A stretch of 64,000 nucleotides of DNA from Sulfurospirillum diekertiae (GTDB lineage: Bacteria > Campylobacterota > Campylobacteria > Campylobacterales > Sulfurospirillaceae): assembly GCF_002309535.1 (NCBI RefSeq), contig NZ_CP023275.1:1984001-2048000 (forward strand), given 5' to 3'. Both the position numbers and the translations under genes were made by a program. How positions within the stretch are numbered: position 1 is the first letter of the stretch; every line of letters starts with the position of its first letter. Below are positions 1 through 64,000 of this stretch, in pieces. The notes below the pieces were generated by a model, which worked only from the letters and a program-made list of their open reading frames with translations, had not been told where the DNA came from and made no database searches.

Positions 1-160
1 TGGCAATGAGTTCACCATTTCTATCATAAATCTGTGTGGTTAATTTTGGTGCATAATCAATAATTTTATAGGCATCAAACCTGATTTGTGCGTATAAAAA
101 AATAAGTGCCATCAAAGCTGCAAATGCAATCATCGTCAAAATTGTTATAATATATTTCAC
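1..160 (-). CDS. Penicillin-binding protein 1A, N-terminus (partial)
   Basis: Only the first ~53 codons are inside the window; the gene continues past the left edge. They begin at GTG (158-160) after an AAGGAG ribosome site and encode one hydrophobic membrane anchor, then the phrase TTQIYDRNGELIA, typical of the start of class A penicillin-binding proteins (peptidoglycan glycosyltransferase/transpeptidase) just before the glycosyltransferase domain. The GTG overlaps the TGA of the ABC ATPase gene as GTGA, so the two are probably translationally coupled. In Campylobacter a PBP1A gene also lies beside maf and alaS, which supports the call. The catalytic domains are not visible, so mrcA/pbpA identity is inferred from the N-terminus and neighbours. 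Confidence 0.75.
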   Translation of the reverse strand, partial: MKYIITILTMIAFAALMALIFLYAQIRFDAYKIIDYAPKLTTQIYDRNGELIA

Positions 161-879
161 GTTCTAAAACTCCTTTGTCTAAATCCAGACTCTAAAAGTT
201 GCTTCGTATACGCCTCTTTTGGGTCCTGTAAAATATTTTTGGTCAAACCGCTCTCAACGATTTTCCCTTGCTGAATAATGCCAACATTATCGCATAAATG
301 CTCAATGGTACTAATATCGTGCGTTACAAACAGTAGATCAAATTCACACTCTTTTTGAAGCCTTGAAATCAGCTCCAAAACCGTTGTTTTACTCTCTTCA
401 TCCAGCGCCGTTGTCGGCTCATCCAAGAGTAAAAGTCTAGGTTTTAGCGACAGCGCCATCGCAATAATAAGACGTTGTAACTGTCCACCGCTCAGTTCAG
501 AGGGAAAACGATCTAAAAAGGCAATATCTAGTTCTACCATTTTCAGGTATTTCTCTGCAATTTCTTCGCTTACCATAAACTGTTGACTAATTTTTGTCAA
601 AGGAGAGAGTGCCGTAAAAGGATTTTGCGGTACAAAAGCGATGCTTTCACCTCGATGCAGTTCATATGAAGCATTATACTCAAGCGATGCATCCAATTCT
701 TGAGGTAACATCCCTAAGAGCGCTTTGAGTGTCAAACTTTTTCCACTGCCGCTCTCGCCAATCAATGCAAACGACTTTTCAAAAGAAAAGCTCACATCAA
801 GCAGTGTTTTCACTTTACTTTTGATGAGAAGCTGTTTACATGTAAAGCTCAAAAGCTCCCCTTTTGGATCAGAGAGCAC
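157..879 (-). CDS. ABC transporter ATP-binding protein (peptide/nickel type)
   Basis: A 240-residue ATPase subunit with Walker A GESGSGKS (41-48), Q-loop Gln84, signature LSGGQ (128-132), Walker B LLLLDEP (148-154) and the H-loop His of VTHD (~186). The order and the PTTALD after Walker B match the DppD/OppD/NikD group that powers peptide or nickel uptake. No permease or binding protein gene is nearby, so the partner is unknown. The GTG start lies inside the bioF-like gene; an alternative TTG at 850-852, overlapping that gene's stop as TTGA behind AAGGGGAG, is equally plausible. It sits in the leftward cluster ending in PBP1A. Confidence 0.85.
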   Translation of the reverse strand: MLSDPKGELLSFTCKQLLIKSKVKTLLDVSFSFEKSFALIGESGSGKSLTLKALLGMLPQELDASLEYNASYELHRGESIAFVPQNPFTALSPLTKISQQFMVSEEIAEKYLKMVELDIAFLDRFPSELSGGQLQRLIIAMALSLKPRLLLLDEPTTALDEESKTTVLELISRLQKECEFDLLFVTHDISTIEHLCDNVGIIQQGKIVESGLTKNILQDPKEAYTKQLLESGFRQRSFRT

Positions 880-1940
880 AACGTTTCTAACTTTTCTACA
901 CTCTCACCAAGGCGTGGGATCAGACGCAAAATAGGTTTTGGAACCGTAGGAGGTCGAATCGCTCCCACTAAAAAGCCCTCTTCTATCAATTTTTGTTGAA
1001 TACTTAGGGCATCGGCACCTTCGCTCAATGGATATGAGCAGATCAACCCTTTAATATTCACGCCCAATACCGTTTTCACAACAGCTTGACGTTTGGCTAT
1101 TTCAACTTTCAAGCTTGCTTGATTTTTGGAAATGTACACTAACCCTTGGTAGCCCAAGGAAATATCGAACAATGAAGGAGCGGTAGTATAAATAATTGCT
1201 TTAGCACGATTTTGTAAAAATTCGCTGATGTGTTCGGAGCATAAAATATACGCACCATAACTTCCCAAAGCTTTTCCCAGTGTGCCCATTTTGATATGGT
1301 TGGCTTTGGGTGCAATGTTGTAAAGATCAAACACACCTCGAAGATGCTCACCCACAACACCCACACTGTGCGCTTCATCCACAATCAAAAGCGCATTGTA
1401 ACGATCCGCTATCTCAAAAATATCAGGATTGAGAAGATCGCCACTCATTGAGTAAATGCCTTCAACGGCAATAATAATACGGTTATGATTGTGTGTATTG
1501 ATCAAACTCTCCAGATGATTCGCATCATTGTGTTTAAAAAGCAACACCTCAGCATCCACCGTTTTAGAGGCGACCATACCACTGGCGTGATACTCTTCAT
1601 CCAAAATTAAAAGATCTCGTTTGCGCGGTAACGCCTCAATCAACGAAAAATTGGCTAAAAAACCACTCCCGCACACCAGGGCGGCTTCAAAACCGTTATG
1701 TTTAATTAAAAACGCTTCAAATTCTTCATGAATGGGATGATAGCCATTGACTAAAATGGAAGCTTTTGGAGCATGCGTTTTATACTGAGAAACTTGCGCT
1801 ACGGCATGTTCAAAAAGGGTTTTATTTTCAGCAAAGCCGAGATAATCGTTCGAGCTAAAATCCGCCAAATCGTCATCATAAAGCTTACGGCTTCGGTAGC
1901 GATTGGCTTTGGTGATGGCTTGCAGTTCGTTGTGATACAT
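849..1940 (-). CDS. bioF: 8-amino-7-oxononanoate synthase-like PLP enzyme (BioF family)
   Basis: An alpha-oxoamine synthase of 363 residues. Visible landmarks are SSNDYLGF (29-36), the glycine-rich CGSGFLAN (90-97), the Asp of VDEAHSVG (187-194) that contacts the PLP ring nitrogen, and the PLP-binding Lys223 in GTLGKALGSYG. Family members condense an amino acid with an acyl-CoA or acyl-ACP and release CO2; BioF makes the biotin precursor from alanine and pimeloyl thioester. No other biotin gene is visible here, so a different alpha-oxoamine synthase role cannot be excluded. Only two bases separate it from maf upstream. Confidence 0.85.
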   Translation of the reverse strand: MYHNELQAITKANRYRSRKLYDDDLADFSSNDYLGFAENKTLFEHAVAQVSQYKTHAPKASILVNGYHPIHEEFEAFLIKHNGFEAALVCGSGFLANFSLIEALPRKRDLLILDEEYHASGMVASKTVDAEVLLFKHNDANHLESLINTHNHNRIIIAVEGIYSMSGDLLNPDIFEIADRYNALLIVDEAHSVGVVGEHLRGVFDLYNIAPKANHIKMGTLGKALGSYGAYILCSEHISEFLQNRAKAIIYTTAPSLFDISLGYQGLVYISKNQASLKVEIAKRQAVVKTVLGVNIKGLICSYPLSEGADALSIQQKLIEEGFLVGAIRPPTVPKPILRLIPRLGESVEKLETLCSLIQKGSF

Positions 1941-1942
1941 GA

Positions 1943-2497
1943 TTACTTGGTCAAAAAAGGCAGAAGCTTCTCAACGCTCAGCCCCATAGCGGTACTCTCT
2001 AATCCGACCACTTCTTTAATATATGATTTACAAAATCCTTCCACCATACATGCGCCCGCTTTTCCCTGCCATTCATCACTCTCTAAATAATCATGCAATG
2101 CTTTGGTATCAAAAGGTAAAAAAAGATAATCGGTGGTTGAGAGATCAATAAGTTCAATCGTTTTGGATTTATAGATCATACAACTGAGGATGCTCACCGT
2201 ATTGCCACTTTGCGCTTCTAAAATACGTTTGGCATCGGCTCTGTCTTTGGCTTTACGAAGGATTTGCCCATTGGCAGTTACAACCGTATCGGCACACAAG
2301 ACAGGCATTTCCAAGTCGTATTTTTCAAGGTAACTCTGCATTTTTCCCTTGGTCGCATGGTAGACAAAATGCGAAGGATCACTGATGCGAAGGCTCTCTT
2401 CATCAAAGCCAGCATCTCGTTGAATGAACGGAACTCCAAATTTGCTCAGCAGTTCTGCTCTCGTGATAGAAGTGGAGCCTAAAACGATCGTTTGCAT
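1943..2497 (-). CDS. maf: Maf-family nucleotide pyrophosphatase
   Basis: A 184-residue Maf/HAM1-fold protein. The N-terminal LGSTSITRAELL and central CADTVV match the phosphate-binding loop and catalytic Asp region of Maf proteins, which hydrolyse non-canonical or canonical nucleoside triphosphates to monophosphates and have been linked to septum control. GAGG lies eight bases before ATG, and the upstream gene stops one base before it. The run with alaS and PBP1A matches the Campylobacter arrangement. Substrate (dTTP/UTP versus modified nucleotides) cannot be read from sequence by eye. Confidence 0.85.
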   Translation of the reverse strand: MQTIVLGSTSITRAELLSKFGVPFIQRDAGFDEESLRISDPSHFVYHATKGKMQSYLEKYDLEMPVLCADTVVTANGQILRKAKDRADAKRILEAQSGNTVSILSCMIYKSKTIELIDLSTTDYLFLPFDTKALHDYLESDEWQGKAGACMVEGFCKSYIKEVVGLESTAMGLSVEKLLPFLTK

Positions 2498-2498
2498 C

Positions 2499-2999
2499 TT
2501 AATAGCCTCGTAAAATCACGCCAAAATAGACCGAGATAATGGCTAAAAGTAAATTAAGCGGAATAAGATATTTCACCATTAAGATCACATTTTCCTCGAC
2601 CTCAATGTAATTCTCTTCGGCTAATCCTTTTTTAGCTCTGAGGTATTTAAAATACATGTAAATAAAATTAAAGGCAATAAATGTCCAAAGGGCTTCTTTA
2701 GTATGCACCATGACATACGTGGTAGGATTGCCTGATTTAAAGCCAAGCCCTATGTGCATAAACACCGATGTTATCACGATCACTAACATTACAGGGACTA
2801 AAAAAAGAATATAACGGCGCATCATTTGCATACAACTATTGAACTTGATCTTTTCATCAGGAACATATTCTTCCACAGGTTGAATGACAAATCGCATTAT
2901 GAACATACTGCCAATTAATAATGCTGAACTAATGACATGTAAAAAAACGATGATTCTGCCAAAATCGCCAAATATTTCTATGAAAAAATCACGCATCAT
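2499..2999 (-). CDS. Four-helix inner membrane protein of unknown function
   Basis: A 166-residue protein with about four hydrophobic segments (near 15-37, 67-85, 100-120 and 143-163) separated by charged loops, including an acidic stretch around KGLAEENYIEVEENV. Its general look recalls small CopD/DUF2269-like membrane proteins, with a His in the first helix (LHVISS) and another in HIGLGF, but I cannot assign a family firmly. It starts immediately after the alaS stop codon with no intervening base and is followed by maf, so it belongs to the same leftward operon. Confidence 0.7.
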   Translation of the reverse strand: MMRDFFIEIFGDFGRIIVFLHVISSALLIGSMFIMRFVIQPVEEYVPDEKIKFNSCMQMMRRYILFLVPVMLVIVITSVFMHIGLGFKSGNPTTYVMVHTKEALWTFIAFNFIYMYFKYLRAKKGLAEENYIEVEENVILMVKYLIPLNLLLAIISVYFGVILRGY

Positions 3000-5546
3000 C
3001 TAGCCTTGAAGAACCGTTTTAGCATACTCAATGGCTGCTTTTTTAGCTTCCTCTATTTTTGAAGCATCGCGTCCACCTGCTTGTGCAAAGTCATCACGAC
3101 CACCACCACCGCCACCAACAATAGGTGCAATCTCTTTAATCCAAGCACCTGCCTTAATGGCCGCATTTTTAACACCTGCTGCGATCATCACTTTGTCCTC
3201 TTTGACTTGCAACAAAAGTACCGCAACAGATTCTTTTTCATTTTTAAGATCATCAATACGCGCTTTAATATCTCCAGCGCCAAGAACGTCAACGATGAGT
3301 TCAACACCGTTTACATGTAAAGATTCTACGGCTTTTCCTGCGTGGGCATTAAGAGATTCAACTTCCGTTTTTAAGGTTTTAATCTCTTCTTTAAGACGGT
3401 TAATACCGATGAGTGGCTCTTTGTGTTTGAGACTCTCTTTAATCGCTTCGATTTCAGCTCTAAGGTTTTGGGCATACGCTAACGCCGCACCACCACAAAT
3501 CGCTTCAATACGCCTCACTCCCGCACTCACACCGCTCTCTTTTAAGATGAAAAAACTTCCAATATTGGCGGTATTGCTGACATGCGTTCCACCGCACAGC
3601 TCAATGCTTGCATCGCCAAAACTAACCACACGAACTTCTGAGCCGTATTTCTCACCAAACAGTGCCATTGCGCCACTGTTTTTAGCTTCCGTTACATTCA
3701 TGAGTTTGGTTTGCCCCGCAACACCACTGGCAATGAAGCTGTTCACTAAGGCTTCAATTTTCACAATCTCTTCATTACTCAACGCTTTAGGATGGGAAAA
3801 GTCAAAACGTAGACGATCTTTTTCAACCAAACTTCCCGCTTGGCTTACATGATCTCCTAAGACTTTGCGAAGAGCGCTGTGAAGGAGGTGCGTTGCACTG
3901 TGATGTTTTTCGATCTCTAAACGTGAGAGATCAACACTGACACTCACCTCATCGTTTACATGTAAAGGCATATCGAGCTCTACCAAAGAGAGATTTAGGT
4001 CAAAAAATTTCTTGGTATCAAGGACTTTTCCATATCCTTCGATGATACCTTCATCGCCACTTTGTCCACCGCTCATCGCATAAAATGGTGTTTGCTCAAA
4101 CATGACCCATCCGTTTTCTTCCAAGCTTTGAACCTCTTTGAAGTTTTCATCTAAAAGCGCTAAGACTTTTGTTTTGGCTTCTTTTTGAGTGTAACCCACA
4201 AAGGTATTGAGGCCAAATTTTTCAAGAAGCGGTTTAAACTCACCTTGGGTTGCTTTGTCACCACTACCTTTCCATGAGGCTTTGGAGCGTGCTTTTTGCT
4301 CCGCCATCAAAGCTTCAAACTCGGCTTCGTTAACGCTTAACCCTTTTTCTCTGAGCATATCAGCTGTTAAATCAAGAGGAAAACCATACGTATCGTAGAG
4401 TTTAAACGCTACTTCACCACTAAACATTGTTTTGGTATTGGGGAGCTCTTTCTCAAAGAGTTCGAGTCCTGAAGCGATGGTCGCAAAGAAGCTCTCTTCT
4501 TCGTTTTTGATCTGTTCAGCAATGACCTCTTTTTTAGTCACAATGTACGGATACTGTTTACCCATCAGATCACACAAGGTATCTAAAAGTTTGTACATAA
4601 AGGGCTCTCTGAGTCCTAAAAGATAACCATGTCGAACGGCTCGACGAAGGATGCGTCTAAGCACATACCCGCGACCGACACGACCAAAAGTTGTGCCTTG
4701 TGCCACAAGAAAGGAAACGGCACGAATATGATCTGCAATAACACGGTAACTTGCACCCGTTTTGTACGCATAAGGTTTACCACACAGTTCTGCCACTTTG
4801 TTGGTGAGAGGAATAAAAAGTGTTGAGTCATAGTTGCTAAACACACCTTCTTTAACTGCCGTCACACGCTCTAATCCCATACCTGTGTCGATGGAAGGTT
4901 TTGGAAGCGGATGAAGGACACCTGCTTTGTCACGCTCATATTGCATAAACACCAGGTTCCAAATTTCTAAGAAGCGATCACCATCGCCTCCCATATAATC
5001 TTCAGGCGTGTTAAAGTTCTCTTCCCCTTGATCAATAAAAATTTCGCTGCACGGACCACACGGACCGGTGTCGCCCATTTGCCAGAAGTTGTCTTTATCA
5101 CCAAAGCGTATAATACGGCTCGCATCAATATGTTTTTTCCAAATTGCCTCAGCTTCATCATCGCTCTCATGAACCGTTACCCACAATTTTTCTTTTGGAA
5201 GTTTAAGCACTTCGGTCACAAATTCCCACGCATGCGCAATCGCATCTTCTTTAAAGTAATCGCCAAAAGAGAAGTTTCCAAGCATTTCAAAAAAAGTATG
5301 ATGGCGCGCTGTATACCCAACATTGTCAAGGTCATTGTGTTTACCTCCCGCTCTGATACATGTTTGGCAACTTGTCGCGCGTGGAGGGTTAGGACGAGGA
5401 ACTTCACCTGTAAAAACACTCTTAAAAGGAACCATGCCTGCATTGGTAAACAGAAGCGTCGCATCATCAGGTACAAGTGGAGAACTCTCGACAATCTTGT
5501 GACCTTTTTGTTCAAAAAACTTTAAAAACTCTGCTCTTACGTCCAT
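3000..5546 (-). CDS. alaS: Alanyl-tRNA synthetase
   Basis: Full-length AlaRS (848 residues) that charges tRNA-Ala in the cytoplasm. The N-terminal class II catalytic core is recognisable ([10 protein letters not shown] motif near residue 32, [29 protein letters not shown]). The editing domain has the zinc-type HHSATHLLH and CGGTHV motifs, and a C-terminal glycine-rich [15 protein letters not shown] marks the C-Ala/DHHA1 region. The ATG follows a GGAAAG ribosome site. It heads the leftward cluster alaS, membrane protein, maf, bioF-like, ABC ATPase, PBP1A. Two copies of the 12-bp palindrome TTTACATGTAAA fall inside the gene, both encoding Leu-His-Val-Asn. Confidence 0.98.
3310..3321. repeat. 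TTTACATGTAAA palindrome (example inside alaS)
   Basis: A perfect 12-bp palindrome with an ACATGT core. Exact copies start at 835, 3310, 3955, 6945, 7651, 7726, 9081, 12644, 17879, 39336, 39350, 51169, 58498, 62298 and 63449. One-base variants start near 13003, 20275, 20330, 31753, 41677, 48597 and 60227. Copies occur both inside genes (read as FTCK, LHVN or LHVK) and between them, so they are not ordinary promoter sites. The density is far above chance for a 12-mer. Function unknown. Confidence 0.9.
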
Positions 5547-5641
5547 ACTTTCTTTCCTACCGTTATTAAAAATTTATTTATTTTAACGAAAAAACCTAAA
5601 GGCTATTATTAAATCCCCTAAAAATAGTCACGATACGATCT

Positions 5642-7594
5642 CTACAATGCACACTGATCGTTTAAACGATACCCAACAATCCACCAACCTAAAACAACAA
5701 TGATAGCGCCTAAAAAACCATTGAACGTTAAAAGACAAAAAAGTCCCATGATGATCGCGATCATTCCCAACACATAACTTCCGGAGAGCACACTAAAGAT
5801 GGCAACCACAATACCCGAAAGCCCTACATAATTGAGATAAACCACTTTGCCAAGAAGTGTTCTAAATTGACAAAGAGGAAGCATTGGGTCAGCGGCACAC
5901 ACGTCTACCCACGACTCATTGACAAAGATACCTTCTTTCATCGCTACCAAAAGAAGCGCACTTACAATTAAGATCAGAAAAGACTTGGTAATGCCACACA
6001 GTTTAGAGGGAGAAAGCCATAAAGTCGAACCAAAAACCAGCACACATACAACCCAATTAAGGGCAAAATCATTCCGTGCACTTTCATGCAGCAAGACCGC
6101 CAAAGCACAGATAAAAAGTGCCAAACCACTGACCTTTTCCATCAAGCCATTTAGCTCTTTGCGCTCCGTTGCAAAATAGACCACCGCATAAACCGTAGCG
6201 ATGATACCTAGCGTTCCAAGCTCAAAGTTGAGATACCTTCCATCAAACGCCAAAGCGAGTGCCATAACAAGCACCACGCTCACACTCAGTAGATGCAAGG
6301 CATCTTCCCAAAACGTTTCACCTTTAGGTTCACTCAGTGTTATAACACTCATAAATCGCGCCATAGAACCACGCATCTCTATCTCTTCATCAATGAGAAA
6401 ACGCACCAGTTTTAACCATAATAAAAAAGCAATACTTAGGCACAAAATCGCCCATGCGTACTCTAAATTATTGCGCGAAACGATCCAGTAAGCATTGGCT
6501 TGCCACGTGAGCGCCACCGAACCGCCAAAAAGGGTCGCAAACCAATATGGTGCTTTTTTACATGAACATCGTGGCAATCCCCAAAGCCAAATCAACCCAA
6601 CCAGACTGAGCGTACAACTGGCGATGAAAAGCCAAAGGGCATTAGGAAAATTGGAAACAAAACCATGTAAGATGTGCTTATCCGCCCTATTCGCATCAAA
6701 CAGCCCCCAAAAACCGCCCACAGCACCTTCACTCATACGTTTCCACGGCTGATCGAACGCCTCGATAAAATTGTATTTCCAGCCATTCTCTTCCGCCATC
6801 TTGACAAAACTGCGCGTGAAGAGCGCTTGGTTCACAGCACTGGGATATGCACTTTCTCTCATACGCCCTTCACTCGGCCAACCCGTCTCCCCGATGACGA
6901 TCTCTTTGTCAGGGATTTTTTGTTGCATCAACTCGCGAATATTCTTTACATGTAAAAGCGCTTTGTCCACACTGATGGGCTTGTCTTCCCAGTATGGCAA
7001 GATATGAATGGTCACACGATCCACCGCAGGAGCGATCTCAGGATGCTTGTTCCAAAACTCCCATACATCCGCATACGTGATGACCATATCAGGCAATGCC
7101 TGTTTGACTTCGCCTATGTAACCTACCAGTTGAGATGCACTCACATCGTTACGCAAAAGCGCTTCATTTCCGACCACAACTGTTTCGATGATGTCTTTGT
7201 TCTCTTTGGCTAAACGAATCGTCGTGTCGATCTCTTTGCGCGTCAAAGCGGCATCACTGCTCACCCATGCACCCAACCACAGTTTCAGCCCATGTTTACG
7301 CGCAATTTCAGGTAACTCTTCCAGTCCTACGCTTGAGTAAGAACGAATACAACTCGTAATCGTCGCCAAATGCGCCAAGTCCTTGTCCATCTGCTCCGTT
7401 GAAGGTCGAAACCCTTTAGCGATGTTCATCGGCGACTCATCTTTGCCAAAAGGAGCATACGAGAGGCATTGTAGTTTAACATTTGGGTCTAACGTGATAA
7501 GGCTAGAAGAAGGCAAAGCCATCCAAAACCAAAAAAGCCCTAGCGACACAAACATCGCAAGGTAAAAAAGGATCATTTTAAACGTGTGATTCAT
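5642..7594 (-). CDS. GH17-type beta-1,3-glucan-active enzyme with polytopic membrane domain
   Basis: About 650 residues. After an N-terminal membrane helix comes a GH17-like TIM barrel carrying the probable acid/base Glu144 (VVGNEALLR) and nucleophile Glu236 (VIGETGWPSEG). From about residue 330 roughly ten hydrophobic helices follow. GH17 enzymes cleave or transfer beta-1,3-glucans, and bacterial membrane-linked versions are connected with cyclic or periplasmic glucan synthesis. The barrel is probably periplasmic. ATG 7594 is preferred over upstream ATGs at 7612 and 7609 because GGAG lies nine bases before it. It is monocistronic, leftward, downstream of alaS. No glucan synthase gene is visible. 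Confidence 0.75.
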   Translation of the reverse strand: MNHTFKMILFYLAMFVSLGLFWFWMALPSSSLITLDPNVKLQCLSYAPFGKDESPMNIAKGFRPSTEQMDKDLAHLATITSCIRSYSSVGLEELPEIARKHGLKLWLGAWVSSDAALTRKEIDTTIRLAKENKDIIETVVVGNEALLRNDVSASQLVGYIGEVKQALPDMVITYADVWEFWNKHPEIAPAVDRVTIHILPYWEDKPISVDKALLHVKNIRELMQQKIPDKEIVIGETGWPSEGRMRESAYPSAVNQALFTRSFVKMAEENGWKYNFIEAFDQPWKRMSEGAVGGFWGLFDANRADKHILHGFVSNFPNALWLFIASCTLSLVGLIWLWGLPRCSCKKAPYWFATLFGGSVALTWQANAYWIVSRNNLEYAWAILCLSIAFLLWLKLVRFLIDEEIEMRGSMARFMSVITLSEPKGETFWEDALHLLSVSVVLVMALALAFDGRYLNFELGTLGIIATVYAVVYFATERKELNGLMEKVSGLALFICALAVLLHESARNDFALNWVVCVLVFGSTLWLSPSKLCGITKSFLILIVSALLLVAMKEGIFVNESWVDVCAADPMLPLCQFRTLLGKVVYLNYVGLSGIVVAIFSVLSGSYVLGMIAIIMGLFCLLTFNGFLGAIIVVLGWWIVGYRLNDQCAL

Positions 7595-7650
7595 GCAATT
7601 ATGCTCCATCATTATTAGTTGCGCGATTATACAGAAAATGGGTTTAAGGG

Positions 7651-7737
7651 TTTACATGTAAAGAAATTTAGAATGAAAATTGGCTATTTTGGTACAATTA
7701 GGCAGATAAATACCACTTAAAAAATTTTACATGTAAA
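7651..7737. repeat. Two TTTACATGTAAA copies in one intergenic gap
   Basis: Exact copies at 7651-7662 and 7726-7737 lie 75 bp apart (start to start) between the divergent GH17-like gene and the secreted protein gene. The second copy ends six bases before the downstream ATG, so it overlaps the expected ribosome-binding region. Whether this pair regulates either gene is unknown; the motif's presence within many coding regions argues for a general rather than local role. Confidence 0.8.
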
Positions 7738-7743
7738 AGAGAT

Positions 7744-8349
7744 ATGCAGATGCGATATTTATACAAATTCGTTTTACTTATTACCTTATTATCAACCATT
7801 ATGAATGCTGAAACAGTTGAAGTACCATTTGAAAATAAACTACCATGTGATCAAGCTAAAGATGTACTTACGTTTATTGATAAACATGAAAAAGAAGCAT
7901 TAAAACCTTACAACATTGAAATTGGATATTTTTGTTGGGATGAAAAAGATGTTCAGATATTAGGAAAAGAAGAGATAGTTGACAATATATTTCATTACAC
8001 CTATCTTCATTTACCAACAAATCTTAAAATTGATTTTGACAGGGAAGATGGAAGTCAGCCTGTAGATGTTTATCTTTTTGAATATGACCTCAATGGAGAT
8101 GGAGAAAAAGAACTTTTTGTTAAATTACACACTGCCATAGCTCATGATATTGAGTTTTTTCTTTTAGAAAAGCAAAAAGATCTACACTATCGAATTTTAA
8201 ACCATTTTTATGGAAGCTCCACAAATGATTTCCTATTAATAATTCAAGATACTATTTCCAATGGGTATAAAGACATTGAGGCTTATGGTAAATCTGATAA
8301 AGGCGCTATATGGAAATATGATGGCACAAAGTACGATATAAAAAAATGA
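7744..8349 (+). CDS. Secreted protein of unknown function
   Basis: A 201-residue protein with a clear Sec signal peptide (hydrophobic core FVLLITLLSTIM, likely cleaved after NAE or AMNA, around residue 21), so it is probably periplasmic. The mature part is rich in charged and aromatic residues and contains DLNGDGEKELFV, a calcium-loop/FG-GAP-like phrase common in proteins that compare a stored value with an expected magnitude. I recognise no family. A second in-frame ATG two codons downstream could be the real start. Its composition is more AT-rich than the flanking genes. Confidence 0.65.
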   Translation: MQMRYLYKFVLLITLLSTIMNAETVEVPFENKLPCDQAKDVLTFIDKHEKEALKPYNIEIGYFCWDEKDVQILGKEEIVDNIFHYTYLHLPTNLKIDFDREDGSQPVDVYLFEYDLNGDGEKELFVKLHTAIAHDIEFFLLEKQKDLHYRILNHFYGSSTNDFLLIIQDTISNGYKDIEAYGKSDKGAIWKYDGTKYDIKK

Positions 8350-8484
8350 ATCATGAAAGTTAAATACTATAGGACTAAATTTTTAATCTTCACAGCTAAG
8401 TCTTTAAACCACCCTACTTTTTCCTCTTAAAACCTCACGGAATAGTTCTTGTATAACCCTCTGTATCACACATAAAGGATACAC

Positions 8485-9045
8485 ATGTCGATTTTGCAGT
8501 TTATTAAAGAGAACAACCTCACGTGGCAGCCTTCTTTCAACGGCGAGATCGGAAATGGGCTCGTGGGCTACCGTGGCGCTTTGATCGTTGAAGAGGGAAA
8601 ACAGCTCTCCCCAGATCGTATCTTGCCACCCAAAGTGCAAGCCAAACAAGTTTTGTTGGTTTCAAACGACGACACCGTCACTTTTTTTTCCGCTGAATTA
8701 GAGAGCATCTTGCATTTTGAAGCCTTTTTTGAGCGTTATAAAGCGTTTTTTACCCCTGCAACATTGGTTGTACTGTATGTCACCGATTTGGATAAAAATG
8801 GTACATTTAGCTATGAAGGTGTCACCATTCATGCGTACTCTTTAGCAGAAAGCTCTGTGTGGAATGAACTGCTTGATCTCTCAGGACTCGATAAAAGTGA
8901 ACTCAAAAAACTTGACAATAAAAAGAAAATCGACGTACTGTATGAAGGACTTTTAAAGACCGATTGCGCGGCAAAAGCGATGAGTTATGAAGAGATACTC
9001 AGCCACAAAGGTACAAGTTCTAAAAAAATCATGGGCGCTGTTTAA
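8485..9045 (+). CDS. Conserved-looking cytoplasmic protein of unknown function
   Basis: A 186-residue protein without signal peptide or membrane helix, with a good AAGGA ribosome site six bases before ATG. It has mixed alpha/beta character, ending in a Lys-rich segment (SELKKLDNKKKIDVLYEGLLK). Nothing diagnostic is visible. It is transcribed rightward and converges on the DUF1566 gene across a large inverted repeat. No function is proposed. Confidence 0.65.
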   Translation: MSILQFIKENNLTWQPSFNGEIGNGLVGYRGALIVEEGKQLSPDRILPPKVQAKQVLLVSNDDTVTFFSAELESILHFEAFFERYKAFFTPATLVVLYVTDLDKNGTFSYEGVTIHAYSLAESSVWNELLDLSGLDKSELKKLDNKKKIDVLYEGLLKTDCAAKAMSYEEILSHKGTSSKKIMGAV

Positions 9046-9062
9046 GAACTATTTTGCATCCT

Positions 9063-9113
9063 CTTTTTGGTTTCATGCACTTTACATGTAAAGATGTAGC
9101 ATGAAATCAAAAG
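9063..9113. repeat. Inverted repeat with TTTACATGTAAA in its loop
   Basis: Left arm TTTTGGTTTCATGC (9065-9078) pairs with right arm GCATGAAATCAAAA (9099-9112), giving a 14-bp stem with one G-U wobble. The 20-base loop holds an exact TTTACATGTAAA (9081-9092). It lies between two convergent genes, so the stem may end transcription in both directions, though neither strand shows a clean T-run after it. Confidence 0.65.
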
Positions 9114-9116
9114 GGC

Positions 9117-9599
9117 TTAACGCACCAACAATACCGCTCCCATATAGCCCTTTGTATGGGCATCCGCACTTCCATCGAGAAAATTAATCGTATAAAAAAG
9201 CGTTGGTATCACATCATCACCTTCAAGGTAAATGGAAGAACTGAGATAATTTGCTCCTTCACCAGTATCGTGAAGTTTTCCAAACAGTGTGCTGTTAATC
9301 ATAGGTGTTTTACAGCGTTCATCCACCAAAGTTAAAAGCTCATCAATGCTCGGTATACGCCAACCTTTTCCTAACGCATTCGCCTTTTCTTCCGCCTCTT
9401 TACGTTTTAGAAGTTCTATTTCGCCTATACATCCTTTGCCTTTTTGCCACTCTTGTCCTAAAGCGCATCGACGCCAGATTAAACCACTTTTTTTATCGAC
9501 TACTTCGCCCTCTTTGGCTATTAATGTGTCCGTTTTAAACGAACACTCTGCCAACAAACTCAAAGAAGTTAACACAAAAGCGACGAATAATCGTCTCAT
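9117..9599 (-). CDS. DUF1566 (Lcl C-terminal-like) secreted protein
   Basis: A 160-residue protein with an N-terminal signal peptide (LFVAFVLTSLSLLAEC) and the DUF1566 hallmarks: VVDKKSGLIWRRCALGQEW, GKGWRIPSIDELLTLVD and a terminal VLLVR strand. Related domains are found in secreted and surface proteins, some of them lectin-like, but their biochemical role is not settled. The C in LLAEC could mark a lipoprotein, although the following residues are not a strong lipobox context. Its ATG overlaps the stop of the SDR gene as ATGA, so both are on one message. Confidence 0.8.
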   Translation of the reverse strand: MRRLFVAFVLTSLSLLAECSFKTDTLIAKEGEVVDKKSGLIWRRCALGQEWQKGKGCIGEIELLKRKEAEEKANALGKGWRIPSIDELLTLVDERCKTPMINSTLFGKLHDTGEGANYLSSSIYLEGDDVIPTLFYTINFLDGSADAHTKGYMGAVLLVR

Positions 9600-10282
9600 G
9601 GATACACCATTTTTTTAGAGACACCGCCATCGACCACAAAATCACTCCCCGTGATAAATCCATCTTCTCGCTCCAATAAAAAGCTCACCACCTCAGCAAT
9701 GTCGCTTGGCTTGCCAATGCGTCCACTGGAATGCCATGCCTGTTCTTCTACAGTTGCCACATAGCTTTCATCGGTATTGATCCAACCTGGGCTGATGGAA
9801 TTGACACTGACATAACCTGCAAGGGAGATTGAAAGGGCATGGGTTAAAGCGACAATGCCACCTTTGGATGCAGAATAAGGCTCCGTACCCGCTTCTGACA
9901 TAAACGCTCGTGTCGATGCAATGTTAATGATATGCCCCTGTTTCAAAATGGGCGCAAAGGCTTGCGATAAAATGTATGGAGCGGTAAGATTGACCGCGAT
10001 GATTGTCTCCCAATCCTGCAAACTCTGTTCATTTAAGGGCTTATGGATAAAAATACCCGCATTATTCACAAGCCCATACAACGCATCTATCTCTTTTGTA
10101 ATCTGCTTTATTGTCTCTTGCAGCTCTTGGGTATGGCTAAGATCGCACGCATAAAATTGTTCAAAAAAATGATGGGTTGGGACCTCTTTATCAAGGGCTA
10201 TGACACGGTAATGGCGGCAAAGTTTTTCAGCGATTGCTTTGCCAATTCCTCGCGATGCTCCTGTTACTAAAACTGTTTTCAT
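9596..10282 (-). CDS. Short-chain dehydrogenase/reductase
   Basis: A classical SDR of 228 residues with the cofactor motif TGASRGIGK (7-15), the NNAG motif (near 92), the catalytic YSASK, and a substrate-side Ser in IINIASTRAF. It is expected to use NAD(P)(H) to interconvert an alcohol and a ketone in the cytoplasm; the substrate cannot be told. GGAGG lies seven bases before ATG. It is divergent from the aminotransferase operon and translationally coupled to the DUF1566 gene. Confidence 0.88.
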   Translation of the reverse strand: MKTVLVTGASRGIGKAIAEKLCRHYRVIALDKEVPTHHFFEQFYACDLSHTQELQETIKQITKEIDALYGLVNNAGIFIHKPLNEQSLQDWETIIAVNLTAPYILSQAFAPILKQGHIINIASTRAFMSEAGTEPYSASKGGIVALTHALSISLAGYVSVNSISPGWINTDESYVATVEEQAWHSSGRIGKPSDIAEVVSFLLEREDGFITGSDFVVDGGVSKKMVYP

Positions 10283-10385
10283 ATATAACCTCCATAACGC
10301 ATACTAAACGATAGCACATCAACACTTTATCCTCGCAAAAGAATGTTTGGAGTAAAATATTAGCTATTTTTAACCTAAAGGTACA

Positions 10386-11480
10386 ATGATGCAAATCCCT
10401 TTTATCGACCTCAAAACGCAATATGAAACCTACAAAGAAGAGATCAACAAAGAAGTTTTAAATGTTTTAAGTTCTACCCAATTTATTATGGGACCACAAG
10501 TGACAAAACTTGAGGAGAACCTTGCAAAATACACAGGTGCGAAGTATGCCTTTGCCTGTTCAAGTGGAACGGATTCCCTTTTATTAGCCTTAATGGCGAT
10601 AGATGTCCAACCCGGTGATGAAATCATCACGACGCCATTTACGTTCATTGCAACGGCAGAAACTATCGCTCTTTTAAAAGCAAAACCTGTCTTTGTGGAC
10701 ATTGATGAAACAACGTATAACATCGATCCAAAGCTAATCGAAGCAAAAATCACACCTAAAACAAAAGCCATTATGCCTGTCTCTCTTTACGGACAAACAG
10801 CAGATATGGACGCCATTAATACTATTGCAAAAAAACACAATCTAGTCGTTATCGAAGATGCGTGCCAAAGTTTTGGAGCAGAGTACAAAGGCAAAAAATC
10901 ATGCAATCTTTCAACCATCGGTTGTACCAGCTTTTTCCCATCCAAACCTCTTGGATGTTATGGTGATGGTGGTGCTGTTTTCTGCAACGATGATGAACTT
11001 GGTGCAAAACTTAAATCACTCCTGAACCACGGACAAGGCAAACGTTACGAGCACAAATACATTGGTATCAATGGTAGACTTGATGCACTTCAAGCCGCCA
11101 TCCTCAATGTCAAAATGAACCATTTTGAAGCAGAATGCAAAAAACGTATCGAAGTCGGTAGCCGTTACAGTAAATTGCTTGAGGGTGCAAATGTCGTTAC
11201 ACCAAAAATCATGAACGATCGAAACTCTATGTACGCACAATATTCCATTCGTGTGAAAAATCGTGAGGCAATGATCCAGAAATTAAATGATGCGGGCGTT
11301 CCAACAGCGGTTCACTACCCTATTCCCCTTCACCTTCAAGAAGCATTGAGCTACTTAGGTTATAAAAAAGGTGACTTCCCAATCAGCGAGCAAGTCGGAA
11401 CTGAAATCATGAGTCTTCCAATGAGTCCGTTCTTAACAGAAACGCAACAAGATTTCATTGTCAACGCAATTAAGGCATAA
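10386..11480 (+). CDS. DegT/DnrJ/EryC1 aminotransferase
   Basis: A 364-residue PLP sugar aminotransferase. The family pattern is clear: FIDLKTQY at the start, SSGTDSLLLAL (59-69), the ring-contacting Asp of VVIEDACQSFGA, PLP Lys187 in FFPSKPLGCYGDGG and a C-terminal MSPFLTETQQDFI. Such enzymes transfer an amino group onto nucleotide-linked keto-sugars, feeding lipopolysaccharide or protein glycans. The adjacent Gfo/Idh dehydrogenase could make the keto-sugar, as WbpB/WbpE do; this pairing is inference. ATG 10389 is better spaced from AAAGG than the first ATG. hemH follows in the same run, as in Campylobacter. Confidence 0.9.
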   Translation: MMQIPFIDLKTQYETYKEEINKEVLNVLSSTQFIMGPQVTKLEENLAKYTGAKYAFACSSGTDSLLLALMAIDVQPGDEIITTPFTFIATAETIALLKAKPVFVDIDETTYNIDPKLIEAKITPKTKAIMPVSLYGQTADMDAINTIAKKHNLVVIEDACQSFGAEYKGKKSCNLSTIGCTSFFPSKPLGCYGDGGAVFCNDDELGAKLKSLLNHGQGKRYEHKYIGINGRLDALQAAILNVKMNHFEAECKKRIEVGSRYSKLLEGANVVTPKIMNDRNSMYAQYSIRVKNREAMIQKLNDAGVPTAVHYPIPLHLQEALSYLGYKKGDFPISEQVGTEIMSLPMSPFLTETQQDFIVNAIKA

Positions 11481-12383
11481 ATGATGGTTAAAGTAGCACT
11501 AATCGGTCTTGGCTCTATGGGTCAAAACCACTACAGAGTTTTAAAGAGTTTACCAGAGTTCGAGCTCACAGCATTGTGTGATATTCAACAAACCAGAGAG
11601 TACGATGAACCGTTTTATACAGACATTGACGAGATGTTAGAAAAAGCGGACTTTCAAGCGGTGGTTATCGTTGTTCCAACCTTTTTACACAAAAGTGTTG
11701 CGCTCAAATGTTTAGCTAAGGGCAAAGATCTTTTTATCGAAAAGCCAGTCGCATCAAACTGTGAAGAGGCTTCTGAAATTCTCAAAGCTGCCCAAAAAGC
11801 GAATGCGAAAGTCTGTGTAGGCTACATCGAACGCTTCAACCCAGTCGTTTCAGCGCTCATCAACGAACTTGAAGGTAAAGAGATTTACAGTATTGGCATT
11901 ACCCGCGTTGGACCGTTCCCTCCACGTATTGCCGATGTTGGCATCTTGACCGATCTTTCAGTGCATGACATTGATCTTATTCGTTTCATTACCAAACATG
12001 AAATTGAAAAAGTTTCGATCTACAAATCACAAAAAATTCACAACCACCATGAAGATAATGCTATTTTGTCATTTCAACTTAGTGGTGAAATTGTCGCAAG
12101 CATTACCACCAACTGGTTAACACCTTTTAGAAAGCGTACGATTGAAGTCGCAACCAAAGAGGGCTATTATGAGGCTGATTTGATGGCACAAGATTTGACA
12201 GAATATTCAGAATATCAAAAAAACAACTCATATGTCATCCGCAAAGTCATGCTTAAAAAAGAAGAGCCTCTGATTCGTGAACATAAAGCCTTTGCGCAGT
12301 ACATCGAAACAGGTGATCGCCATGGTTTAAGTACCATTGAAGATAGTATGATTACCCTCGACATCTCTTCACGAAAGGCATAA
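11481..12383 (+). CDS. Gfo/Idh/MocA-family oxidoreductase
   Basis: A 300-residue protein with the N-terminal Rossmann motif GLGSMGQNHY (9-18) and the hallmark EKP (FIEKPVASN) whose Lys is usually catalytic, followed by a C-terminal substrate domain with HDIDLIRF carrying the conserved Asp/His. It is expected to oxidise a sugar or sugar nucleotide with NAD(P). Its ATG follows the aminotransferase stop directly and its stop abuts hemH, so all three are co-transcribed. A second Met codon follows the first. Confidence 0.9.
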   Translation: MMVKVALIGLGSMGQNHYRVLKSLPEFELTALCDIQQTREYDEPFYTDIDEMLEKADFQAVVIVVPTFLHKSVALKCLAKGKDLFIEKPVASNCEEASEILKAAQKANAKVCVGYIERFNPVVSALINELEGKEIYSIGITRVGPFPPRIADVGILTDLSVHDIDLIRFITKHEIEKVSIYKSQKIHNHHEDNAILSFQLSGEIVASITTNWLTPFRKRTIEVATKEGYYEADLMAQDLTEYSEYQKNNSYVIRKVMLKKEEPLIREHKAFAQYIETGDRHGLSTIEDSMITLDISSRKA

Positions 12384-13322
12384 ATGGTTCAAAAAGCGCT
12401 TGTACTTCTCAATATGGGAGGGCCTAACAACCTAGATGAAGTCAAGCTCTTTTTGTCTAATATGTTCAATGACAGCAATATTATCACCGTTAAAAGCTCG
12501 CTTTTACGACGTTTAATTGCTTTCATCATTACCACATCGCGCACAAAACAAGCACAAGCAAACTATGCGAAACTGGGTGGAAAATCGCCCTTAGTGGGGT
12601 ACACCCAGCAGCTTGTTGATAAACTCCAAAATGCTCTATCCTCTTTACATGTAAACTTTGCGATGCGCTATACACCGCCCTTTTGCAATGAAGTCATTGC
12701 TGAACTTCAAAAAAAAGGGATTAAAGAGGTCATTTTACTGCCACTATACCCACACTATTCAACGACGACCACCAAGTCTTCCGTTGAGGATTTTATGAAA
12801 ATTGCCAAAACATTAGGCTTCACGGGTAAAATACGCGTTATTGACCATTTTTATGAAGATAAAATGTATAACCTACTTTTGGTCAAAAACATCAAAGAAG
12901 CGCTCGGGGAAAATAATCCTGCCCAAATGGAGCTTATTTTTTCTGCCCACTCGTTGCCTCAAAAAATTATCGCGAATGGGGATCCTTACCAAAAAGAGAT
13001 CACATTACATGTAAAGCTTATTGCTGAACTTCTAAGAGAAGAAAATCTTCATTTTAAAGCGATTCATCTCGCCTACCAGTCCAAACTTGGTCCCGTAAAA
13101 TGGCTTGAGCCTTCTATGGAAGAGAAGCTAACTTCGCTTGAGAATAAAAATGCGCTCATTGTACCGATTTCATTTACGATTGATAATTCGGAAACGGAGT
13201 TTGAACTCTGCATGGAGTATGCAGAACTCGCACATAAATTAGGCTTTGATCGTTATATCGTTGCGAAATGCCCCAATGATGATGAGGCTTTTGTGGAGTG
13301 TATTACACACCTTATTGCTTGA
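12384..13322 (+). CDS. hemH: Ferrochelatase
   Basis: Ferrochelatase (312 residues) inserts iron into a porphyrin at the end of haem synthesis. Family signatures are ALVLLNMGGPNNLDEV at the N-terminus, the metal-site His region LLPLYPHYSTTTTKS, FSAHSLPQ, and the conserved late Glu cluster in IDNSETEFELCMEY. It begins directly after the Gfo/Idh stop and its end overlaps the convergent ftsI gene by 11 bases. One exact TTTACATGTAAA and one near copy occur inside the gene. Confidence 0.96.
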   Translation: MVQKALVLLNMGGPNNLDEVKLFLSNMFNDSNIITVKSSLLRRLIAFIITTSRTKQAQANYAKLGGKSPLVGYTQQLVDKLQNALSSLHVNFAMRYTPPFCNEVIAELQKKGIKEVILLPLYPHYSTTTTKSSVEDFMKIAKTLGFTGKIRVIDHFYEDKMYNLLLVKNIKEALGENNPAQMELIFSAHSLPQKIIANGDPYQKEITLHVKLIAELLREENLHFKAIHLAYQSKLGPVKWLEPSMEEKLTSLENKNALIVPISFTIDNSETEFELCMEYAELAHKLGFDRYIVAKCPNDDEAFVECITHLIA

Positions 13323-15108
13323 TTTCTTGCGGGGTATTTTGAATATCGGAAGACGGTGTGAGATATCCATTGTCAACAAGCTTTTCAATGATCTCTTTAA
13401 AAACAGGAACGGCACTTTGTGCTGCAAAGTAAGCTTGCCTTTTTTTCGCTTCACGTACAAGTACACCTACGGTATATTTATTTTTCTTATCGTTAACAAA
13501 ACCAAAGAATGAACCATTATAGATTCTAACATACTCACCATCTTCTGCAATGTGTGCGGTTCCTGTTTTGCCACCTATTTCTAAACCGCTCATTTTCGTT
13601 CCCGATCCCGTTCCTTGCTGAACAACTTTAATAAGAATTTTTTGGATACGTTTTGCCACTGCAACAGGAATAACCTGTACTTCTGGATTTTTTTCAGGAA
13701 AAAGTTCTTGCCCCGTTGAAGAGACCAATTTTTTAACGATGGAAGGAGTGAGCAATCGTCCGTTATTGTTAAAAGCGTTATAGGCTTTAATGATTTGCAT
13801 AAACGTTGCATTCATACCATAGCCATAGCCTACCGTTGCTTTATAAATGGGTGAATTAAAACGGTTCAGCGCAGGAATAATACCTGGATTTTCAAATGGA
13901 AGATCCACGCCACTTCTGACAGAAAATCCAAAATCCTTCAACCCTTGATAAAACTCTATTGCATCAAGTTTTTGAGCAGCTTGAGCCGTTCCAATATTAC
14001 TCGAATAAACAATAATATCTTCAACGCTTAATTTATCTCCTCTATGCTCATCCTTAATCACTTTCGTACCAAGTTTATAGCTTCCTCCATAAATATTGTA
14101 CATATCATAAGGATTGATTTTATTGGCTTTAAATAAGAGCGAAAAGGTAATAGGTTTCATGACCGAACCTGGTTCATAAATATACTCTATCGCCGAAATA
14201 TTAAGAGCTCCATAATCTTTTTTGTCAATCGTGTCAGGATTGAAACGATTACTTGAAGCTAATGTTATAAATTCGCCTGTTTCGCTATTCATCACGCCAG
14301 CTATAATCTCTTTAGCATCAAGATTTTTTTGATATTTATCTAAAACACTTTCAATCATTTTTTGCATTTTGAGGGACAGAGTTAAATGGACATCATAGCC
14401 ATCAAAACGACGCGATGAGACGCTATTGCCATCTAAGATAATGGCATTGGAGATATCACGTGAACCGATAATTAGCGAGTCTTGTACGGATGAAAGTTTG
14501 TCTTCGTAAAAACGCTCAATTCCTTTAACACCTGTTGATTTGGTAATATTTTTTTGCTCAATTTTCTTTACATAGCCAACAATAGGCGTCACAGAGTCCC
14601 CAGAAGGGTAGAGCCTGTATTCGCCACTTTCAATGACACTCAGACCATGGAGAAAAGCAACACCCGTTTTAGGGTCTTCAAAACTTTTAAAAACACCTAA
14701 TTTATACAGTTTTCGTGAAAGTTCTTGTAAATATTTAGCGCTTTTAGAATCGATTTTATACGATAAGACGGTTGTACCAGAATTTGCATTAAGTGTTGCA
14801 GCAACAGCCTTGGGATCATCCCCGCTGTATAAGGAGTAAAGTTTAACAAAGAGGTCAAATTTTTGAGGATCAACATTACGAGTATCAACAATCGCTTTGT
14901 AGAGTTTTTGACTCGTTGCAATCTTAAAACCATCCGAACTAATGATGTTACCACGAAGAGCATAATTAACTTCACTGTGCTCTAATTTGGGTAACCTTCT
15001 ATCAATAGTTGCCCAGTAAAAAAGTGTTCCAAGGAAGATAATAAATCCAATAAGAACAACAACAAAGAGAAAAAGGATTTTGATTTTTTTGGTGTCAGCT
15101 TGTTCCAT
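13312..15108 (-). CDS. ftsI: Division penicillin-binding protein (FtsI/PBP3 class)
   Basis: A class B PBP of 598 residues: one N-terminal membrane helix (10-33), a dimerisation/pedestal domain, then a transpeptidase with Ser315 and Lys318 (GSVMKP), SSN (369-371) and KTGTA (514-518). It cross-links peptidoglycan at the septum. It lies only 12 bases after fliE and may be transcribed from the flgB promoter; the same order (flgB, flgC, fliE, pbpB) is known in Campylobacter. mrdA/PBP2 is less likely because ftsW and murG lie next door. No ribosome site stronger than AG-rich sequence is obvious. Confidence 0.92.
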   Translation of the reverse strand: MEQADTKKIKILFLFVVVLIGFIIFLGTLFYWATIDRRLPKLEHSEVNYALRGNIISSDGFKIATSQKLYKAIVDTRNVDPQKFDLFVKLYSLYSGDDPKAVAATLNANSGTTVLSYKIDSKSAKYLQELSRKLYKLGVFKSFEDPKTGVAFLHGLSVIESGEYRLYPSGDSVTPIVGYVKKIEQKNITKSTGVKGIERFYEDKLSSVQDSLIIGSRDISNAIILDGNSVSSRRFDGYDVHLTLSLKMQKMIESVLDKYQKNLDAKEIIAGVMNSETGEFITLASSNRFNPDTIDKKDYGALNISAIEYIYEPGSVMKPITFSLLFKANKINPYDMYNIYGGSYKLGTKVIKDEHRGDKLSVEDIIVYSSNIGTAQAAQKLDAIEFYQGLKDFGFSVRSGVDLPFENPGIIPALNRFNSPIYKATVGYGYGMNATFMQIIKAYNAFNNNGRLLTPSIVKKLVSSTGQELFPEKNPEVQVIPVAVAKRIQKILIKVVQQGTGSGTKMSGLEIGGKTGTAHIAEDGEYVRIYNGSFFGFVNDKKNKYTVGVLVREAKKRQAYFAAQSAVPVFKEIIEKLVDNGYLTPSSDIQNTPQEIKQ

Positions 15109-15120
15109 GTAGGCAGAAAA

Positions 15121-15417
15121 TTAAATTTGTGTCCTAGCAATCTCTTTGTAAGCACTGAGTGCTTTATTGCGAATTTCTAACATCATTTTCATACTCATTT
15201 CTGCTTTATTGATGGAAAGAGCCGCTTGATGTAAATCTTTCACTTCCCCCGTGGCAATATCAGCCATTGCTTTATCACCTTTCACTTGGGAATCATTGAT
15301 CTCTTCAATAGAATCTTGTAAAATTTTTGAAAAGTCACCATTTGATGAATCAGCTTTATTAACAGTGATATTGGATTTATTGGTTAATGATGAAAGTGTG
15401 TCAATTGTACTAGCCAT
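15121..15417 (-). CDS. fliE: Flagellar hook-basal body protein FliE
   Basis: A 98-residue FliE, the adaptor joining the MS ring to the rod. The second half carries the typical SINKAEMSMKMMLEIRNKALSAYKEI-type helix (residues ~68-93) ending in the family's Ala-Tyr-x-Glu-Ile. It is exported by the flagellar type III apparatus without a cleaved signal. It starts five bases after the flgC stop and is the third gene from the sigma-54 promoter. Confidence 0.95.
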   Translation of the reverse strand: MASTIDTLSSLTNKSNITVNKADSSNGDFSKILQDSIEEINDSQVKGDKAMADIATGEVKDLHQAALSINKAEMSMKMMLEIRNKALSAYKEIARTQI

Positions 15418-15422
15418 TTACC

Positions 15423-15917
15423 TTATCCTTTTAAAATATCTATTGCACTTTGTGCAATGGATTTCGCACTTTGAAATGCTGCTACATTCGCTTGATATGC
15501 TCTTGTTGCTTCAACAAGATTGGACATTTCAATTACGGGATTGACATTAGGATATGCAACATATCCTTCAGCATTGGCATCAGGATGAGAGGGGTCATAT
15601 TTATATTTAAATTCGCTCTCATCACGTACCACTTTATCCACTTTAACACTCATTATAGCAGGATTGGCATTTTCTTGCAAGAATGGGTCATCAAGTGGGT
15701 TTTCATAATCAAGCATATTATTTTGTTTAGCAATTTTGGCGTTTAATGTTTTGTTGAAATCAATCGCTTTAAAGACAACATCTTGGCGCTGATAAGGACC
15801 ACCTTCACTGGTTCGCGTGGTATTTGCATTTGCGATATTGGAGCTAATGACTTCCATACGATAACGTTGGGCAGAGAGTCCGTAACTACTAATATCAAAA
15901 CTGCTTAAATAGGCCAT
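15423..15917 (-). CDS. flgC: Flagellar rod protein FlgC
   Basis: A 164-residue proximal rod protein. It starts with the axial-protein motif (GLSAQRYRMEVISSNIANANT) and ends with the conserved coil MSNLVEATRAYQANVAAF plus IAQSAIDIL. Internal GYVAYPNVNPVIEM is diagnostic of FlgC. It follows flgB by nine bases, on the same message. Confidence 0.97.
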   Translation of the reverse strand: MAYLSSFDISSYGLSAQRYRMEVISSNIANANTTRTSEGGPYQRQDVVFKAIDFNKTLNAKIAKQNNMLDYENPLDDPFLQENANPAIMSVKVDKVVRDESEFKYKYDPSHPDANAEGYVAYPNVNPVIEMSNLVEATRAYQANVAAFQSAKSIAQSAIDILKG

Positions 15918-15926
15918 CTGTTTTCC

Positions 15927-16361
15927 TTATATTTTTGACGAATATTCAATAACGCTTTTAAAAATAAGACTATCTTTTTGTAAAGCTGAGCTTAACGCAT
16001 TAAACATCATGGCATTTTTACCAAGCTCCGAAGACTCAACATCTAAATCAACCGTGTTACCATCATTTCGAGCCATTTGTCCATCTCGAAGATATACCGT
16101 TGCTTTAGAACTATCAAAATCAGTAATGCCGCTTAAGTGCGCACCATCGGTTTGAGCCATTTCAAGTTTAGTGGAAGCATTATTCGTACCATAAATTTCT
16201 TTTGTTTTTGCAATCAATGCACTTTCAAAGTCTACATCTCTTGCTTTGTAAAAAGGTGTATCGATGTTCGCTATATTACTAGAGACAAGATCTTGTCGCA
16301 TTGATCTAGCATTTAAGCCTTCAACCATTAATTTATTTGATTTGCTAATCTCAAAACTCAT
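15927..16361 (-). CDS. flgB: Flagellar rod protein FlgB
   Basis: About 144 residues; the axial-protein phrase RQDLVSSNIANIDTPFYKA near residue 20 and the late hydrophobic EYSSKI tail fit FlgB, the innermost rod component. I choose ATG 16361 rather than an in-frame ATG at 16394: AAGGAAAA lies just before it, the downstream start matches family length, and the longer form would begin inside the sigma-54 promoter. It is first of the run flgB-flgC-fliE(-ftsI). Confidence 0.95.
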   Translation of the reverse strand: MSFEISKSNKLMVEGLNARSMRQDLVSSNIANIDTPFYKARDVDFESALIAKTKEIYGTNNASTKLEMAQTDGAHLSGITDFDSSKATVYLRDGQMARNDGNTVDLDVESSELGKNAMMFNALSSALQKDSLIFKSVIEYSSKI

Positions 16362-16392
16362 CGTTTTCCTTTCCACATTTCTTGTTGTATAC

Positions 16393-16412
16393 AAGCAAAT
16401 TTTATTCCAAAT
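16393..16412 (-). promoter_or_regulatory. Sigma-54 promoter of flgB-flgC-fliE
   Basis: On the minus strand the sequence reads TTTGGAATAAAATTTGCTT. The GG of the -24 box and the GC of the -12 box are separated by exactly ten bases, the sigma-54 spacing. Transcription should start near 16383, about 20 bases before the flgB ATG. In Campylobacter, rod and hook genes are RpoN-dependent under FlgS/FlgR; I infer the same control. Confidence 0.85.
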
Positions 16413-16481
16413 TGCGATACTATAAGGTTTAATCTATTTTAGTGTAGAATAATATAAATCCCAACTATACAATAAGAAACC

Positions 16482-17642
16482 ATGGAAACAGATAAAATAC
16501 TTTTTTCACTCAGCACCTTTGCCATCTGTGTTGGCATTGTTTTTTCATTGTCCTTACCAGTGTTTACGACACTTTTCTTTGACTATTCAGAGTATCATTT
16601 CTTCATTCGACAATTTGCTGTAGGAATGGTGAGTATCACGATAATGTGGGCGCTTTCACAAGTAGATCCTGATAAATTTTTAATCCATATTGGCTTCACA
16701 ATATTTCTCAGTTGCCTTCTACTGATGGGTGTGATGCACTACCTTCCAGAATCTTTAGTAACCTCTGCTGGTGGAGCAAAAAGGTGGATTAGACTTCCAG
16801 GATTTTCGCTAGCACCTGTTGAGTTTTTTAAAATTGGTTTTGTTTATTTTTTGGCATGGAGTTTTGCAAGGAAACTCAATAATGATAAAAAATCACTCAA
16901 AGAAGAGATGAAACTTATCCTCCCTTATTTGGCAGTTTTTGTCTTGGTTATCTACTTAATAGCCGTAATGCAAAATGACCTTGGACAAGTGATTGTTTTA
17001 GCATTGACCCTTGCCGTGATGGCATTTTTTGCAGGAACAAGTCTTCAACTTTTTATGCTTGCCATTTTAGGCTCCATTTTTGTTTTTCTTGTGGCAATTT
17101 TTAGCTCCAGTCACCGAATCTTGCGTATCAAAACATGGTGGGCAACCATTCAAAACATGGTACTTTCTCTCTTCCCTGAAAAAATAGCCGCTGTCTTACG
17201 AGTCGAAGATGCACCAGAGCCTTACCAAATTTCACACTCGCTCAATGCAATCAAACACGGTGGTATTTTTGGAGAAGGCATTGGCAATGGAATGTTTAAA
17301 CTAGGCTATTTGAGTGAAGTTCATACGGACTTTGCCCTTGCTGGTATTGCTGAAGAGCTGGGAGCACTTGGTGTAACCATTTTGACCTTAGTTATTATCA
17401 CGATTGTTTATCGTATTTTTAAAATTGCTAGCCGAAGTTCCAATAAAGTTTATTACCTCTTCTCGCTTGGCATTGGACTTCTCATCGTTTTTTCTTTCCT
17501 AATGAACGCCTATGGTATTACTTCGATTACCCCTATCAAAGGTATTTCCGTTCCATTTATTAGCTACGGTGGTAGTTCTATTTTAGCCCTTGCAGTGGGT
17601 ATTGGAATGGTATTGATGATTAGTAAAAAGGCTAAACTATGA
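16482..17642 (+). CDS. ftsW: FtsW peptidoglycan polymerase
   Basis: A SEDS protein of 386 residues with about ten membrane helices. Landmarks are AGGAKRWIRLPGFSLAPVEFFKI (two glycine- and Arg-rich turns near residue 95-115), the Asp of QNDLGQVIVLALTL, and the C-terminal PFISYGGSS loop shared by FtsW/RodA. It polymerises glycan strands at the septum with the division PBP, whose gene is just upstream on the other strand. The last codons overlap murG by four bases (ATGA). Divergent from flgB. Confidence 0.94.
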   Translation: METDKILFSLSTFAICVGIVFSLSLPVFTTLFFDYSEYHFFIRQFAVGMVSITIMWALSQVDPDKFLIHIGFTIFLSCLLLMGVMHYLPESLVTSAGGAKRWIRLPGFSLAPVEFFKIGFVYFLAWSFARKLNNDKKSLKEEMKLILPYLAVFVLVIYLIAVMQNDLGQVIVLALTLAVMAFFAGTSLQLFMLAILGSIFVFLVAIFSSSHRILRIKTWWATIQNMVLSLFPEKIAAVLRVEDAPEPYQISHSLNAIKHGGIFGEGIGNGMFKLGYLSEVHTDFALAGIAEELGALGVTILTLVIITIVYRIFKIASRSSNKVYYLFSLGIGLLIVFSFLMNAYGITSITPIKGISVPFISYGGSSILALAVGIGMVLMISKKAKL

Positions 17643-18658
17643 TTGCTATTACGGGTGGAGGAACAGGCGGTCATTTGGTTATCGCCCGTGCTATTAAAGA
17701 AGAGTTAAACAAGCGCGGACTCAAACCTATTTACATTGGCTCTACTGCAGGGCAAGATCAAACGTGGTTTGAAAATGATACGGGATTTGAAAAAACCTAT
17801 TTTTTAGAAAGCCGCGGAGTGGTCAACAAAAAAGGGATACATAAAGCCCTTGCTCTTTTTACGATCATTCGCTCAGCCTTTACATGTAAAGCTCTTTTCA
17901 AAAAACATCAGGTCAAGTATGTTTTTTCAGTAGGAGGGTATTCCGCTGCCCCTGCTTCATTTGGAGCACTCCTGTGTGGCATACCTCTTTATATTCATGA
18001 ACAAAATGCAATCCAAGGTAAACTCAATTCCCTTTTAAGACCTTTTTCTAAAGCATTTTTTAGCTCTTATGACGCAAAAGCAACTATGACGAGTTATCCC
18101 GTGAGTGAAACTTTTTTTAAGAGTCGAAGAGAACGATCGGATCTTAAAACAATCATCTTTTTGGGAGGAAGCCAAGGAGCAACCTTTATTAACCACCTAG
18201 CGCTTAAAATGGCAAAGCTTTTGCAGCAAGAAGGCATTGCTATTATTCATCAAACAGGGAAAAAAGAGTTTGAGCAAATGAAAAAATTTTACGAAGACGA
18301 AGGTATTTTAGCGGACGTGTTTGATTTTTCTAACGCAATTCCTGAAAAACTTGCACGTGCTGACTTTGCCATTAGTCGTTCAGGTGCAAGCACATTATGG
18401 GAACTTTGTGCAGCAAATGTGCCCGCATTATTTATCCCTTATCCTCATGCAGCTGCAAACCACCAATACTTTAATGCAAAAGCACTCGCTGATCAAGAAG
18501 CAGCACTTATCCTTCCCCAACAAGATATTGATCCAGTAGCACTTTTAACCCATATTAAAAGTATCAATCTTTCAAATGTTTCCAAAAAATTATCTCAACT
18601 CATTCATGATGGTGGAGCTCAAGAAATCGTCGACTTTATGTTACAACCCAAAAAATAA
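17639..18658 (+). CDS. murG: MurG, lipid II synthase
   Basis: A GT28 glycosyltransferase of 339 residues that adds GlcNAc from UDP-GlcNAc to lipid I on the cytoplasmic membrane face. It has the N-terminal lipid-binding loop TGGGTGGHL (5-13), the second loop FSVGGYSAAP, the third glycine loop FLGGSQGA and the donor-site phrase SRSGASTLWEL, with PYPHAAANHQ after it. Translation is coupled to ftsW through ATGA. An exact TTTACATGTAAA copy encodes FTCK in it. Confidence 0.97.
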   Translation: MIAITGGGTGGHLVIARAIKEELNKRGLKPIYIGSTAGQDQTWFENDTGFEKTYFLESRGVVNKKGIHKALALFTIIRSAFTCKALFKKHQVKYVFSVGGYSAAPASFGALLCGIPLYIHEQNAIQGKLNSLLRPFSKAFFSSYDAKATMTSYPVSETFFKSRRERSDLKTIIFLGGSQGATFINHLALKMAKLLQQEGIAIIHQTGKKEFEQMKKFYEDEGILADVFDFSNAIPEKLARADFAISRSGASTLWELCAANVPALFIPYPHAAANHQYFNAKALADQEAALILPQQDIDPVALLTHIKSINLSNVSKKLSQLIHDGGAQEIVDFMLQPKK

Positions 18659-18667
18659 GGAGAACCC

Positions 18668-19126
18668 ATGTTAGAAAATCTTATTGTTCGTATTGCAACG
18701 CGTGATGATGCTAAAGAAATAGCCGAATTTAATGTACTATTTGCAAAAGAAACTGTAAATAAAAATGTTTCACTTGCCCTTACAACCGAAGGCGTCCACC
18801 AGGTCTTTTCAAAATTTCACAACGGCTTTTACCTTATAGCTACGATTGATCATGTCATCCTTGGATTAGCCATGATCACAAGAGAGTGGAGTGATTGGAG
18901 CAATGGTGCTTATTATTGTATTCAAAGTATTTTTGTCACCGATCATGAACATGAAAAAGAGATCCACGATGCGCTTTTAGATAAAGCAAAATCATTGGCA
19001 AAAGAGCACTATGATGTATGTGGCATCAGACTTTATGTTCACAAAGACGATAAAGCTACACAAAAATCGTATGAAGAATTGGGATTACAAAAAACAAAAT
19101 ATAGGGTATTTGAAGAGACATTTTAA
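18668..19126 (+). CDS. GNAT-family N-acetyltransferase
   Basis: A 152-residue protein with the GNAT fold order: RIATRDDAKEIAEFN at the N-terminus, a central GLAMI strand, the SIFVTDHEHEKEIHDALLDKA helix segment after beta-4 and a C-terminal YEELGLQKTKYRVFE typical of these enzymes. The substrate is unknown; the acetyl-CoA loop (Q/RxxGxG/A) is poorly conserved by eye. It follows murG by nine bases with an AGGAG ribosome site. Confidence 0.85.
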   Translation: MLENLIVRIATRDDAKEIAEFNVLFAKETVNKNVSLALTTEGVHQVFSKFHNGFYLIATIDHVILGLAMITREWSDWSNGAYYCIQSIFVTDHEHEKEIHDALLDKAKSLAKEHYDVCGIRLYVHKDDKATQKSYEELGLQKTKYRVFEETF

Positions 19127-19132
19127 ACGAAG

Positions 19133-19209
19133 TGGTGCGCCCGAAGGAATTCGAATCCCTGACCTCCGGTACCGCAAACCGATGCTCTATCCAGCTGAGC
19201 TACGAGCGC
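19133..19209 (-). tRNA. tRNA-Arg (GCG anticodon)
   Basis: Reading the minus strand, a 77-base cloverleaf folds: acceptor GCGCTCG/CGGGCGC, D-arm GCTCAGCTGGATAGAGC, anticodon stem TCGGT/ACCGG around loop TTGCGGT, T-loop TTCGAAT and an encoded CCA. The anticodon GCG reads CGC and CGU arginine codons. It lies between the GNAT gene and the Gate-domain gene, transcribed leftward against both. Confidence 0.93.
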
Positions 19210-19276
19210 ACATATTTGTTTGAGGTCGGTATTATATCTTAGCTAAGATAAATTAAGTATTAAAAAAAGGGCCAAA

Positions 19277-20155
19277 ATGTCATTTAGTCTACAAAGATCA
19301 CTTCAAACATCGTTAAAAAGTTCTTGGACGATTTTGAAGCTCATTGTACCTATTTACATTTTGGCAGATATCCTCTTCTATTATAATCTTCTTTCGTATA
19401 TTACCTTTATCTTTAAACCACTAGTCGCACTTTTAGGACTCCCTCAGGAAACCGCTCTTTCCATTGTGAGTGGACTTTTTCTCAATCTTTATGCAGCTAT
19501 TGCCTTTGCAGCACCTCTAGGACTTAGCCCAAAAGAATGGACTGTACTAGCCGTCTTTTTAGGTATAGCACATGCCCTTATTGTCGAAACAGAGATTATG
19601 AAACGATTAGGTATTTCAAGAGTATATTCCATTCTTTTAAGACTTTGTGCAGGGTTACTTGTAGGAGGATTAACCTCAAAACTTCCTCAGAGTTGGTTTT
19701 CTAATGAACTAAGCCAAGAAGCTATGGTACCATCACACCCTTTGTATCATTCGCTCAGTGATCTGTTACAAAATTCTTTGTATGAATCACTTTCGCTATC
19801 ACTAAAAATTATTCTACTGGTTACAACACTTATTTTCGTTCTTGACTTCATTAAATCACTTCAAATGATTGAAAAACACTCGCAAAAAGTGAATAGTGGT
19901 TTTTCAATTTTGGTCGGTGTAATTTTAGGAATCACTTATGGTGCTGGTATATTAATTGCAGAATATGAAAAAGGGCTTTTACAAAAACGAGAAATTTTAT
20001 TTATTGGTACCTATTTAATGATCTGTCATGCGATTATTGAAGATACGCTCCTTTTTGTTATCTTTGGAGCCAATCTATGGATTATGGTAGGCTTACGCCT
20101 CACGTTTGCAACCCTTATCGCTTATCTCGTTTTAAAATATACAAAAATTACTTAA
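19277..20155 (+). CDS. Nucleoside-recognition (Gate) domain membrane protein
   Basis: A 292-residue protein with about eight membrane helices in two repeats of the Gate/nucleoside-recognition type; compare ALLGLPQETALSIVSGLFLNLYAA in the first half with SGFSILVGVILGITYGAG in the second. The fold is shared with SpmA/SpmB, FeoB and CNT carriers. It may move a small solute, but no substrate is indicated. It converges with the thioredoxin gene, the ends overlapping by eight bases. Confidence 0.78.
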   Translation: MSFSLQRSLQTSLKSSWTILKLIVPIYILADILFYYNLLSYITFIFKPLVALLGLPQETALSIVSGLFLNLYAAIAFAAPLGLSPKEWTVLAVFLGIAHALIVETEIMKRLGISRVYSILLRLCAGLLVGGLTSKLPQSWFSNELSQEAMVPSHPLYHSLSDLLQNSLYESLSLSLKIILLVTTLIFVLDFIKSLQMIEKHSQKVNSGFSILVGVILGITYGAGILIAEYEKGLLQKREILFIGTYLMICHAIIEDTLLFVIFGANLWIMVGLRLTFATLIAYLVLKYTKIT

Positions 20156-20540
20156 ATTCTTGCTCATAGACTTCATCTAGAAGCTCAATAAAACTCACAG
20201 GTTCAATGTATCCAGCAAAATCATCTATAATTTTAAGATCTTTTGGCGATAAGATCAAATTGGTAGGATAATACTTTACATGTAAGGCTTGAGGTAACTC
20301 GGGATTTTCTCGATTGATAGTTACATGTAAATATTTTTTTTCAATCTGATTACGATATAGTGTATTTTCAAAGACATCTTTTTCCATTTTAATACAATAA
20401 GGGCAAAACTCTTTTGTCACACTTAGTAAAATTAATTTTTTTTCGTTAAATGCCTTTTTACGTTCAGCTTCCAAAAAATCAGCGTGCAATGAGAGTGTGC
20501 CTAATAGAAATATGATTAAAATACAAATCCATTTTTTCAT
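20148..20540 (-). CDS. Periplasmic thioredoxin-fold protein (CPYC)
   Basis: A 130-residue protein with a Sec signal (WICILIIFLLGTLSLHA) and the redox motif CPYC in KEFCPYCIKMEKDVF (about residues 46-49), followed by the cis-Pro strand KYYPTNLILSP. It resembles thioredoxin_7/SoxW-like proteins that keep periplasmic cysteines reduced or assist cytochrome maturation. The ATG overlaps the EamA stop by four bases, so the two are translated from one message. Two near copies of the 12-bp palindrome lie inside it. Confidence 0.85.
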   Translation of the reverse strand: MKKWICILIIFLLGTLSLHADFLEAERKKAFNEKKLILLSVTKEFCPYCIKMEKDVFENTLYRNQIEKKYLHVTINRENPELPQALHVKYYPTNLILSPKDLKIIDDFAGYIEPVSFIELLDEVYEQEFK

Positions 20541-21427
20541 CTGTCAACCTTCTTAACTCTTTGTTGTAATAATAAGCCTATTATAATAAAAATCAAACCT
20601 ATATATGTTGAAAAAAGAATCACTTCTCCAACAAAAATAGAAATAAACACTAAAGACAAAAAAGGAGAAATAAAAATAAGATTTGCAATTTTTGCTGTAT
20701 TGGTACTCAGCTTCATCGCTTGTAGCCATAAAATAAACGTAATACCCATCTCAAAAATACCGACATATGCCGAGCCTAAAAAACCATGGATATTAAACAC
20801 CAAAGGATGAGACGTGATAAGAGCGTAAAATAAAATTGCAGGGACACCAAAAAGAAAATTGATAAAAAGACCTACCAGCGGATCTACATGTAACTTGGTA
20901 TTATAAATCCAATACAATGACCATAAGACTGTTGAAAAAAGAGCTAGAAAAACACCTGTAAGACTGTAAAAAGAGAAACCCCAGAGATCACCATGTGTCG
21001 AAATAATGAGAACACCAAAATAGCAAATAAGCCCCGCTAGAAAGTCATAAACACTTATTTTTTGTTTTAAAATAAAAACAGAGAGATAGGTTAACGTTAA
21101 TGCCCATGTATAATTGATAGGCTGAGCCTCTTGTGCAGGCAATAGCTCATACGCACGAAACAAGACTAAATAGTAGATAAACGGGTTTATAAGCCCCAAC
21201 AAAGCAAGTTTAAAATAGGTTTTTTTTGAATATAAAAATAAAATATAAAATTTGTGTTGATATCCCATTGCACAGAAAAATACACATAAGGAAAAAGATG
21301 AAGCATAAAGAAGAAGATTTAAGGCATCAAAATAGGCTAATGAGAGTTTAAAAGCACTTGCAACCGTAGACCACAGTAAAACAGCAGAAATGGCAAAGAA
21401 ATAAGCTTTTGATTGATTTTTTTCCAA
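20537..21427 (-). CDS. EamA/DMT-family exporter
   Basis: A DMT-superfamily carrier with about ten membrane helices in two EamA repeats; the first begins FAISAVLLWSTVASAFKLSLAY and the second centres on ALFSTVLWSLYWIYNTKL. Members export metabolites or amino acids. The open frame reaches back to a GTG at 21484, which almost touches the 5S rRNA end; I prefer TTG 21427, which gives the usual short N-terminus (LEKNQSKAYFF), but the start is uncertain. No terminator is obvious between 5S and this gene. Confidence 0.82.
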   Translation of the reverse strand: MEKNQSKAYFFAISAVLLWSTVASAFKLSLAYFDALNLLLYASSFSLCVFFCAMGYQHKFYILFLYSKKTYFKLALLGLINPFIYYLVLFRAYELLPAQEAQPINYTWALTLTYLSVFILKQKISVYDFLAGLICYFGVLIISTHGDLWGFSFYSLTGVFLALFSTVLWSLYWIYNTKLHVDPLVGLFINFLFGVPAILFYALITSHPLVFNIHGFLGSAYVGIFEMGITFILWLQAMKLSTNTAKIANLIFISPFLSLVFISIFVGEVILFSTYIGLIFIIIGLLLQQRVKKVDR

Positions 21428-21486
21428 GGAGGACCGCCTTTGAATAAGACGAGATAAAAGATGAGTTGTAAAAGAAAGAATCACGG

Positions 21487-21603
21487 AACTGGCAGCGACC
21501 TACGTTTCCATCCCAGTAAGGGAAAGTATTATCGGCGATGAAGAGCTTAGCTTCCTGGTTCGAAATGGGACAGGGCGTTTCCTCTTCTCTATAGCCACCA
21601 GAA
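21487..21603 (-). rRNA. rrf: 5S ribosomal RNA
   Basis: The terminal helix CTGGTGGC/GCTGCCAG closes at 21601/21489, and the conserved core (CCCATTTCGAACCAGGAAGCTAAG on the minus strand, shown here only as a landmark around 21545-21568) is intact. Ends are set from the helix plus one or two bases. It is the last gene of the rRNA operon. Confidence 0.92.
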
Positions 21604-21737
21604 TCGTGAATTAAATCTATGTCGCATTATAGCGAAATAGGCTTAATTCACCATTCTTTTGGTGATTTTAATATTGTCTAGTCAACAAAGCGCTTTACAC
21701 TTAATAAGGAAGTGAAATAGCATTATCATACGTAATA

Positions 21738-24650
<2,913 letters not shown>

Positions 24651-24868
24651 ATTTGTATTCTAATGCACATTTCACTCCCTTATTAAATGTAAACCATCTA
24701 ACAAGTTGTAAATTGTTTTTTTTGCGTTTTGTTGACTTTGACAATAATAAATTAAATAACATCTTTATGTTCTTTCATCAGATAGCAAAGCTATCTTAAA
24801 TAACCAAACCTAAAGCACAACGCAAAGCGTCGTATTCTAAATTCTAGAACATAAACTTAGACTAAAAA

Positions 24869-24908
24869 GTCTAATATAAAAACAATCTCTCTTGTTCTTA
24901 TATTAGAC
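24869..24908 (-). repeat. Processing-stem inverted repeat in the 16S-23S spacer
   Basis: GTCTAATATAA (24869-24879) is the exact inverse of TTATATTAGAC (24898-24908), an 11-bp stem with an 18-base loop in the otherwise featureless ~320-base spacer between 23S and tRNA-Ala. It may be part of a double-strand structure for RNase III-type trimming of the precursor; this role is inferred. Nothing else is seen in 24651-24968. Confidence 0.55.
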
Positions 24909-24968
24909 GTTGTGTCCTCATCTTCACTAACAATGTCGTGATACAATCTTTTACCACTTTTGATAAAA

Positions 24969-25044
24969 TGGTGGAGAATAGCGGGATCGAACCGCTGACC
25001 TCCTGCGTGCAAAGCAGGCGCTCTCCCAGCTGAGCTAATTCCCC
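24969..25044 (-). tRNA. tRNA-Ala (TGC anticodon)
   Basis: A 76-base cloverleaf on the minus strand: acceptor GGGGAAT pairing with ATTCTCC, D-arm AGCTCAGCTGGGAGAGC, anticodon loop CTTTGCA with anticodon TGC, T-loop TTCGATC, and encoded CCA. It is one of the two spacer tRNAs of the rRNA operon, one base after tRNA-Ile in the transcript. Confidence 0.97.
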
Positions 25045-25045
25045 A

Positions 25046-25122
25046 TGGTGGGCTTAAGAGGACTCGAACCTCTGACCTTACCCTTATCAGGGGTACGCTC
25101 TAACCACCTGAGCTATAAGCCC
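25046..25122 (-). tRNA. tRNA-Ile (GAT anticodon)
   Basis: A 77-base tRNA on the minus strand: acceptor GGGCTTA/TAAGCCC, D-arm GCTCAGGTGGTTAGAGC, anticodon stem ACCCC/GGGGT-type with loop CTGATAA (anticodon GAT), T-loop TTCGAGT and encoded CCA. It directly follows 16S in the operon and precedes tRNA-Ala. Confidence 0.97.
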
Positions 25123-25210
25123 CTCTTTCATTCAATCTCTCAAAACTAAATAAGCTTCCTTAGCAGTTCTCGCCGGAGCACCATTGTGAGATAGTGCCCC
25201 TATACTCTAG

Positions 25211-26719
<1,509 letters not shown>

Positions 26720-26981
26720 ATTTTTATGAAGTGTTCTTCATTTGACTTAAAGTATCTCTTTTTTTAATAAAGAGTTGATAATCTCTTTTTTCGCGTCACT
26801 GACTAAGGTCGCTTATTTAGATTTCAAAGATTGAATTTGACATTGTTAAAATGGTAATGAACGTGAAGCTTATCCCCTACTTTGGGTACTTCTCTTTAAC
26901 CCCGCTTTCTCAAACGAGGACGAAATTATATATCCTTACACCTTACAAAGACATTAAACATATCTCACCATTATAAAGAAA
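26720..26981 (-). promoter_or_regulatory. rRNA operon leader and tandem -10 boxes
   Basis: On the minus strand two TATAAT boxes lie at 26970-26975 and 26925-26930, about 205-250 bases before 16S, consistent with two rRNA promoters lacking strong -35 boxes, as is usual in Campylobacterota. The leader holds a boxA-like CTCTTTA around 26770. Exact start sites cannot be fixed by eye. Confidence 0.5.
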
Positions 26982-27635
26982 TTAGTTCTGTGCTGATATA
27001 TATGTATACCCTGTCTCTGGCTTCACTGTTATTACAATATTATTCACTCCATTTGTTAGTGTTATATTGCAATCTTGTGTCATTAATCTATTAGCCTGAT
27101 AGATACCCCCAAAACCACTAGGAGCGCCTTTTAACGGGCGACCTAAATAATCGAAAGAGACTCGTTGACTACCTGCAAATTGACATGTAGCAGAAAAAGC
27201 AATAGCTGTTATGCCATATTTTCTTCCTAAATTCATCTCTTGTGTAGCACCAACACCATCTGAAAGAATAATCCCAGCATATCCTCCGGTTAAAAATTTT
27301 GCAGGATCTGTTGGGTTAATTGCTACTTCATTTAATGTTAAATTTGGATTACCATTTTTGTTGCCATCTGAGAAAATAGTATATGCCCAAAGATTATATG
27401 TATTAGCATCTGAATTGAAAACGACTTGCCATCTTTTTCTATACCATGTAGGGTCATTTGGATCAAATTTATCATCCATTATGGCAAGATGTTGTGTATA
27501 GCGGATATGACTCACCAGTTGGTCAGCAGCTTCGCGTAGAGGATTGCGTTGAAAACCTGTGGAAACAAAATAAGATAAAATGCCTACGACAACTTTCACA
27601 AACACCAATTCAAGCATCGTAAACGCTTTTTTCAT
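26982..27635 (-). CDS. Type II secretion/type IV pseudopilin-like protein with unusual N-helix
   Basis: A 217-residue prepilin-type protein: short basic leader MKKA, then FTMLELVFV with the Glu5 needed for assembly. The mature domain (RYTQHLAIMDDKFDP..., QRVSFDYLGRPLKG, CNITL) matches the GspH/FimT-like minor pseudopilin style. A Lys occupies mature position 10 (FVKVVVGIL), where a hydrophobic residue is normal, and the helix lacks the usual IPKF exit. It may be impaired or specialised. It lies 12 bases after the glycosyltransferase gene on the same strand. Confidence 0.8.
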   Translation of the reverse strand: MKKAFTMLELVFVKVVVGILSYFVSTGFQRNPLREAADQLVSHIRYTQHLAIMDDKFDPNDPTWYRKRWQVVFNSDANTYNLWAYTIFSDGNKNGNPNLTLNEVAINPTDPAKFLTGGYAGIILSDGVGATQEMNLGRKYGITAIAFSATCQFAGSQRVSFDYLGRPLKGAPSGFGGIYQANRLMTQDCNITLTNGVNNIVITVKPETGYTYISAQN

Positions 27636-27647
27636 CTCATCCTCTTT

Positions 27648-28838
27648 TTAATTTATACGATAAAGATAAAACGTTCTCACTGTTTTACCATAATAAGCAA
27701 TATCGATCTGCTCAAACCCTTCTTCTATCTCTTTTTGATTCATAAGTTTATACGCTCCACCTCGTTCTATGTTGTAAAATTTAAGTCTGAGTGCCATTTT
27801 ATCATCTTTTGTGATGACTTTATGGATGTCTCTTGCTTTCAACTCATTGGCTAGTTCTCTTGCAATATTATAGTTAATTGCAAAATGTTTAGAGGGCTCA
27901 TTCATAAAAGCATACAATGGTTTATTGAAAAAACTAAGCATTGTGTTGATAAACAGTGTTATGAGCACTAAGATAAAGAAAAATGTATGCAATTTACGAA
28001 AAGCAGGAAGTCTTACGCGATAGCTATTGAAAAAGACTTTCACCATCAAAGGGACAGAGAGTACAACAAAAGGAGCAAAATCTTCAAGCAAAAGCTTCTG
28101 GCGCAACGAAAGAAGCAGTGAAACAACCAACGAAAAGAAAGAGATATACCATAGAAGATTTTTTTCTTCTTTAATTAAAATGCGGTACATTGCATAGACA
28201 AAATATAAGAAAAGTAATGGAGAAAATACAATTGCATACACACCTAATGTGTCTATAAAATAGCCCCTAGGTTTTCCACCTGTATCAAATCCATACAGAT
28301 ACATAGAAGCACTAAATAAAATCAGTGTCACAATAAGCAGATCTGTTTTGCGTTTCATCAGAGCATACACAAACAATGCAATATAAAAAATAGCAAAGGA
28401 ATTATCAACAAAAAGACATATGATCAGCACAATATGAGAAGCTACTTTCCATTCTTTAAGATAGAGATACGTAAATAAAAGGCTGAAGAAGATGACGACA
28501 ATACCACTGTTAACTAAAAGCGCTACGCCATTAACCCCGGGCAAAAAGGCATAAATGGCAACCGAAACGATACGATCAATTCGTTTTTTTAAAAAAAGTT
28601 TGCCAATCTTGTAGAGTAAAATAATGGAAGCTAAATGTAAAAGGATAAAAGGCAAACGAAGCGCAAAATCATTTTGTCCTAAAAGCTGTGTCGAATATAC
28701 TGCAAGATAATGAACGAGGTCATTGCCATTGAAAAAAGTATACGCCTCATCGTAGCTAATGGAAATGCTCTGCGCACCATAGGTGAGTAATGCACTACTG
28801 ATAACAAGGATAAGAAGTAAAAAAAGTCTTTCTCTCAT
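27648..28838 (-). CDS. GT39/ArnT-like membrane glycosyltransferase
   Basis: A 396-residue protein with about ten membrane helices. The acidic pair in the first outer loop (SISYDEAYTFF, near residue 29) is the DE motif of GT-C enzymes that use polyprenyl-phosphate sugars, and LRLPFILLHLASIILLYKIG matches PMT_2/ArnT helices. It probably acts on a periplasmic acceptor. Modification of the neighbouring pilin is only a guess. Its ATG overlaps the pabA/trpG stop by four bases. Confidence 0.8.
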   Translation of the reverse strand: MRERLFLLLILVISSALLTYGAQSISISYDEAYTFFNGNDLVHYLAVYSTQLLGQNDFALRLPFILLHLASIILLYKIGKLFLKKRIDRIVSVAIYAFLPGVNGVALLVNSGIVVIFFSLLFTYLYLKEWKVASHIVLIICLFVDNSFAIFYIALFVYALMKRKTDLLIVTLILFSASMYLYGFDTGGKPRGYFIDTLGVYAIVFSPLLFLYFVYAMYRILIKEEKNLLWYISFFSLVVSLLLSLRQKLLLEDFAPFVVLSVPLMVKVFFNSYRVRLPAFRKLHTFFFILVLITLFINTMLSFFNKPLYAFMNEPSKHFAINYNIARELANELKARDIHKVITKDDKMALRLKFYNIERGGAYKLMNQKEIEEGFEQIDIAYYGKTVRTFYLYRIN

Positions 28839-29404
28839 AGTTTTAAGAAGTTGTTTAAAATGGCATGTCCGTGTTCACTTAAAATGGATTCTGGGTGAAA
28901 CTGTACGCCATAGATTTGTTTGTCTTTTATTTGCAGTGCCATAATTTCATGGTCGTCCGTACTGTACGCCGTGGGAACAACTACATCGGGAAGCCCTTCT
29001 TGTTCAACCGTTAGAGAATGATAACGCGTTGTTGTAAAGGTTTCAGGCAGACCATCAAACAGACAGCTGTTGTGAAGTTGTTTTGTAATAGACGTTTTCC
29101 CGTGCATCATGCGCTTCGCACGCACCACTTTTCCACCAAAAGCTTGTCCAATCGCTTGATGTCCTAAGCAAATACCTAAAATGGGGGTTTTTCCACCAAA
29201 ATATTTAATCACCTCAAGGCTGACACCCGCTTCATTAGGTGTTGCAGGACCTGGAGAAATAATAATTTTTTCGGGATGCAATGCTTCAATCTCTTCAACA
29301 CTCAGCTCATCATTGCGAATCACTTTAAGATCAGCGCCTAGTTCTAAGCAATACTGAACGATGTTGTACGTAAAACTATCGTAATTGTCTATCATCAATA
29401 CCAT
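28835..29404 (-). CDS. pabA: Glutamine amidotransferase of anthranilate/aminodeoxychorismate synthase
   Basis: A class I glutamine amidotransferase of 189 residues with Cys79 (GICLGHQAIG), His170 and Glu172 (QFHPESILSEHG). It delivers ammonia to a PabB or TrpE partner for folate or tryptophan synthesis; the two forms cannot be separated by eye and no partner gene is present, so the symbol is provisional (pabA/trpG). I choose ATG 29404, ten bases after GAGG, over an upstream in-frame TTG. It is the last core gene before the island. Confidence 0.9.
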   Translation of the reverse strand: MVLMIDNYDSFTYNIVQYCLELGADLKVIRNDELSVEEIEALHPEKIIISPGPATPNEAGVSLEVIKYFGGKTPILGICLGHQAIGQAFGGKVVRAKRMMHGKTSITKQLHNSCLFDGLPETFTTTRYHSLTVEQEGLPDVVVPTAYSTDDHEIMALQIKDKQIYGVQFHPESILSEHGHAILNNFLKL

Positions 29405-29503
29405 GTTTCTTTTTTTCCTCAAAAGCCCCTATTTTAGAGGTTTTTTTCTCTCTCACATTTTTGGATTTCTCAGATTTCTACCCTAAATGCTATATGCGAT
29501 AAA

Positions 29504-29529
29504 TATTGTATCAATTTTTGTGTTGTTTT
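29504..29529 (+). repeat. Left copy of 26-bp direct repeat bracketing the island
   Basis: The sequence TATTGTATCAATTTTTGTGT followed by TGTTTT is repeated exactly at 58264-58289 in the same orientation. The two copies lie 28.7 kb apart, one just outside pabA and one just outside the decayed IS and lplT, and so frame the accessory genes. It could be an attachment-site duplication or a mobile-element end. Confidence 0.75.
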
Positions 29530-29601
29530 TTAATTAATAGTTAGATTTTACAAAGATCAAAAAGAAGCGATAGGAAGATTTTCTTCTTATTTTCATAGAG
29601 G

Positions 29602-29826
29602 TTACTGTATTTGCACCAAATACTGAGCTACACCATGTACTGGGAACTTCACAGGTGCACGATCTCCAGTACCCATTTTTTTGAAAGGTGGAAACAGCTT
29701 TGGATACTGTTTACGCCTTCTATCAAGCGTTGATATGCTGATATTTAACACTTCTGCCACCTCTTCTCTTGTAAGCATATAGCTATACTTTTCTAACAAT
29801 TTTTGAACCAAAAGTTCAACATCCAT
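29602..29826 (-). CDS. AlpA/excisionase-like small DNA-binding protein
   Basis: About 74 residues from ATG 29826 (AGGA seven bases before; an upstream in-frame ATG at 29865 lies within the -10 region). The helix-turn-helix LTREEVAEVLNISISTLDRR followed by PKLFPPFKKMG resembles AlpA/MerR-like regulators and excisionases of prophages and islands. A TATAAT box at 29864-29869 on the minus strand is a likely promoter. It is the first gene inside the left repeat; no integrase is next to it. Confidence 0.75.
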   Translation of the reverse strand: MDVELLVQKLLEKYSYMLTREEVAEVLNISISTLDRRRKQYPKLFPPFKKMGTGDRAPVKFPVHGVAQYLVQIQ

Positions 29827-29869
29827 CGACAATCCTATTGTTGATGAACGCATTATGTTAAACATTATA

Positions 29870-30624
29870 TTGCTTCATGTCGTAAAATATGCATGAAGAC
29901 TTTTTTGACATGGTATATAGTTAAAACCTATACCAACTATGCTTCTGACAATTAAATTCTAAAGATCTAAAAGGAGCTTAGATCATTCTTTCATTTTCCT
30001 CCATTGTGTTTGTTTAACACAATACGTTACCTGCTAGTAAAAATTTAACAGATGGCATAATTAAAGCATAGTAATTATAAAAAAATTATTAATCAAAATG
30101 CTTCAAAACGCCCTTTAAATAGGCTTTTTGTAATTTTCTCAACAACAGTATTGACAAAATTAATTTGCGAAATATTTCTATCGTTCAAAAAAGTTAGTCT
30201 TCAAGTCAACTTTTTTTATAAAAATAATTGACTTATTAAACGAAGTGCAGTTTTAGTCACTCGCCAATTCAATTAAAGGCTAGAAGGCGATCTTCAACTT
30301 AAAAATCTCTGTAGAATTTTGTACTTTTGATGGCAGTCTAATTTCTATATGATATCCATAGAATTTAATTTTGGGAATAAAACTCCTATATCATGATCGA
30401 CAGTGAATAGTGCTGTATAAAGACTTCAAAATAAACCCTTAAAAAATTGACTGCAATACTTGAAATTTTCTATGTATATTTTCTACAATTATAACTGTTT
30501 GAGAATGTGAATCATGCCCTAATGCGTTAAATATAAAATACTACATATAATTATTTTTATAATCTGTAAAAACTTTCTGTCTAATATGATAATACTACGC
30601 TCAATACAAATAAGTATATTTATA
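29870..30624. other. Long non-coding AT-rich stretch
   Basis: No convincing gene, RNA or repeat is visible. An imperfect dyad around 29910-29940 (GGTATA...TATACC with ATAGTT/AACTAT) lies upstream of the AlpA-like gene and could be its operator. A lone ATCGTTC at about 30180 resembles half of the island element but lacks the TTTGCA part and a correctly spaced -10 box. Confidence 0.6.
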
Positions 30625-30689
30625 TTTGCAGAATTAGGCAATCATGGTGCACTATCGTTCTATCGTAAAAGTGGACATAATTCTATAAT
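30625..30689 (+). promoter_or_regulatory. Island regulatory element A and promoter
   Basis: TTTGCAGAATTAGGCAA starts a 38-bp element ending in ATCGTTCTA (30654-30662); 21 bases later lies TATAAT (30684-30689). The same element with identical 38-bp length stands before four other island units (B-E). Its position overlaps the -35 region, as expected for an AraC-type activator site. It drives the ten-gene unit that ends with the AraC gene. Confidence 0.85.
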
Positions 30690-30724
30690 TTCATACAACA
30701 ACTAATTGTATGGAGATAACTTTA

Positions 30725-31729
30725 ATGAACTATAAAACACTGGGAAGAACAGACACTAAAGTTTCAAGTATCGGACTTGGCTGTATGGGGATGAGCGCTG
30801 CTTATGGCGATAGAGACGATGCAGAGAGCCTTGCAACGCTACATCGTGCTTTAGAGCTTGGTATCAATTTTTGGGATACGGCTGATATTTATGCCAATGG
30901 TGTGAATGAAGAACTCATTTCAAAAGTGCTTGTAGAAAATCGCGACAAAATTTTTCTCGCTACTAAGTTTGGTTTTCGCATGCGTAGTAAGGAAGGTGAT
31001 TCTTTTGTCGGTGGTGACATTTATATTGACGGCTCGCCCAAATATATTAAACAAGCTGTTGAGGCTAGTCTAAAACGACTCAAAACTGATGTCATTGACC
31101 TTTACTATGCGCATCGCATTGACCCAAACATTCCTGTTGAAGAGACCGTAGGTGCTGTGGCTGAGCTGGTCAAAGAGGGAAAAGTGAAATATTTGGGGCT
31201 TAGTGAATGTACCGCGGATGATCTTAAAAGAGCCTATGCGATTCACCCCATCACTGCACTTCAAAGTGAGTACTCTCTGCTCACTCGCGATGTCGAAAAA
31301 GAGATACTTCCTCTTACCAAAGAGCTAGGCGTAACGTTTGTACCCTTTGCACCGCTTAGTCGTGGCCTTATTACCAATAAGCTTGAAGTTAATACACTTG
31401 AGAATAATGATTTTCGTAAAAACTTACCCCGTTACAATGGTGAATATTTAGAAAATAATCAAAAATTATCTACAGCATTTAGCGACTTTGCTACAAGCAA
31501 AAATTGCACGCCTGCTCAGCTTGCTATTGCATGGGTTATGGTACAAAGTGATAACATCATTCCAATTCCAGGTACTAAAAAGCGTAAATATTTAGAAGAA
31601 AATGCAGGCGCTGTGGATGTGGTACTCAGCGCTTCTGATTTAGCCATCATTGAGGGGATTGTTAAACAATACCCCAATATTGGTCCGCGTTACAGTGATC
31701 GTGAAAATAAGTTTGTCAAGAAATCTTAA
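30725..31729 (+). CDS. Aldo/keto reductase (AKR13-like)
   Basis: A 334-residue NADPH-type reductase with the tetrad Asp51, Tyr56, Lys81 and His130 ([19 protein letters not shown]) and the N-terminal GLGCMGMS. It should reduce aldehydes or ketones to alcohols in the cytoplasm. ATG 30725 follows GGAGATAA and is chosen over ATG 30710. It is the first gene of unit A and is a paralogue of the AKR that opens unit D. Role in carbonyl detoxification is inferred from the regulon. Confidence 0.92.
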
Positions 31730-31741
31730 CAAAGGATGATG

Positions 31742-32206
31742 ATGAAAACCCTTTTACATGTAATTCTCCTCGTCTTGTGTGGTCTATCTTTGTATGCAGA
31801 ACCAACGCAAACTATCACACATGCGGGGAGTGAGCCTACCATCAAAGGCTCAGCCGAGTATTTTGTAGGTGATGTTCATGTGGATTATCTATTTAAACCG
31901 AAAGAATCAGCTCCTTATTCAGGTGCTTATGTGACGTTTGAACCAGGAGCACGTTCGTTTTGGCATGTTCATCCCTCAGGACAGCATCTCGTTGTCACTT
32001 CAGGTACGGGTTGGACACAAGAGTGGGGAAAACCAAAAGTTGAAGTCAAAGCGGGCGATGTTATCTGGTGTCCACCGGGTGTTAAACATTGGCACGGAGC
32101 AACCGCCACAACCTCTATGACCCATATGGCCATTACGGGATTGCTTGATGGTAAAAGTGTTCAATGGCTTGAAAAAGTCACGGATGAGCAATACAATGCA
32201 CAATAA
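31742..32206 (+). CDS. Exported cupin-domain protein
   Basis: A single-domain cupin of about 154 residues with a Sec signal peptide (LLHVILLVLCGLSLYAE), so probably periplasmic. The metal-site strands are FEPGARSFWHVHPSGQHLVV (first motif, His-x-His) and PGVKHWHGATATTSMTHMAI (second motif). It is a paralogue of the signal-less cupin in unit D (compare WGKPKVEVKAGDV with WGKPAKELHSGDV). Three ATGs occur in tandem; the third is best spaced from AAAGG. Enzymatic activity is unknown. Confidence 0.88.
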   Translation: MKTLLHVILLVLCGLSLYAEPTQTITHAGSEPTIKGSAEYFVGDVHVDYLFKPKESAPYSGAYVTFEPGARSFWHVHPSGQHLVVTSGTGWTQEWGKPKVEVKAGDVIWCPPGVKHWHGATATTSMTHMAITGLLDGKSVQWLEKVTDEQYNAQ

Positions 32207-32216
32207 AGGAGCAAAC

Positions 32217-33272
32217 ATGTATAGCATAAAAACAGCATTGTTGGCACTTATAACGATATTAAGTCTTTCAGGAGAAGCAATTATGGCATCAGACTACAAA
32301 CAAAATCCTTTTACACTCACTTACAATGGAGCTATCACAGAAAATATCAAAGGTCAAATCAACATTCATCCACTGACATACAAACTGGGTGACATTGAAA
32401 TTGCCGCCAATGTCTACACACCAGCAAACTATGATCCTTCCAAAAAGTATCCAGCTGTTGTTGTGGCACATCCTAACGGTGGCGTTAAAGAGCAAGTAGC
32501 CGGCTTGTATGCGCAGCGTTTAGCCGAGAAAGGGTATATTACGATTGCTGCTGACGCCGCGTATCAAGGTGCTAGCGGTGGAATGCCGCGCAACGTCGAT
32601 AAGCCCGCTAATAGAATTGAAGACATTCATGGCATGGCTGATTTTATCACTCATTATGCAGGTGTGGATACAAATCGTCTAGGGTTACTGGGTATCTGTG
32701 GTGGCGGCGGTTATGCCCTTAAAGCAGCGCAAACCGATAAACGCTTTCATTCAGTTGCAACACTCAGTATGTTTAATTCTGGGTTAGTCAGACGCAATGG
32801 TTTTATGGACTCACAAATTGCAACCATTCAAGAACGACTCCAGCAAGCCTCTGATGCGAGAGCACAAGAAGTTACAGGCGGTAAAATTTTGTATGTGGCA
32901 GACACTATCCCAACGGATGAACAAATCGCCAAGTTACCTTATGATTTGTATCGCGAAGGGTTTGAGTATTACTTTAAAACACATGCTCATCCAAACTCAA
33001 CGTTTAAATACACAATGAGCAGCTTACTGGATTTGATGAGTTTTGATGCGGCTACTAATATGGAGCTTATCAATCAACCACTCCTTATGATAGCAGGCGA
33101 TAAAGCTGATTCTTTATACATGACATTAGAGGCATTTGAAAAAGCACATAATGTAAAAAATAAAGAGCTCTTTTTAATCAAGGGAGCAACCCATATACAA
33201 ACCTATTGGAAACCAGAATATGTTAATCAAGCTATTACTAAATTAACAGAATTCTATGCAAAATCACTCTAA
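32217..33272 (+). CDS. Exported alpha/beta hydrolase, dienelactone-hydrolase type
   Basis: About 351 residues. ATG 32217 follows AAAGGAG, and a signal peptide covers residues 1-24 or so. The nucleophile elbow reads GICGGGGY, a Cys in place of the common Ser, as in dienelactone hydrolases; the Asp (AGDKADS) and His (GATHIQ) of the triad follow. An oxyanion-side strand AVVVAHPNGGVKEQ is visible. It would cleave an ester or lactone outside the cytoplasm. Similar to YcjY-type proteins. Third gene of unit A. Confidence 0.85.
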   Translation: MYSIKTALLALITILSLSGEAIMASDYKQNPFTLTYNGAITENIKGQINIHPLTYKLGDIEIAANVYTPANYDPSKKYPAVVVAHPNGGVKEQVAGLYAQRLAEKGYITIAADAAYQGASGGMPRNVDKPANRIEDIHGMADFITHYAGVDTNRLGLLGICGGGGYALKAAQTDKRFHSVATLSMFNSGLVRRNGFMDSQIATIQERLQQASDARAQEVTGGKILYVADTIPTDEQIAKLPYDLYREGFEYYFKTHAHPNSTFKYTMSSLLDLMSFDAATNMELINQPLLMIAGDKADSLYMTLEAFEKAHNVKNKELFLIKGATHIQTYWKPEYVNQAITKLTEFYAKSL

Positions 33273-33285
33273 TAAGAGGGATGTA

Positions 33286-34377
33286 ATGACAACAATATTG
33301 AAAAAAACAATCGTTGCACTAACTTTGTTTTTTATTAGTATAAGCTTTTCTGCTTGCGCTGTTTCAGAGCATAATGACACGCTTTCACCAATGGTAATAC
33401 ATGAACAAGGAAGTTTCACCGTAGGTGGTTCTGTTATCAATAATGCAGGAGTATTTGACCCCATTAAAATGACGCCAGAAGGACAAACCATTCATGCAGA
33501 CCACGCGTATGTTTTTTATCAAATTCCCGAAAACCACCGAAAATTGCCTCTTATCTTTTGGCATGGATATGGTCAATTTTCAAAGACATGGGAGAGCACA
33601 CCCGATGGCCGAGAAGGATTTCAAAATCTTTTTTTAAGGCAAAACTACACTATATACTTACTCGACCAACCAAGGCGTGGCAATGCAGGACGAAGTACAC
33701 AGCCGATAACCATCGCGCCAACACCTGATGAACAAAAATGGTTCGATATTTTTCGTGTCGGAATTTGGCCTCATTTTTTTGATGGCGTTCAGTTTTCTCG
33801 TGATCCAGAAGCGCTCAATCAATACTTTCGCCAAATGACCCCCGATACAGGTTCCATAGATATTGCTATAAATGTCAAAGCTGTATCTGCACTCTTTGAT
33901 AAAGTTGGTAATGGTATTCTTGTAACCCATTCACACAGTGGTGGTATGGGATGGCAAGCCGTGATAAAAAATCCAAAAATTCGTGCAGTGGTTGCTTATG
34001 AACCAGGCAGTGGTTTCATCTTCCCAGAAGGTGAGGTTCCCGCTCCAAAGCCTAGTTCAGGTGGAACACTCACGGGAGAACGCATCCCATTAACTGACTT
34101 TATGAAATTAACGAAGATCCCAATTATTATCTATTATGGTGACAACATTCCCGACAAGCCCATAGATAACCCAGCGCAAGATCAATGGCGAGTACGCTTG
34201 GAAATGGCTCGGTTATGGGCGGATACGGTCAATCGTCATGGAGGCGATGTCACACTCGTACATTTGCCCGAAATTGGTATTTATGGAAATACTCATTTTC
34301 CATTTTCAGATTTAAACAACAAAGTAATTGCCCAACTTATGGCTAATTTTTTAGACCAGAAAGGGCTAAGTTACTAA
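33286..34377 (+). CDS. Alpha/beta hydrolase lipoprotein
   Basis: About 364 residues beginning at ATG 33286 (AGAGGG upstream), with a hydrophobic leader ending FSAC, a probable lipobox that would anchor it to a membrane. LIFWHGYGQFSKTWES holds the oxyanion His-Gly, the elbow is VTHSHSGGMG with the nucleophile Ser in an HSHSGG variant of GxSxG, and the late His may be in GNTHFPFSD. It is not closely similar to the preceding hydrolase. It probably cleaves esters in the periplasm; substrate unknown. Confidence 0.82.
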   Translation: MTTILKKTIVALTLFFISISFSACAVSEHNDTLSPMVIHEQGSFTVGGSVINNAGVFDPIKMTPEGQTIHADHAYVFYQIPENHRKLPLIFWHGYGQFSKTWESTPDGREGFQNLFLRQNYTIYLLDQPRRGNAGRSTQPITIAPTPDEQKWFDIFRVGIWPHFFDGVQFSRDPEALNQYFRQMTPDTGSIDIAINVKAVSALFDKVGNGILVTHSHSGGMGWQAVIKNPKIRAVVAYEPGSGFIFPEGEVPAPKPSSGGTLTGERIPLTDFMKLTKIPIIIYYGDNIPDKPIDNPAQDQWRVRLEMARLWADTVNRHGGDVTLVHLPEIGIYGNTHFPFSDLNNKVIAQLMANFLDQKGLSY

Positions 34378-34397
34378 ATATTTTATAAGGAAAAGAC

Positions 34398-35243
34398 ATG
34401 AACTATGTAATATTAAAAAATGGCATTCAAATGCCTCAACTTGGATTTGGTGTTTTTCAAATCCCCGATTTAAAACAATGTGAAGCTTCTGTAAATGAAG
34501 CCTTGGAAGTGGGATACCGCTTATTTGATACAGCAACGGCGTATCAAAATGAAGAAGCTATAGGGAATGCTCTTAAAACAAGTCCTATTGCACGTGAAGA
34601 GCTTTTTATTACAACGAAACTCTGGATCAGTGATGCGGGTTATGAAAAAACCAAAAAAGCGTTTTTCACCTCTTTAAAAAAATTAGGATTGGATTATCTT
34701 GATTTGTATCTGATTCATCAACCTTTTAATGATGTTTACGGTTCGTGGAGAGCGATGGAAGAGCTCTATAAAGAGGGGCTTATCAAAGCCATCGGTGTTT
34801 GTAATTTTGCGCCAGATAGACTCGTCGACCTTGCTCTGTATAATGAAATAGCACCCATGCTCAATCAAATCGAAGCACACCCCTTTCATCAACAACAAGA
34901 AGCGCAAACGGTGATGCAAGCGTATGACATTCAAATGCAATCGTGGGGACCTTTTGCTGAGGGGAAAAACGACATCTTCCAAAATGAGCTTCTCGCCTCC
35001 ATTGCAAAAAATCATGGTAAATCCATTGCGCAAATTGTTTTACGCTGGTTGATGCAACGCAATATTGTCGCCATTCCTAAATCAATTCGCAAAGAAAGAA
35101 TGGCTGAAAACTTCGCCATTTTTGATTTTGAATTGACAGAGCAAGAGATGCAAGACATTGTCGCACTTGACCAAAAAAAGAGTAGCTTTTTTGACCATCG
35201 TGACCCAGCAATGGTTAAGTGGCTAAGCAACTATAAATCTTAA
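34398..35243 (+). CDS. Aldo/keto reductase (2,5-diketogluconate reductase/DkgA-like)
   Basis: A 281-residue AKR5-type reductase with Asp44, Tyr49, Lys74 and His107 as the catalytic set ([19 protein letters not shown]) and the coenzyme end [13 protein letters not shown]. DkgA-like enzymes reduce methylglyoxal and other aldehydes with NADPH; in E. coli dkgA is under YqhC together with yqhD, matching the AraC gene and the iron ADH in this island. AAGGA precedes ATG. Confidence 0.92.
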
Positions 35244-35265
35244 ATCAATTGAGAGGACAACACTT

Positions 35266-35910
35266 ATGAGAAGAACAGTCGCTATTGCAGGTGCTACGGG
35301 TTTGGTTGGTAGTCATTTACTCAATAGCTTATTAACCGATCCAGCGATTGAAAAAGTTTATGCGTTGGGCAGAAAACCCTTAACTATTTCGCATGAAAAG
35401 CTAACGTTCATTCACGTTAATTTTGATGCACTACCTACTTTGCCACCCCTTGATGAAGTCTATTTGGCACTGGGAACGACCATTAAGGTTGCGGGAAGTA
35501 AAGAGGCGTTTTCAAAGGTAGATTTTACGTATAATCTAGCCGTAGCAAAAGCAGCATTAGTAGCAGGAGCGAAGAAGATAGGTGTTGTCAGCTCCATCGG
35601 AGCAGATGCTCATTCCAACAGTTTTTATCCTCAGATAAAAGGGCAACTCGAAGATGCCCTGAAAGCGTTAAAGCCCGAAGGTTTGGTCATAGTCAGACCA
35701 TCCATTTTGCTAGGAGATCGAAAATCCTTAGGTCAACCTACACGTAGGGGTGAAGAAATTTCCATTGCTCTTGCCAAGCTGTTCAACCCATTTCTGCCCA
35801 AAGCCTTCAGGGCGATAGAAGCAACGAAAGTAGCCAATGCTTTACGTGTGGAAGTGCCAAAGACTACGGGTGTTTTGATGATAGATTCGGCACACTTACA
35901 TCAATACTAA
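35266..35910 (+). CDS. NAD(P)-binding Rossmann protein (HTATIP2/NmrA-like)
   Basis: An atypical short-chain dehydrogenase of 214 residues. The cofactor loop is GATGLVGSHLL (9-19) and the family phrase YLALGTTIKVAGSKEAF plus KKIGVVSSIGAD follow, as in oxidoreductase HTATIP2/YbjT-like proteins. The usual Tyr-x-x-x-Lys is replaced by the FYPQIKGQLE segment, where Tyr and Lys are four apart, so activity is possible. Substrate unknown. Sixth gene of unit A. Confidence 0.82.
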   Translation: MRRTVAIAGATGLVGSHLLNSLLTDPAIEKVYALGRKPLTISHEKLTFIHVNFDALPTLPPLDEVYLALGTTIKVAGSKEAFSKVDFTYNLAVAKAALVAGAKKIGVVSSIGADAHSNSFYPQIKGQLEDALKALKPEGLVIVRPSILLGDRKSLGQPTRRGEEISIALAKLFNPFLPKAFRAIEATKVANALRVEVPKTTGVLMIDSAHLHQY

Positions 35911-35929
35911 TTACGAAGAAGGAAAAATA

Positions 35930-36652
35930 ATGAAGCAATCGCTATGGATTATTTTAGCTATCGTATTTAGTGGGTTCACACTATTTATGGAGGCAAAAGA
36001 GATGTCAGATATAACATTAACATCAAGACAAAAAAGCATTATTACCATTTCAGCATTGACAGCCAATGGAGACCTTGAAAAGCTCAAACCTGCTCTTGTT
36101 AAAGGCTTAGATGCAGGTCTTAGTGTCAATGAGATTAAAGAAATTTTAGTACATCTGTATGCCTATACAGGTTTCCCACGGAGCCTAAATGGTATCAATA
36201 CATTTATGACGGTGATGAATGAACGCCAAGCAAAAGGTATAAAAGACATCATGGGGAAAGAGGCGACTCCATTACCCGCTCATTTGAACAAAGATGAATA
36301 CGGTGCGCGCGTAAGAGCTGAATTGCTTGGTCAAAAAGAGATTCCAGCACCTTCAGGATACCAACTGTTCACGCCCGCCATCGATACGTTTTTAAAAGAG
36401 CACCTTTTTGCGGACATTTTTTCCCGTGATATTTTAACCCATCAAGAAAGAGAGTTGGTAACTATCTCAGCCCTTGCTTCCATGATGGGAACAGCGCCAC
36501 AACTTCAAGCGCATCTTGGGATTGCACTCAATACGGGGCTTACAAAAGAGCAATTAGAAGAGTTTATTGCCGTGCTTCAAAAAGAAGTTGGTATCGCAGA
36601 AGCACAAAGTGCTCATGATGTTTTAATGCTTGTACTCAAAAATAGAAAATAA
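35930..36652 (+). CDS. Exported carboxymuconolactone decarboxylase-like protein
   Basis: A 240-residue protein with two CMD/AhpD-like repeats (ITISALTANGDLEKL... and VTISALASMMGTAPQL...) behind a hydrophobic leader (LWIILAIVFSGFTLFMEA). Neither repeat shows the CxxC of peroxidase-type AhpD, so thiol peroxidase activity is unlikely. A start at the internal ATG 36003 would remove the leader, but GAAGGA before 35930 supports the long form. It has a leaderless paralogue in unit D. Confidence 0.85.
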   Translation: MKQSLWIILAIVFSGFTLFMEAKEMSDITLTSRQKSIITISALTANGDLEKLKPALVKGLDAGLSVNEIKEILVHLYAYTGFPRSLNGINTFMTVMNERQAKGIKDIMGKEATPLPAHLNKDEYGARVRAELLGQKEIPAPSGYQLFTPAIDTFLKEHLFADIFSRDILTHQERELVTISALASMMGTAPQLQAHLGIALNTGLTKEQLEEFIAVLQKEVGIAEAQSAHDVLMLVLKNRK

Positions 36653-36664
36653 AAAGGATACGCT

Positions 36665-37201
36665 ATGTCAAAAAAAGTTTTAATTCTCTCAGCAAGTCCA
36701 CGCAAAGGAGGCAATTCGGATCTTTTATGTGATGAATTTTTAAAAGGCTCACGTGAAGCTGGGCATAAGGCTGAGAAGATATTTTTAAAAAATAAAACGA
36801 TTGGTTACTGTACAGGCTGTGGTGTCTGTTTTGGAGGCAAGCCTTGTTCTCAAAAAGACGATATGAGCGAAATATTAGAAAAAATGGTTGAAGCGGATGT
36901 TATTGTAATGGCAACACCTGTCTATTTTTACACGATGAACGGACAGATGAAAACACTCATTGATCGTACGTGTGCGAGGTACCAAGAGATTAGCAATAAA
37001 GAGTTTTATTTTATCGTGGCCGCAGCCGATGGCAGTCATGCTTTGATGCAGAGAACCATTGAGGAGTTCCGTGGCTTTACCTACTGTTTGAGCACCCCTA
37101 AAGAAAAAGGAATTGTCTATGGAACGGGCGCTTGGCAAATGGGTGACATCAAAGGCAAACCTGCGATGAGTGAAGCCTATACTTTTGGTAAAAATGTTTA
37201 A
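36665..37201 (+). CDS. Flavodoxin-fold NAD(P)H:FMN reductase-like protein
   Basis: A 178-residue protein with the FMN phosphate loop LSASPRKGGNSDLL (7-20), the iron-sulfur-flavoprotein-like cysteines CTGCGVCFGGKPC (around 44-56), and the flavin-side ATPVYFYTMNGQMK. It likely transfers electrons from NAD(P)H to quinones, nitro compounds or metals. The Cys pattern resembles multimeric flavodoxin WrbA/Isf relatives. AAAGGA precedes ATG. The MFS gene follows three bases later. Confidence 0.88.
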   Translation: MSKKVLILSASPRKGGNSDLLCDEFLKGSREAGHKAEKIFLKNKTIGYCTGCGVCFGGKPCSQKDDMSEILEKMVEADVIVMATPVYFYTMNGQMKTLIDRTCARYQEISNKEFYFIVAAADGSHALMQRTIEEFRGFTYCLSTPKEKGIVYGTGAWQMGDIKGKPAMSEAYTFGKNV

Positions 37202-37204
37202 TAC

Positions 37205-38368
37205 ATGAATAATCGATATAAAATATATCTTCTAGCCTTTATTAGTTTTCTATTAGGAACATCCCAATTTATTATTGTGGGTGTTCTTGATCAAATCGCT
37301 ACATCTTTAAGTATTACTGTTTCACAAGCAGGACAATTGGTTAGTATATATGCTTTAGCAAGTGCTATTGGAACACCTATTATCATGATGTTGACAGCCA
37401 AGATGGATCAAAGATCTCAACTTTTACTCTCATTAGTTGTGTTTATTATTGGGGTTTTTGCGATGCTGGTATGGAATAACTATCTTTTTATTGTTATCTC
37501 GCGCGCCATTGTTGGTATCGGAGCAGGCGTATTTGTCGCTACTGCCTATGCTATGAGTGCAAAACTTGCTCCTGCTGGTGGTAAAGGGAAGGCAATGTCC
37601 AATATTGCTATGGGGTTTAGCATTGCTTTAGTTTTTGGAGTGCCTCTTGGTCGTCTCATCACTGCAGCTTATAATTGGCAAGCTATTTTTTGGCTTATTG
37701 CTGGTCTTAGTATTGTTTGTCTATTCTTTGTCATACGCACGATGCCTAAAGCTATTACGGAAACACCTATACCACTCAAAGAGCAACTTGTTTTATTAAA
37801 GCAGACCAAAGTGATTAGTGCTCTTGGTATTTCATTCCTTGTTTTCGTAAGCTATTCAATGATCTACACGTATATTACACCATTTTTAGCTTCTATTCGA
37901 ACCGTAAGCGAAACAGAGATGAGTAGCATTCTATTACTCTTTGGCATTGCCAGTTTAATAGGCTCAAAACTAGCAGGTGTTTTAGCAGATCGTATTGGCA
38001 CGTTTAAAACACTTTTGGGAAGCATGACACTTCATCTTTTAACACTTCTGGGACTCTATTTTACCTCTCGTTCTCTACTCTTAACATCCATTTTGCTATT
38101 CATTTGGGTATGTGCTTCTTGGACATTCGGTCCAGCACAGAGTATTAATTTAGCGTCTATTGCACCTAAAGCTATGGGAATAATGATTAGTCTCAATAGT
38201 TCTTTCATTCAGCTTGGCTTTGCCTTAGGTGCTGGGTTAGGAGGTGTTACAATTAGCCACTTCCCCATCATCACGCTCAGTGGTGTTGGCAGTATTTTTG
38301 TTCTTTTTGCTATTGGGATATTGCTTTTTACAATCAAAAAATACTCTCATTCTCTGCAAATGCTATAA
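37205..38368 (+). CDS. MFS efflux transporter (AraJ/YdhP-like)
   Basis: A 387-residue permease with twelve predicted membrane helices. Motifs of the drug/sugar exporter group are visible: QAGQLVSIYALASAIGTP in helix 2, RAIVGIGAGVFVATAYAMSAKLAP, and GSKLAGVLADRIG between helices 7 and 8 of the second half. It probably expels a toxic metabolite handled by the same regulon. There is no separate promoter; it is read with the reductases upstream. Confidence 0.88.
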   Translation: MNNRYKIYLLAFISFLLGTSQFIIVGVLDQIATSLSITVSQAGQLVSIYALASAIGTPIIMMLTAKMDQRSQLLLSLVVFIIGVFAMLVWNNYLFIVISRAIVGIGAGVFVATAYAMSAKLAPAGGKGKAMSNIAMGFSIALVFGVPLGRLITAAYNWQAIFWLIAGLSIVCLFFVIRTMPKAITETPIPLKEQLVLLKQTKVISALGISFLVFVSYSMIYTYITPFLASIRTVSETEMSSILLLFGIASLIGSKLAGVLADRIGTFKTLLGSMTLHLLTLLGLYFTSRSLLLTSILLFIWVCASWTFGPAQSINLASIAPKAMGIMISLNSSFIQLGFALGAGLGGVTISHFPIITLSGVGSIFVLFAIGILLFTIKKYSHSLQML

Positions 38369-38390
38369 TTAAAAAAATAAAGGAAAAAAT

Positions 38391-39305
38391 ATGGATGCAC
38401 TTTTTGAAGCATACAGAGCTGAACTCATCAAGAGAATTGAAGCAAAACGCGAGGAAGATGGAGCCATCAAAACAGTCATCCCCTCACTCAGCTTTTATCG
38501 TTCATCTTCTACGACTGAGTTTGCAACCGTTATCTATGAGCCATCATTATGCCTCGTACTGCAAGGATCAAAAGCTTTGATTCTTGGTGATGAGAACTAT
38601 AGTTATGATCCTTCTCGTTACCTTTTAGCTTCAGTACATATGCCTACACGTGTACGCATTATGGAAGCCTCTAACGAGAAACCTTACATCTCTTTAAAAC
38701 TTACATTTACAATGGAAGATATTTTTGAGGTGATGAAAGAAGCTCTTAATAAATCACTTACCCCAAATCCAACGCCTGAACTTGGCCTTTGTTTTGGAGA
38801 TATGAGTACACAAGTGATAGACCCAATCACACGCTTAGTGCGTTTACTGGATACTCCCAATAATATTAAATTTATGGCACCTATGATTATCAAAGAAATT
38901 TTATACCATGTTATTAATGACAAAGGAGGCAATTTTCTAAGAAAGTATTTAATGGATGGAAGTATTGTTCAACAAATCGTTAAAGTAATCTCAAAAATTA
39001 AACAAGACTTTGCAGAGAATATCAACATGAAAGAGCTTGCAAAAGCATATGGTATGAGCGAATCTTCGCTGTATCACAATTTCAAAAAAGTAACGATGTT
39101 AAGTCCTCTACAATTTCAAAAAACGCTCCGACTTGAAGAAGCAAGACGTATACTTTTAACCCAAGACCTTGAAGCTACTGAAGTTGCTTTCGCCGTTGGA
39201 TATGAAAGTCCATCACAGTTTAGTAGAGAATACGCTCGTATGTTTGGGCTTCCACCTAAAACTTATGCCAAAACCATTCATGAAGATACAGAAGATATCG
39301 CTTAA
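38391..39305 (+). CDS. AraC-family regulator with YqhC-like N-terminal domain
   Basis: A 304-residue activator. The N-terminal domain (FYRSSSTTEFATVIYEPSLCLVLQGSKAL) belongs to the AraC_N family that includes E. coli YqhC, which responds to aldehydes. The C-terminal AraC domain has two helix-turn-helices (MKELAKAYGMSESSLYHNFK and ATEVAFAVGYESPSQFSREYA) and the end motif FGLPPKTYAK. It is the last gene of unit A, so it is probably self-activated, and it is the best candidate to bind elements A-E. A TATAAT at 38362-38367 may give extra basal expression. Confidence 0.92.
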   Translation: MDALFEAYRAELIKRIEAKREEDGAIKTVIPSLSFYRSSSTTEFATVIYEPSLCLVLQGSKALILGDENYSYDPSRYLLASVHMPTRVRIMEASNEKPYISLKLTFTMEDIFEVMKEALNKSLTPNPTPELGLCFGDMSTQVIDPITRLVRLLDTPNNIKFMAPMIIKEILYHVINDKGGNFLRKYLMDGSIVQQIVKVISKIKQDFAENINMKELAKAYGMSESSLYHNFKKVTMLSPLQFQKTLRLEEARRILLTQDLEATEVAFAVGYESPSQFSREYARMFGLPPKTYAKTIHEDTEDIA

Positions 39306-39331
39306 TTCCTCCACTGCAATGACTGCCTATT

Positions 39332-39365
39332 GTTTTTTACATGTAAAGCTTTACATGTAAAAAAC
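39332..39365. repeat. 34-bp perfect palindrome made of two TTTACATGTAAA copies
   Basis: Two exact 12-mers (39336-39347 and 39350-39361) overlap a larger symmetry: the left half GTTTTTTACATGTAAAG is the perfect inverse of the right half. It begins 27 bases after the AraC stop and ends at the base before element B. Because T-runs precede and A-runs follow the stem on both strands, it is not a standard intrinsic terminator. Confidence 0.9.
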
Positions 39366-39431
39366 TTTGCAGAATCTGGCAATCATCATACATAATCGTT
39401 CTACCACCCAAAGAGACAATGCCACTATAAT
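39366..39431 (+). promoter_or_regulatory. Island regulatory element B and promoter
   Basis: TTTGCAGAATCTGGCAA opens and ATCGTTCTA closes (39395-39403) the 38-bp element; TATAAT follows 22 bases later (39426-39431). A TAGGAG ribosome site and the flavodoxin ATG come 35 bases after the -10 box. Same arrangement as elements A, C, D and E. Confidence 0.85.
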
Positions 39432-39465
39432 TTCTATGTTTTCATACTTATAGTAGGAGTTAGAA

Positions 39466-40065
39466 ATGGGTTCTTCATATACCAATAAACGTCGAAATTT
39501 TTTGATAGCAAGTGCAACATTAGCTGCAAGTTCATTATTACCAAATAAACTGTTTGCAAGTGAATCGATACCGAACACAAAAACTTTGATTGTCTATTTT
39601 TCACATTCAGGCAATACACGGGTTATTGCGAAAGAGATTCAAGCACAAACAGGTGGCGATTTATACGAAATTAAAACGGTTAATATATATCCAGAAGATT
39701 ATGACAGTGTTGTCGATGTTGCTAAAAAAGAGCAAAAAACAAATTTCAGACCTCAATTAACTGCTACGCTCACCAATCTGAATGATTATGATCTTTTTTT
39801 CATAGGCTATCCTAATTGGTGGGGGACTCTTCCTATGGCTCTGTTTACTTTTTTCGAAGAAAACAATTTTGCAGGAAAAACGCTTATTCCTTTTTCGACA
39901 CATGAAGGGAGTTATTTTGGCAATAGTTTATCAGATTTAAAAGCACTCAATCCAAAAGCAACATTTCTCAAAGGATTGGCAATTAGAGGAAGAAGTGTTC
40001 AGTCTGATAATACTAAAAAAGAGATCACATCATGGCTCAATGAACTCCATTTAGTCAAAAAGTAA
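39466..40065 (+). CDS. Tat-exported flavodoxin
   Basis: A 199-residue flavodoxin with a twin-arginine leader (NKRRNFLIASATLAA, cleavage probably after LFA, residue ~30). The FMN phosphate loop is YFSHSGNTRVIA, the aromatic flavin sandwich lies in GYPNWWGTLP, and the late loop FSTHEGS is typical. Tat export allows the protein to travel folded with FMN bound, so it should carry electrons in the periplasm. The next gene encodes a haem-type membrane protein eight bases on, a likely partner. Confidence 0.9.
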   Translation: MGSSYTNKRRNFLIASATLAASSLLPNKLFASESIPNTKTLIVYFSHSGNTRVIAKEIQAQTGGDLYEIKTVNIYPEDYDSVVDVAKKEQKTNFRPQLTATLTNLNDYDLFFIGYPNWWGTLPMALFTFFEENNFAGKTLIPFSTHEGSYFGNSLSDLKALNPKATFLKGLAIRGRSVQSDNTKKEITSWLNELHLVKK

Positions 40066-40073
40066 CGCTAGTT

Positions 40074-40793
40074 ATGTTCTTACATCAACCACTTGTTCGA
40101 TTATATACCAATCTCTTTTTGCTTGGACTCATCCCTTTCTCGCTTCTCAACAAAATAACGGGTAATATCATTCATGAAATAATAGGTTTGGCCATCATCC
40201 TCTTTCTAGGAAGCCATACCTTTTTAAACATACATTGGTATGGCTCTTTTTTTAAACAAAGAAACCGTGTTCAAAGAGTCTTTAATACCGTTATCATTCT
40301 ACTACTTTTAGTTAGTTTTGGCTCATTGATCCTTAGTAGTTTTATGATTTCTAAATCACTTTTTTCTTTCTTAGGATTTAAAAGCACACTTATGTTGCGT
40401 CAAATTCATACAACTTCTGCTTATTGGTTTGTTATTTTCTGTTTCATTCATTTAGGGATTCATTGGCAACGATTTTGGGTGCTGTTTAGAAAAATTTTAG
40501 CCAGAGTTATTAACCTGAACTTCATACTACCACGTCAACTCTCTGCAATTTTTTCTCTACTGGTTATCTTTTATGCAGGATGGGTATTTATTCAAAGGGA
40601 TATTCTCTCAAAGCTTTTTATGACATTTGCTTTTGAATTTTGGGATAACGAACAAGCGGGATGGAAAATATTGATGGATGATGTGATTCTGATGATCGCC
40701 TTAGTTATTCTGACACAATCTGTACAAAAATGGACAAAAGCTCTATTTCTTTTTATAGATACTTTAGTGTACGTCCAAAAGAAAAAACCATAA
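40074..40793 (+). CDS. DUF4405-like membrane protein, probable b-type haem carrier
   Basis: A 239-residue protein with about six membrane helices. Two similar segments carry His pairs: HEIIGLAIILFLGSHTFLNIHW and RQIHTTSAYWFVIFCFIHLG, spacing that suits two bis-His haems across the membrane as in cytochrome b561/DUF4405 proteins. It could pass electrons between the quinone pool and the Tat-exported flavodoxin encoded just upstream; direction and partner are inferred. The C-terminal helix ends in a basic tail. Confidence 0.78.
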   Translation: MFLHQPLVRLYTNLFLLGLIPFSLLNKITGNIIHEIIGLAIILFLGSHTFLNIHWYGSFFKQRNRVQRVFNTVIILLLLVSFGSLILSSFMISKSLFSFLGFKSTLMLRQIHTTSAYWFVIFCFIHLGIHWQRFWVLFRKILARVINLNFILPRQLSAIFSLLVIFYAGWVFIQRDILSKLFMTFAFEFWDNEQAGWKILMDDVILMIALVILTQSVQKWTKALFLFIDTLVYVQKKKP

Positions 40794-40808
40794 TATGAAC
40801 CTAAAAAA

Positions 40809-40874
40809 TTTGCAGAATCAGACAACTTTTATGGATTATCTTTCTACCACCACGCCCTTCTTTCATTCTATAAT
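40809..40874 (+). promoter_or_regulatory. Island regulatory element C and promoter
   Basis: TTTGCAGAATCAGACAA starts and ATCTTTCTA (40838-40846) ends the 38-bp element, 22 bases before TATAAT (40869-40874). It is the most divergent copy in its second part, yet the length and spacing are unchanged. It controls the FMN reductase and iron ADH genes. Confidence 0.82.
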
Positions 40875-40901
40875 ACTGCATAAGTTAACCAAGGGCGATT
40901 A

Positions 40902-41567
40902 ATGAAAGTTTTAATGATAAATGGTAGCTCTAACAGAAAAGGGTGTACCTACACTGCACTACAAGAAGTTGCAGGAATATTGGAAAAAGAAAATATCGAG
41001 ACGGAAGTTGTCCAACTGGGCAATCTTTCTCTAAGAGATTGCAGTGGCTGTTTTGGGTGTAAGGATACGGGTAAATGTGTTTTTGATGATCTTGTTAATG
41101 AAGTGATTGAAAAAGCAAAAACCTGTGATGGTTTTATCTTTGGAACCCCTGTGTATTACGGACATCCAACAGGTAGAATTTTATCGTTTTTAGACAGAGC
41201 TTTTTTTGCTGGGCACCAGGCGTTTGAGTACAAACTAGGTGCTTCTGTAATTATCTCAAGACGCTCAGGCAACACTGCTAGTTTTGATGTAATGAATAAA
41301 TACTTTACCATCAATAACATGCCCGTCGTTTCCAGTCAGTATTGGAACAATGTTCATGGTCTCGTGCCTGAAGATACTAGGCATGATTTAGAAGGAATGC
41401 AAACGATGCGAACGCTTGGAAAGAACATGTCGTGGCTTTTAAAATGCATCGATTTGGGAAAACAAAATGGACTTAGTGTACCTAAAAGTACCGAACACAG
41501 AGTGCATACAAATTTTATCGATAACCCTGAGAATTACTTAAACGGCAAGATGCAAGGCGCAGAATAA
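40902..41567 (+). CDS. Flavodoxin-fold NADPH-dependent FMN reductase
   Basis: A 221-residue flavoprotein of the Isf/FMN-reductase group: loop NGSSNRKGCTYTAL (7-20), cysteine cluster CSGCFGCKDTGKC (about 47-59) that could hold an iron-sulfur centre, and GTPVYYGHPTGRILSFLDRA on the flavin side. It is longer than its unit A relative, with an added C-terminal helix region. It likely reduces quinones or electrophiles. First gene of unit C. Confidence 0.88.
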   Translation: MKVLMINGSSNRKGCTYTALQEVAGILEKENIETEVVQLGNLSLRDCSGCFGCKDTGKCVFDDLVNEVIEKAKTCDGFIFGTPVYYGHPTGRILSFLDRAFFAGHQAFEYKLGASVIISRRSGNTASFDVMNKYFTINNMPVVSSQYWNNVHGLVPEDTRHDLEGMQTMRTLGKNMSWLLKCIDLGKQNGLSVPKSTEHRVHTNFIDNPENYLNGKMQGAE

Positions 41568-41602
41568 AAAATAGATACCCATCTTATTAAAAAGGAAAAA
41601 TA

Positions 41603-42751
41603 ATGGACAATTTTACATTTTGTAATCCAACTCAAATTGAGTTTGGCAAAGAAAAAGAGCAAGAGGTCGGCAAACATTTACATGTAATTGGTGCTAAAAA
41701 AGTTTTGCTAACCTACGGTAGCGAACGTATTAAAAAAGACGGTCTTTTTGATACTGTCGTGAAGAGTTTAAAAGAGTTTAATATCGTATTTATCGAATTT
41801 GGTGGCATTGTGAGCAATCCTCTGCTTTCAAAAGTGTACGAAGGTATTAACGTAGCAAAAGCAAATAAAGTGGACGCTATTCTTTCCGTTGGTGGTGGCT
41901 CTGTGCTTGATAGTTCCAAAGCGATTGCCGCAGGTGCTTTATACAATGGTGACGTGTGGGACTTCTTTTTAGGTAAAGCTGCTGTTGAAAAAGCATTGCC
42001 TATTGTTGACATTATGACACTTGCCGCAACGGGAAGTGAGATGAACTGTGGTGGTGTTGTTACCAACGATGCTACCAAACAAAAATATGCGATTCAATCA
42101 CCGTTTTTATTTCCAAAAGTTTCGATTATCAATCCCTTGCTTCAAAACTCTGTTTCAAAAGAGTATCTTGTTTATTCCGCTTCTGATATTATTGCACACA
42201 GTATTGAAGGCTATTTTACAGCAACCATTCAACCAGACATTATCAATAGGCAAGTCGAAGCGATCATTACAACCGTTATGGAAACAACTGAAAAACTTCT
42301 CAAAGACCCAAAAGATTATGATGCAAGAGCTGAATTTGCATGGGCTGCTACGTGTGCACTCAATGGTTTAACCTATGTAGGTACTTCAGGATTTGGTTAT
42401 CCAAATCACATGATTGAACACGCCCTTTCTGCCATCTGCAATGTTCCTCATGGTGCGGGCTTATCAACAGTTATGCCAGCATGGATGCGTTGGTATAAAG
42501 TGAAAAATGAAGCTCAATTTACTCGTTTTGCAAAAAAGATTTTTGGTCTTGATGATGCGAGCAAAGGCATTGATGCACTGGAAGCGTGGTTTAACAAAGT
42601 TGGAACACCAACCAAATTATCACAGATGAATATTTCACGCAATACATTAGATGCTGTGATTGATAACGCAACAGAAAATGCTACCTATTTTGGTATGCCA
42701 GAGTTATACACGAAAGAGGCTATTACCAAAATTCTAACAAGCGCTTTATAA
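41603..42751 (+). CDS. Iron-containing alcohol dehydrogenase (YqhD/butanol dehydrogenase-like)
   Basis: A 382-residue group III ADH. The NADPH-binding GGGS lies at 97-100 and the metal ligands are Asp195, His199, His269 and His283 (SDIIAHS, NHMIEH, NVPHGAG), spaced as in YqhD. It reduces short aldehydes to alcohols with NADPH. YqhD is the main target of YqhC in E. coli, in line with the AraC regulator of this island. AAAGGA precedes ATG; a terminator follows. Confidence 0.93.
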   Translation: MDNFTFCNPTQIEFGKEKEQEVGKHLHVIGAKKVLLTYGSERIKKDGLFDTVVKSLKEFNIVFIEFGGIVSNPLLSKVYEGINVAKANKVDAILSVGGGSVLDSSKAIAAGALYNGDVWDFFLGKAAVEKALPIVDIMTLAATGSEMNCGGVVTNDATKQKYAIQSPFLFPKVSIINPLLQNSVSKEYLVYSASDIIAHSIEGYFTATIQPDIINRQVEAIITTVMETTEKLLKDPKDYDARAEFAWAATCALNGLTYVGTSGFGYPNHMIEHALSAICNVPHGAGLSTVMPAWMRWYKVKNEAQFTRFAKKIFGLDDASKGIDALEAWFNKVGTPTKLSQMNISRNTLDAVIDNATENATYFGMPELYTKEAITKILTSAL

Positions 42752-42763
42752 TCGGACATAACG

Positions 42764-42793
42764 AAAGGTGGTTTTGATATAAAAACCACCTTT
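42764..42793 (+). terminator. Terminator of unit C
   Basis: AAAGGTGGTTTT (42764-42775) and AAAACCACCTTT (42782-42793) form a 12-bp perfect stem with a six-base loop, 12 bases after the iron ADH stop. The T-run is short, the stem's own TTT, so ending may be partial. Confidence 0.75.
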
Positions 42794-42815
42794 ATATTCA
42801 CAACAAAGAAACACA

Positions 42816-43775
42816 ATGCACACATCAAATTTTGATCTCAAAACACAGCGCTTTCACAATCTCTATCCAATTCAAATACCCAAAATGACATTGACACAAA
42901 GTCTTCGTGCTGTTTATGAAATTCTTTATAAAGCTTCTTATAAAACGCCTAAACGAAAGATGCCACAAATAAGACCTAATCTTGAACTATTTAATCAAAA
43001 CAGTGATGCACTTAAATTTATCTGGTTTGGACACTCCACAGTTTTAATCAAAATGGATGGACTAAAAATTCTTATTGACCCCATGTTCTCAACCTATGCT
43101 TCACCTATTAAGGGAACTTTTAAACGATTTCAACCACCCGTAATAGAACTCAAAGAACTTCCATCTATTGATGTGATTGTCATTTCACATGATCACTATG
43201 ATCACTTGGATAAAAAAAGTATTCAATTTTTCAAATCCCAAGAAACACATTTTTTGGTTCCACTTGGTATAAAACGTTATTTAATCAATTGGGGAATAGC
43301 CGAGGCCAAAATAACAGAGTTGGATTGGCATGAATCTTATAAGATTGATTCTATCAACTTTATCGCTACACCAGCACATCATTTTTCAGGAAGAAGCCTC
43401 TTTGGACACAATAAAACACTTTGGGCTTCATGGGTTATCAAAGGGAAAAATGAGAAATTATTTTTTAGTGGAGATTCCGCATACAGCCCACATTTTAAAG
43501 AGATTGGCTTGACATATGGACCATTTGATATCGCCTTTATGGAAAATGGACAGTATGACAAACGATGGCTTTATGCGCATATGATGCCTGAGCAAACCAT
43601 TCAAGCTATAAAAGACATCAAAGCTAAATTCTTTGTCCCCATTCACTGGAGTATGTTTAGACTCTCCGCACACCACTGGTTAGATCCTTTTATACAATCG
43701 CTTAAAATTACAGAAGAGCAAAAAGTAGCTATGATCAGTCCTTTTTTAGGAGAGATTATGTCTGTCACCAGATAA
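42816..43775 (+). CDS. Metallo-beta-lactamase-fold hydrolase (UlaG/NAPE-PLD-like)
   Basis: A 319-residue MBL protein with the dinuclear metal motif ISHDHYDHLD (HxHxDH), a GHST loop (WFGHSTVLI) and a later PIHWSMF and FSGDSAY that supply other ligands. The arrangement matches UlaG or N-acyl-phosphatidylethanolamine phospholipase D relatives, which hydrolyse lactones or phosphodiesters. It lacks element A-E upstream and lies beyond the terminator, so it may be read through weakly or have its own promoter. Confidence 0.87.
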   Translation: MHTSNFDLKTQRFHNLYPIQIPKMTLTQSLRAVYEILYKASYKTPKRKMPQIRPNLELFNQNSDALKFIWFGHSTVLIKMDGLKILIDPMFSTYASPIKGTFKRFQPPVIELKELPSIDVIVISHDHYDHLDKKSIQFFKSQETHFLVPLGIKRYLINWGIAEAKITELDWHESYKIDSINFIATPAHHFSGRSLFGHNKTLWASWVIKGKNEKLFFSGDSAYSPHFKEIGLTYGPFDIAFMENGQYDKRWLYAHMMPEQTIQAIKDIKAKFFVPIHWSMFRLSAHHWLDPFIQSLKITEEQKVAMISPFLGEIMSVTR

Positions 43776-43812
43776 AATTTAAAAAAAGCATCTCCCTTTT
43801 ATGGAAGAAGGC

Positions 43813-44400
43813 TCATACCCAAAAATGTTTTAGTGATTCTAAATGCATTTGAATATAGGGGTTATTACTTGGTTTAATATACTTAAGCAATGGTAACCCT
43901 AAGAGTTCACCGACATATTCAAAATTTTCTACACGTTTAATACTCTCTAAAAAAACCTTTGTTGCTTCTCGTTTTTCTACAAAATTTTCAAGCCTCTTCG
44001 TATAAAAATCATTTTGTAACATACCATCTTTACAGAGTAATTTACCACTTTCAAAACTAATGGCAGGACATCCTGTATCCACAAGAATGTGCTCAAAATA
44101 AGGACTAATTGGATAAAGCTTACAAGCTGGTGTTCTTTGATCATAAATACTACACTTATGATCAATATAGTATTTACAATGCCCCTTTCCATCATTAAGC
44201 AGAACATAGACGACCAGCTCTTCACCGTTGACACTAAACATGATTGGGAAATTTTTATACACTGCTTCAAAATCTTCTAATATAAGCGGCGATGCAGCAG
44301 ACCCCTTAGCACCATTGCAACAAATTCCTTCGCATAAAGAGCAACCATTAAAATAAAAATCATGACTTTTAATATTAATAAAACTTCCTATATTTTCCAT
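43813..44400 (-). CDS. YkgJ-type cysteine-cluster protein
   Basis: A 195-residue protein with the zinc/iron-chelating cluster arrangement: CSLCEGICC (about 21-29), a middle HCKYY plus CSIYDQRTPACKLYP and DTGCPAI. These are likely metal sites of the YkgJ family, whose function is unknown. It converges on the MBL gene and carries no island element upstream. Confidence 0.8.
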   Translation of the reverse strand: MENIGSFINIKSHDFYFNGCSLCEGICCNGAKGSAASPLILEDFEAVYKNFPIMFSVNGEELVVYVLLNDGKGHCKYYIDHKCSIYDQRTPACKLYPISPYFEHILVDTGCPAISFESGKLLCKDGMLQNDFYTKRLENFVEKREATKVFLESIKRVENFEYVGELLGLPLLKYIKPSNNPYIQMHLESLKHFWV

Positions 44401-44861
44401 ATGAATTCCCCTGAATTAACGATGATTATATGAGTGTTTAAATGAAGAGATCAAGAAAGAAAACCAATCAAATATATTTCAAAAATAGATGTGAGAAATG
44501 GCTATTTTTAGGAGCTCTTGATTGATATTTCTCTTATATGATGTTATAAATTATAGAAAAAATGAAGGTATTTCCAGTAGAATAATTCTCCCTAAATATT
44601 GCCTATTTCTACGAATTTTTTGAAGAATAAAAGAGATATAAGTTGAAATAAAACCATCTGTTCGTTGTGCACACATAAACGTATGAACTTCACTTTTCCA
44701 AGTTTTAAAGAATTGATAATGGAACGGAGCTAATGAAGTTGTCTTGAATGAGAATTTTTAAGATATATATTTCTAAGAGCACGCCTAAAAAAGGATTCTT
44801 ACATAAGCTATCTATTGCAATCACTGGTATTTTCACTAGAATCTATGTGCAAAAATTGAAT
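44401..44861. other. Non-coding gap in the island
   Basis: An AT-rich stretch with no convincing gene, RNA fold or island element. It separates the divergently oriented cysteine-cluster gene promoter region from the end of unit D, both leftward; remnants of promoters for the cysteine-cluster gene may lie near 44401-44460. Confidence 0.55.
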
Positions 44862-46391
44862 TTATATATTTTGATTACTCCATGCTATTTCAAGGCCATC
44901 TAACTCTTCTTCAACATAATGAAAAGCATCATCTCCGATCTCTTCGTTATCTCGCATGGATAATATAGTCTTTCGAGCTGATTGGATGACATGTTGTAAC
45001 TGCTCATTAGTTGTATTGTCAAAATCTGTATCGATTTTAAAAAATGTGACAAATTTTTGACGAACTTCTTCAGCCCTAGGCGAACGATCATTTTCAAGCT
45101 GTGTGGAGACTAAATGTAAAATAGCTTTACGCGCAATACCCACTTCATGGCAGACATGATTATCATCATGAAAATTGAAGACTTTCATCAACGGCTTCAG
45201 TGTCAGCCCTTGAATAACTAATGTACCAAATACAACGGCAAATGTCGTTATAAGAATTAAGTCACGATATGGAAACTCTGAAGGTAATGCCATAGCAGCA
45301 GATAATGAAACAATACCACGCATACCTGCCCATGAAATAACTATACCGCCTTGAATCGTAGATCGTAACATGGGACGAGGAGGATTAAAACCTATTTGAC
45401 GTTCCCGCCATCTTGCAAATAGATTAAAAGGCATGTGTAAAAGAGGACGCACAATAATGACAGTTAAAAGTACAACAGTCGCTATAATCAAATAGTGTGT
45501 GCGCTCTGCATCTATTAAACTTCCTAAAATAGGTCTCATTTGTAAACCAATAAAAATAAATGCAAAAATATTCAGAGCAAAAACAACTGTTTGCCATACA
45601 ACATTCGTAGAAATACGTGTTTCAGCCGAAATCCTATATGGAGCAGTCCGTGCCATAGCAATAGCATAAGATACGGTCGTGAGTACCGCAGACAGCCCAA
45701 GATCTTCAGCGAGAATCCATACCCCAATAGCACATACAAATTGAAGGATAATAGCAGTTGGAATATGTTCAATATGCTCCATGACACGCAATGTTAACCA
45801 CCCCAATGCAAGACCTGCAATCAGACTACCTGCTACTGCTAATAAAAAAACTGGTGCTACTTCAGAAACTGTAAAGCTATTTGCTATGACTGCACCCACA
45901 GCTAAGCGGTAAATTAAAAGCGAGCTGGCATCGTTTAATAGACTTTCTCCTTCAAGGACTGTCAAGATACGATGCGGTGTATGTAACGGTCGAAGTACCG
46001 CTGTTGCGGCTACCGCATCGGGTGGAGATACAATTGCACCAAGTGCAATTGCTACAGCCCATGGCATCGATGGGATCATTAGATGAACAACAATCGCAAC
46101 TGCCATTGTTGTAATTCCAACAGCAAATATGACCAAACACATTACAGGAAACCAATTATCTTTAAGATCACGGAGTGAAGCATCATAAGCTGCATCCAGT
46201 AAAACAGGTGCTACAAAAAGTGCCAAAATGAGTTCTGGAGGAATGGATAGCAGCGGTGCTCCAGGCAAAAATGCAAGTGCTGCACCGCCAAGTGCAAGAA
46301 AAACAGGATAAGGTGCTCCAAGACGTCGGGCAAGTGCCGCCAATATAACAGCCGCGATGAATAAACCAAGAAATTGTTCCAATGCTCCCAT
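44862..46391 (-). CDS. CPA1-family sodium/proton antiporter
   Basis: A 509-residue NhaP/NHE-type exchanger with about twelve helices and a ~110-residue cytoplasmic tail. The ion-binding Asp pair lies in IVSPPDAVAA and LEGESLLNDASSL, and GMRGIVSLSAAMALP is the conserved late motif. It exchanges Na+ or K+ for H+ and could restore pH or ion balance during stress. Last gene of unit D, 34 bases after the cupin. Confidence 0.9.
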   Translation of the reverse strand: MGALEQFLGLFIAAVILAALARRLGAPYPVFLALGGAALAFLPGAPLLSIPPELILALFVAPVLLDAAYDASLRDLKDNWFPVMCLVIFAVGITTMAVAIVVHLMIPSMPWAVAIALGAIVSPPDAVAATAVLRPLHTPHRILTVLEGESLLNDASSLLIYRLAVGAVIANSFTVSEVAPVFLLAVAGSLIAGLALGWLTLRVMEHIEHIPTAIILQFVCAIGVWILAEDLGLSAVLTTVSYAIAMARTAPYRISAETRISTNVVWQTVVFALNIFAFIFIGLQMRPILGSLIDAERTHYLIIATVVLLTVIIVRPLLHMPFNLFARWRERQIGFNPPRPMLRSTIQGGIVISWAGMRGIVSLSAAMALPSEFPYRDLILITTFAVVFGTLVIQGLTLKPLMKVFNFHDDNHVCHEVGIARKAILHLVSTQLENDRSPRAEEVRQKFVTFFKIDTDFDNTTNEQLQHVIQSARKTILSMRDNEEIGDDAFHYVEEELDGLEIAWSNQNI

Positions 46392-46425
46392 GCTTTTACC
46401 TACTACTCTCTTTCACTCATAATGA

Positions 46426-46833
46426 TTATTTTAATTGATTGTACTCTTTATCCTCAACATGTTCCAGCCATCTGGCTGGTCCTTTTTCAGGATGAATCTC
46501 AATCGCAAGATGTGAAAACCAACTGTCTTTAGCCGCACCATGCCAATGTTTAACATCTGCAGGAATTTCAACAACATCACCTGAATGAAGTTCTTTAGCA
46601 GGTTTTCCCCACTCTTGATAATAGCCTCTTCCACCCGTTATAAGTAAAATTTGACCGCCTGCATGTTTGTGCCATCGGTTGCGACATCCTGGCTCAAACG
46701 TTACATTGCCAATAGGACACCCTGAACCTGCAATGGTGAGCATTTTAAGCCACACGGTTCCTTTAAAATTATCACTTTCAAATTTTTCGCCAATAGGAAA
46801 AATAATGCCAGTACTTAAATCATTTGTAGTCAT
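46426..46833 (-). CDS. Cytoplasmic cupin-domain protein
   Basis: A 135-residue cupin without a signal peptide. The metal strands are FEPGCRNRWHKHAGGQILLI and PADVKHWHGAAKDSWFSHLAI, with His-x-His and later His ligands. It is the intracellular counterpart of the exported cupin in unit A. Such proteins recur beside carboxymuconolactone-decarboxylase-like genes, often as fusions, but the reaction is not established. AAGGA precedes ATG. Confidence 0.88.
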   Translation of the reverse strand: MTTNDLSTGIIFPIGEKFESDNFKGTVWLKMLTIAGSGCPIGNVTFEPGCRNRWHKHAGGQILLITGGRGYYQEWGKPAKELHSGDVVEIPADVKHWHGAAKDSWFSHLAIEIHPEKGPARWLEHVEDKEYNQLK

Positions 46834-46851
46834 TTTACGATCCTTAATGGA

Positions 46852-47694
46852 TTACTTACCGGCTGGCAAATCAGTCGATGCTGCAAGCTCTTTTTGAGCT
46901 TCAAAGGCACTCAGCCGTTTTTTCAATGTTGCAATCGTACCCTCCAATGCTTGAGAACCTAACACCATACGCAAAGGAGCAGGCTCAACATCAACACTTT
47001 CAATAATCCGCGTTGCCATGCGTGCAGGGTCTCCTGGTGCCAAACCATTTGCAGGATCTAGCATCTTTAAAAATGCATGCGCCGGTGTTGCATCATACTC
47101 AGGCATCAAGGTAGCTACTTGTGCACTGCCATAACGAAACTCGGTGCGTGCACCTCCTGGTTCAATAATTGTCATACCGATTCCAAAAGAAGCTACCTCT
47201 TGCGCAACCGATTCAACAAAACCTTCAATACCCCATTTAGTCGCATGATAAAGCGAATTGCCTGCAAAAGCAACCTGTCCGCCATACGATGAAATCTGAA
47301 TCACACGACCGCCACCTTGTGCTCGAAGATGAGGAAGAGCTGAGCGAATCAGCTGAATTGAGCCTGTTAAATTGGTCGCAATGATATGCGAAACTTGTAT
47401 GTCAGTAAGCTCTTCCCCTGCTCCAAATAAACCATAACCTGCATTACTAATGATCACATCAATACGTCCAAACTGTGCAAATGATTGGTCAACAATTTCA
47501 TGCACCGCCTTTGTATCGGTCACATCCAGTATTTCAACTTTAAAAGTCTCTGGATAACGCTTGATAAGATCATCAATCTTCTTTGTATCGCGTACCGTAC
47601 CGATAACACGATCACCACGTTCAAGTAGTTGTTGGCTTAGCTCGCGACCAAAGCCACTGCTAACACCTGTAATAAGCCAAGTACGTTGCAACAT
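46852..47694 (-). CDS. Short-chain dehydrogenase/reductase
   Basis: A 280-residue classical SDR: TGVSSGFGREL (8-18), ISNAGYG, the catalytic Tyr-x-x-x-Lys in YHATKWGIEG and Ser in QISSYGG. The C-terminal extension past EPGGARTEF is common in oxidoreductases of the YdfG/17-beta-HSD-like group. Substrate unknown; a ketone or aldehyde is likely. Co-transcribed in unit D. Confidence 0.9.
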   Translation of the reverse strand: MLQRTWLITGVSSGFGRELSQQLLERGDRVIGTVRDTKKIDDLIKRYPETFKVEILDVTDTKAVHEIVDQSFAQFGRIDVIISNAGYGLFGAGEELTDIQVSHIIATNLTGSIQLIRSALPHLRAQGGGRVIQISSYGGQVAFAGNSLYHATKWGIEGFVESVAQEVASFGIGMTIIEPGGARTEFRYGSAQVATLMPEYDATPAHAFLKMLDPANGLAPGDPARMATRIIESVDVEPAPLRMVLGSQALEGTIATLKKRLSAFEAQKELAASTDLPAGK

Positions 47695-47733
47695 AATGAA
47701 TTCTCCTTTTAATCATTTAATTTTTATATATGA

Positions 47734-48507
47734 TTACGCTTTTTGGGCATTTGCAGAAGCAGTCACTTCATTAATTGCTTGCAAACCGTTGAGCGTTCGT
47801 GGATAGCCGATAAAAGGCAATAGTTGTGTCACCACATTAATCATTAAAGCACGATCATTCCCCACATTAAGGTTAGCACCAACATGTCCTTTTACTTGTG
47901 CATCACACCCACCAAGAGAAATAAGCATGCTTAATGTAAGAAGCTCTCGTGTTGGAATATCAATGCCTGTGCGTGTAAGATAATCACCAAAGCAATTACC
48001 GGAGAGGTAATGCTGAATGTGCAACAAATCCTTAGGTGCTGTAGCATAGAGACTTTCGATAAATTGCGTTCCAATAATCTGCTCTTGAACTGCATAGCCT
48101 TTTTGTTCCCTATTTTCAGGAGTAGTTGTAGATTGTAGTGGGAGTGGTAAAGAAATTCCTTTTTCCGTCAAAACTTCATTGGTAATACGAAGGCTATCAA
48201 AAACCTTTGCCATACCCACATACGGCACAGCTTGATAAACAATCTCTTTAATCTCAACAGGCGTTATACCCACATTGAGAGCAGCCCCTAACATCACGCG
48301 GTATTCGCTTAGTGCTTGAGAAGCAATCATAGAGGCTAATTGGACCATCACTCTTAATTTTATATCTAAATCATCATGTGCGACAACTTCATCAAAAGCA
48401 AAATTATCGAATACTTCGATCAATTCTGGATCCGTTACAGCCAATGTTGAGACATGTCCAGGAAAGAGTAAATCATGTTGATCTTGAGCTTTTTTTGTTG
48501 GTTTCAT
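47734..48507 (-). CDS. Cytoplasmic carboxymuconolactone decarboxylase-like protein
   Basis: A 257-residue protein with two CMD/AhpD-like repeats (ASMIASQALSEYRVMLGAALN and LTLSMLISLGGCDAQVKGH). It lacks the leader seen in its unit A paralogue and has one Cys (GGC) but no CxxC, so a peroxidase role is not supported. These two-repeat proteins often neighbour cupins and aldo/keto reductases, as here. AAAGGA precedes ATG. Confidence 0.87.
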   Translation of the reverse strand: MKPTKKAQDQHDLLFPGHVSTLAVTDPELIEVFDNFAFDEVVAHDDLDIKLRVMVQLASMIASQALSEYRVMLGAALNVGITPVEIKEIVYQAVPYVGMAKVFDSLRITNEVLTEKGISLPLPLQSTTTPENREQKGYAVQEQIIGTQFIESLYATAPKDLLHIQHYLSGNCFGDYLTRTGIDIPTRELLTLSMLISLGGCDAQVKGHVGANLNVGNDRALMINVVTQLLPFIGYPRTLNGLQAINEVTASANAQKA

Positions 48508-48685
48508 TGATAGTTTTCCTTTTGAATGATTTATTTTATGAACGCCAAATACTATAATTTCAGCGAGCTAAGCTCTTCATTTCTACATAAAAAATTTTTA
48601 CATGTAATGGAGTTATTATAGACAAATATCATTTTTTATTCTGTATTTTTTTTAAAGTAGAGGGCAGTTTTAAACCCTCTCTCTC

Positions 48686-49921
48686 TTATGCTTGCATATC
48701 AATCACGTAACGATAACGTGCTTTTTTAGCAACCACTTTTTCCCATGCATCCGTAATCTCACTCATTGCAATTTTAGTGATTTGAGGTTTAATGTTATGA
48801 AGTGCACAAAAATCTACTAGTTCTTGTGTTTCACGAATACCCCCGATTTGTGAACTTGCGTACGAAGTTCGCGTACGAAGCAATGAAAATGGTCCAATTT
48901 CATAAGGATCATTGACTTTTCCGACGCCAACCATGCAATACGTGGAGTCTTGTTTTAAGAGTGTAAAAAGCTTGTCAAGTTTATGTTTATAAGGAGCTGT
49001 GTCAATAATAAAGTCTAAGGAGCGATCAAATTTTGAAAGATCCGTACTATCAGGATTAACAATCACCTCTTTTGCACCAAAATTTTTGGCATCGGCTACT
49101 TTATCCGGAGATGTGGTAATTACAGTTACTTCAGCACCCATGGCTGTTGCAATTTTTACTGCCATATGACCTAACCCGCCAAGTCCTACAACACCAACTT
49201 TTTTGCCAGGTCCAACACTCCAATGACGAAAAGGTGAATACACGGTAATTCCCGCACACATCATTGGACCTGCATCTGCCAAATCAACAGCAGCTGGGAC
49301 ATGAATAATAAAATCTTCATTCACCACATTAAAAGTTGAGTATCCTCCTTGCGTCATCGTTCCATCACGATCAGTCGAACCATATGTAAACACTGCACCG
49401 TTTTCACAGTACTGCTCCATTCCCATATCGCACATTTCACAATGATGGCACGAGTTAACCATACAGCCAACGCCAACACGATCCCCTACTTTAAATTTAC
49501 TTACACTTGAGCCAATAGCCGTTACAACACCGGCTAATTCATGCCCGGGAACGAGTGGAAATTTTTCTTTTCGCCAATCTTCGTGACCATGATGGATATC
49601 AGAATGACAAACACCGCAATAATGAAGCTTCATTGCAACATCTTTTGGACCTAACGCTCTTCTTTGAAAATGTAGAGGTTTAAGAGGCTCCGTTGCTGAA
49701 TACACAGCCATTCCCATTGTTGGGTACGGCCCTTGATCTCCTACTTTGTTTGTTGGATTGGTTTCTGCAGCCTGAGCTGAAAGTGGATTTAAAAGCCCTG
49801 TAGCTCCCGTACCCAAAGCTATAGCACCTGTTAACATAAAGTTTCGTCGATTGCTATCGTGAGTTGTATTGGACTCTAGGGTATCTTGCACGTGATCTGT
49901 CTCATTTGATTGCTTTTTCAT
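48686..49921 (-). CDS. Zinc-dependent alcohol dehydrogenase with Tat signal
   Basis: A 411-residue medium-chain ADH of the YahK/CAD type. Residues 1-52 form a Tat leader (SNRRNFMLTGAIALGTGATG, cleavage after AQA). The mature enzyme has catalytic zinc ligands (YCGVCHSDIHHGHED, PGHEL), a structural zinc set of four Cys (CHHCEMCDMGMEQYC) and the Rossmann loop GLGGLGHMA. A folded NAD(P)-dependent enzyme in the periplasm is unexpected because free NAD(P)H is scarce there. AAGGAG precedes the first ATG. Confidence 0.9.
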   Translation of the reverse strand: MKKQSNETDHVQDTLESNTTHDSNRRNFMLTGAIALGTGATGLLNPLSAQAAETNPTNKVGDQGPYPTMGMAVYSATEPLKPLHFQRRALGPKDVAMKLHYCGVCHSDIHHGHEDWRKEKFPLVPGHELAGVVTAIGSSVSKFKVGDRVGVGCMVNSCHHCEMCDMGMEQYCENGAVFTYGSTDRDGTMTQGGYSTFNVVNEDFIIHVPAAVDLADAGPMMCAGITVYSPFRHWSVGPGKKVGVVGLGGLGHMAVKIATAMGAEVTVITTSPDKVADAKNFGAKEVIVNPDSTDLSKFDRSLDFIIDTAPYKHKLDKLFTLLKQDSTYCMVGVGKVNDPYEIGPFSLLRTRTSYASSQIGGIRETQELVDFCALHNIKPQITKIAMSEITDAWEKVVAKKARYRYVIDMQA

Positions 49922-50052
49922 GTTGTGTCTCCTTATGAAATTTACATATCTAGAGCGTAGATGCTCACCTTAATGAACACAATTTCGTTCCTATTTATTT
50001 CTTTAAATTTAAGATTTGATGATTCTCAATAGATTGATACATTCTAAAAAAC

Positions 50053-51130
<1,078 letters not shown>

Positions 51131-51184
51131 TATATTATTTTATAAAGATTCATAAAACACTTTTTACGTTTACATGTAAAGATA

Positions 51185-52609
51185 TTAAAGGGTATCAGCG
51201 TGTCGTTCAAACACCTCTTTATCCCAACCACCCCCGAGTGATTTGTACAAAGAAACCCCTGAACTGAGCAAAGCTTGCTTCGTTTGTGATGTAGCCAGTT
51301 TTGCTGAGAGTAGATTACGCTTTGCATCTAAAAGCGTAAGGTAATCGCCATAGCCATTTTCATACTGTTTTTTAGCGAGTAAGTACACTTGCTCAATATT
51401 TTTCTCATAGGAGAGCTGATGCTCTAGTTTTTGTGTGAGAGTATGTCGTTTGTTAAGGGCATCATAGGCATCTTGAAACGCTTGTTGAACCGTCTTTGCA
51501 TACGCAATCTCTGCTAACTCTTTGTTCGCTTTTGCACTCTCCACGTTGGAACTGGTTTTTCCCATATTAAACAATGGTGAGGCAAGGCTTCCACCAAAAC
51601 TATTCATCCCTGATTGGGATTTCATCAGGTTAGAAAGCTGTGTGCTCTCAAAGCCAAGTGCCCCTGAGAGGCTAATACTTGGAAAATAAGCAGCTCGTGC
51701 CACACCGATGTTGGCATTGGCTGCTTTTAAATTCTCTTCGGCTTGGGTAATATCAGGGCGTTTGGTTAAAAGCTCGGAAGGCAAATTGGCAGGCACGTTG
51801 ACATCGCTTGGTAAAACGCGTGGTAAGCCATCTTTACTAAACGCCGCTATGGCTTCGGGTGATTTGCCTACGAGTACAGCCAACGCACTTTGTTGGAGTA
51901 AAATCGCTTGCTCTAGCGCATCTTTCGTGATTTGAGCACTGTTCAGCTCTGCACGATCGGAGGCAAGAGTTCCTTTAGAAATAGCACCAAGCGTATACTT
52001 CGCCTCATTGCGCTTAAGCCCCTCTTCTCTTGCTTGTATTGTCTCATTGGTAATATCGAGTTGCTCATACAAACTAATCAATGTAAAGTAACTATCCGCC
52101 ACATTGGAAGCTAAAGAGATTTTTACCGTGTCTTTTGCCGCATACGTAGCGATCAACGAAGCACGAGAGGAAGCTTCAGCTTCTTTGTATTTACCCCAAA
52201 GATCAAGCTCATAACTAAGAACGGCACTGAGTGAAAAATCATTGTACGTATTATGCGCTTTAGAATTAAAGGTATCGCCACTGCTTCGAATTCTCTGACC
52301 AGAGCCCTGAACATCAAGGCTTGGGTAACGATCCGATGTACTTCGTGAAAGCGTTGCACGCGCCAAAGAGATATTGGCCATCGCTGATTGAAGATCATAG
52401 TTATTCTTCAGTGCCTCTTCAATTAAAGCGGTCAATTTTGCATCATGGTAATTGTTCCACCATGCTGCATCGACATACGGTGTTTCACTCTTTACATCCG
52501 AGCGGTACGCTTCTGGAAACGGTGTTGTGGGGACATTCAGCTCTGGAGAGAGTGAACATCCACTAAGAATTAAGGCTAGTACAGCACTGTAATAAAGACT
52601 ATTCTTCAT
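51185..52609 (-). CDS. RND outer membrane factor lipoprotein (NodT/OprM family)
   Basis: About 474 residues starting at ATG 52609 (AAGGA upstream; an earlier in-frame ATG lies within the pump gene). A lipobox LILSGC gives a lipidated Cys near residue 17. Two outer-membrane-efflux repeats follow, with YELDLWGKYKEAEASSRAS in the first and KRPDITQAEENLKAANANIGVARAAYFPS between them, all diagnostic of the NodT group. It is the exit duct of the tripartite pump and overlaps the pump gene by 11 bases. Confidence 0.93.
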   Translation of the reverse strand: MKNSLYYSAVLALILSGCSLSPELNVPTTPFPEAYRSDVKSETPYVDAAWWNNYHDAKLTALIEEALKNNYDLQSAMANISLARATLSRSTSDRYPSLDVQGSGQRIRSSGDTFNSKAHNTYNDFSLSAVLSYELDLWGKYKEAEASSRASLIATYAAKDTVKISLASNVADSYFTLISLYEQLDITNETIQAREEGLKRNEAKYTLGAISKGTLASDRAELNSAQITKDALEQAILLQQSALAVLVGKSPEAIAAFSKDGLPRVLPSDVNVPANLPSELLTKRPDITQAEENLKAANANIGVARAAYFPSISLSGALGFESTQLSNLMKSQSGMNSFGGSLASPLFNMGKTSSNVESAKANKELAEIAYAKTVQQAFQDAYDALNKRHTLTQKLEHQLSYEKNIEQVYLLAKKQYENGYGDYLTLLDAKRNLLSAKLATSQTKQALLSSGVSLYKSLGGGWDKEVFERHADTL

Positions 52610-55600
52610 CTTTTTTTCCTTTACGTGAAAACTTCGCATTTAATGACGCGAGCCAGTTGTAAAAGAGTGGAATAAAGAAGATCGCAATGGTTGTTGCGGC
52701 AATCATACCACCAATAACACCCGTCCCTATCGCATGACGGCTTCCCGCACCGGCACCTGAGCTAATCGCCAAAGGTAAAACACCAATGGTAAAGGCAAGT
52801 GATGTCATAACAATCGGACGGAAACGTAAACGTGCCGCTTCAAGGGTTGCATCAAAAATTGACTTACCTTTCTCTTGCGCTTGCATTGCAAACTCAACGA
52901 TCAAAATCGCATTTTTAGCCGATAAAGCAATCAGTACCAAAAGACCGATTTGGAAATAGATGTCGTTGCTCAGTCCTCGTAAATAAACCGCCATAATCGC
53001 ACCAAAGACAGCAAACGGAACCGCGGTAATAACCGCAAGTGGCATCAACCATCTCTCATACTGAGCTGACAAAATCAAGAAGATAAAGACTAGTCCGAAA
53101 ATGAATGCTTGGCTTCCGCTTCCTGACATAGCTTTTTCTTGATAAGCAGTTCCAGACCATGCTATTGTATAACCGGAAGGTGCTACCTCTTTTACGACTT
53201 CTTCGATGGCTTTTAGCGCATCACCCGATGTATAGCCAGGAGCAGGTTCTCCCATGATTTTTGCAGCTGAAAAAAGATTGAAACGGTCAACAATGTCAGG
53301 CCCAACGATACGTTCATAACTGACCAGCGAACTTAGTGGAATCAGTTTTCCATTATCAGATTTAACGAAAACATTTCTTAAATCCTCAGGTTTTTCTCTA
53401 AAATTAGCTTCTGATTGAACATTGACTTGATAGGTACGTCCAAAAAGATTAAAATCATTGACATAGTAAGCACCAAACGTCGCTTGAAGTGTGCTAAAGA
53501 GATTTTGAATAGAAACACCCAGTGCCATCGCTTTTTCACGATCAACATTCATCCGGTATTGCGGTACAGCTGAATCAAAAGTACTCCTAACGACCATCAA
53601 TTCTGGACGTTGGCGCGCTTTAGCGACCACATCATTCACAACATTTCCTAAATCGTGAAATGAACCACCCACTCTATCTTGTAAATACATCTCAAAACCA
53701 CCGGTAAGACTAAGGCCTATAATTGGAGGTGGATTGACAGTAAAAATATTGGCATCTGCAATTTTTGCAAAAGCCTCATTATACTTTTTACTGAGTACCA
53801 TCGAATGGTGTGATGGATCTTTACGCTCATCCCAATCTTTTAAGAGTAAAAAAGAGGTTCCAGCATTGGACTTATTCGCACCACTACTACGATCAAATCC
53901 TGTAATAACCATCGAATACACAACATCGTCCATCTTGAGTGTGATATCATCTAATTGGTCCATAACTTTTTGTGTACGATTTAAAGTTGCAGCAGGTGGA
54001 AGTGAAACCAATGTAGCCAAATACCCTTTGTCTTCATTAGGGACTAAGCTAGTAGGGATTTCTTGAAAGAGCTGATAGGTTGTTCCTATCATGACTGCAA
54101 AGATAATCAAACTAATCATTCCATGACGTACCAGCAAGCTAACCCCACTGGTAAACCAATTGGTTGAGGCATCAAAGAACTCATTAAATTTTTTGACAAA
54201 CCAAAACGGTTGTGGCTCTTGTTTTTTAAGTAGAATTGCACATAAGGCAGGTGTTAAGGTAAGCGCTACAAAACCAGAGATAACCACAGAGATAACAATG
54301 GTAATTGCAAATTGCTGATACATTGCTCCAGTGAAACCACCCATAAATGTTACAGGGATAAATACGGCACATAAAACAAGCACAATGGCGACCACAGGAC
54401 CTGTTACCTCTTGCATCGCTTTAATCGTTGCATCTTTGACGGTAATATCTTTTTCAGAATGCAAGATACGTTCAACGTTTTCAATAACGATAATAGCATC
54501 ATCGACAACGATACCAATGGCAAGCACCAAACCAAATAAGGTTAAAAGGTTAATCGAAAATCCTAATGCATACATCCCCGCAAAGGTTCCGATGATGGAT
54601 ACAGGAATCGCAAGCACAGGAATAATCGTTGCGCGCATATTTTGTAAGAACATGTAAACAATAATAACAACGAGTAAAAGGGCCTCAATCAATGTTTTTA
54701 CCACTTCTTGTGCGGAAACTTCAACAAACTTTGTTGTATCGTAAGGCACATGGTACTCGATATCTTCAGGAAATGATTTAGCAATTTCAGCCATAGCTGC
54801 TTCAACACGTTTGCCCGTAGCAAGGGCATTTGCACCTGATTGTAAATAGATACCAATAGGAATACCAGGCTGTCCATTGAGTTTTCCTAAAATGTCATAT
54901 GACTTGGCACCAAGTTCTACACGTGCAACATCACGAAGTCGGAGCGTTGAACCATCTTTATTAGACTTTAGAATAATTTTTTCAAACTCATCGACTTTAT
55001 CTAATCGCCCTTTCGTACTGATCGTAAAGGTATATGCTTGCGAACTTTCAGAAGGTGTTTGATTAAACCTTCCTGCGGCAAACTGTGCATTTTGCTGAGA
55101 TACTGCATTAATGACATCGGCTGGGGTAAGATTATATTTGGCGAGTTGATCAGGCTTCATCCAAATACGCATTGAGTAATCAAGCGTTCCAAATAAAGAA
55201 GCATCACCCACACCTTCAATCCTTTTAAGTTCATCAATCACGTTAATCAGTGCATAGTTTGCTAGGTAAATTTGATCGTAACTCTGCTTTGGAGAAACGA
55301 GTGTAACCAATTTTATAATATTGGATGAGCGTTTACGCACCGTAACCCCTTGTGCTTGCACTTCACTTGGGAGTTTATTAAGAGCTGCTTGAACACGGTT
55401 ATTGACGTTAATCGTCGCTTGATCAGCGTTTGTTCCAATTTTAAAATAAACATTGATCGATAAAGAGCCTGTTGATGAAGCCGTTGAAGACATGTACATC
55501 ATATTTTCAACGCCATTAATTTGCTCTTCTATGGGTGCAGCTACGGTCTTTGAAATCGTCTCTGCGTTAGCACCATTATATGTTGTACTAACAACAACTT

Positions 55601-55727
55601 GCGGAGGCGTAACCTCTGGATACTCCTCAATAGGCAAGCCTTTTATACCCATCAAGCCCGCTATAATCACAACAATCGAAAGGACGGTTGCAAAAATAGG
55701 CCTGTTGATAAAAAATTTAGAAAACAT
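52599..55727 (-). CDS. RND multidrug efflux pump (AcrB/MexB-like)
   Basis: A 1042-residue HAE1 permease with the usual twelve helices and two large periplasmic loops. Visible are FFINRPIFATVLSI at the N-terminus, the proton-relay Asp pair in GIVVDDAIIVIENV, and the second-half Lys of SAKNAILIVEFA. It uses the proton gradient to expel drugs, solvents or other hydrophobic compounds through the outer membrane factor encoded next. It lies three bases after the adaptor gene. Confidence 0.96.
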   Translation of the reverse strand: MFSKFFINRPIFATVLSIVVIIAGLMGIKGLPIEEYPEVTPPQVVVSTTYNGANAETISKTVAAPIEEQINGVENMMYMSSTASSTGSLSINVYFKIGTNADQATINVNNRVQAALNKLPSEVQAQGVTVRKRSSNIIKLVTLVSPKQSYDQIYLANYALINVIDELKRIEGVGDASLFGTLDYSMRIWMKPDQLAKYNLTPADVINAVSQQNAQFAAGRFNQTPSESSQAYTFTISTKGRLDKVDEFEKIILKSNKDGSTLRLRDVARVELGAKSYDILGKLNGQPGIPIGIYLQSGANALATGKRVEAAMAEIAKSFPEDIEYHVPYDTTKFVEVSAQEVVKTLIEALLLVVIIVYMFLQNMRATIIPVLAIPVSIIGTFAGMYALGFSINLLTLFGLVLAIGIVVDDAIIVIENVERILHSEKDITVKDATIKAMQEVTGPVVAIVLVLCAVFIPVTFMGGFTGAMYQQFAITIVISVVISGFVALTLTPALCAILLKKQEPQPFWFVKKFNEFFDASTNWFTSGVSLLVRHGMISLIIFAVMIGTTYQLFQEIPTSLVPNEDKGYLATLVSLPPAATLNRTQKVMDQLDDITLKMDDVVYSMVITGFDRSSGANKSNAGTSFLLLKDWDERKDPSHHSMVLSKKYNEAFAKIADANIFTVNPPPIIGLSLTGGFEMYLQDRVGGSFHDLGNVVNDVVAKARQRPELMVVRSTFDSAVPQYRMNVDREKAMALGVSIQNLFSTLQATFGAYYVNDFNLFGRTYQVNVQSEANFREKPEDLRNVFVKSDNGKLIPLSSLVSYERIVGPDIVDRFNLFSAAKIMGEPAPGYTSGDALKAIEEVVKEVAPSGYTIAWSGTAYQEKAMSGSGSQAFIFGLVFIFLILSAQYERWLMPLAVITAVPFAVFGAIMAVYLRGLSNDIYFQIGLLVLIALSAKNAILIVEFAMQAQEKGKSIFDATLEAARLRFRPIVMTSLAFTIGVLPLAISSGAGAGSRHAIGTGVIGGMIAATTIAIFFIPLFYNWLASLNAKFSRKGKKDEE

Positions 55728-55730
55728 ACT

Positions 55731-56888
55731 TTATTCCTTCGCTTCTATAACATTAACCGCAGAACCTGGGCGCAGTTTCGTGAGGTTATCGGTAATGACA
55801 ACATCTCCTGCACTCAAACCACTTTCAATGATATAGGTGTCATTATGAACGGTTCCTGCTTTGACAGGAACTTTAGTCGCTTTGCCCTCTTTGACAACAT
55901 ACACAAACGAACCAATGGCTTCTTGTAACAATGCCTTTTGAGGAATACTAATCGCATCTTTATAGACCAAGCCTTCTACATTCACACGTACAAACAGACC
56001 GGGTATTAAAATATTATTGGGATTAGCAAAGGTGGCTCTTGCTTTAATCGTAGAAGTTTCAGCATCCACATAACTATCGATAAAATCTAAAGTTCCCGTT
56101 TTGGCATATTTGGTGCCATCGGGGGTAGAGAGTTGAATAGGAAGTTTTGCTTGCGCTAAACTATTCCAGTTACCTGTTCCCATCACATAACGTTTTTTCA
56201 AAAGTTCAATATCAGGTAAGGAGAATTCAACATAGATAGGATCGGTTTGGGTAATCGTCGTTAGTGTCATCGTATCACTACTAGAACCGACATAACTTCC
56301 AACATCTTGAGCATTGAGGCTTGTCATACCACTAATGGTTGCTTTAACTTTGGTATAGTTAAAATCAATCGTTGCTTTTTTAAGCGCTGCTTGTGAAGAT
56401 TTGAGCGAAGCTCCTGCTGACTCATAGGCAGAGAGTGCGGCATCACGCTCTTTTTGGCTCACAGCATCTTGATCAAACAAGGCTTTGGTACGTTCCCAAT
56501 CACGTGTTGCTTGTTTAAGGGTCGCTTCTTTTACACCAACATCTGCCACCGCTTCTTGCATCAATGCTTCATAACGGTCTGAGTCAATTTGATAGAGTGT
56601 TTCGCCTGCTTTTACAAAGCTACCTTCAGTAAAGTATTTCTTTTCCAAAACACCACTGACACGTGCAACAATACTCACTTGTTGCATACTTTTTACTTTT
56701 GCTGGATATTCAAGTGAAACAGGAACATCACTGGTGATCACTTTATAGGTGGATACACTTAAAGGAGGCATCGCTGGCATCCCTGCTGTTTTTTTATCTT
56801 GACTTGAGCATCCTGTTACCAAAAAAGCTCCCAAAACACCTATTAATGCATATCTAGCATATGTTAAATACACTCTATTTGTTGTCAT
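55731..56888 (-). CDS. RND periplasmic adaptor lipoprotein (AcrA/MexA-like)
   Basis: About 385 residues beginning at ATG 56888 (GGAG eight bases before). Lipobox LVTGC near residue 27, then the barrel-sandwich segment VSIVARVSGVLEKKYFTEGSF, an alpha-hairpin (ATLKQATRDWERTKAL...) and GLFVRVNVEG of the beta-barrel. It joins the pump to the outer membrane factor. First gene of unit E, driven by element E. Confidence 0.94.
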   Translation of the reverse strand: MTTNRVYLTYARYALIGVLGAFLVTGCSSQDKKTAGMPAMPPLSVSTYKVITSDVPVSLEYPAKVKSMQQVSIVARVSGVLEKKYFTEGSFVKAGETLYQIDSDRYEALMQEAVADVGVKEATLKQATRDWERTKALFDQDAVSQKERDAALSAYESAGASLKSSQAALKKATIDFNYTKVKATISGMTSLNAQDVGSYVGSSSDTMTLTTITQTDPIYVEFSLPDIELLKKRYVMGTGNWNSLAQAKLPIQLSTPDGTKYAKTGTLDFIDSYVDAETSTIKARATFANPNNILIPGLFVRVNVEGLVYKDAISIPQKALLQEAIGSFVYVVKEGKATKVPVKAGTVHNDTYIIESGLSAGDVVITDNLTKLRPGSAVNVIEAKE

Positions 56889-56934
56889 TTTTCGCTCCAT
56901 TTATATATCTAATAAGAATAATTTGTGTTGAAGA

Positions 56935-56999
56935 ATTATAGGTATTAATAAGATATCTCGATAGAATGATAATCCTCAATGGTTGCCTAATTATGCAAA
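56935..56999 (-). promoter_or_regulatory. Island regulatory element E and promoter
   Basis: On the minus strand TTTGCATAATTAGGCAA (from 56999) to ATCATTCTA (56970-56962) is the 38-bp element, 21 bases before TATAAT (56940-56935). One base differs from the consensus (T for G after TTTGCA). It controls the RND operon, tying the pump to the reductase units. Confidence 0.85.
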
Positions 57000-57439
57000 G
57001 ATAATAAAAGTATTTTTTTAAATAAACAATAATGTGAAGACTATACAACATTGGCTATAGCTATCATTTATAATAATGATGGAGGAGAATAAATATATAA
57101 TTTATTATAAATTTTAAGAATAAAATAATTAAAATAGATTTTTAAATATATAATGTAATCTTAAATTTAAGAATTAATAGAAATAAAATTCTAGAAGAAC
57201 CTTAAAAGAGTTGTGTTGTCACTTTAAAAAATATATTTGTAATCTTATGTTTACATTTTGTTTAACTAAATTTTTTGATAATGAATATATACAAATAGGG
57301 AAAAATATGACATTTGTCAGACGAAGTGCTAAACTCGTCAGTTGACAATGTGATTTGAGAGTTGCATTTTGATTTAAAACCTTAAGGAACCAAGTTAAAT
57401 TGATTAAACTCCATTTTCAAATTTCTGGAAAGGAGTTGA
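57000..57439. other. Very AT-rich non-coding stretch before the IS remnant
   Basis: No gene is seen. Around 57315-57350 the sequence TTTGTCAGACGAAGTGC... TTGACAATGTGA has the TG-rich look of IS21-type termini, but no matching right end was found. The rest is simple AT-rich sequence. Confidence 0.5.
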
Positions 57440-58040
57440 GTGTTAAAAAAAGGTGAAATTAAAATGATAAAGAAGTTTTTAGCTGAGGGATTGAGCAAGA
57501 GTGTCATTGCACGAAAGTTGGGTGTTTCAAGAGATACCGTAAGACGTTATGCAATCTTCCTGATGAGATTATATTCCCCATATCAATAGACCTCCAGTGA
57601 TCAATAGCGTTGATCCTTATTTACCTCATATTGCCAAGATGTTAGAGATGGCAGGGCAGACAAAGAGTGAAATACCATTAACCGTCATTTATGAAGAGAT
57701 CAAGAAGCTTGGATACGATGGAAGTTTGCGGTGGTTACAGCAAGTCATTGGGCGTTATGAGCTAAGAGCTCGTGCCAAGAGTGAAGAGCCTATTATTCGC
57801 TTTGAAACCCAACCAGCCCAACAAATGCAAGTTGATTAGATAGAGTTTCCTAAAGATAATCTCTCCCATTTGTTTCAACAATGGATATTATTCTAGGGAT
57901 TCATATGTGGAATATGTCAATAATGAGAAGATAGAAACGCTTATCGGATTTCATATGAATGCCTTTAGCTACTTCGGAGGCATTCCAAAGGAGTGTTTGT
58001 ATGACAATTGACTTCGATTTTATACGAACCATTTCTACTC
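57440..58040 (+). pseudogene. Decayed IS21-family transposase (istA remnant)
   Basis: The start (GTG 57440 behind AAAGGAG) encodes KKGEIKMIKKFLAEGLSKSV then ARKLGVSRDTVRRYA, the IstA helix-turn-helix. Frame changes occur near 57555-57585; the 57597-57839 segment reads PPVINSVDPYLP and RFETQPAQQMQVD in another frame. A TAG stands where IstA has the Trp of QVDW. Further fragments (IEFPKDNLSH, NEKIETLIGFHMNAFSYFGG, IPKECLYDN) lie in shifted frames to about 58010. No istB is intact. The element is inactive. Confidence 0.88.
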
Positions 58041-58263
58041 TAAAAAGAAGATTACTGAGGAATGTTGATAGAACCTGGTTATCTATCTGAGAAACAGTAT
58101 AATGTGAATAAACGTCTATTTCAAGGGGTTAGTGGTTGTAAAGACTATTGAGGATTGCTGAGTTTTACTGATAAAAAGGCATGGAAGGAGCTTTTCTATG
58201 CACTACGCTTTGTTCAAGTCCTAGTTTTCTACCTTATTCCTACACAAAAGTGTCACTATTGAC

Positions 58264-58289
58264 TATTGTATCAATTTTTGTGTTGTTTT
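58264..58289 (+). repeat. Right copy of the 26-bp direct repeat
   Basis: Exact copy, same orientation, of 29504-29529. It follows the istA remnant and precedes the terminator of the lplT-aas pair. After the identical part the two flanks stay similar for a few bases (AATTAA-like) and then diverge. Confidence 0.75.
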
Positions 58290-58330
58290 AAAATTAAGAT
58301 GCTAAAGAGTTAAAAGAAAAAATGTTAGAA

Positions 58331-58364
58331 GAAAAAAACGCTCGAACCGGGCAATTCGAGCGTT
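58331..58364 (-). terminator. Intrinsic terminator of the aas-lplT operon
   Basis: On the minus strand AACGCTCGAA (58364-58355) pairs perfectly with TTCGAGCGTT (58346-58337) around an eight-base loop and is followed by a run of T (complement of the A-run at 58332-58338). It is 150 bases after the lplT stop and marks the start of the right core block. Confidence 0.85.
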
Positions 58365-58510
58365 GATCTTAAAAATTGGTAGGTTCTACACAAAAAGGAG
58401 GTATGTGTCTTACAAGTGAAAGTATAGGCTTATACCTTAAACAAGATATGAACCATTCGTTAATAAAAACTAAACCTGTAAAAAGCGTTCATATTCTTTA
58501 CATGTAAACC

Positions 58511-59773
58511 CTAATCAATCCGTTTGTAAACCACCCATGCGATCCATGTTGCGATAATGCCTGTGCCGATGGCTGCTGATAAAAAGACCTCAGGGATTCG
58601 CCATGAAGCGTCCAATAAAACCATCGTAAGCACCGCACCCAGTACCATAAACAGGGCATTTAAGATGTTGTTGGCAGCGATAATGCGTGAGCGAAAGGAT
58701 GGGTCACTTTGGCTTTGCATGATGGCATAAAGGGGGACACTAAAGAGTCCGCCAAAAAGAGCGATCAGTGTCAAATCAACTAAAATGTGCCAAAAGGTGA
58801 TGCTTGAAAAGAGTGCTGCTACAGGCACAAAGCTCGAAGAGGTCAACGCAAAGTCGATTCCAAAAAATGCCATGCCCAAAGCACCCAGTATGATCAAAGA
58901 AGGGCGAATCGTGTGGTGGCTTAGTTTTTCGCATAAGAACGAGCCCACGCCGATGCCAACGGTAAAGAGACTGAGCAGAAGCGTCACGGTGGTTTCATCG
59001 CCTTCTAAAACGATTTTGACGAATGCGGGAAATTGGGAAAGTAAGAGCGCGCCATAGAGCCAAAACCATGAAATGGCGATGATAGAGAGAAACACCGTTT
59101 TGTTCGTATAAGAGAGTTTGAGCGTTTGTGCCGTTTGCGAAAAAATATTGTACGAAAGACTCATTTGTGCATTGAGTGAAGGTGCGGTAGGAATGGAGCG
59201 ACTGCATACGTAACCGATCAGTGCGATTGCTATGCCCATAACACCTGCAATGATACCTCCATACGCGGAAGCTGCGATCAGCCCTCCTCCAAGCGTGCCA
59301 AGCAAAATCGCTCCAAATGTTCCCGACTCGACCAAAGCGTTTGCCGTAATCAGTTCATTTTCGCCCATATGTTGGGGAATGATGGCGTATTTGATCGGAC
59401 CAAAAAGCGTTGAGTGTAGCCCCATGCCAAAGACCACGACCAACAGCAGACTGAACCAATGCATGTAAAATCCAAGCGTGGCGATGCTCATCAAACCAAA
59501 CTCCAAAAGCTTGACCAAGCGTGTTAATGCCGCCTTGTCGTATTTATCCGCCAGAGCTCCTGCAAGCCCCGAAAAGAGGAAAAAAGGTACAATAAAAATC
59601 GCCCCGATAAGCGGTGCTAAAACTTCCAAAGGTAAACTCGTCCAAGAACCTGCGTGAAACGTGACCAAAATAGCCAAGGTATTTTTGAAAATATTGTCGT
59701 TAAACGCACCTAAAAACTGTACCGTAAACAACGGCGCAAACCGTTTGGTTTTTAAAAGGTAAAAAGCACTCAT
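58511..59773 (-). CDS. lplT: MFS lysophospholipid transporter-like protein (LplT)
   Basis: A 420-residue MFS permease with about twelve helices; RFAPLFTVQFLGAFNDNIFKN at the N-terminus and LAGALADKYDKAALTRLVK are LplT hallmarks. LplT flips lysophospholipids to the cytoplasmic leaflet for re-acylation by Aas. Its ATG overlaps the Aas stop by four bases (ATGA), and in enterobacteria the pair is also adjacent. An exact TTTACATGTAAA lies right after its stop codon. Confidence 0.88.
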   Translation of the reverse strand: MSAFYLLKTKRFAPLFTVQFLGAFNDNIFKNTLAILVTFHAGSWTSLPLEVLAPLIGAIFIVPFFLFSGLAGALADKYDKAALTRLVKLLEFGLMSIATLGFYMHWFSLLLVVVFGMGLHSTLFGPIKYAIIPQHMGENELITANALVESGTFGAILLGTLGGGLIAASAYGGIIAGVMGIAIALIGYVCSRSIPTAPSLNAQMSLSYNIFSQTAQTLKLSYTNKTVFLSIIAISWFWLYGALLLSQFPAFVKIVLEGDETTVTLLLSLFTVGIGVGSFLCEKLSHHTIRPSLIILGALGMAFFGIDFALTSSSFVPVAALFSSITFWHILVDLTLIALFGGLFSVPLYAIMQSQSDPSFRSRIIAANNILNALFMVLGAVLTMVLLDASWRIPEVFLSAAIGTGIIATWIAWVVYKRID

Positions 59774-61905
59774 GCGATCTCGCTTGCCATGGATTTTAAC
59801 GTAACATAATCGGTTTTGCCCGTACCCAAAAGTGGAAGTATTTCTACATGTACGATCTTTCGTGGTACGGCAATTTCAGGGAAACCGTTGCTTTGCGCAC
59901 TTTTTTGCAACATTTCACGGTTTAAGTTTTTATCGGTCGTAAAGAGCACGATCGCTTCGCCTCTGGCAACATCGGGAATAGAAGAGCTTGCATGCAAAAA
60001 GCCGCTTGAGGTCAACGTCGCTAGTTTTTCCACAGACTCTAAAGAGATCATCTCGCCTGCGATTTTGGCGAAACGTTTGACACGCCCTTTGATCTGCACG
60101 AAGCCCGCATCATCGATGCTCACGATGTCGCCCGTGTTGTACCACCCCTCGCCTGCTTCGGAAGTTGGCTTTTCCAAAACGCCTGGATTTTCGGCGCGTA
60201 AATAGCCACTCATGACATTTGCACCTTTTACATGTAAGATGCCACCCTCCTCGATACCAGCAACGGGAATGAGTTTGCTCTCAATGCCTGGCAATATCTG
60301 CCCCACCGTGCCTTTTTTATACGCCATCGGTGTGTTAACCGCGATGACAGGCGCAGTTTCAGTCGCACCATACCCCTCAAAAATGCGCAACCCAAACTTC
60401 TCAAACCAAAGCTCACGTACGTTTTCAGAGAGTTTTTCCGCCCCAGCAATGACGTAGCGCACACGGTAAAAGTCGTACGGATGCGCATGACGTGCGTAGT
60501 TGTGCAAAAACGTACTCGTTCCTAGCAAAATCGTGCAAGAGCGATCATACGCAATCTCTGGAATGACACGGTAATGAAGCGGTGATGGGTACATAAAAAG
60601 GTGCATGCCTCTAAAAATCGGAAGCAGAGAGCCTGCCGTCAGACCAAACGAGTGGAAAATCGGCAAGGCGTTAAGCATTTTATCTTCCGTGGAAAAATCG
60701 ACGATAGAACTGATTTGAGCGATATTGGCTAGCAGTGCTTCGTGAGAGAGCACCACGCCTTTGGGTTTTCCCTCACTGCCTGAGGTAAATAAAATGACCG
60801 CACTCTCTTTTTCATCTTGAGACGTTGCAACAAGGCGCGGAAAGTGAATCGCATAGAGCATGAGCCAGAGTTTATCCACTAAGCGCATCAACGTTTTTAA
60901 CTCTTCGAGGTAGACGATGCGCACACCCTGCAATGCTTCTAGTTTAGGAGCGAGTTTAGCTTGTTCCACAAAGGCTTTTGAAGTCACGATGGTCTTAATC
61001 ACTGCCGCAGTACACGCACTTTGCAAGCCGTCCACACCTGCGGTGAAATTGAGCATAGCGGGGACGCGTTTCATACCTGAAAGCCCTAAAACAAGTGCGA
61101 GTGAAGCAACCGCCGTTGGCATCAACACACCCACCGCTTCGTTTTTTTGAGTGATAGGACTTAAGAGTCGCCCCAATCCTAGCGCCATTTTAAGAAGCTG
61201 CGCGTAGGTGTACTCGACTTGTTTGATGTCTTCCACGATGGCTTTGTTTTTGCCATACGTCTCAATTGCATCCAAAAAGGTACCAAAAAGATCGTTGGCA
61301 GGGCGTGCATCAAACGAACACTCTTGCATAAGATGTCGCATCGCTTCGCCTGAGAGTAGGCGTCTTTCATGCGATGTTCCCTCGTGTGAAACCGTAAGTT
61401 TGGTTGGCATGCAGTAATGAAGCGTGATCTGCGGAAACAGTCTGTGTGGGAACGTCTTAGGCATACGCGAGAGCCTACTAAATGTCGCACCTTGAATCAT
61501 CACAGGCACCACTGTCGCATTGGTTTTTACCGCAACAAAGGCACTGCCTTCGTAAATTTTCATCAAACTGCCCGTTGTCGTGATGCGCCCTTCAGGGAAA
61601 ATAACCACAGGACGTCCGCTCTCCACCAAACGAATCACCGCCTTAATCGCCATCGGATTGGACGGATCGACGGTGAGATGATCGGCAAGCATAAGGAATA
61701 ATCGCACCAAAGGGTTTTTAGCGATTTGCGTGTTGATGATAAACACGGGCGAAACGGGTAACATTGCCCCTAAGATCAAGCCATCTAAAAACGATTGATG
61801 GTTGGCGATGATGAGCATTGGCTCATTTTTATTGGCTGTAAAATGCCCCTGAACACGTAGTTTAAATAAAAAACGTAGGATGATGCGAAGTGCTATTTTG
61901 ATCAT
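59770..61905 (-). CDS. aas: Acyltransferase/acyl-ACP synthetase fusion (Aas)
   Basis: A 711-residue fusion. The N-terminal PlsC domain has the catalytic NHQSFLD (His36, Asp41) and FPEGRITTTG. The C-terminal AMP-forming domain has the P-loop LFTSGSEGKPKG, GYGATETAP and YNTGDIVSID. Together they activate a fatty acid on ACP and re-acylate lysophosphatidylethanolamine at the inner membrane. It is coupled to lplT. An ArsR gene ends one base before it upstream, perhaps on the same message. Confidence 0.92.
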   Translation of the reverse strand: MIKIALRIILRFLFKLRVQGHFTANKNEPMLIIANHQSFLDGLILGAMLPVSPVFIINTQIAKNPLVRLFLMLADHLTVDPSNPMAIKAVIRLVESGRPVVIFPEGRITTTGSLMKIYEGSAFVAVKTNATVVPVMIQGATFSRLSRMPKTFPHRLFPQITLHYCMPTKLTVSHEGTSHERRLLSGEAMRHLMQECSFDARPANDLFGTFLDAIETYGKNKAIVEDIKQVEYTYAQLLKMALGLGRLLSPITQKNEAVGVLMPTAVASLALVLGLSGMKRVPAMLNFTAGVDGLQSACTAAVIKTIVTSKAFVEQAKLAPKLEALQGVRIVYLEELKTLMRLVDKLWLMLYAIHFPRLVATSQDEKESAVILFTSGSEGKPKGVVLSHEALLANIAQISSIVDFSTEDKMLNALPIFHSFGLTAGSLLPIFRGMHLFMYPSPLHYRVIPEIAYDRSCTILLGTSTFLHNYARHAHPYDFYRVRYVIAGAEKLSENVRELWFEKFGLRIFEGYGATETAPVIAVNTPMAYKKGTVGQILPGIESKLIPVAGIEEGGILHVKGANVMSGYLRAENPGVLEKPTSEAGEGWYNTGDIVSIDDAGFVQIKGRVKRFAKIAGEMISLESVEKLATLTSSGFLHASSSIPDVARGEAIVLFTTDKNLNREMLQKSAQSNGFPEIAVPRKIVHVEILPLLGTGKTDYVTLKSMASEIA

Positions 61906-61906
61906 G

Positions 61907-62215
61907 TTAGTTTCCGTGTAAATAATTTAAGACATTGCTAAAAGTCGCTTCTAAAAGCGGTTTATTGACCCAAAACCAGACCTCTTTGCCGATCTTCTCG
62001 CTTAAAAGCACTTCGGCTTGATGGAGGATTTTGAGGTGATGCGAAACCGTGGTGCGCGCCAAAGGTGAGACCTCGGCGATTTGCCCTGCATTGAGACGCT
62101 CACCATCTTCAAAGAGTAAAAGAATTCTTTGACGGTGCGCGTCGCCTAAAGCCATGAAAATGGCTGACATCGGTTTCCATTCAAGTGGTAAATCTTTGGC
62201 GTATTGTGTTTGCAT
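61907..62215 (-). CDS. ArsR-family transcriptional regulator
   Basis: A 102-residue winged-helix regulator: MALGDAHRQRILLLFEDGERL opens the domain, and LARTTVSHHLKILHQAEVL is the recognition helix with the usual His-His-Leu. No metal-binding Cys pair (CxC) is present, so it is probably not an arsenic or metal sensor. It lies one base before aas and may control the aas-lplT operon. TAGGA precedes ATG. Confidence 0.88.
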   Translation of the reverse strand: MQTQYAKDLPLEWKPMSAIFMALGDAHRQRILLLFEDGERLNAGQIAEVSPLARTTVSHHLKILHQAEVLLSEKIGKEVWFWVNKPLLEATFSNVLNYLHGN

Positions 62216-62275
62216 CTTATGTTCCTAAATGTTTAAGTTTATCGACATAATAATCTTTTTTGTCTTAAGTATTTC

Positions 62276-63301
62276 TTAGAAAATGGTGGGATTGGGCTTT
62301 ACATGTAAAGTGTTTTCTTCCAAATACAAAACCTTTCGATAATTGTTATAAATAGGATGATTCGCAGGAAAATAGACCAACATCGCTTTGGCATAGCGGT
62401 CAAAGACATTTTTTTCAAGGGCTATGCAAATGCGTTTTAAAAGCGCTATGTCGTAACTGTTCCACACTGTGGTAAACGGCACAGGGTAATCGCTTCCAAA
62501 GAGCAGTTTGGCGTGAATATCGGTTTGTGCGGAGAGATGGCGCAACACTTTGGCACGCACGGGTGTCAGAAGCGCTGAAACATCGGCGTACAGGTTATCA
62601 TGTATTTTGAGCATCTCTAGCAAGGTGAAATAGTCTTCGTTAAAGCGCTTTGGATTGGACGAGAGTGCTTTGAAGATGTGACGAGGCTCGTAAGAAAGTG
62701 CCATATGCGCGCAAATGACCTTTACGCCGACTTCCAAAGGTTGGCGTAACATCTCGATGCTTTCGCACGTTTTAACCGAATGCACACTGCTCTCGCTTCC
62801 CACATGAATGATCAATGGCAGATCAAGCGCCGCAAGCTTTTCAAAATAAGGTCGATACCGCTTTTCTCGCGTATCAACACCCCAATAGTTTTGCAAAAAC
62901 TTTGCCCCTTTAAAACCTAAAGCATAGTACTTTTCGATGAGTTCCAACGCGTCGGGTCGTTTGGGATTGATAGAGAAAAAAGGAATGATGAGCTCTGGAA
63001 ACAGCGCGTACAACGCCGCCACATCTTCATTGCTCGCGCAAACGGTTTTATCTTTATGAAGAACATTGCCCTCATCATCGACCTTTGCATCCACACCAAA
63101 GAGCACGATTTTTTCAATATGCTCTGAGGTTTTCACCGAGTTCATCAGCGCATCCGTGTAGGCTTTGTACGGCTCTTTTGCAAGGGCTTTAGCGTCGATG
63201 CCGAAGCGTTTGGCAAAAAAACGCACGGCAACTTTGTCGTAAATTCGGTTGAAAGAGACTTCACTGCTCAGCAAATGAACATGGGTGTCGATTGTTTTCA
63301 T
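62276..63301 (-). CDS. Amidohydrolase (TIM-barrel, amidohydrolase_2 type)
   Basis: A 341-residue metal-dependent hydrolase. The N-terminal TIDTHVHLL holds the HxH metal pair (7 and 9), GFKGAKFLQNYWGV carries the strand-4 Lys, LPLIIHVGSE and VICAHMALSYEP the later His residues, and FGSDYPVPF the Asp. Members decarboxylate or hydrolyse aromatic or lactone compounds; the exact reaction is unknown. TAGGA precedes ATG. An exact TTTACATGTAAA lies near its end and encodes LHVK. Confidence 0.87.
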   Translation of the reverse strand: MKTIDTHVHLLSSEVSFNRIYDKVAVRFFAKRFGIDAKALAKEPYKAYTDALMNSVKTSEHIEKIVLFGVDAKVDDEGNVLHKDKTVCASNEDVAALYALFPELIIPFFSINPKRPDALELIEKYYALGFKGAKFLQNYWGVDTREKRYRPYFEKLAALDLPLIIHVGSESSVHSVKTCESIEMLRQPLEVGVKVICAHMALSYEPRHIFKALSSNPKRFNEDYFTLLEMLKIHDNLYADVSALLTPVRAKVLRHLSAQTDIHAKLLFGSDYPVPFTTVWNSYDIALLKRICIALEKNVFDRYAKAMLVYFPANHPIYNNYRKVLYLEENTLHVKPNPTIF

Positions 63302-63584
63302 TTCTATATTCCTAATATCTTAAACATATTGTAATATTAATATAGCCGAGCTGAAAAAATTCTGAGAAAAACCCTTTTATCAATCTTTCACGCCTTCAAA
63401 AATAAAAGGAAGCTCAATGAAAATGCCAATTTTCTAAAAGCCACCACCTTTACATGTAAAAAGGTTAGATTCAAATTTATGCATACCCTCATAGCCACAA
63501 AAGCAACAAAACAATGCAATTTTATGCGTTATGGCTATATATTTTGCAATGCAAACAGCGTAAGTTTCGCCAAAAGTTAAAAGT
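63302..63584. other. Intergenic gap with one TTTACATGTAAA copy
   Basis: No gene is seen. The 12-mer at 63449-63460 sits within ACCTTTACATGTAAAAAGGT, a nearly symmetric 20-mer. The remainder is AT-rich. Confidence 0.55.
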
Positions 63585-63719
63585 TTAACCCTGACCCTTT
63601 AGTTCTTTTAGGGCACCCATATATAATACATCTGCACTCCCAGTCATGTCTTTTTGAAGATTGCTATAGCTCGCTTGAGCCAACTCTGCATAATCTAAAT
63701 ATTCTTTAATCGTTGCCAT
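63585..63719 (-). CDS. Small ORF, possible truncated N-terminus of a larger protein
   Basis: A 44-residue frame: MATIKEYLDYAELAQASYSN, then a short tail ending in GQG and TAA. A good GGAG ribosome site precedes ATG, and it starts just after the upstream ORF stops. The amphipathic YAELAQASYSNL opening looks like the start of a longer secreted or repeat protein, so this may be a truncated copy, but I see no coding continuation after the stop. Function unknown. Confidence 0.45.
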   Translation of the reverse strand: MATIKEYLDYAELAQASYSNLQKDMTGSADVLYMGALKELKGQG

Positions 63720-63720
63720 T

Positions 63721-63966
63721 TTACTTGTCTCCTTTTGGTTTTAATATTTTTTTTAGAACATCTTCATAACTAAACTTGCCATCCATATAGTTAAGACCTT
63801 TTGGCTCCATGCTTGAATTCCAACCTGTAAAAACATTCCCTGCTACATAACCTACATCCCACCATATGTCATCAACTTCACCAAGGATAATATTAGAATG
63901 CCGATCTTTTATATAAAATAATTTTTCTTGTTTTATATTCAAAATAGGAATTTCAAAAATTTTCAT
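63721..63966 (-). CDS. Small protein of unknown function, possibly partial
   Basis: 81 residues from ATG 63966, but the frame is open to the window edge and no strong ribosome site precedes this Met, so the true start may lie outside. The sequence has paired Trp (DDIWWDVGY) and FTGWNSSMEPKGLNY. I recognise no family. It is followed one base later by the 44-residue ORF. Confidence 0.5.
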   Translation of the reverse strand: MKIFEIPILNIKQEKLFYIKDRHSNIILGEVDDIWWDVGYVAGNVFTGWNSSMEPKGLNYMDGKFSYEDVLKKILKPKGDK

Positions 63967-64000
63967 TCTGTATCCACGATTTTCCCACTGGCTTACTTTA

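Follow-up and report, generated by a model that had tools for sequence, protein, structure and literature searches.

How does a flavodoxin with a twin-arginine leader keep its flavin outside the cytoplasm, and what would it do there beside a membrane protein of the DUF4405 family? The question is raised by two adjacent genes in a 64,000-nucleotide stretch of Sulfurospirillum diekertiae DNA (contig NZ_CP023275.1, positions 1,984,001 to 2,048,000), termed here the window, whose coordinates are used unless stated otherwise. The answer that we favor, and regard as fairly probable, is that the pair constitutes a small extracytosolic electron-transfer module in which export by the twin-arginine (Tat) route would replace the covalent FMN bond made by ApbE.

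The first gene (39466..40065, + strand) encodes 199 amino acids, of which residues 39-193 match the Pfam family Flavodoxin_4 (PF12682) with an E value of 8.6e-29; the NCBIfam model PRK06934 scores 172.5 bits, just over its cut-off of 172. The twin-arginine leader TNKRRNFLI is found at the N-terminus. On inspection, the leader MGSSYTNKRRNFLIASATLAASSLLPNKLFA (next residue S) is consistent with a Tat signal, the twin-arginine motif being followed by a moderately hydrophobic stretch. Both KRRNFLI and the hydrophobic stretch are kept in a sister-species relative (locus L012 of genome G013) at 74-75% flavodoxin identity. The flavodoxin with a Tat leader proposed in the sequence-only reading is thereby confirmed. 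The window contains only two convincing Tat leaders, that of the flavodoxin and that of a zinc alcohol dehydrogenase, and TatC is encoded in the genome. The nearest solved relatives are the flavodoxin-fold proteins 4ICI, 3KLB and 4J8P, and 3KLB carries non-covalent FMN (PMC11334425). The FMN loop of the window protein (SHSGNT) is short and without an insert, and neither flavinylation motif searched for, D..[ST][GSA]A[ST] or [ST]GA[ST], occurs in the sequence. There is no apbE in the gene cluster; the single apbE of the genome is about 379 kb away.

The second gene (40074..40793, +) starts 8 bp after the flavodoxin open reading frame on the same strand. Its product matches the DUF4405 profile with an E value of 1.5e-9, which passes the cut-off, and Pfam gives nothing besides DUF4405. 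The structure model (pLDDT 91.5) displays six membrane helices, not the two membrane segments described earlier; the His pairs of that description are present on helices two and four, with a spacing of 14 positions. The four residues, H34, H48, H112 and H126, are invariant in 26/26 relatives, and a purified DUF4405 protein from Oscillospiraceae, likened to MsrQ, holds haem b (PMC11334425). The haem-type partner previously suggested is supported, and the protein is predicted to be a di-haem b cytochrome. Under the positive-inside rule, the sequence predicts that the C-terminus and the K/R-rich loops that follow helices 2 and 4 are cytoplasmic; each pair would then have one His close to either membrane face. 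A Foldseek comparison of the model with the PDB gave no match with an E value below 0.001.

Upstream of the pair is a 38-bp box, termed element B (39366..39403, +), with the sequence TTTGCAGAATNNGRCAA-N11-ATCNTTCTA or near it. A -10 hexamer, TATAAT (39426..39431, +), follows at 60 bases counted from the start of the box. About 16 bases past the DUF4405 stop, element B occurs again (40809..40846, +). Together with the 8-bp gap between the genes, this arrangement agrees with the earlier claim that they form their own unit behind element B; no terminator-like site was found in 39200-41000. The full box has five matches in the genome and none in a reversed control, a weaker sixth copy is present at 56983 in the window, and the half-box pattern, with up to three mismatches, is found 10 times in the window where 2.15 matches are expected. 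At all six promoters a TATAAT-like hexamer is situated 59-60 bases from the box start. A perfect 34-nt palindrome (39332..39365), which forms a strong RNA hairpin (MFE -20.3 kcal/mol, z -5.8), separates the box from the upstream AraC gene; it is kept in the sister species, and two weaker related sequences occur at other places in the genome.

This AraC-family regulator (38391..39305, +) has an AraC_N domain and an AraC-type HTH, is YqhC-like and a probable activator, and is encoded in the neighborhood of a YqhD-like alcohol dehydrogenase. It is the last gene of a ten-gene operon (30710-39305) that consists of an aldo/keto reductase, a cupin, two hydrolases, a second aldo/keto reductase, an NAD-binding protein, a decarboxylase-like CMD protein, an FMN_red protein, a transporter and the regulator, and that is preceded by its own copy of element B (30625..30662, +). 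The copy behind the DUF4405 gene precedes genes for FMN_red (40902) and a YqhD-like Fe-dependent alcohol dehydrogenase (41603), whose best NCBIfam match, PRK15138, is under its cut-off. On the opposite strand, a copy at 51093..51130 (-) precedes an aldo/keto reductase (50053-51036) followed by the Tat-leader zinc alcohol dehydrogenase (48686-49921), a CMD protein, a short-chain dehydrogenase and a cupin. The weaker copy, with two mismatches (56962..56999, -), is found before an efflux operon (51185-56900), called RND-type from a reading of the sequence and not from a family search. A distant copy at genome position 2243264, about 200 kb from the island, precedes an aldo/keto reductase and a transporter. 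In the sister genome, element B is present before the pair (L012 at 1392), the YqhD-like gene and the first aldo/keto reductase.

The six promoters probably form a regulon run by the YqhC-like protein, the position of the boxes pointing to element B as its probable operator. Co-regulation of the pair with an aldehyde- or electrophile-type gene set is supported. In E. coli, YqhC activates yqhD-dkgA and has a single binding site (PMC8249747), which makes a putative regulon of six promoters notable.

Is the association of the two genes more than a local arrangement? Eighty genome loci were sampled, along with plasmid loci and Campylobacterota loci, all chosen by likeness to the window flavodoxin; leaders were classed by eye, using a simple scheme of sequence patterns and hydropathy, and DUF4405 was detected with a profile built from the sampled loci. 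A DUF4405 gene was found within 300 bp of 24/65 exported and 0/40 cytosolic relatives (p 1.7e-6), and within 1500 bp of 29/62 exported and 2/38 cytosolic relatives (p 5e-6), p values that serve as a guide only since the loci were picked for likeness and are non-independent. In two loci (L089, 4189-6465, and L096, 4306-6552) the partners are fused in a single protein, in which DUF4405 is joined through an additional hydrophobic segment to an FGE-sulfatase domain and Flavodoxin_4. This segment would leave the C-terminal region on the outer side, in agreement with an extracytosolic flavodoxin; the fusion protein model is poor (pLDDT 60.5), and the seventh helix appears in it at low confidence only. 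The DUF4405 and flavodoxin genes overlap in Campylobacterota loci L102 and L103. Adjacency, the two fusions and the haem b published for a family member argue that the functional pairing of flavodoxin and DUF4405 is real. The partnership itself had already been published in mSystems in 2024, for covalently flavinylated flavodoxins (PMC11334425), a point missing from the sequence-only reading.

The same counts bear on whether the leader is used at all. Were it vestigial or unused, the flavodoxin would act on the cytoplasmic face of the membrane. This is very improbable, as adjacent DUF4405 genes accompany exported and not cytosolic relatives, the Tat motif and hydrophobic stretch have been kept in the sister species at 74% identity, and TatC is present. 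The pairing is not universal among Tat flavodoxins. In 8/12 Tat-leader proteins counted, the window protein included in the twelve, there is no DUF4405 gene within 300 bp, which suggests that Tat flavodoxins can use something else. Three Campylobacterota loci (L104, L105 and L106) encode Tat-leader Flavodoxin_4 proteins that form a separate branch and have no DUF4405 gene in the roughly 1.4 kb that flank them on each side.

The published account holds that extracytosolic flavodoxins are flavinylated and cytosolic ones are not (PMC11334425). On the present sample this statement is incomplete, as a short loop without an insert is present in 34 of the 69 proteins classed as exported; nine have an insert that bears the flavinylation motif or comes near it. 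In the flavodoxin tree the motif-bearing sequences lie apart from the set that includes the window protein, a set with weak support (81/78), and the Tat label requires four changes on the tree. It is likely that Tat export of a folded, FMN-loaded flavodoxin represents an alternative to flavinylation. It would not be the sole alternative, because many Sec, lipoprotein and membrane-anchored relatives are also without the motif. A strict rule by which Tat means non-covalent and Sec means flavinylated was rejected for this reason, most exported short-loop relatives being of those other kinds. No apbE was found near the related loci, a weak test with a single phmmer query, the distant ApbE of this genome, on loci of at most about 12.6 kb. 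In the literature searched, none of the terms exported, secreted, periplasmic or Tat-dependent flavodoxin is applied to this family, and the only extracytosolic one described is flavinylated.

What the exported flavodoxin acts on is a separate question. Exported enzymes encoded in the same island had been suggested to receive reducing power from the pair. The cupin, the CMD protein and the two alpha/beta hydrolases of the upstream operon do carry export signals, and flavodoxin, DUF4405, cupin, CMD and both hydrolases are kept together in Citrobacter cassettes, while in a Desulfovibrio locus (L021) a Tat-leader FMN_red, a CMD protein and a Tat flavodoxin stand in a row. However, none of these enzymes of the island is known to act in redox chemistry or has an obvious redox cofactor, the CMD protein is devoid of Cys, and export of CMD or cupin showed no association with export of the flavodoxin over 21 loci (6/14 vs 3/7, p = 1). 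The suggestion is not supported, and a role of the flavodoxin as a carrier that reduces particular enzymes exported from the island is decidedly unlikely. The Desulfovibrio locus (3480-6588) also encodes a Tat-leader amidohydrolase; its CMD protein has a hydrophobic N-terminal segment, and most of the cassette seems to have been relocated outside the cytoplasm.

Within the regulon, the only exported oxidoreductase is the Tat-leader zinc alcohol dehydrogenase (48686-49921, -), a nucleotide-cofactor enzyme that is apparently exported folded. It is absent from the sister genome, which retains the pair. As an obligatory partner it was rejected: among ten genomes only G126, G233 and G264 gave matches, and G013 did not. 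In locus L111 a homologue that also has a Tat leader is found near a Tat flavodoxin.

The dehydrogenase also bears on the direction of electron flow. In a reversed line, the exported flavodoxin would oxidize a periplasmic substrate and electrons would pass via DUF4405 to the quinone pool. Haem wires of this type are reversible, the direction is not set by the His pattern or the model of DUF4405, and a Tat-leader alcohol dehydrogenase does belong to the regulon. Against this, the co-regulated genes are by family mostly reductases (aldo/keto reductases, FMN_red and the YqhD-like Fe-dependent alcohol dehydrogenase), and the sister genome has the pair without the Tat-leader dehydrogenase, so that oxidation in this direction is unlikely, if less so than a role as carrier to the island's enzymes.

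The preferred reading is one of outward electron transfer. The YqhC-like protein, probably by sensing reactive aldehydes or comparable electrophiles, would activate the promoter of the pair via element B. The flavodoxin would fold and bind its presumed FMN non-covalently in the cytoplasm, and would then be exported in folded form by Tat. The DUF4405 protein, with two predicted b-type haems, may convey electrons to the exported flavodoxin, drawn either from the quinol pool or from a reductase in the cytoplasm. The flavodoxin would in turn probably reduce a small electrophile in the periplasm, for example a quinone, or another partner. Direct reduction of such an electrophile by the flavodoxin itself appears the most likely outcome. 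Handling of electrophiles or aldehydes fits the neighbors that recur among 94 scanned: aldo/keto reductase 10, CMD 8, FMN_red 7 and cupin 5. If the proposal is correct, extracytoplasmic flavin electron carriers can do without covalent flavinylation, with Tat export as an alternative that offers a clear test, and the placing of a line from haem to flavodoxin within a regulon for aldehyde stress would hint at what a cytochrome family still under a DUF number does physiologically.

The cassette is present in the sister genome, where identities are 89% for the AraC protein, 91% for the YqhD-like protein and 91% for the first aldo/keto reductase; for the pair they are 74% (flavodoxin) and 55% (DUF4405). 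A genome of the same species (G106) has no flavodoxin match, though 28840-30326 is matched there at 95%. Among 60 close relatives sampled, matches to the flavodoxin were confined to G000, G013 and a third, more distant genome, and its distribution is thus patchy.

Among known systems, the window pair resembles the published Flavodoxin_4-DUF4405 pairs in its proposed mode of action and belongs with them, yet it has neither the flavinylation motif nor a nearby apbE. Like the ApbE-flavinylated pairs (PMC11334425), it combines the two families, an extracytosolic flavodoxin by prediction and a four-His DUF4405 protein; it differs from them also in the Tat leader and in the AraC/YqhC-type regulon. 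With the E. coli YqhC system it shares an AraC regulator with AraC_N, a YqhD-like alcohol dehydrogenase and aldo/keto reductases, but the one site of E. coli compares with six boxes here, the most remote of them far outside the island.

Cassettes comparable to that of the window are found in Citrobacter (L017 and L054) and in part in Yersinia (L063). The Citrobacter cassette has an exported cupin 61% identical to that of the window, hydrolases at 74-76% and 58%, a CMD protein at 43-44% and a flavodoxin-DUF4405 pair. In contrast, its flavodoxin is only 36-37% identical, carries a Sec leader and a DGFSGAS motif and falls in another part of the tree, and its DUF4405 protein is distant as well, which looks like an exchange of both genes together. 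Whether the family keeps its FMN interchangeably with one kind of DUF4405 partner, by flavinylation after Sec export or as a folded holoprotein exported by Tat, with the Citrobacter cassette of the one type and the window pair of the other, is in our judgment evenly balanced. A further parallel is MsrPQ, in which the haem membrane protein MsrQ feeds the Tat-exported MsrP. Like the pair as proposed here, MsrPQ joins a haem membrane wire to a Tat-exported cofactor protein; in the window, however, the membrane protein matches DUF4405 only, and its partner is a flavodoxin rather than a molybdoenzyme.
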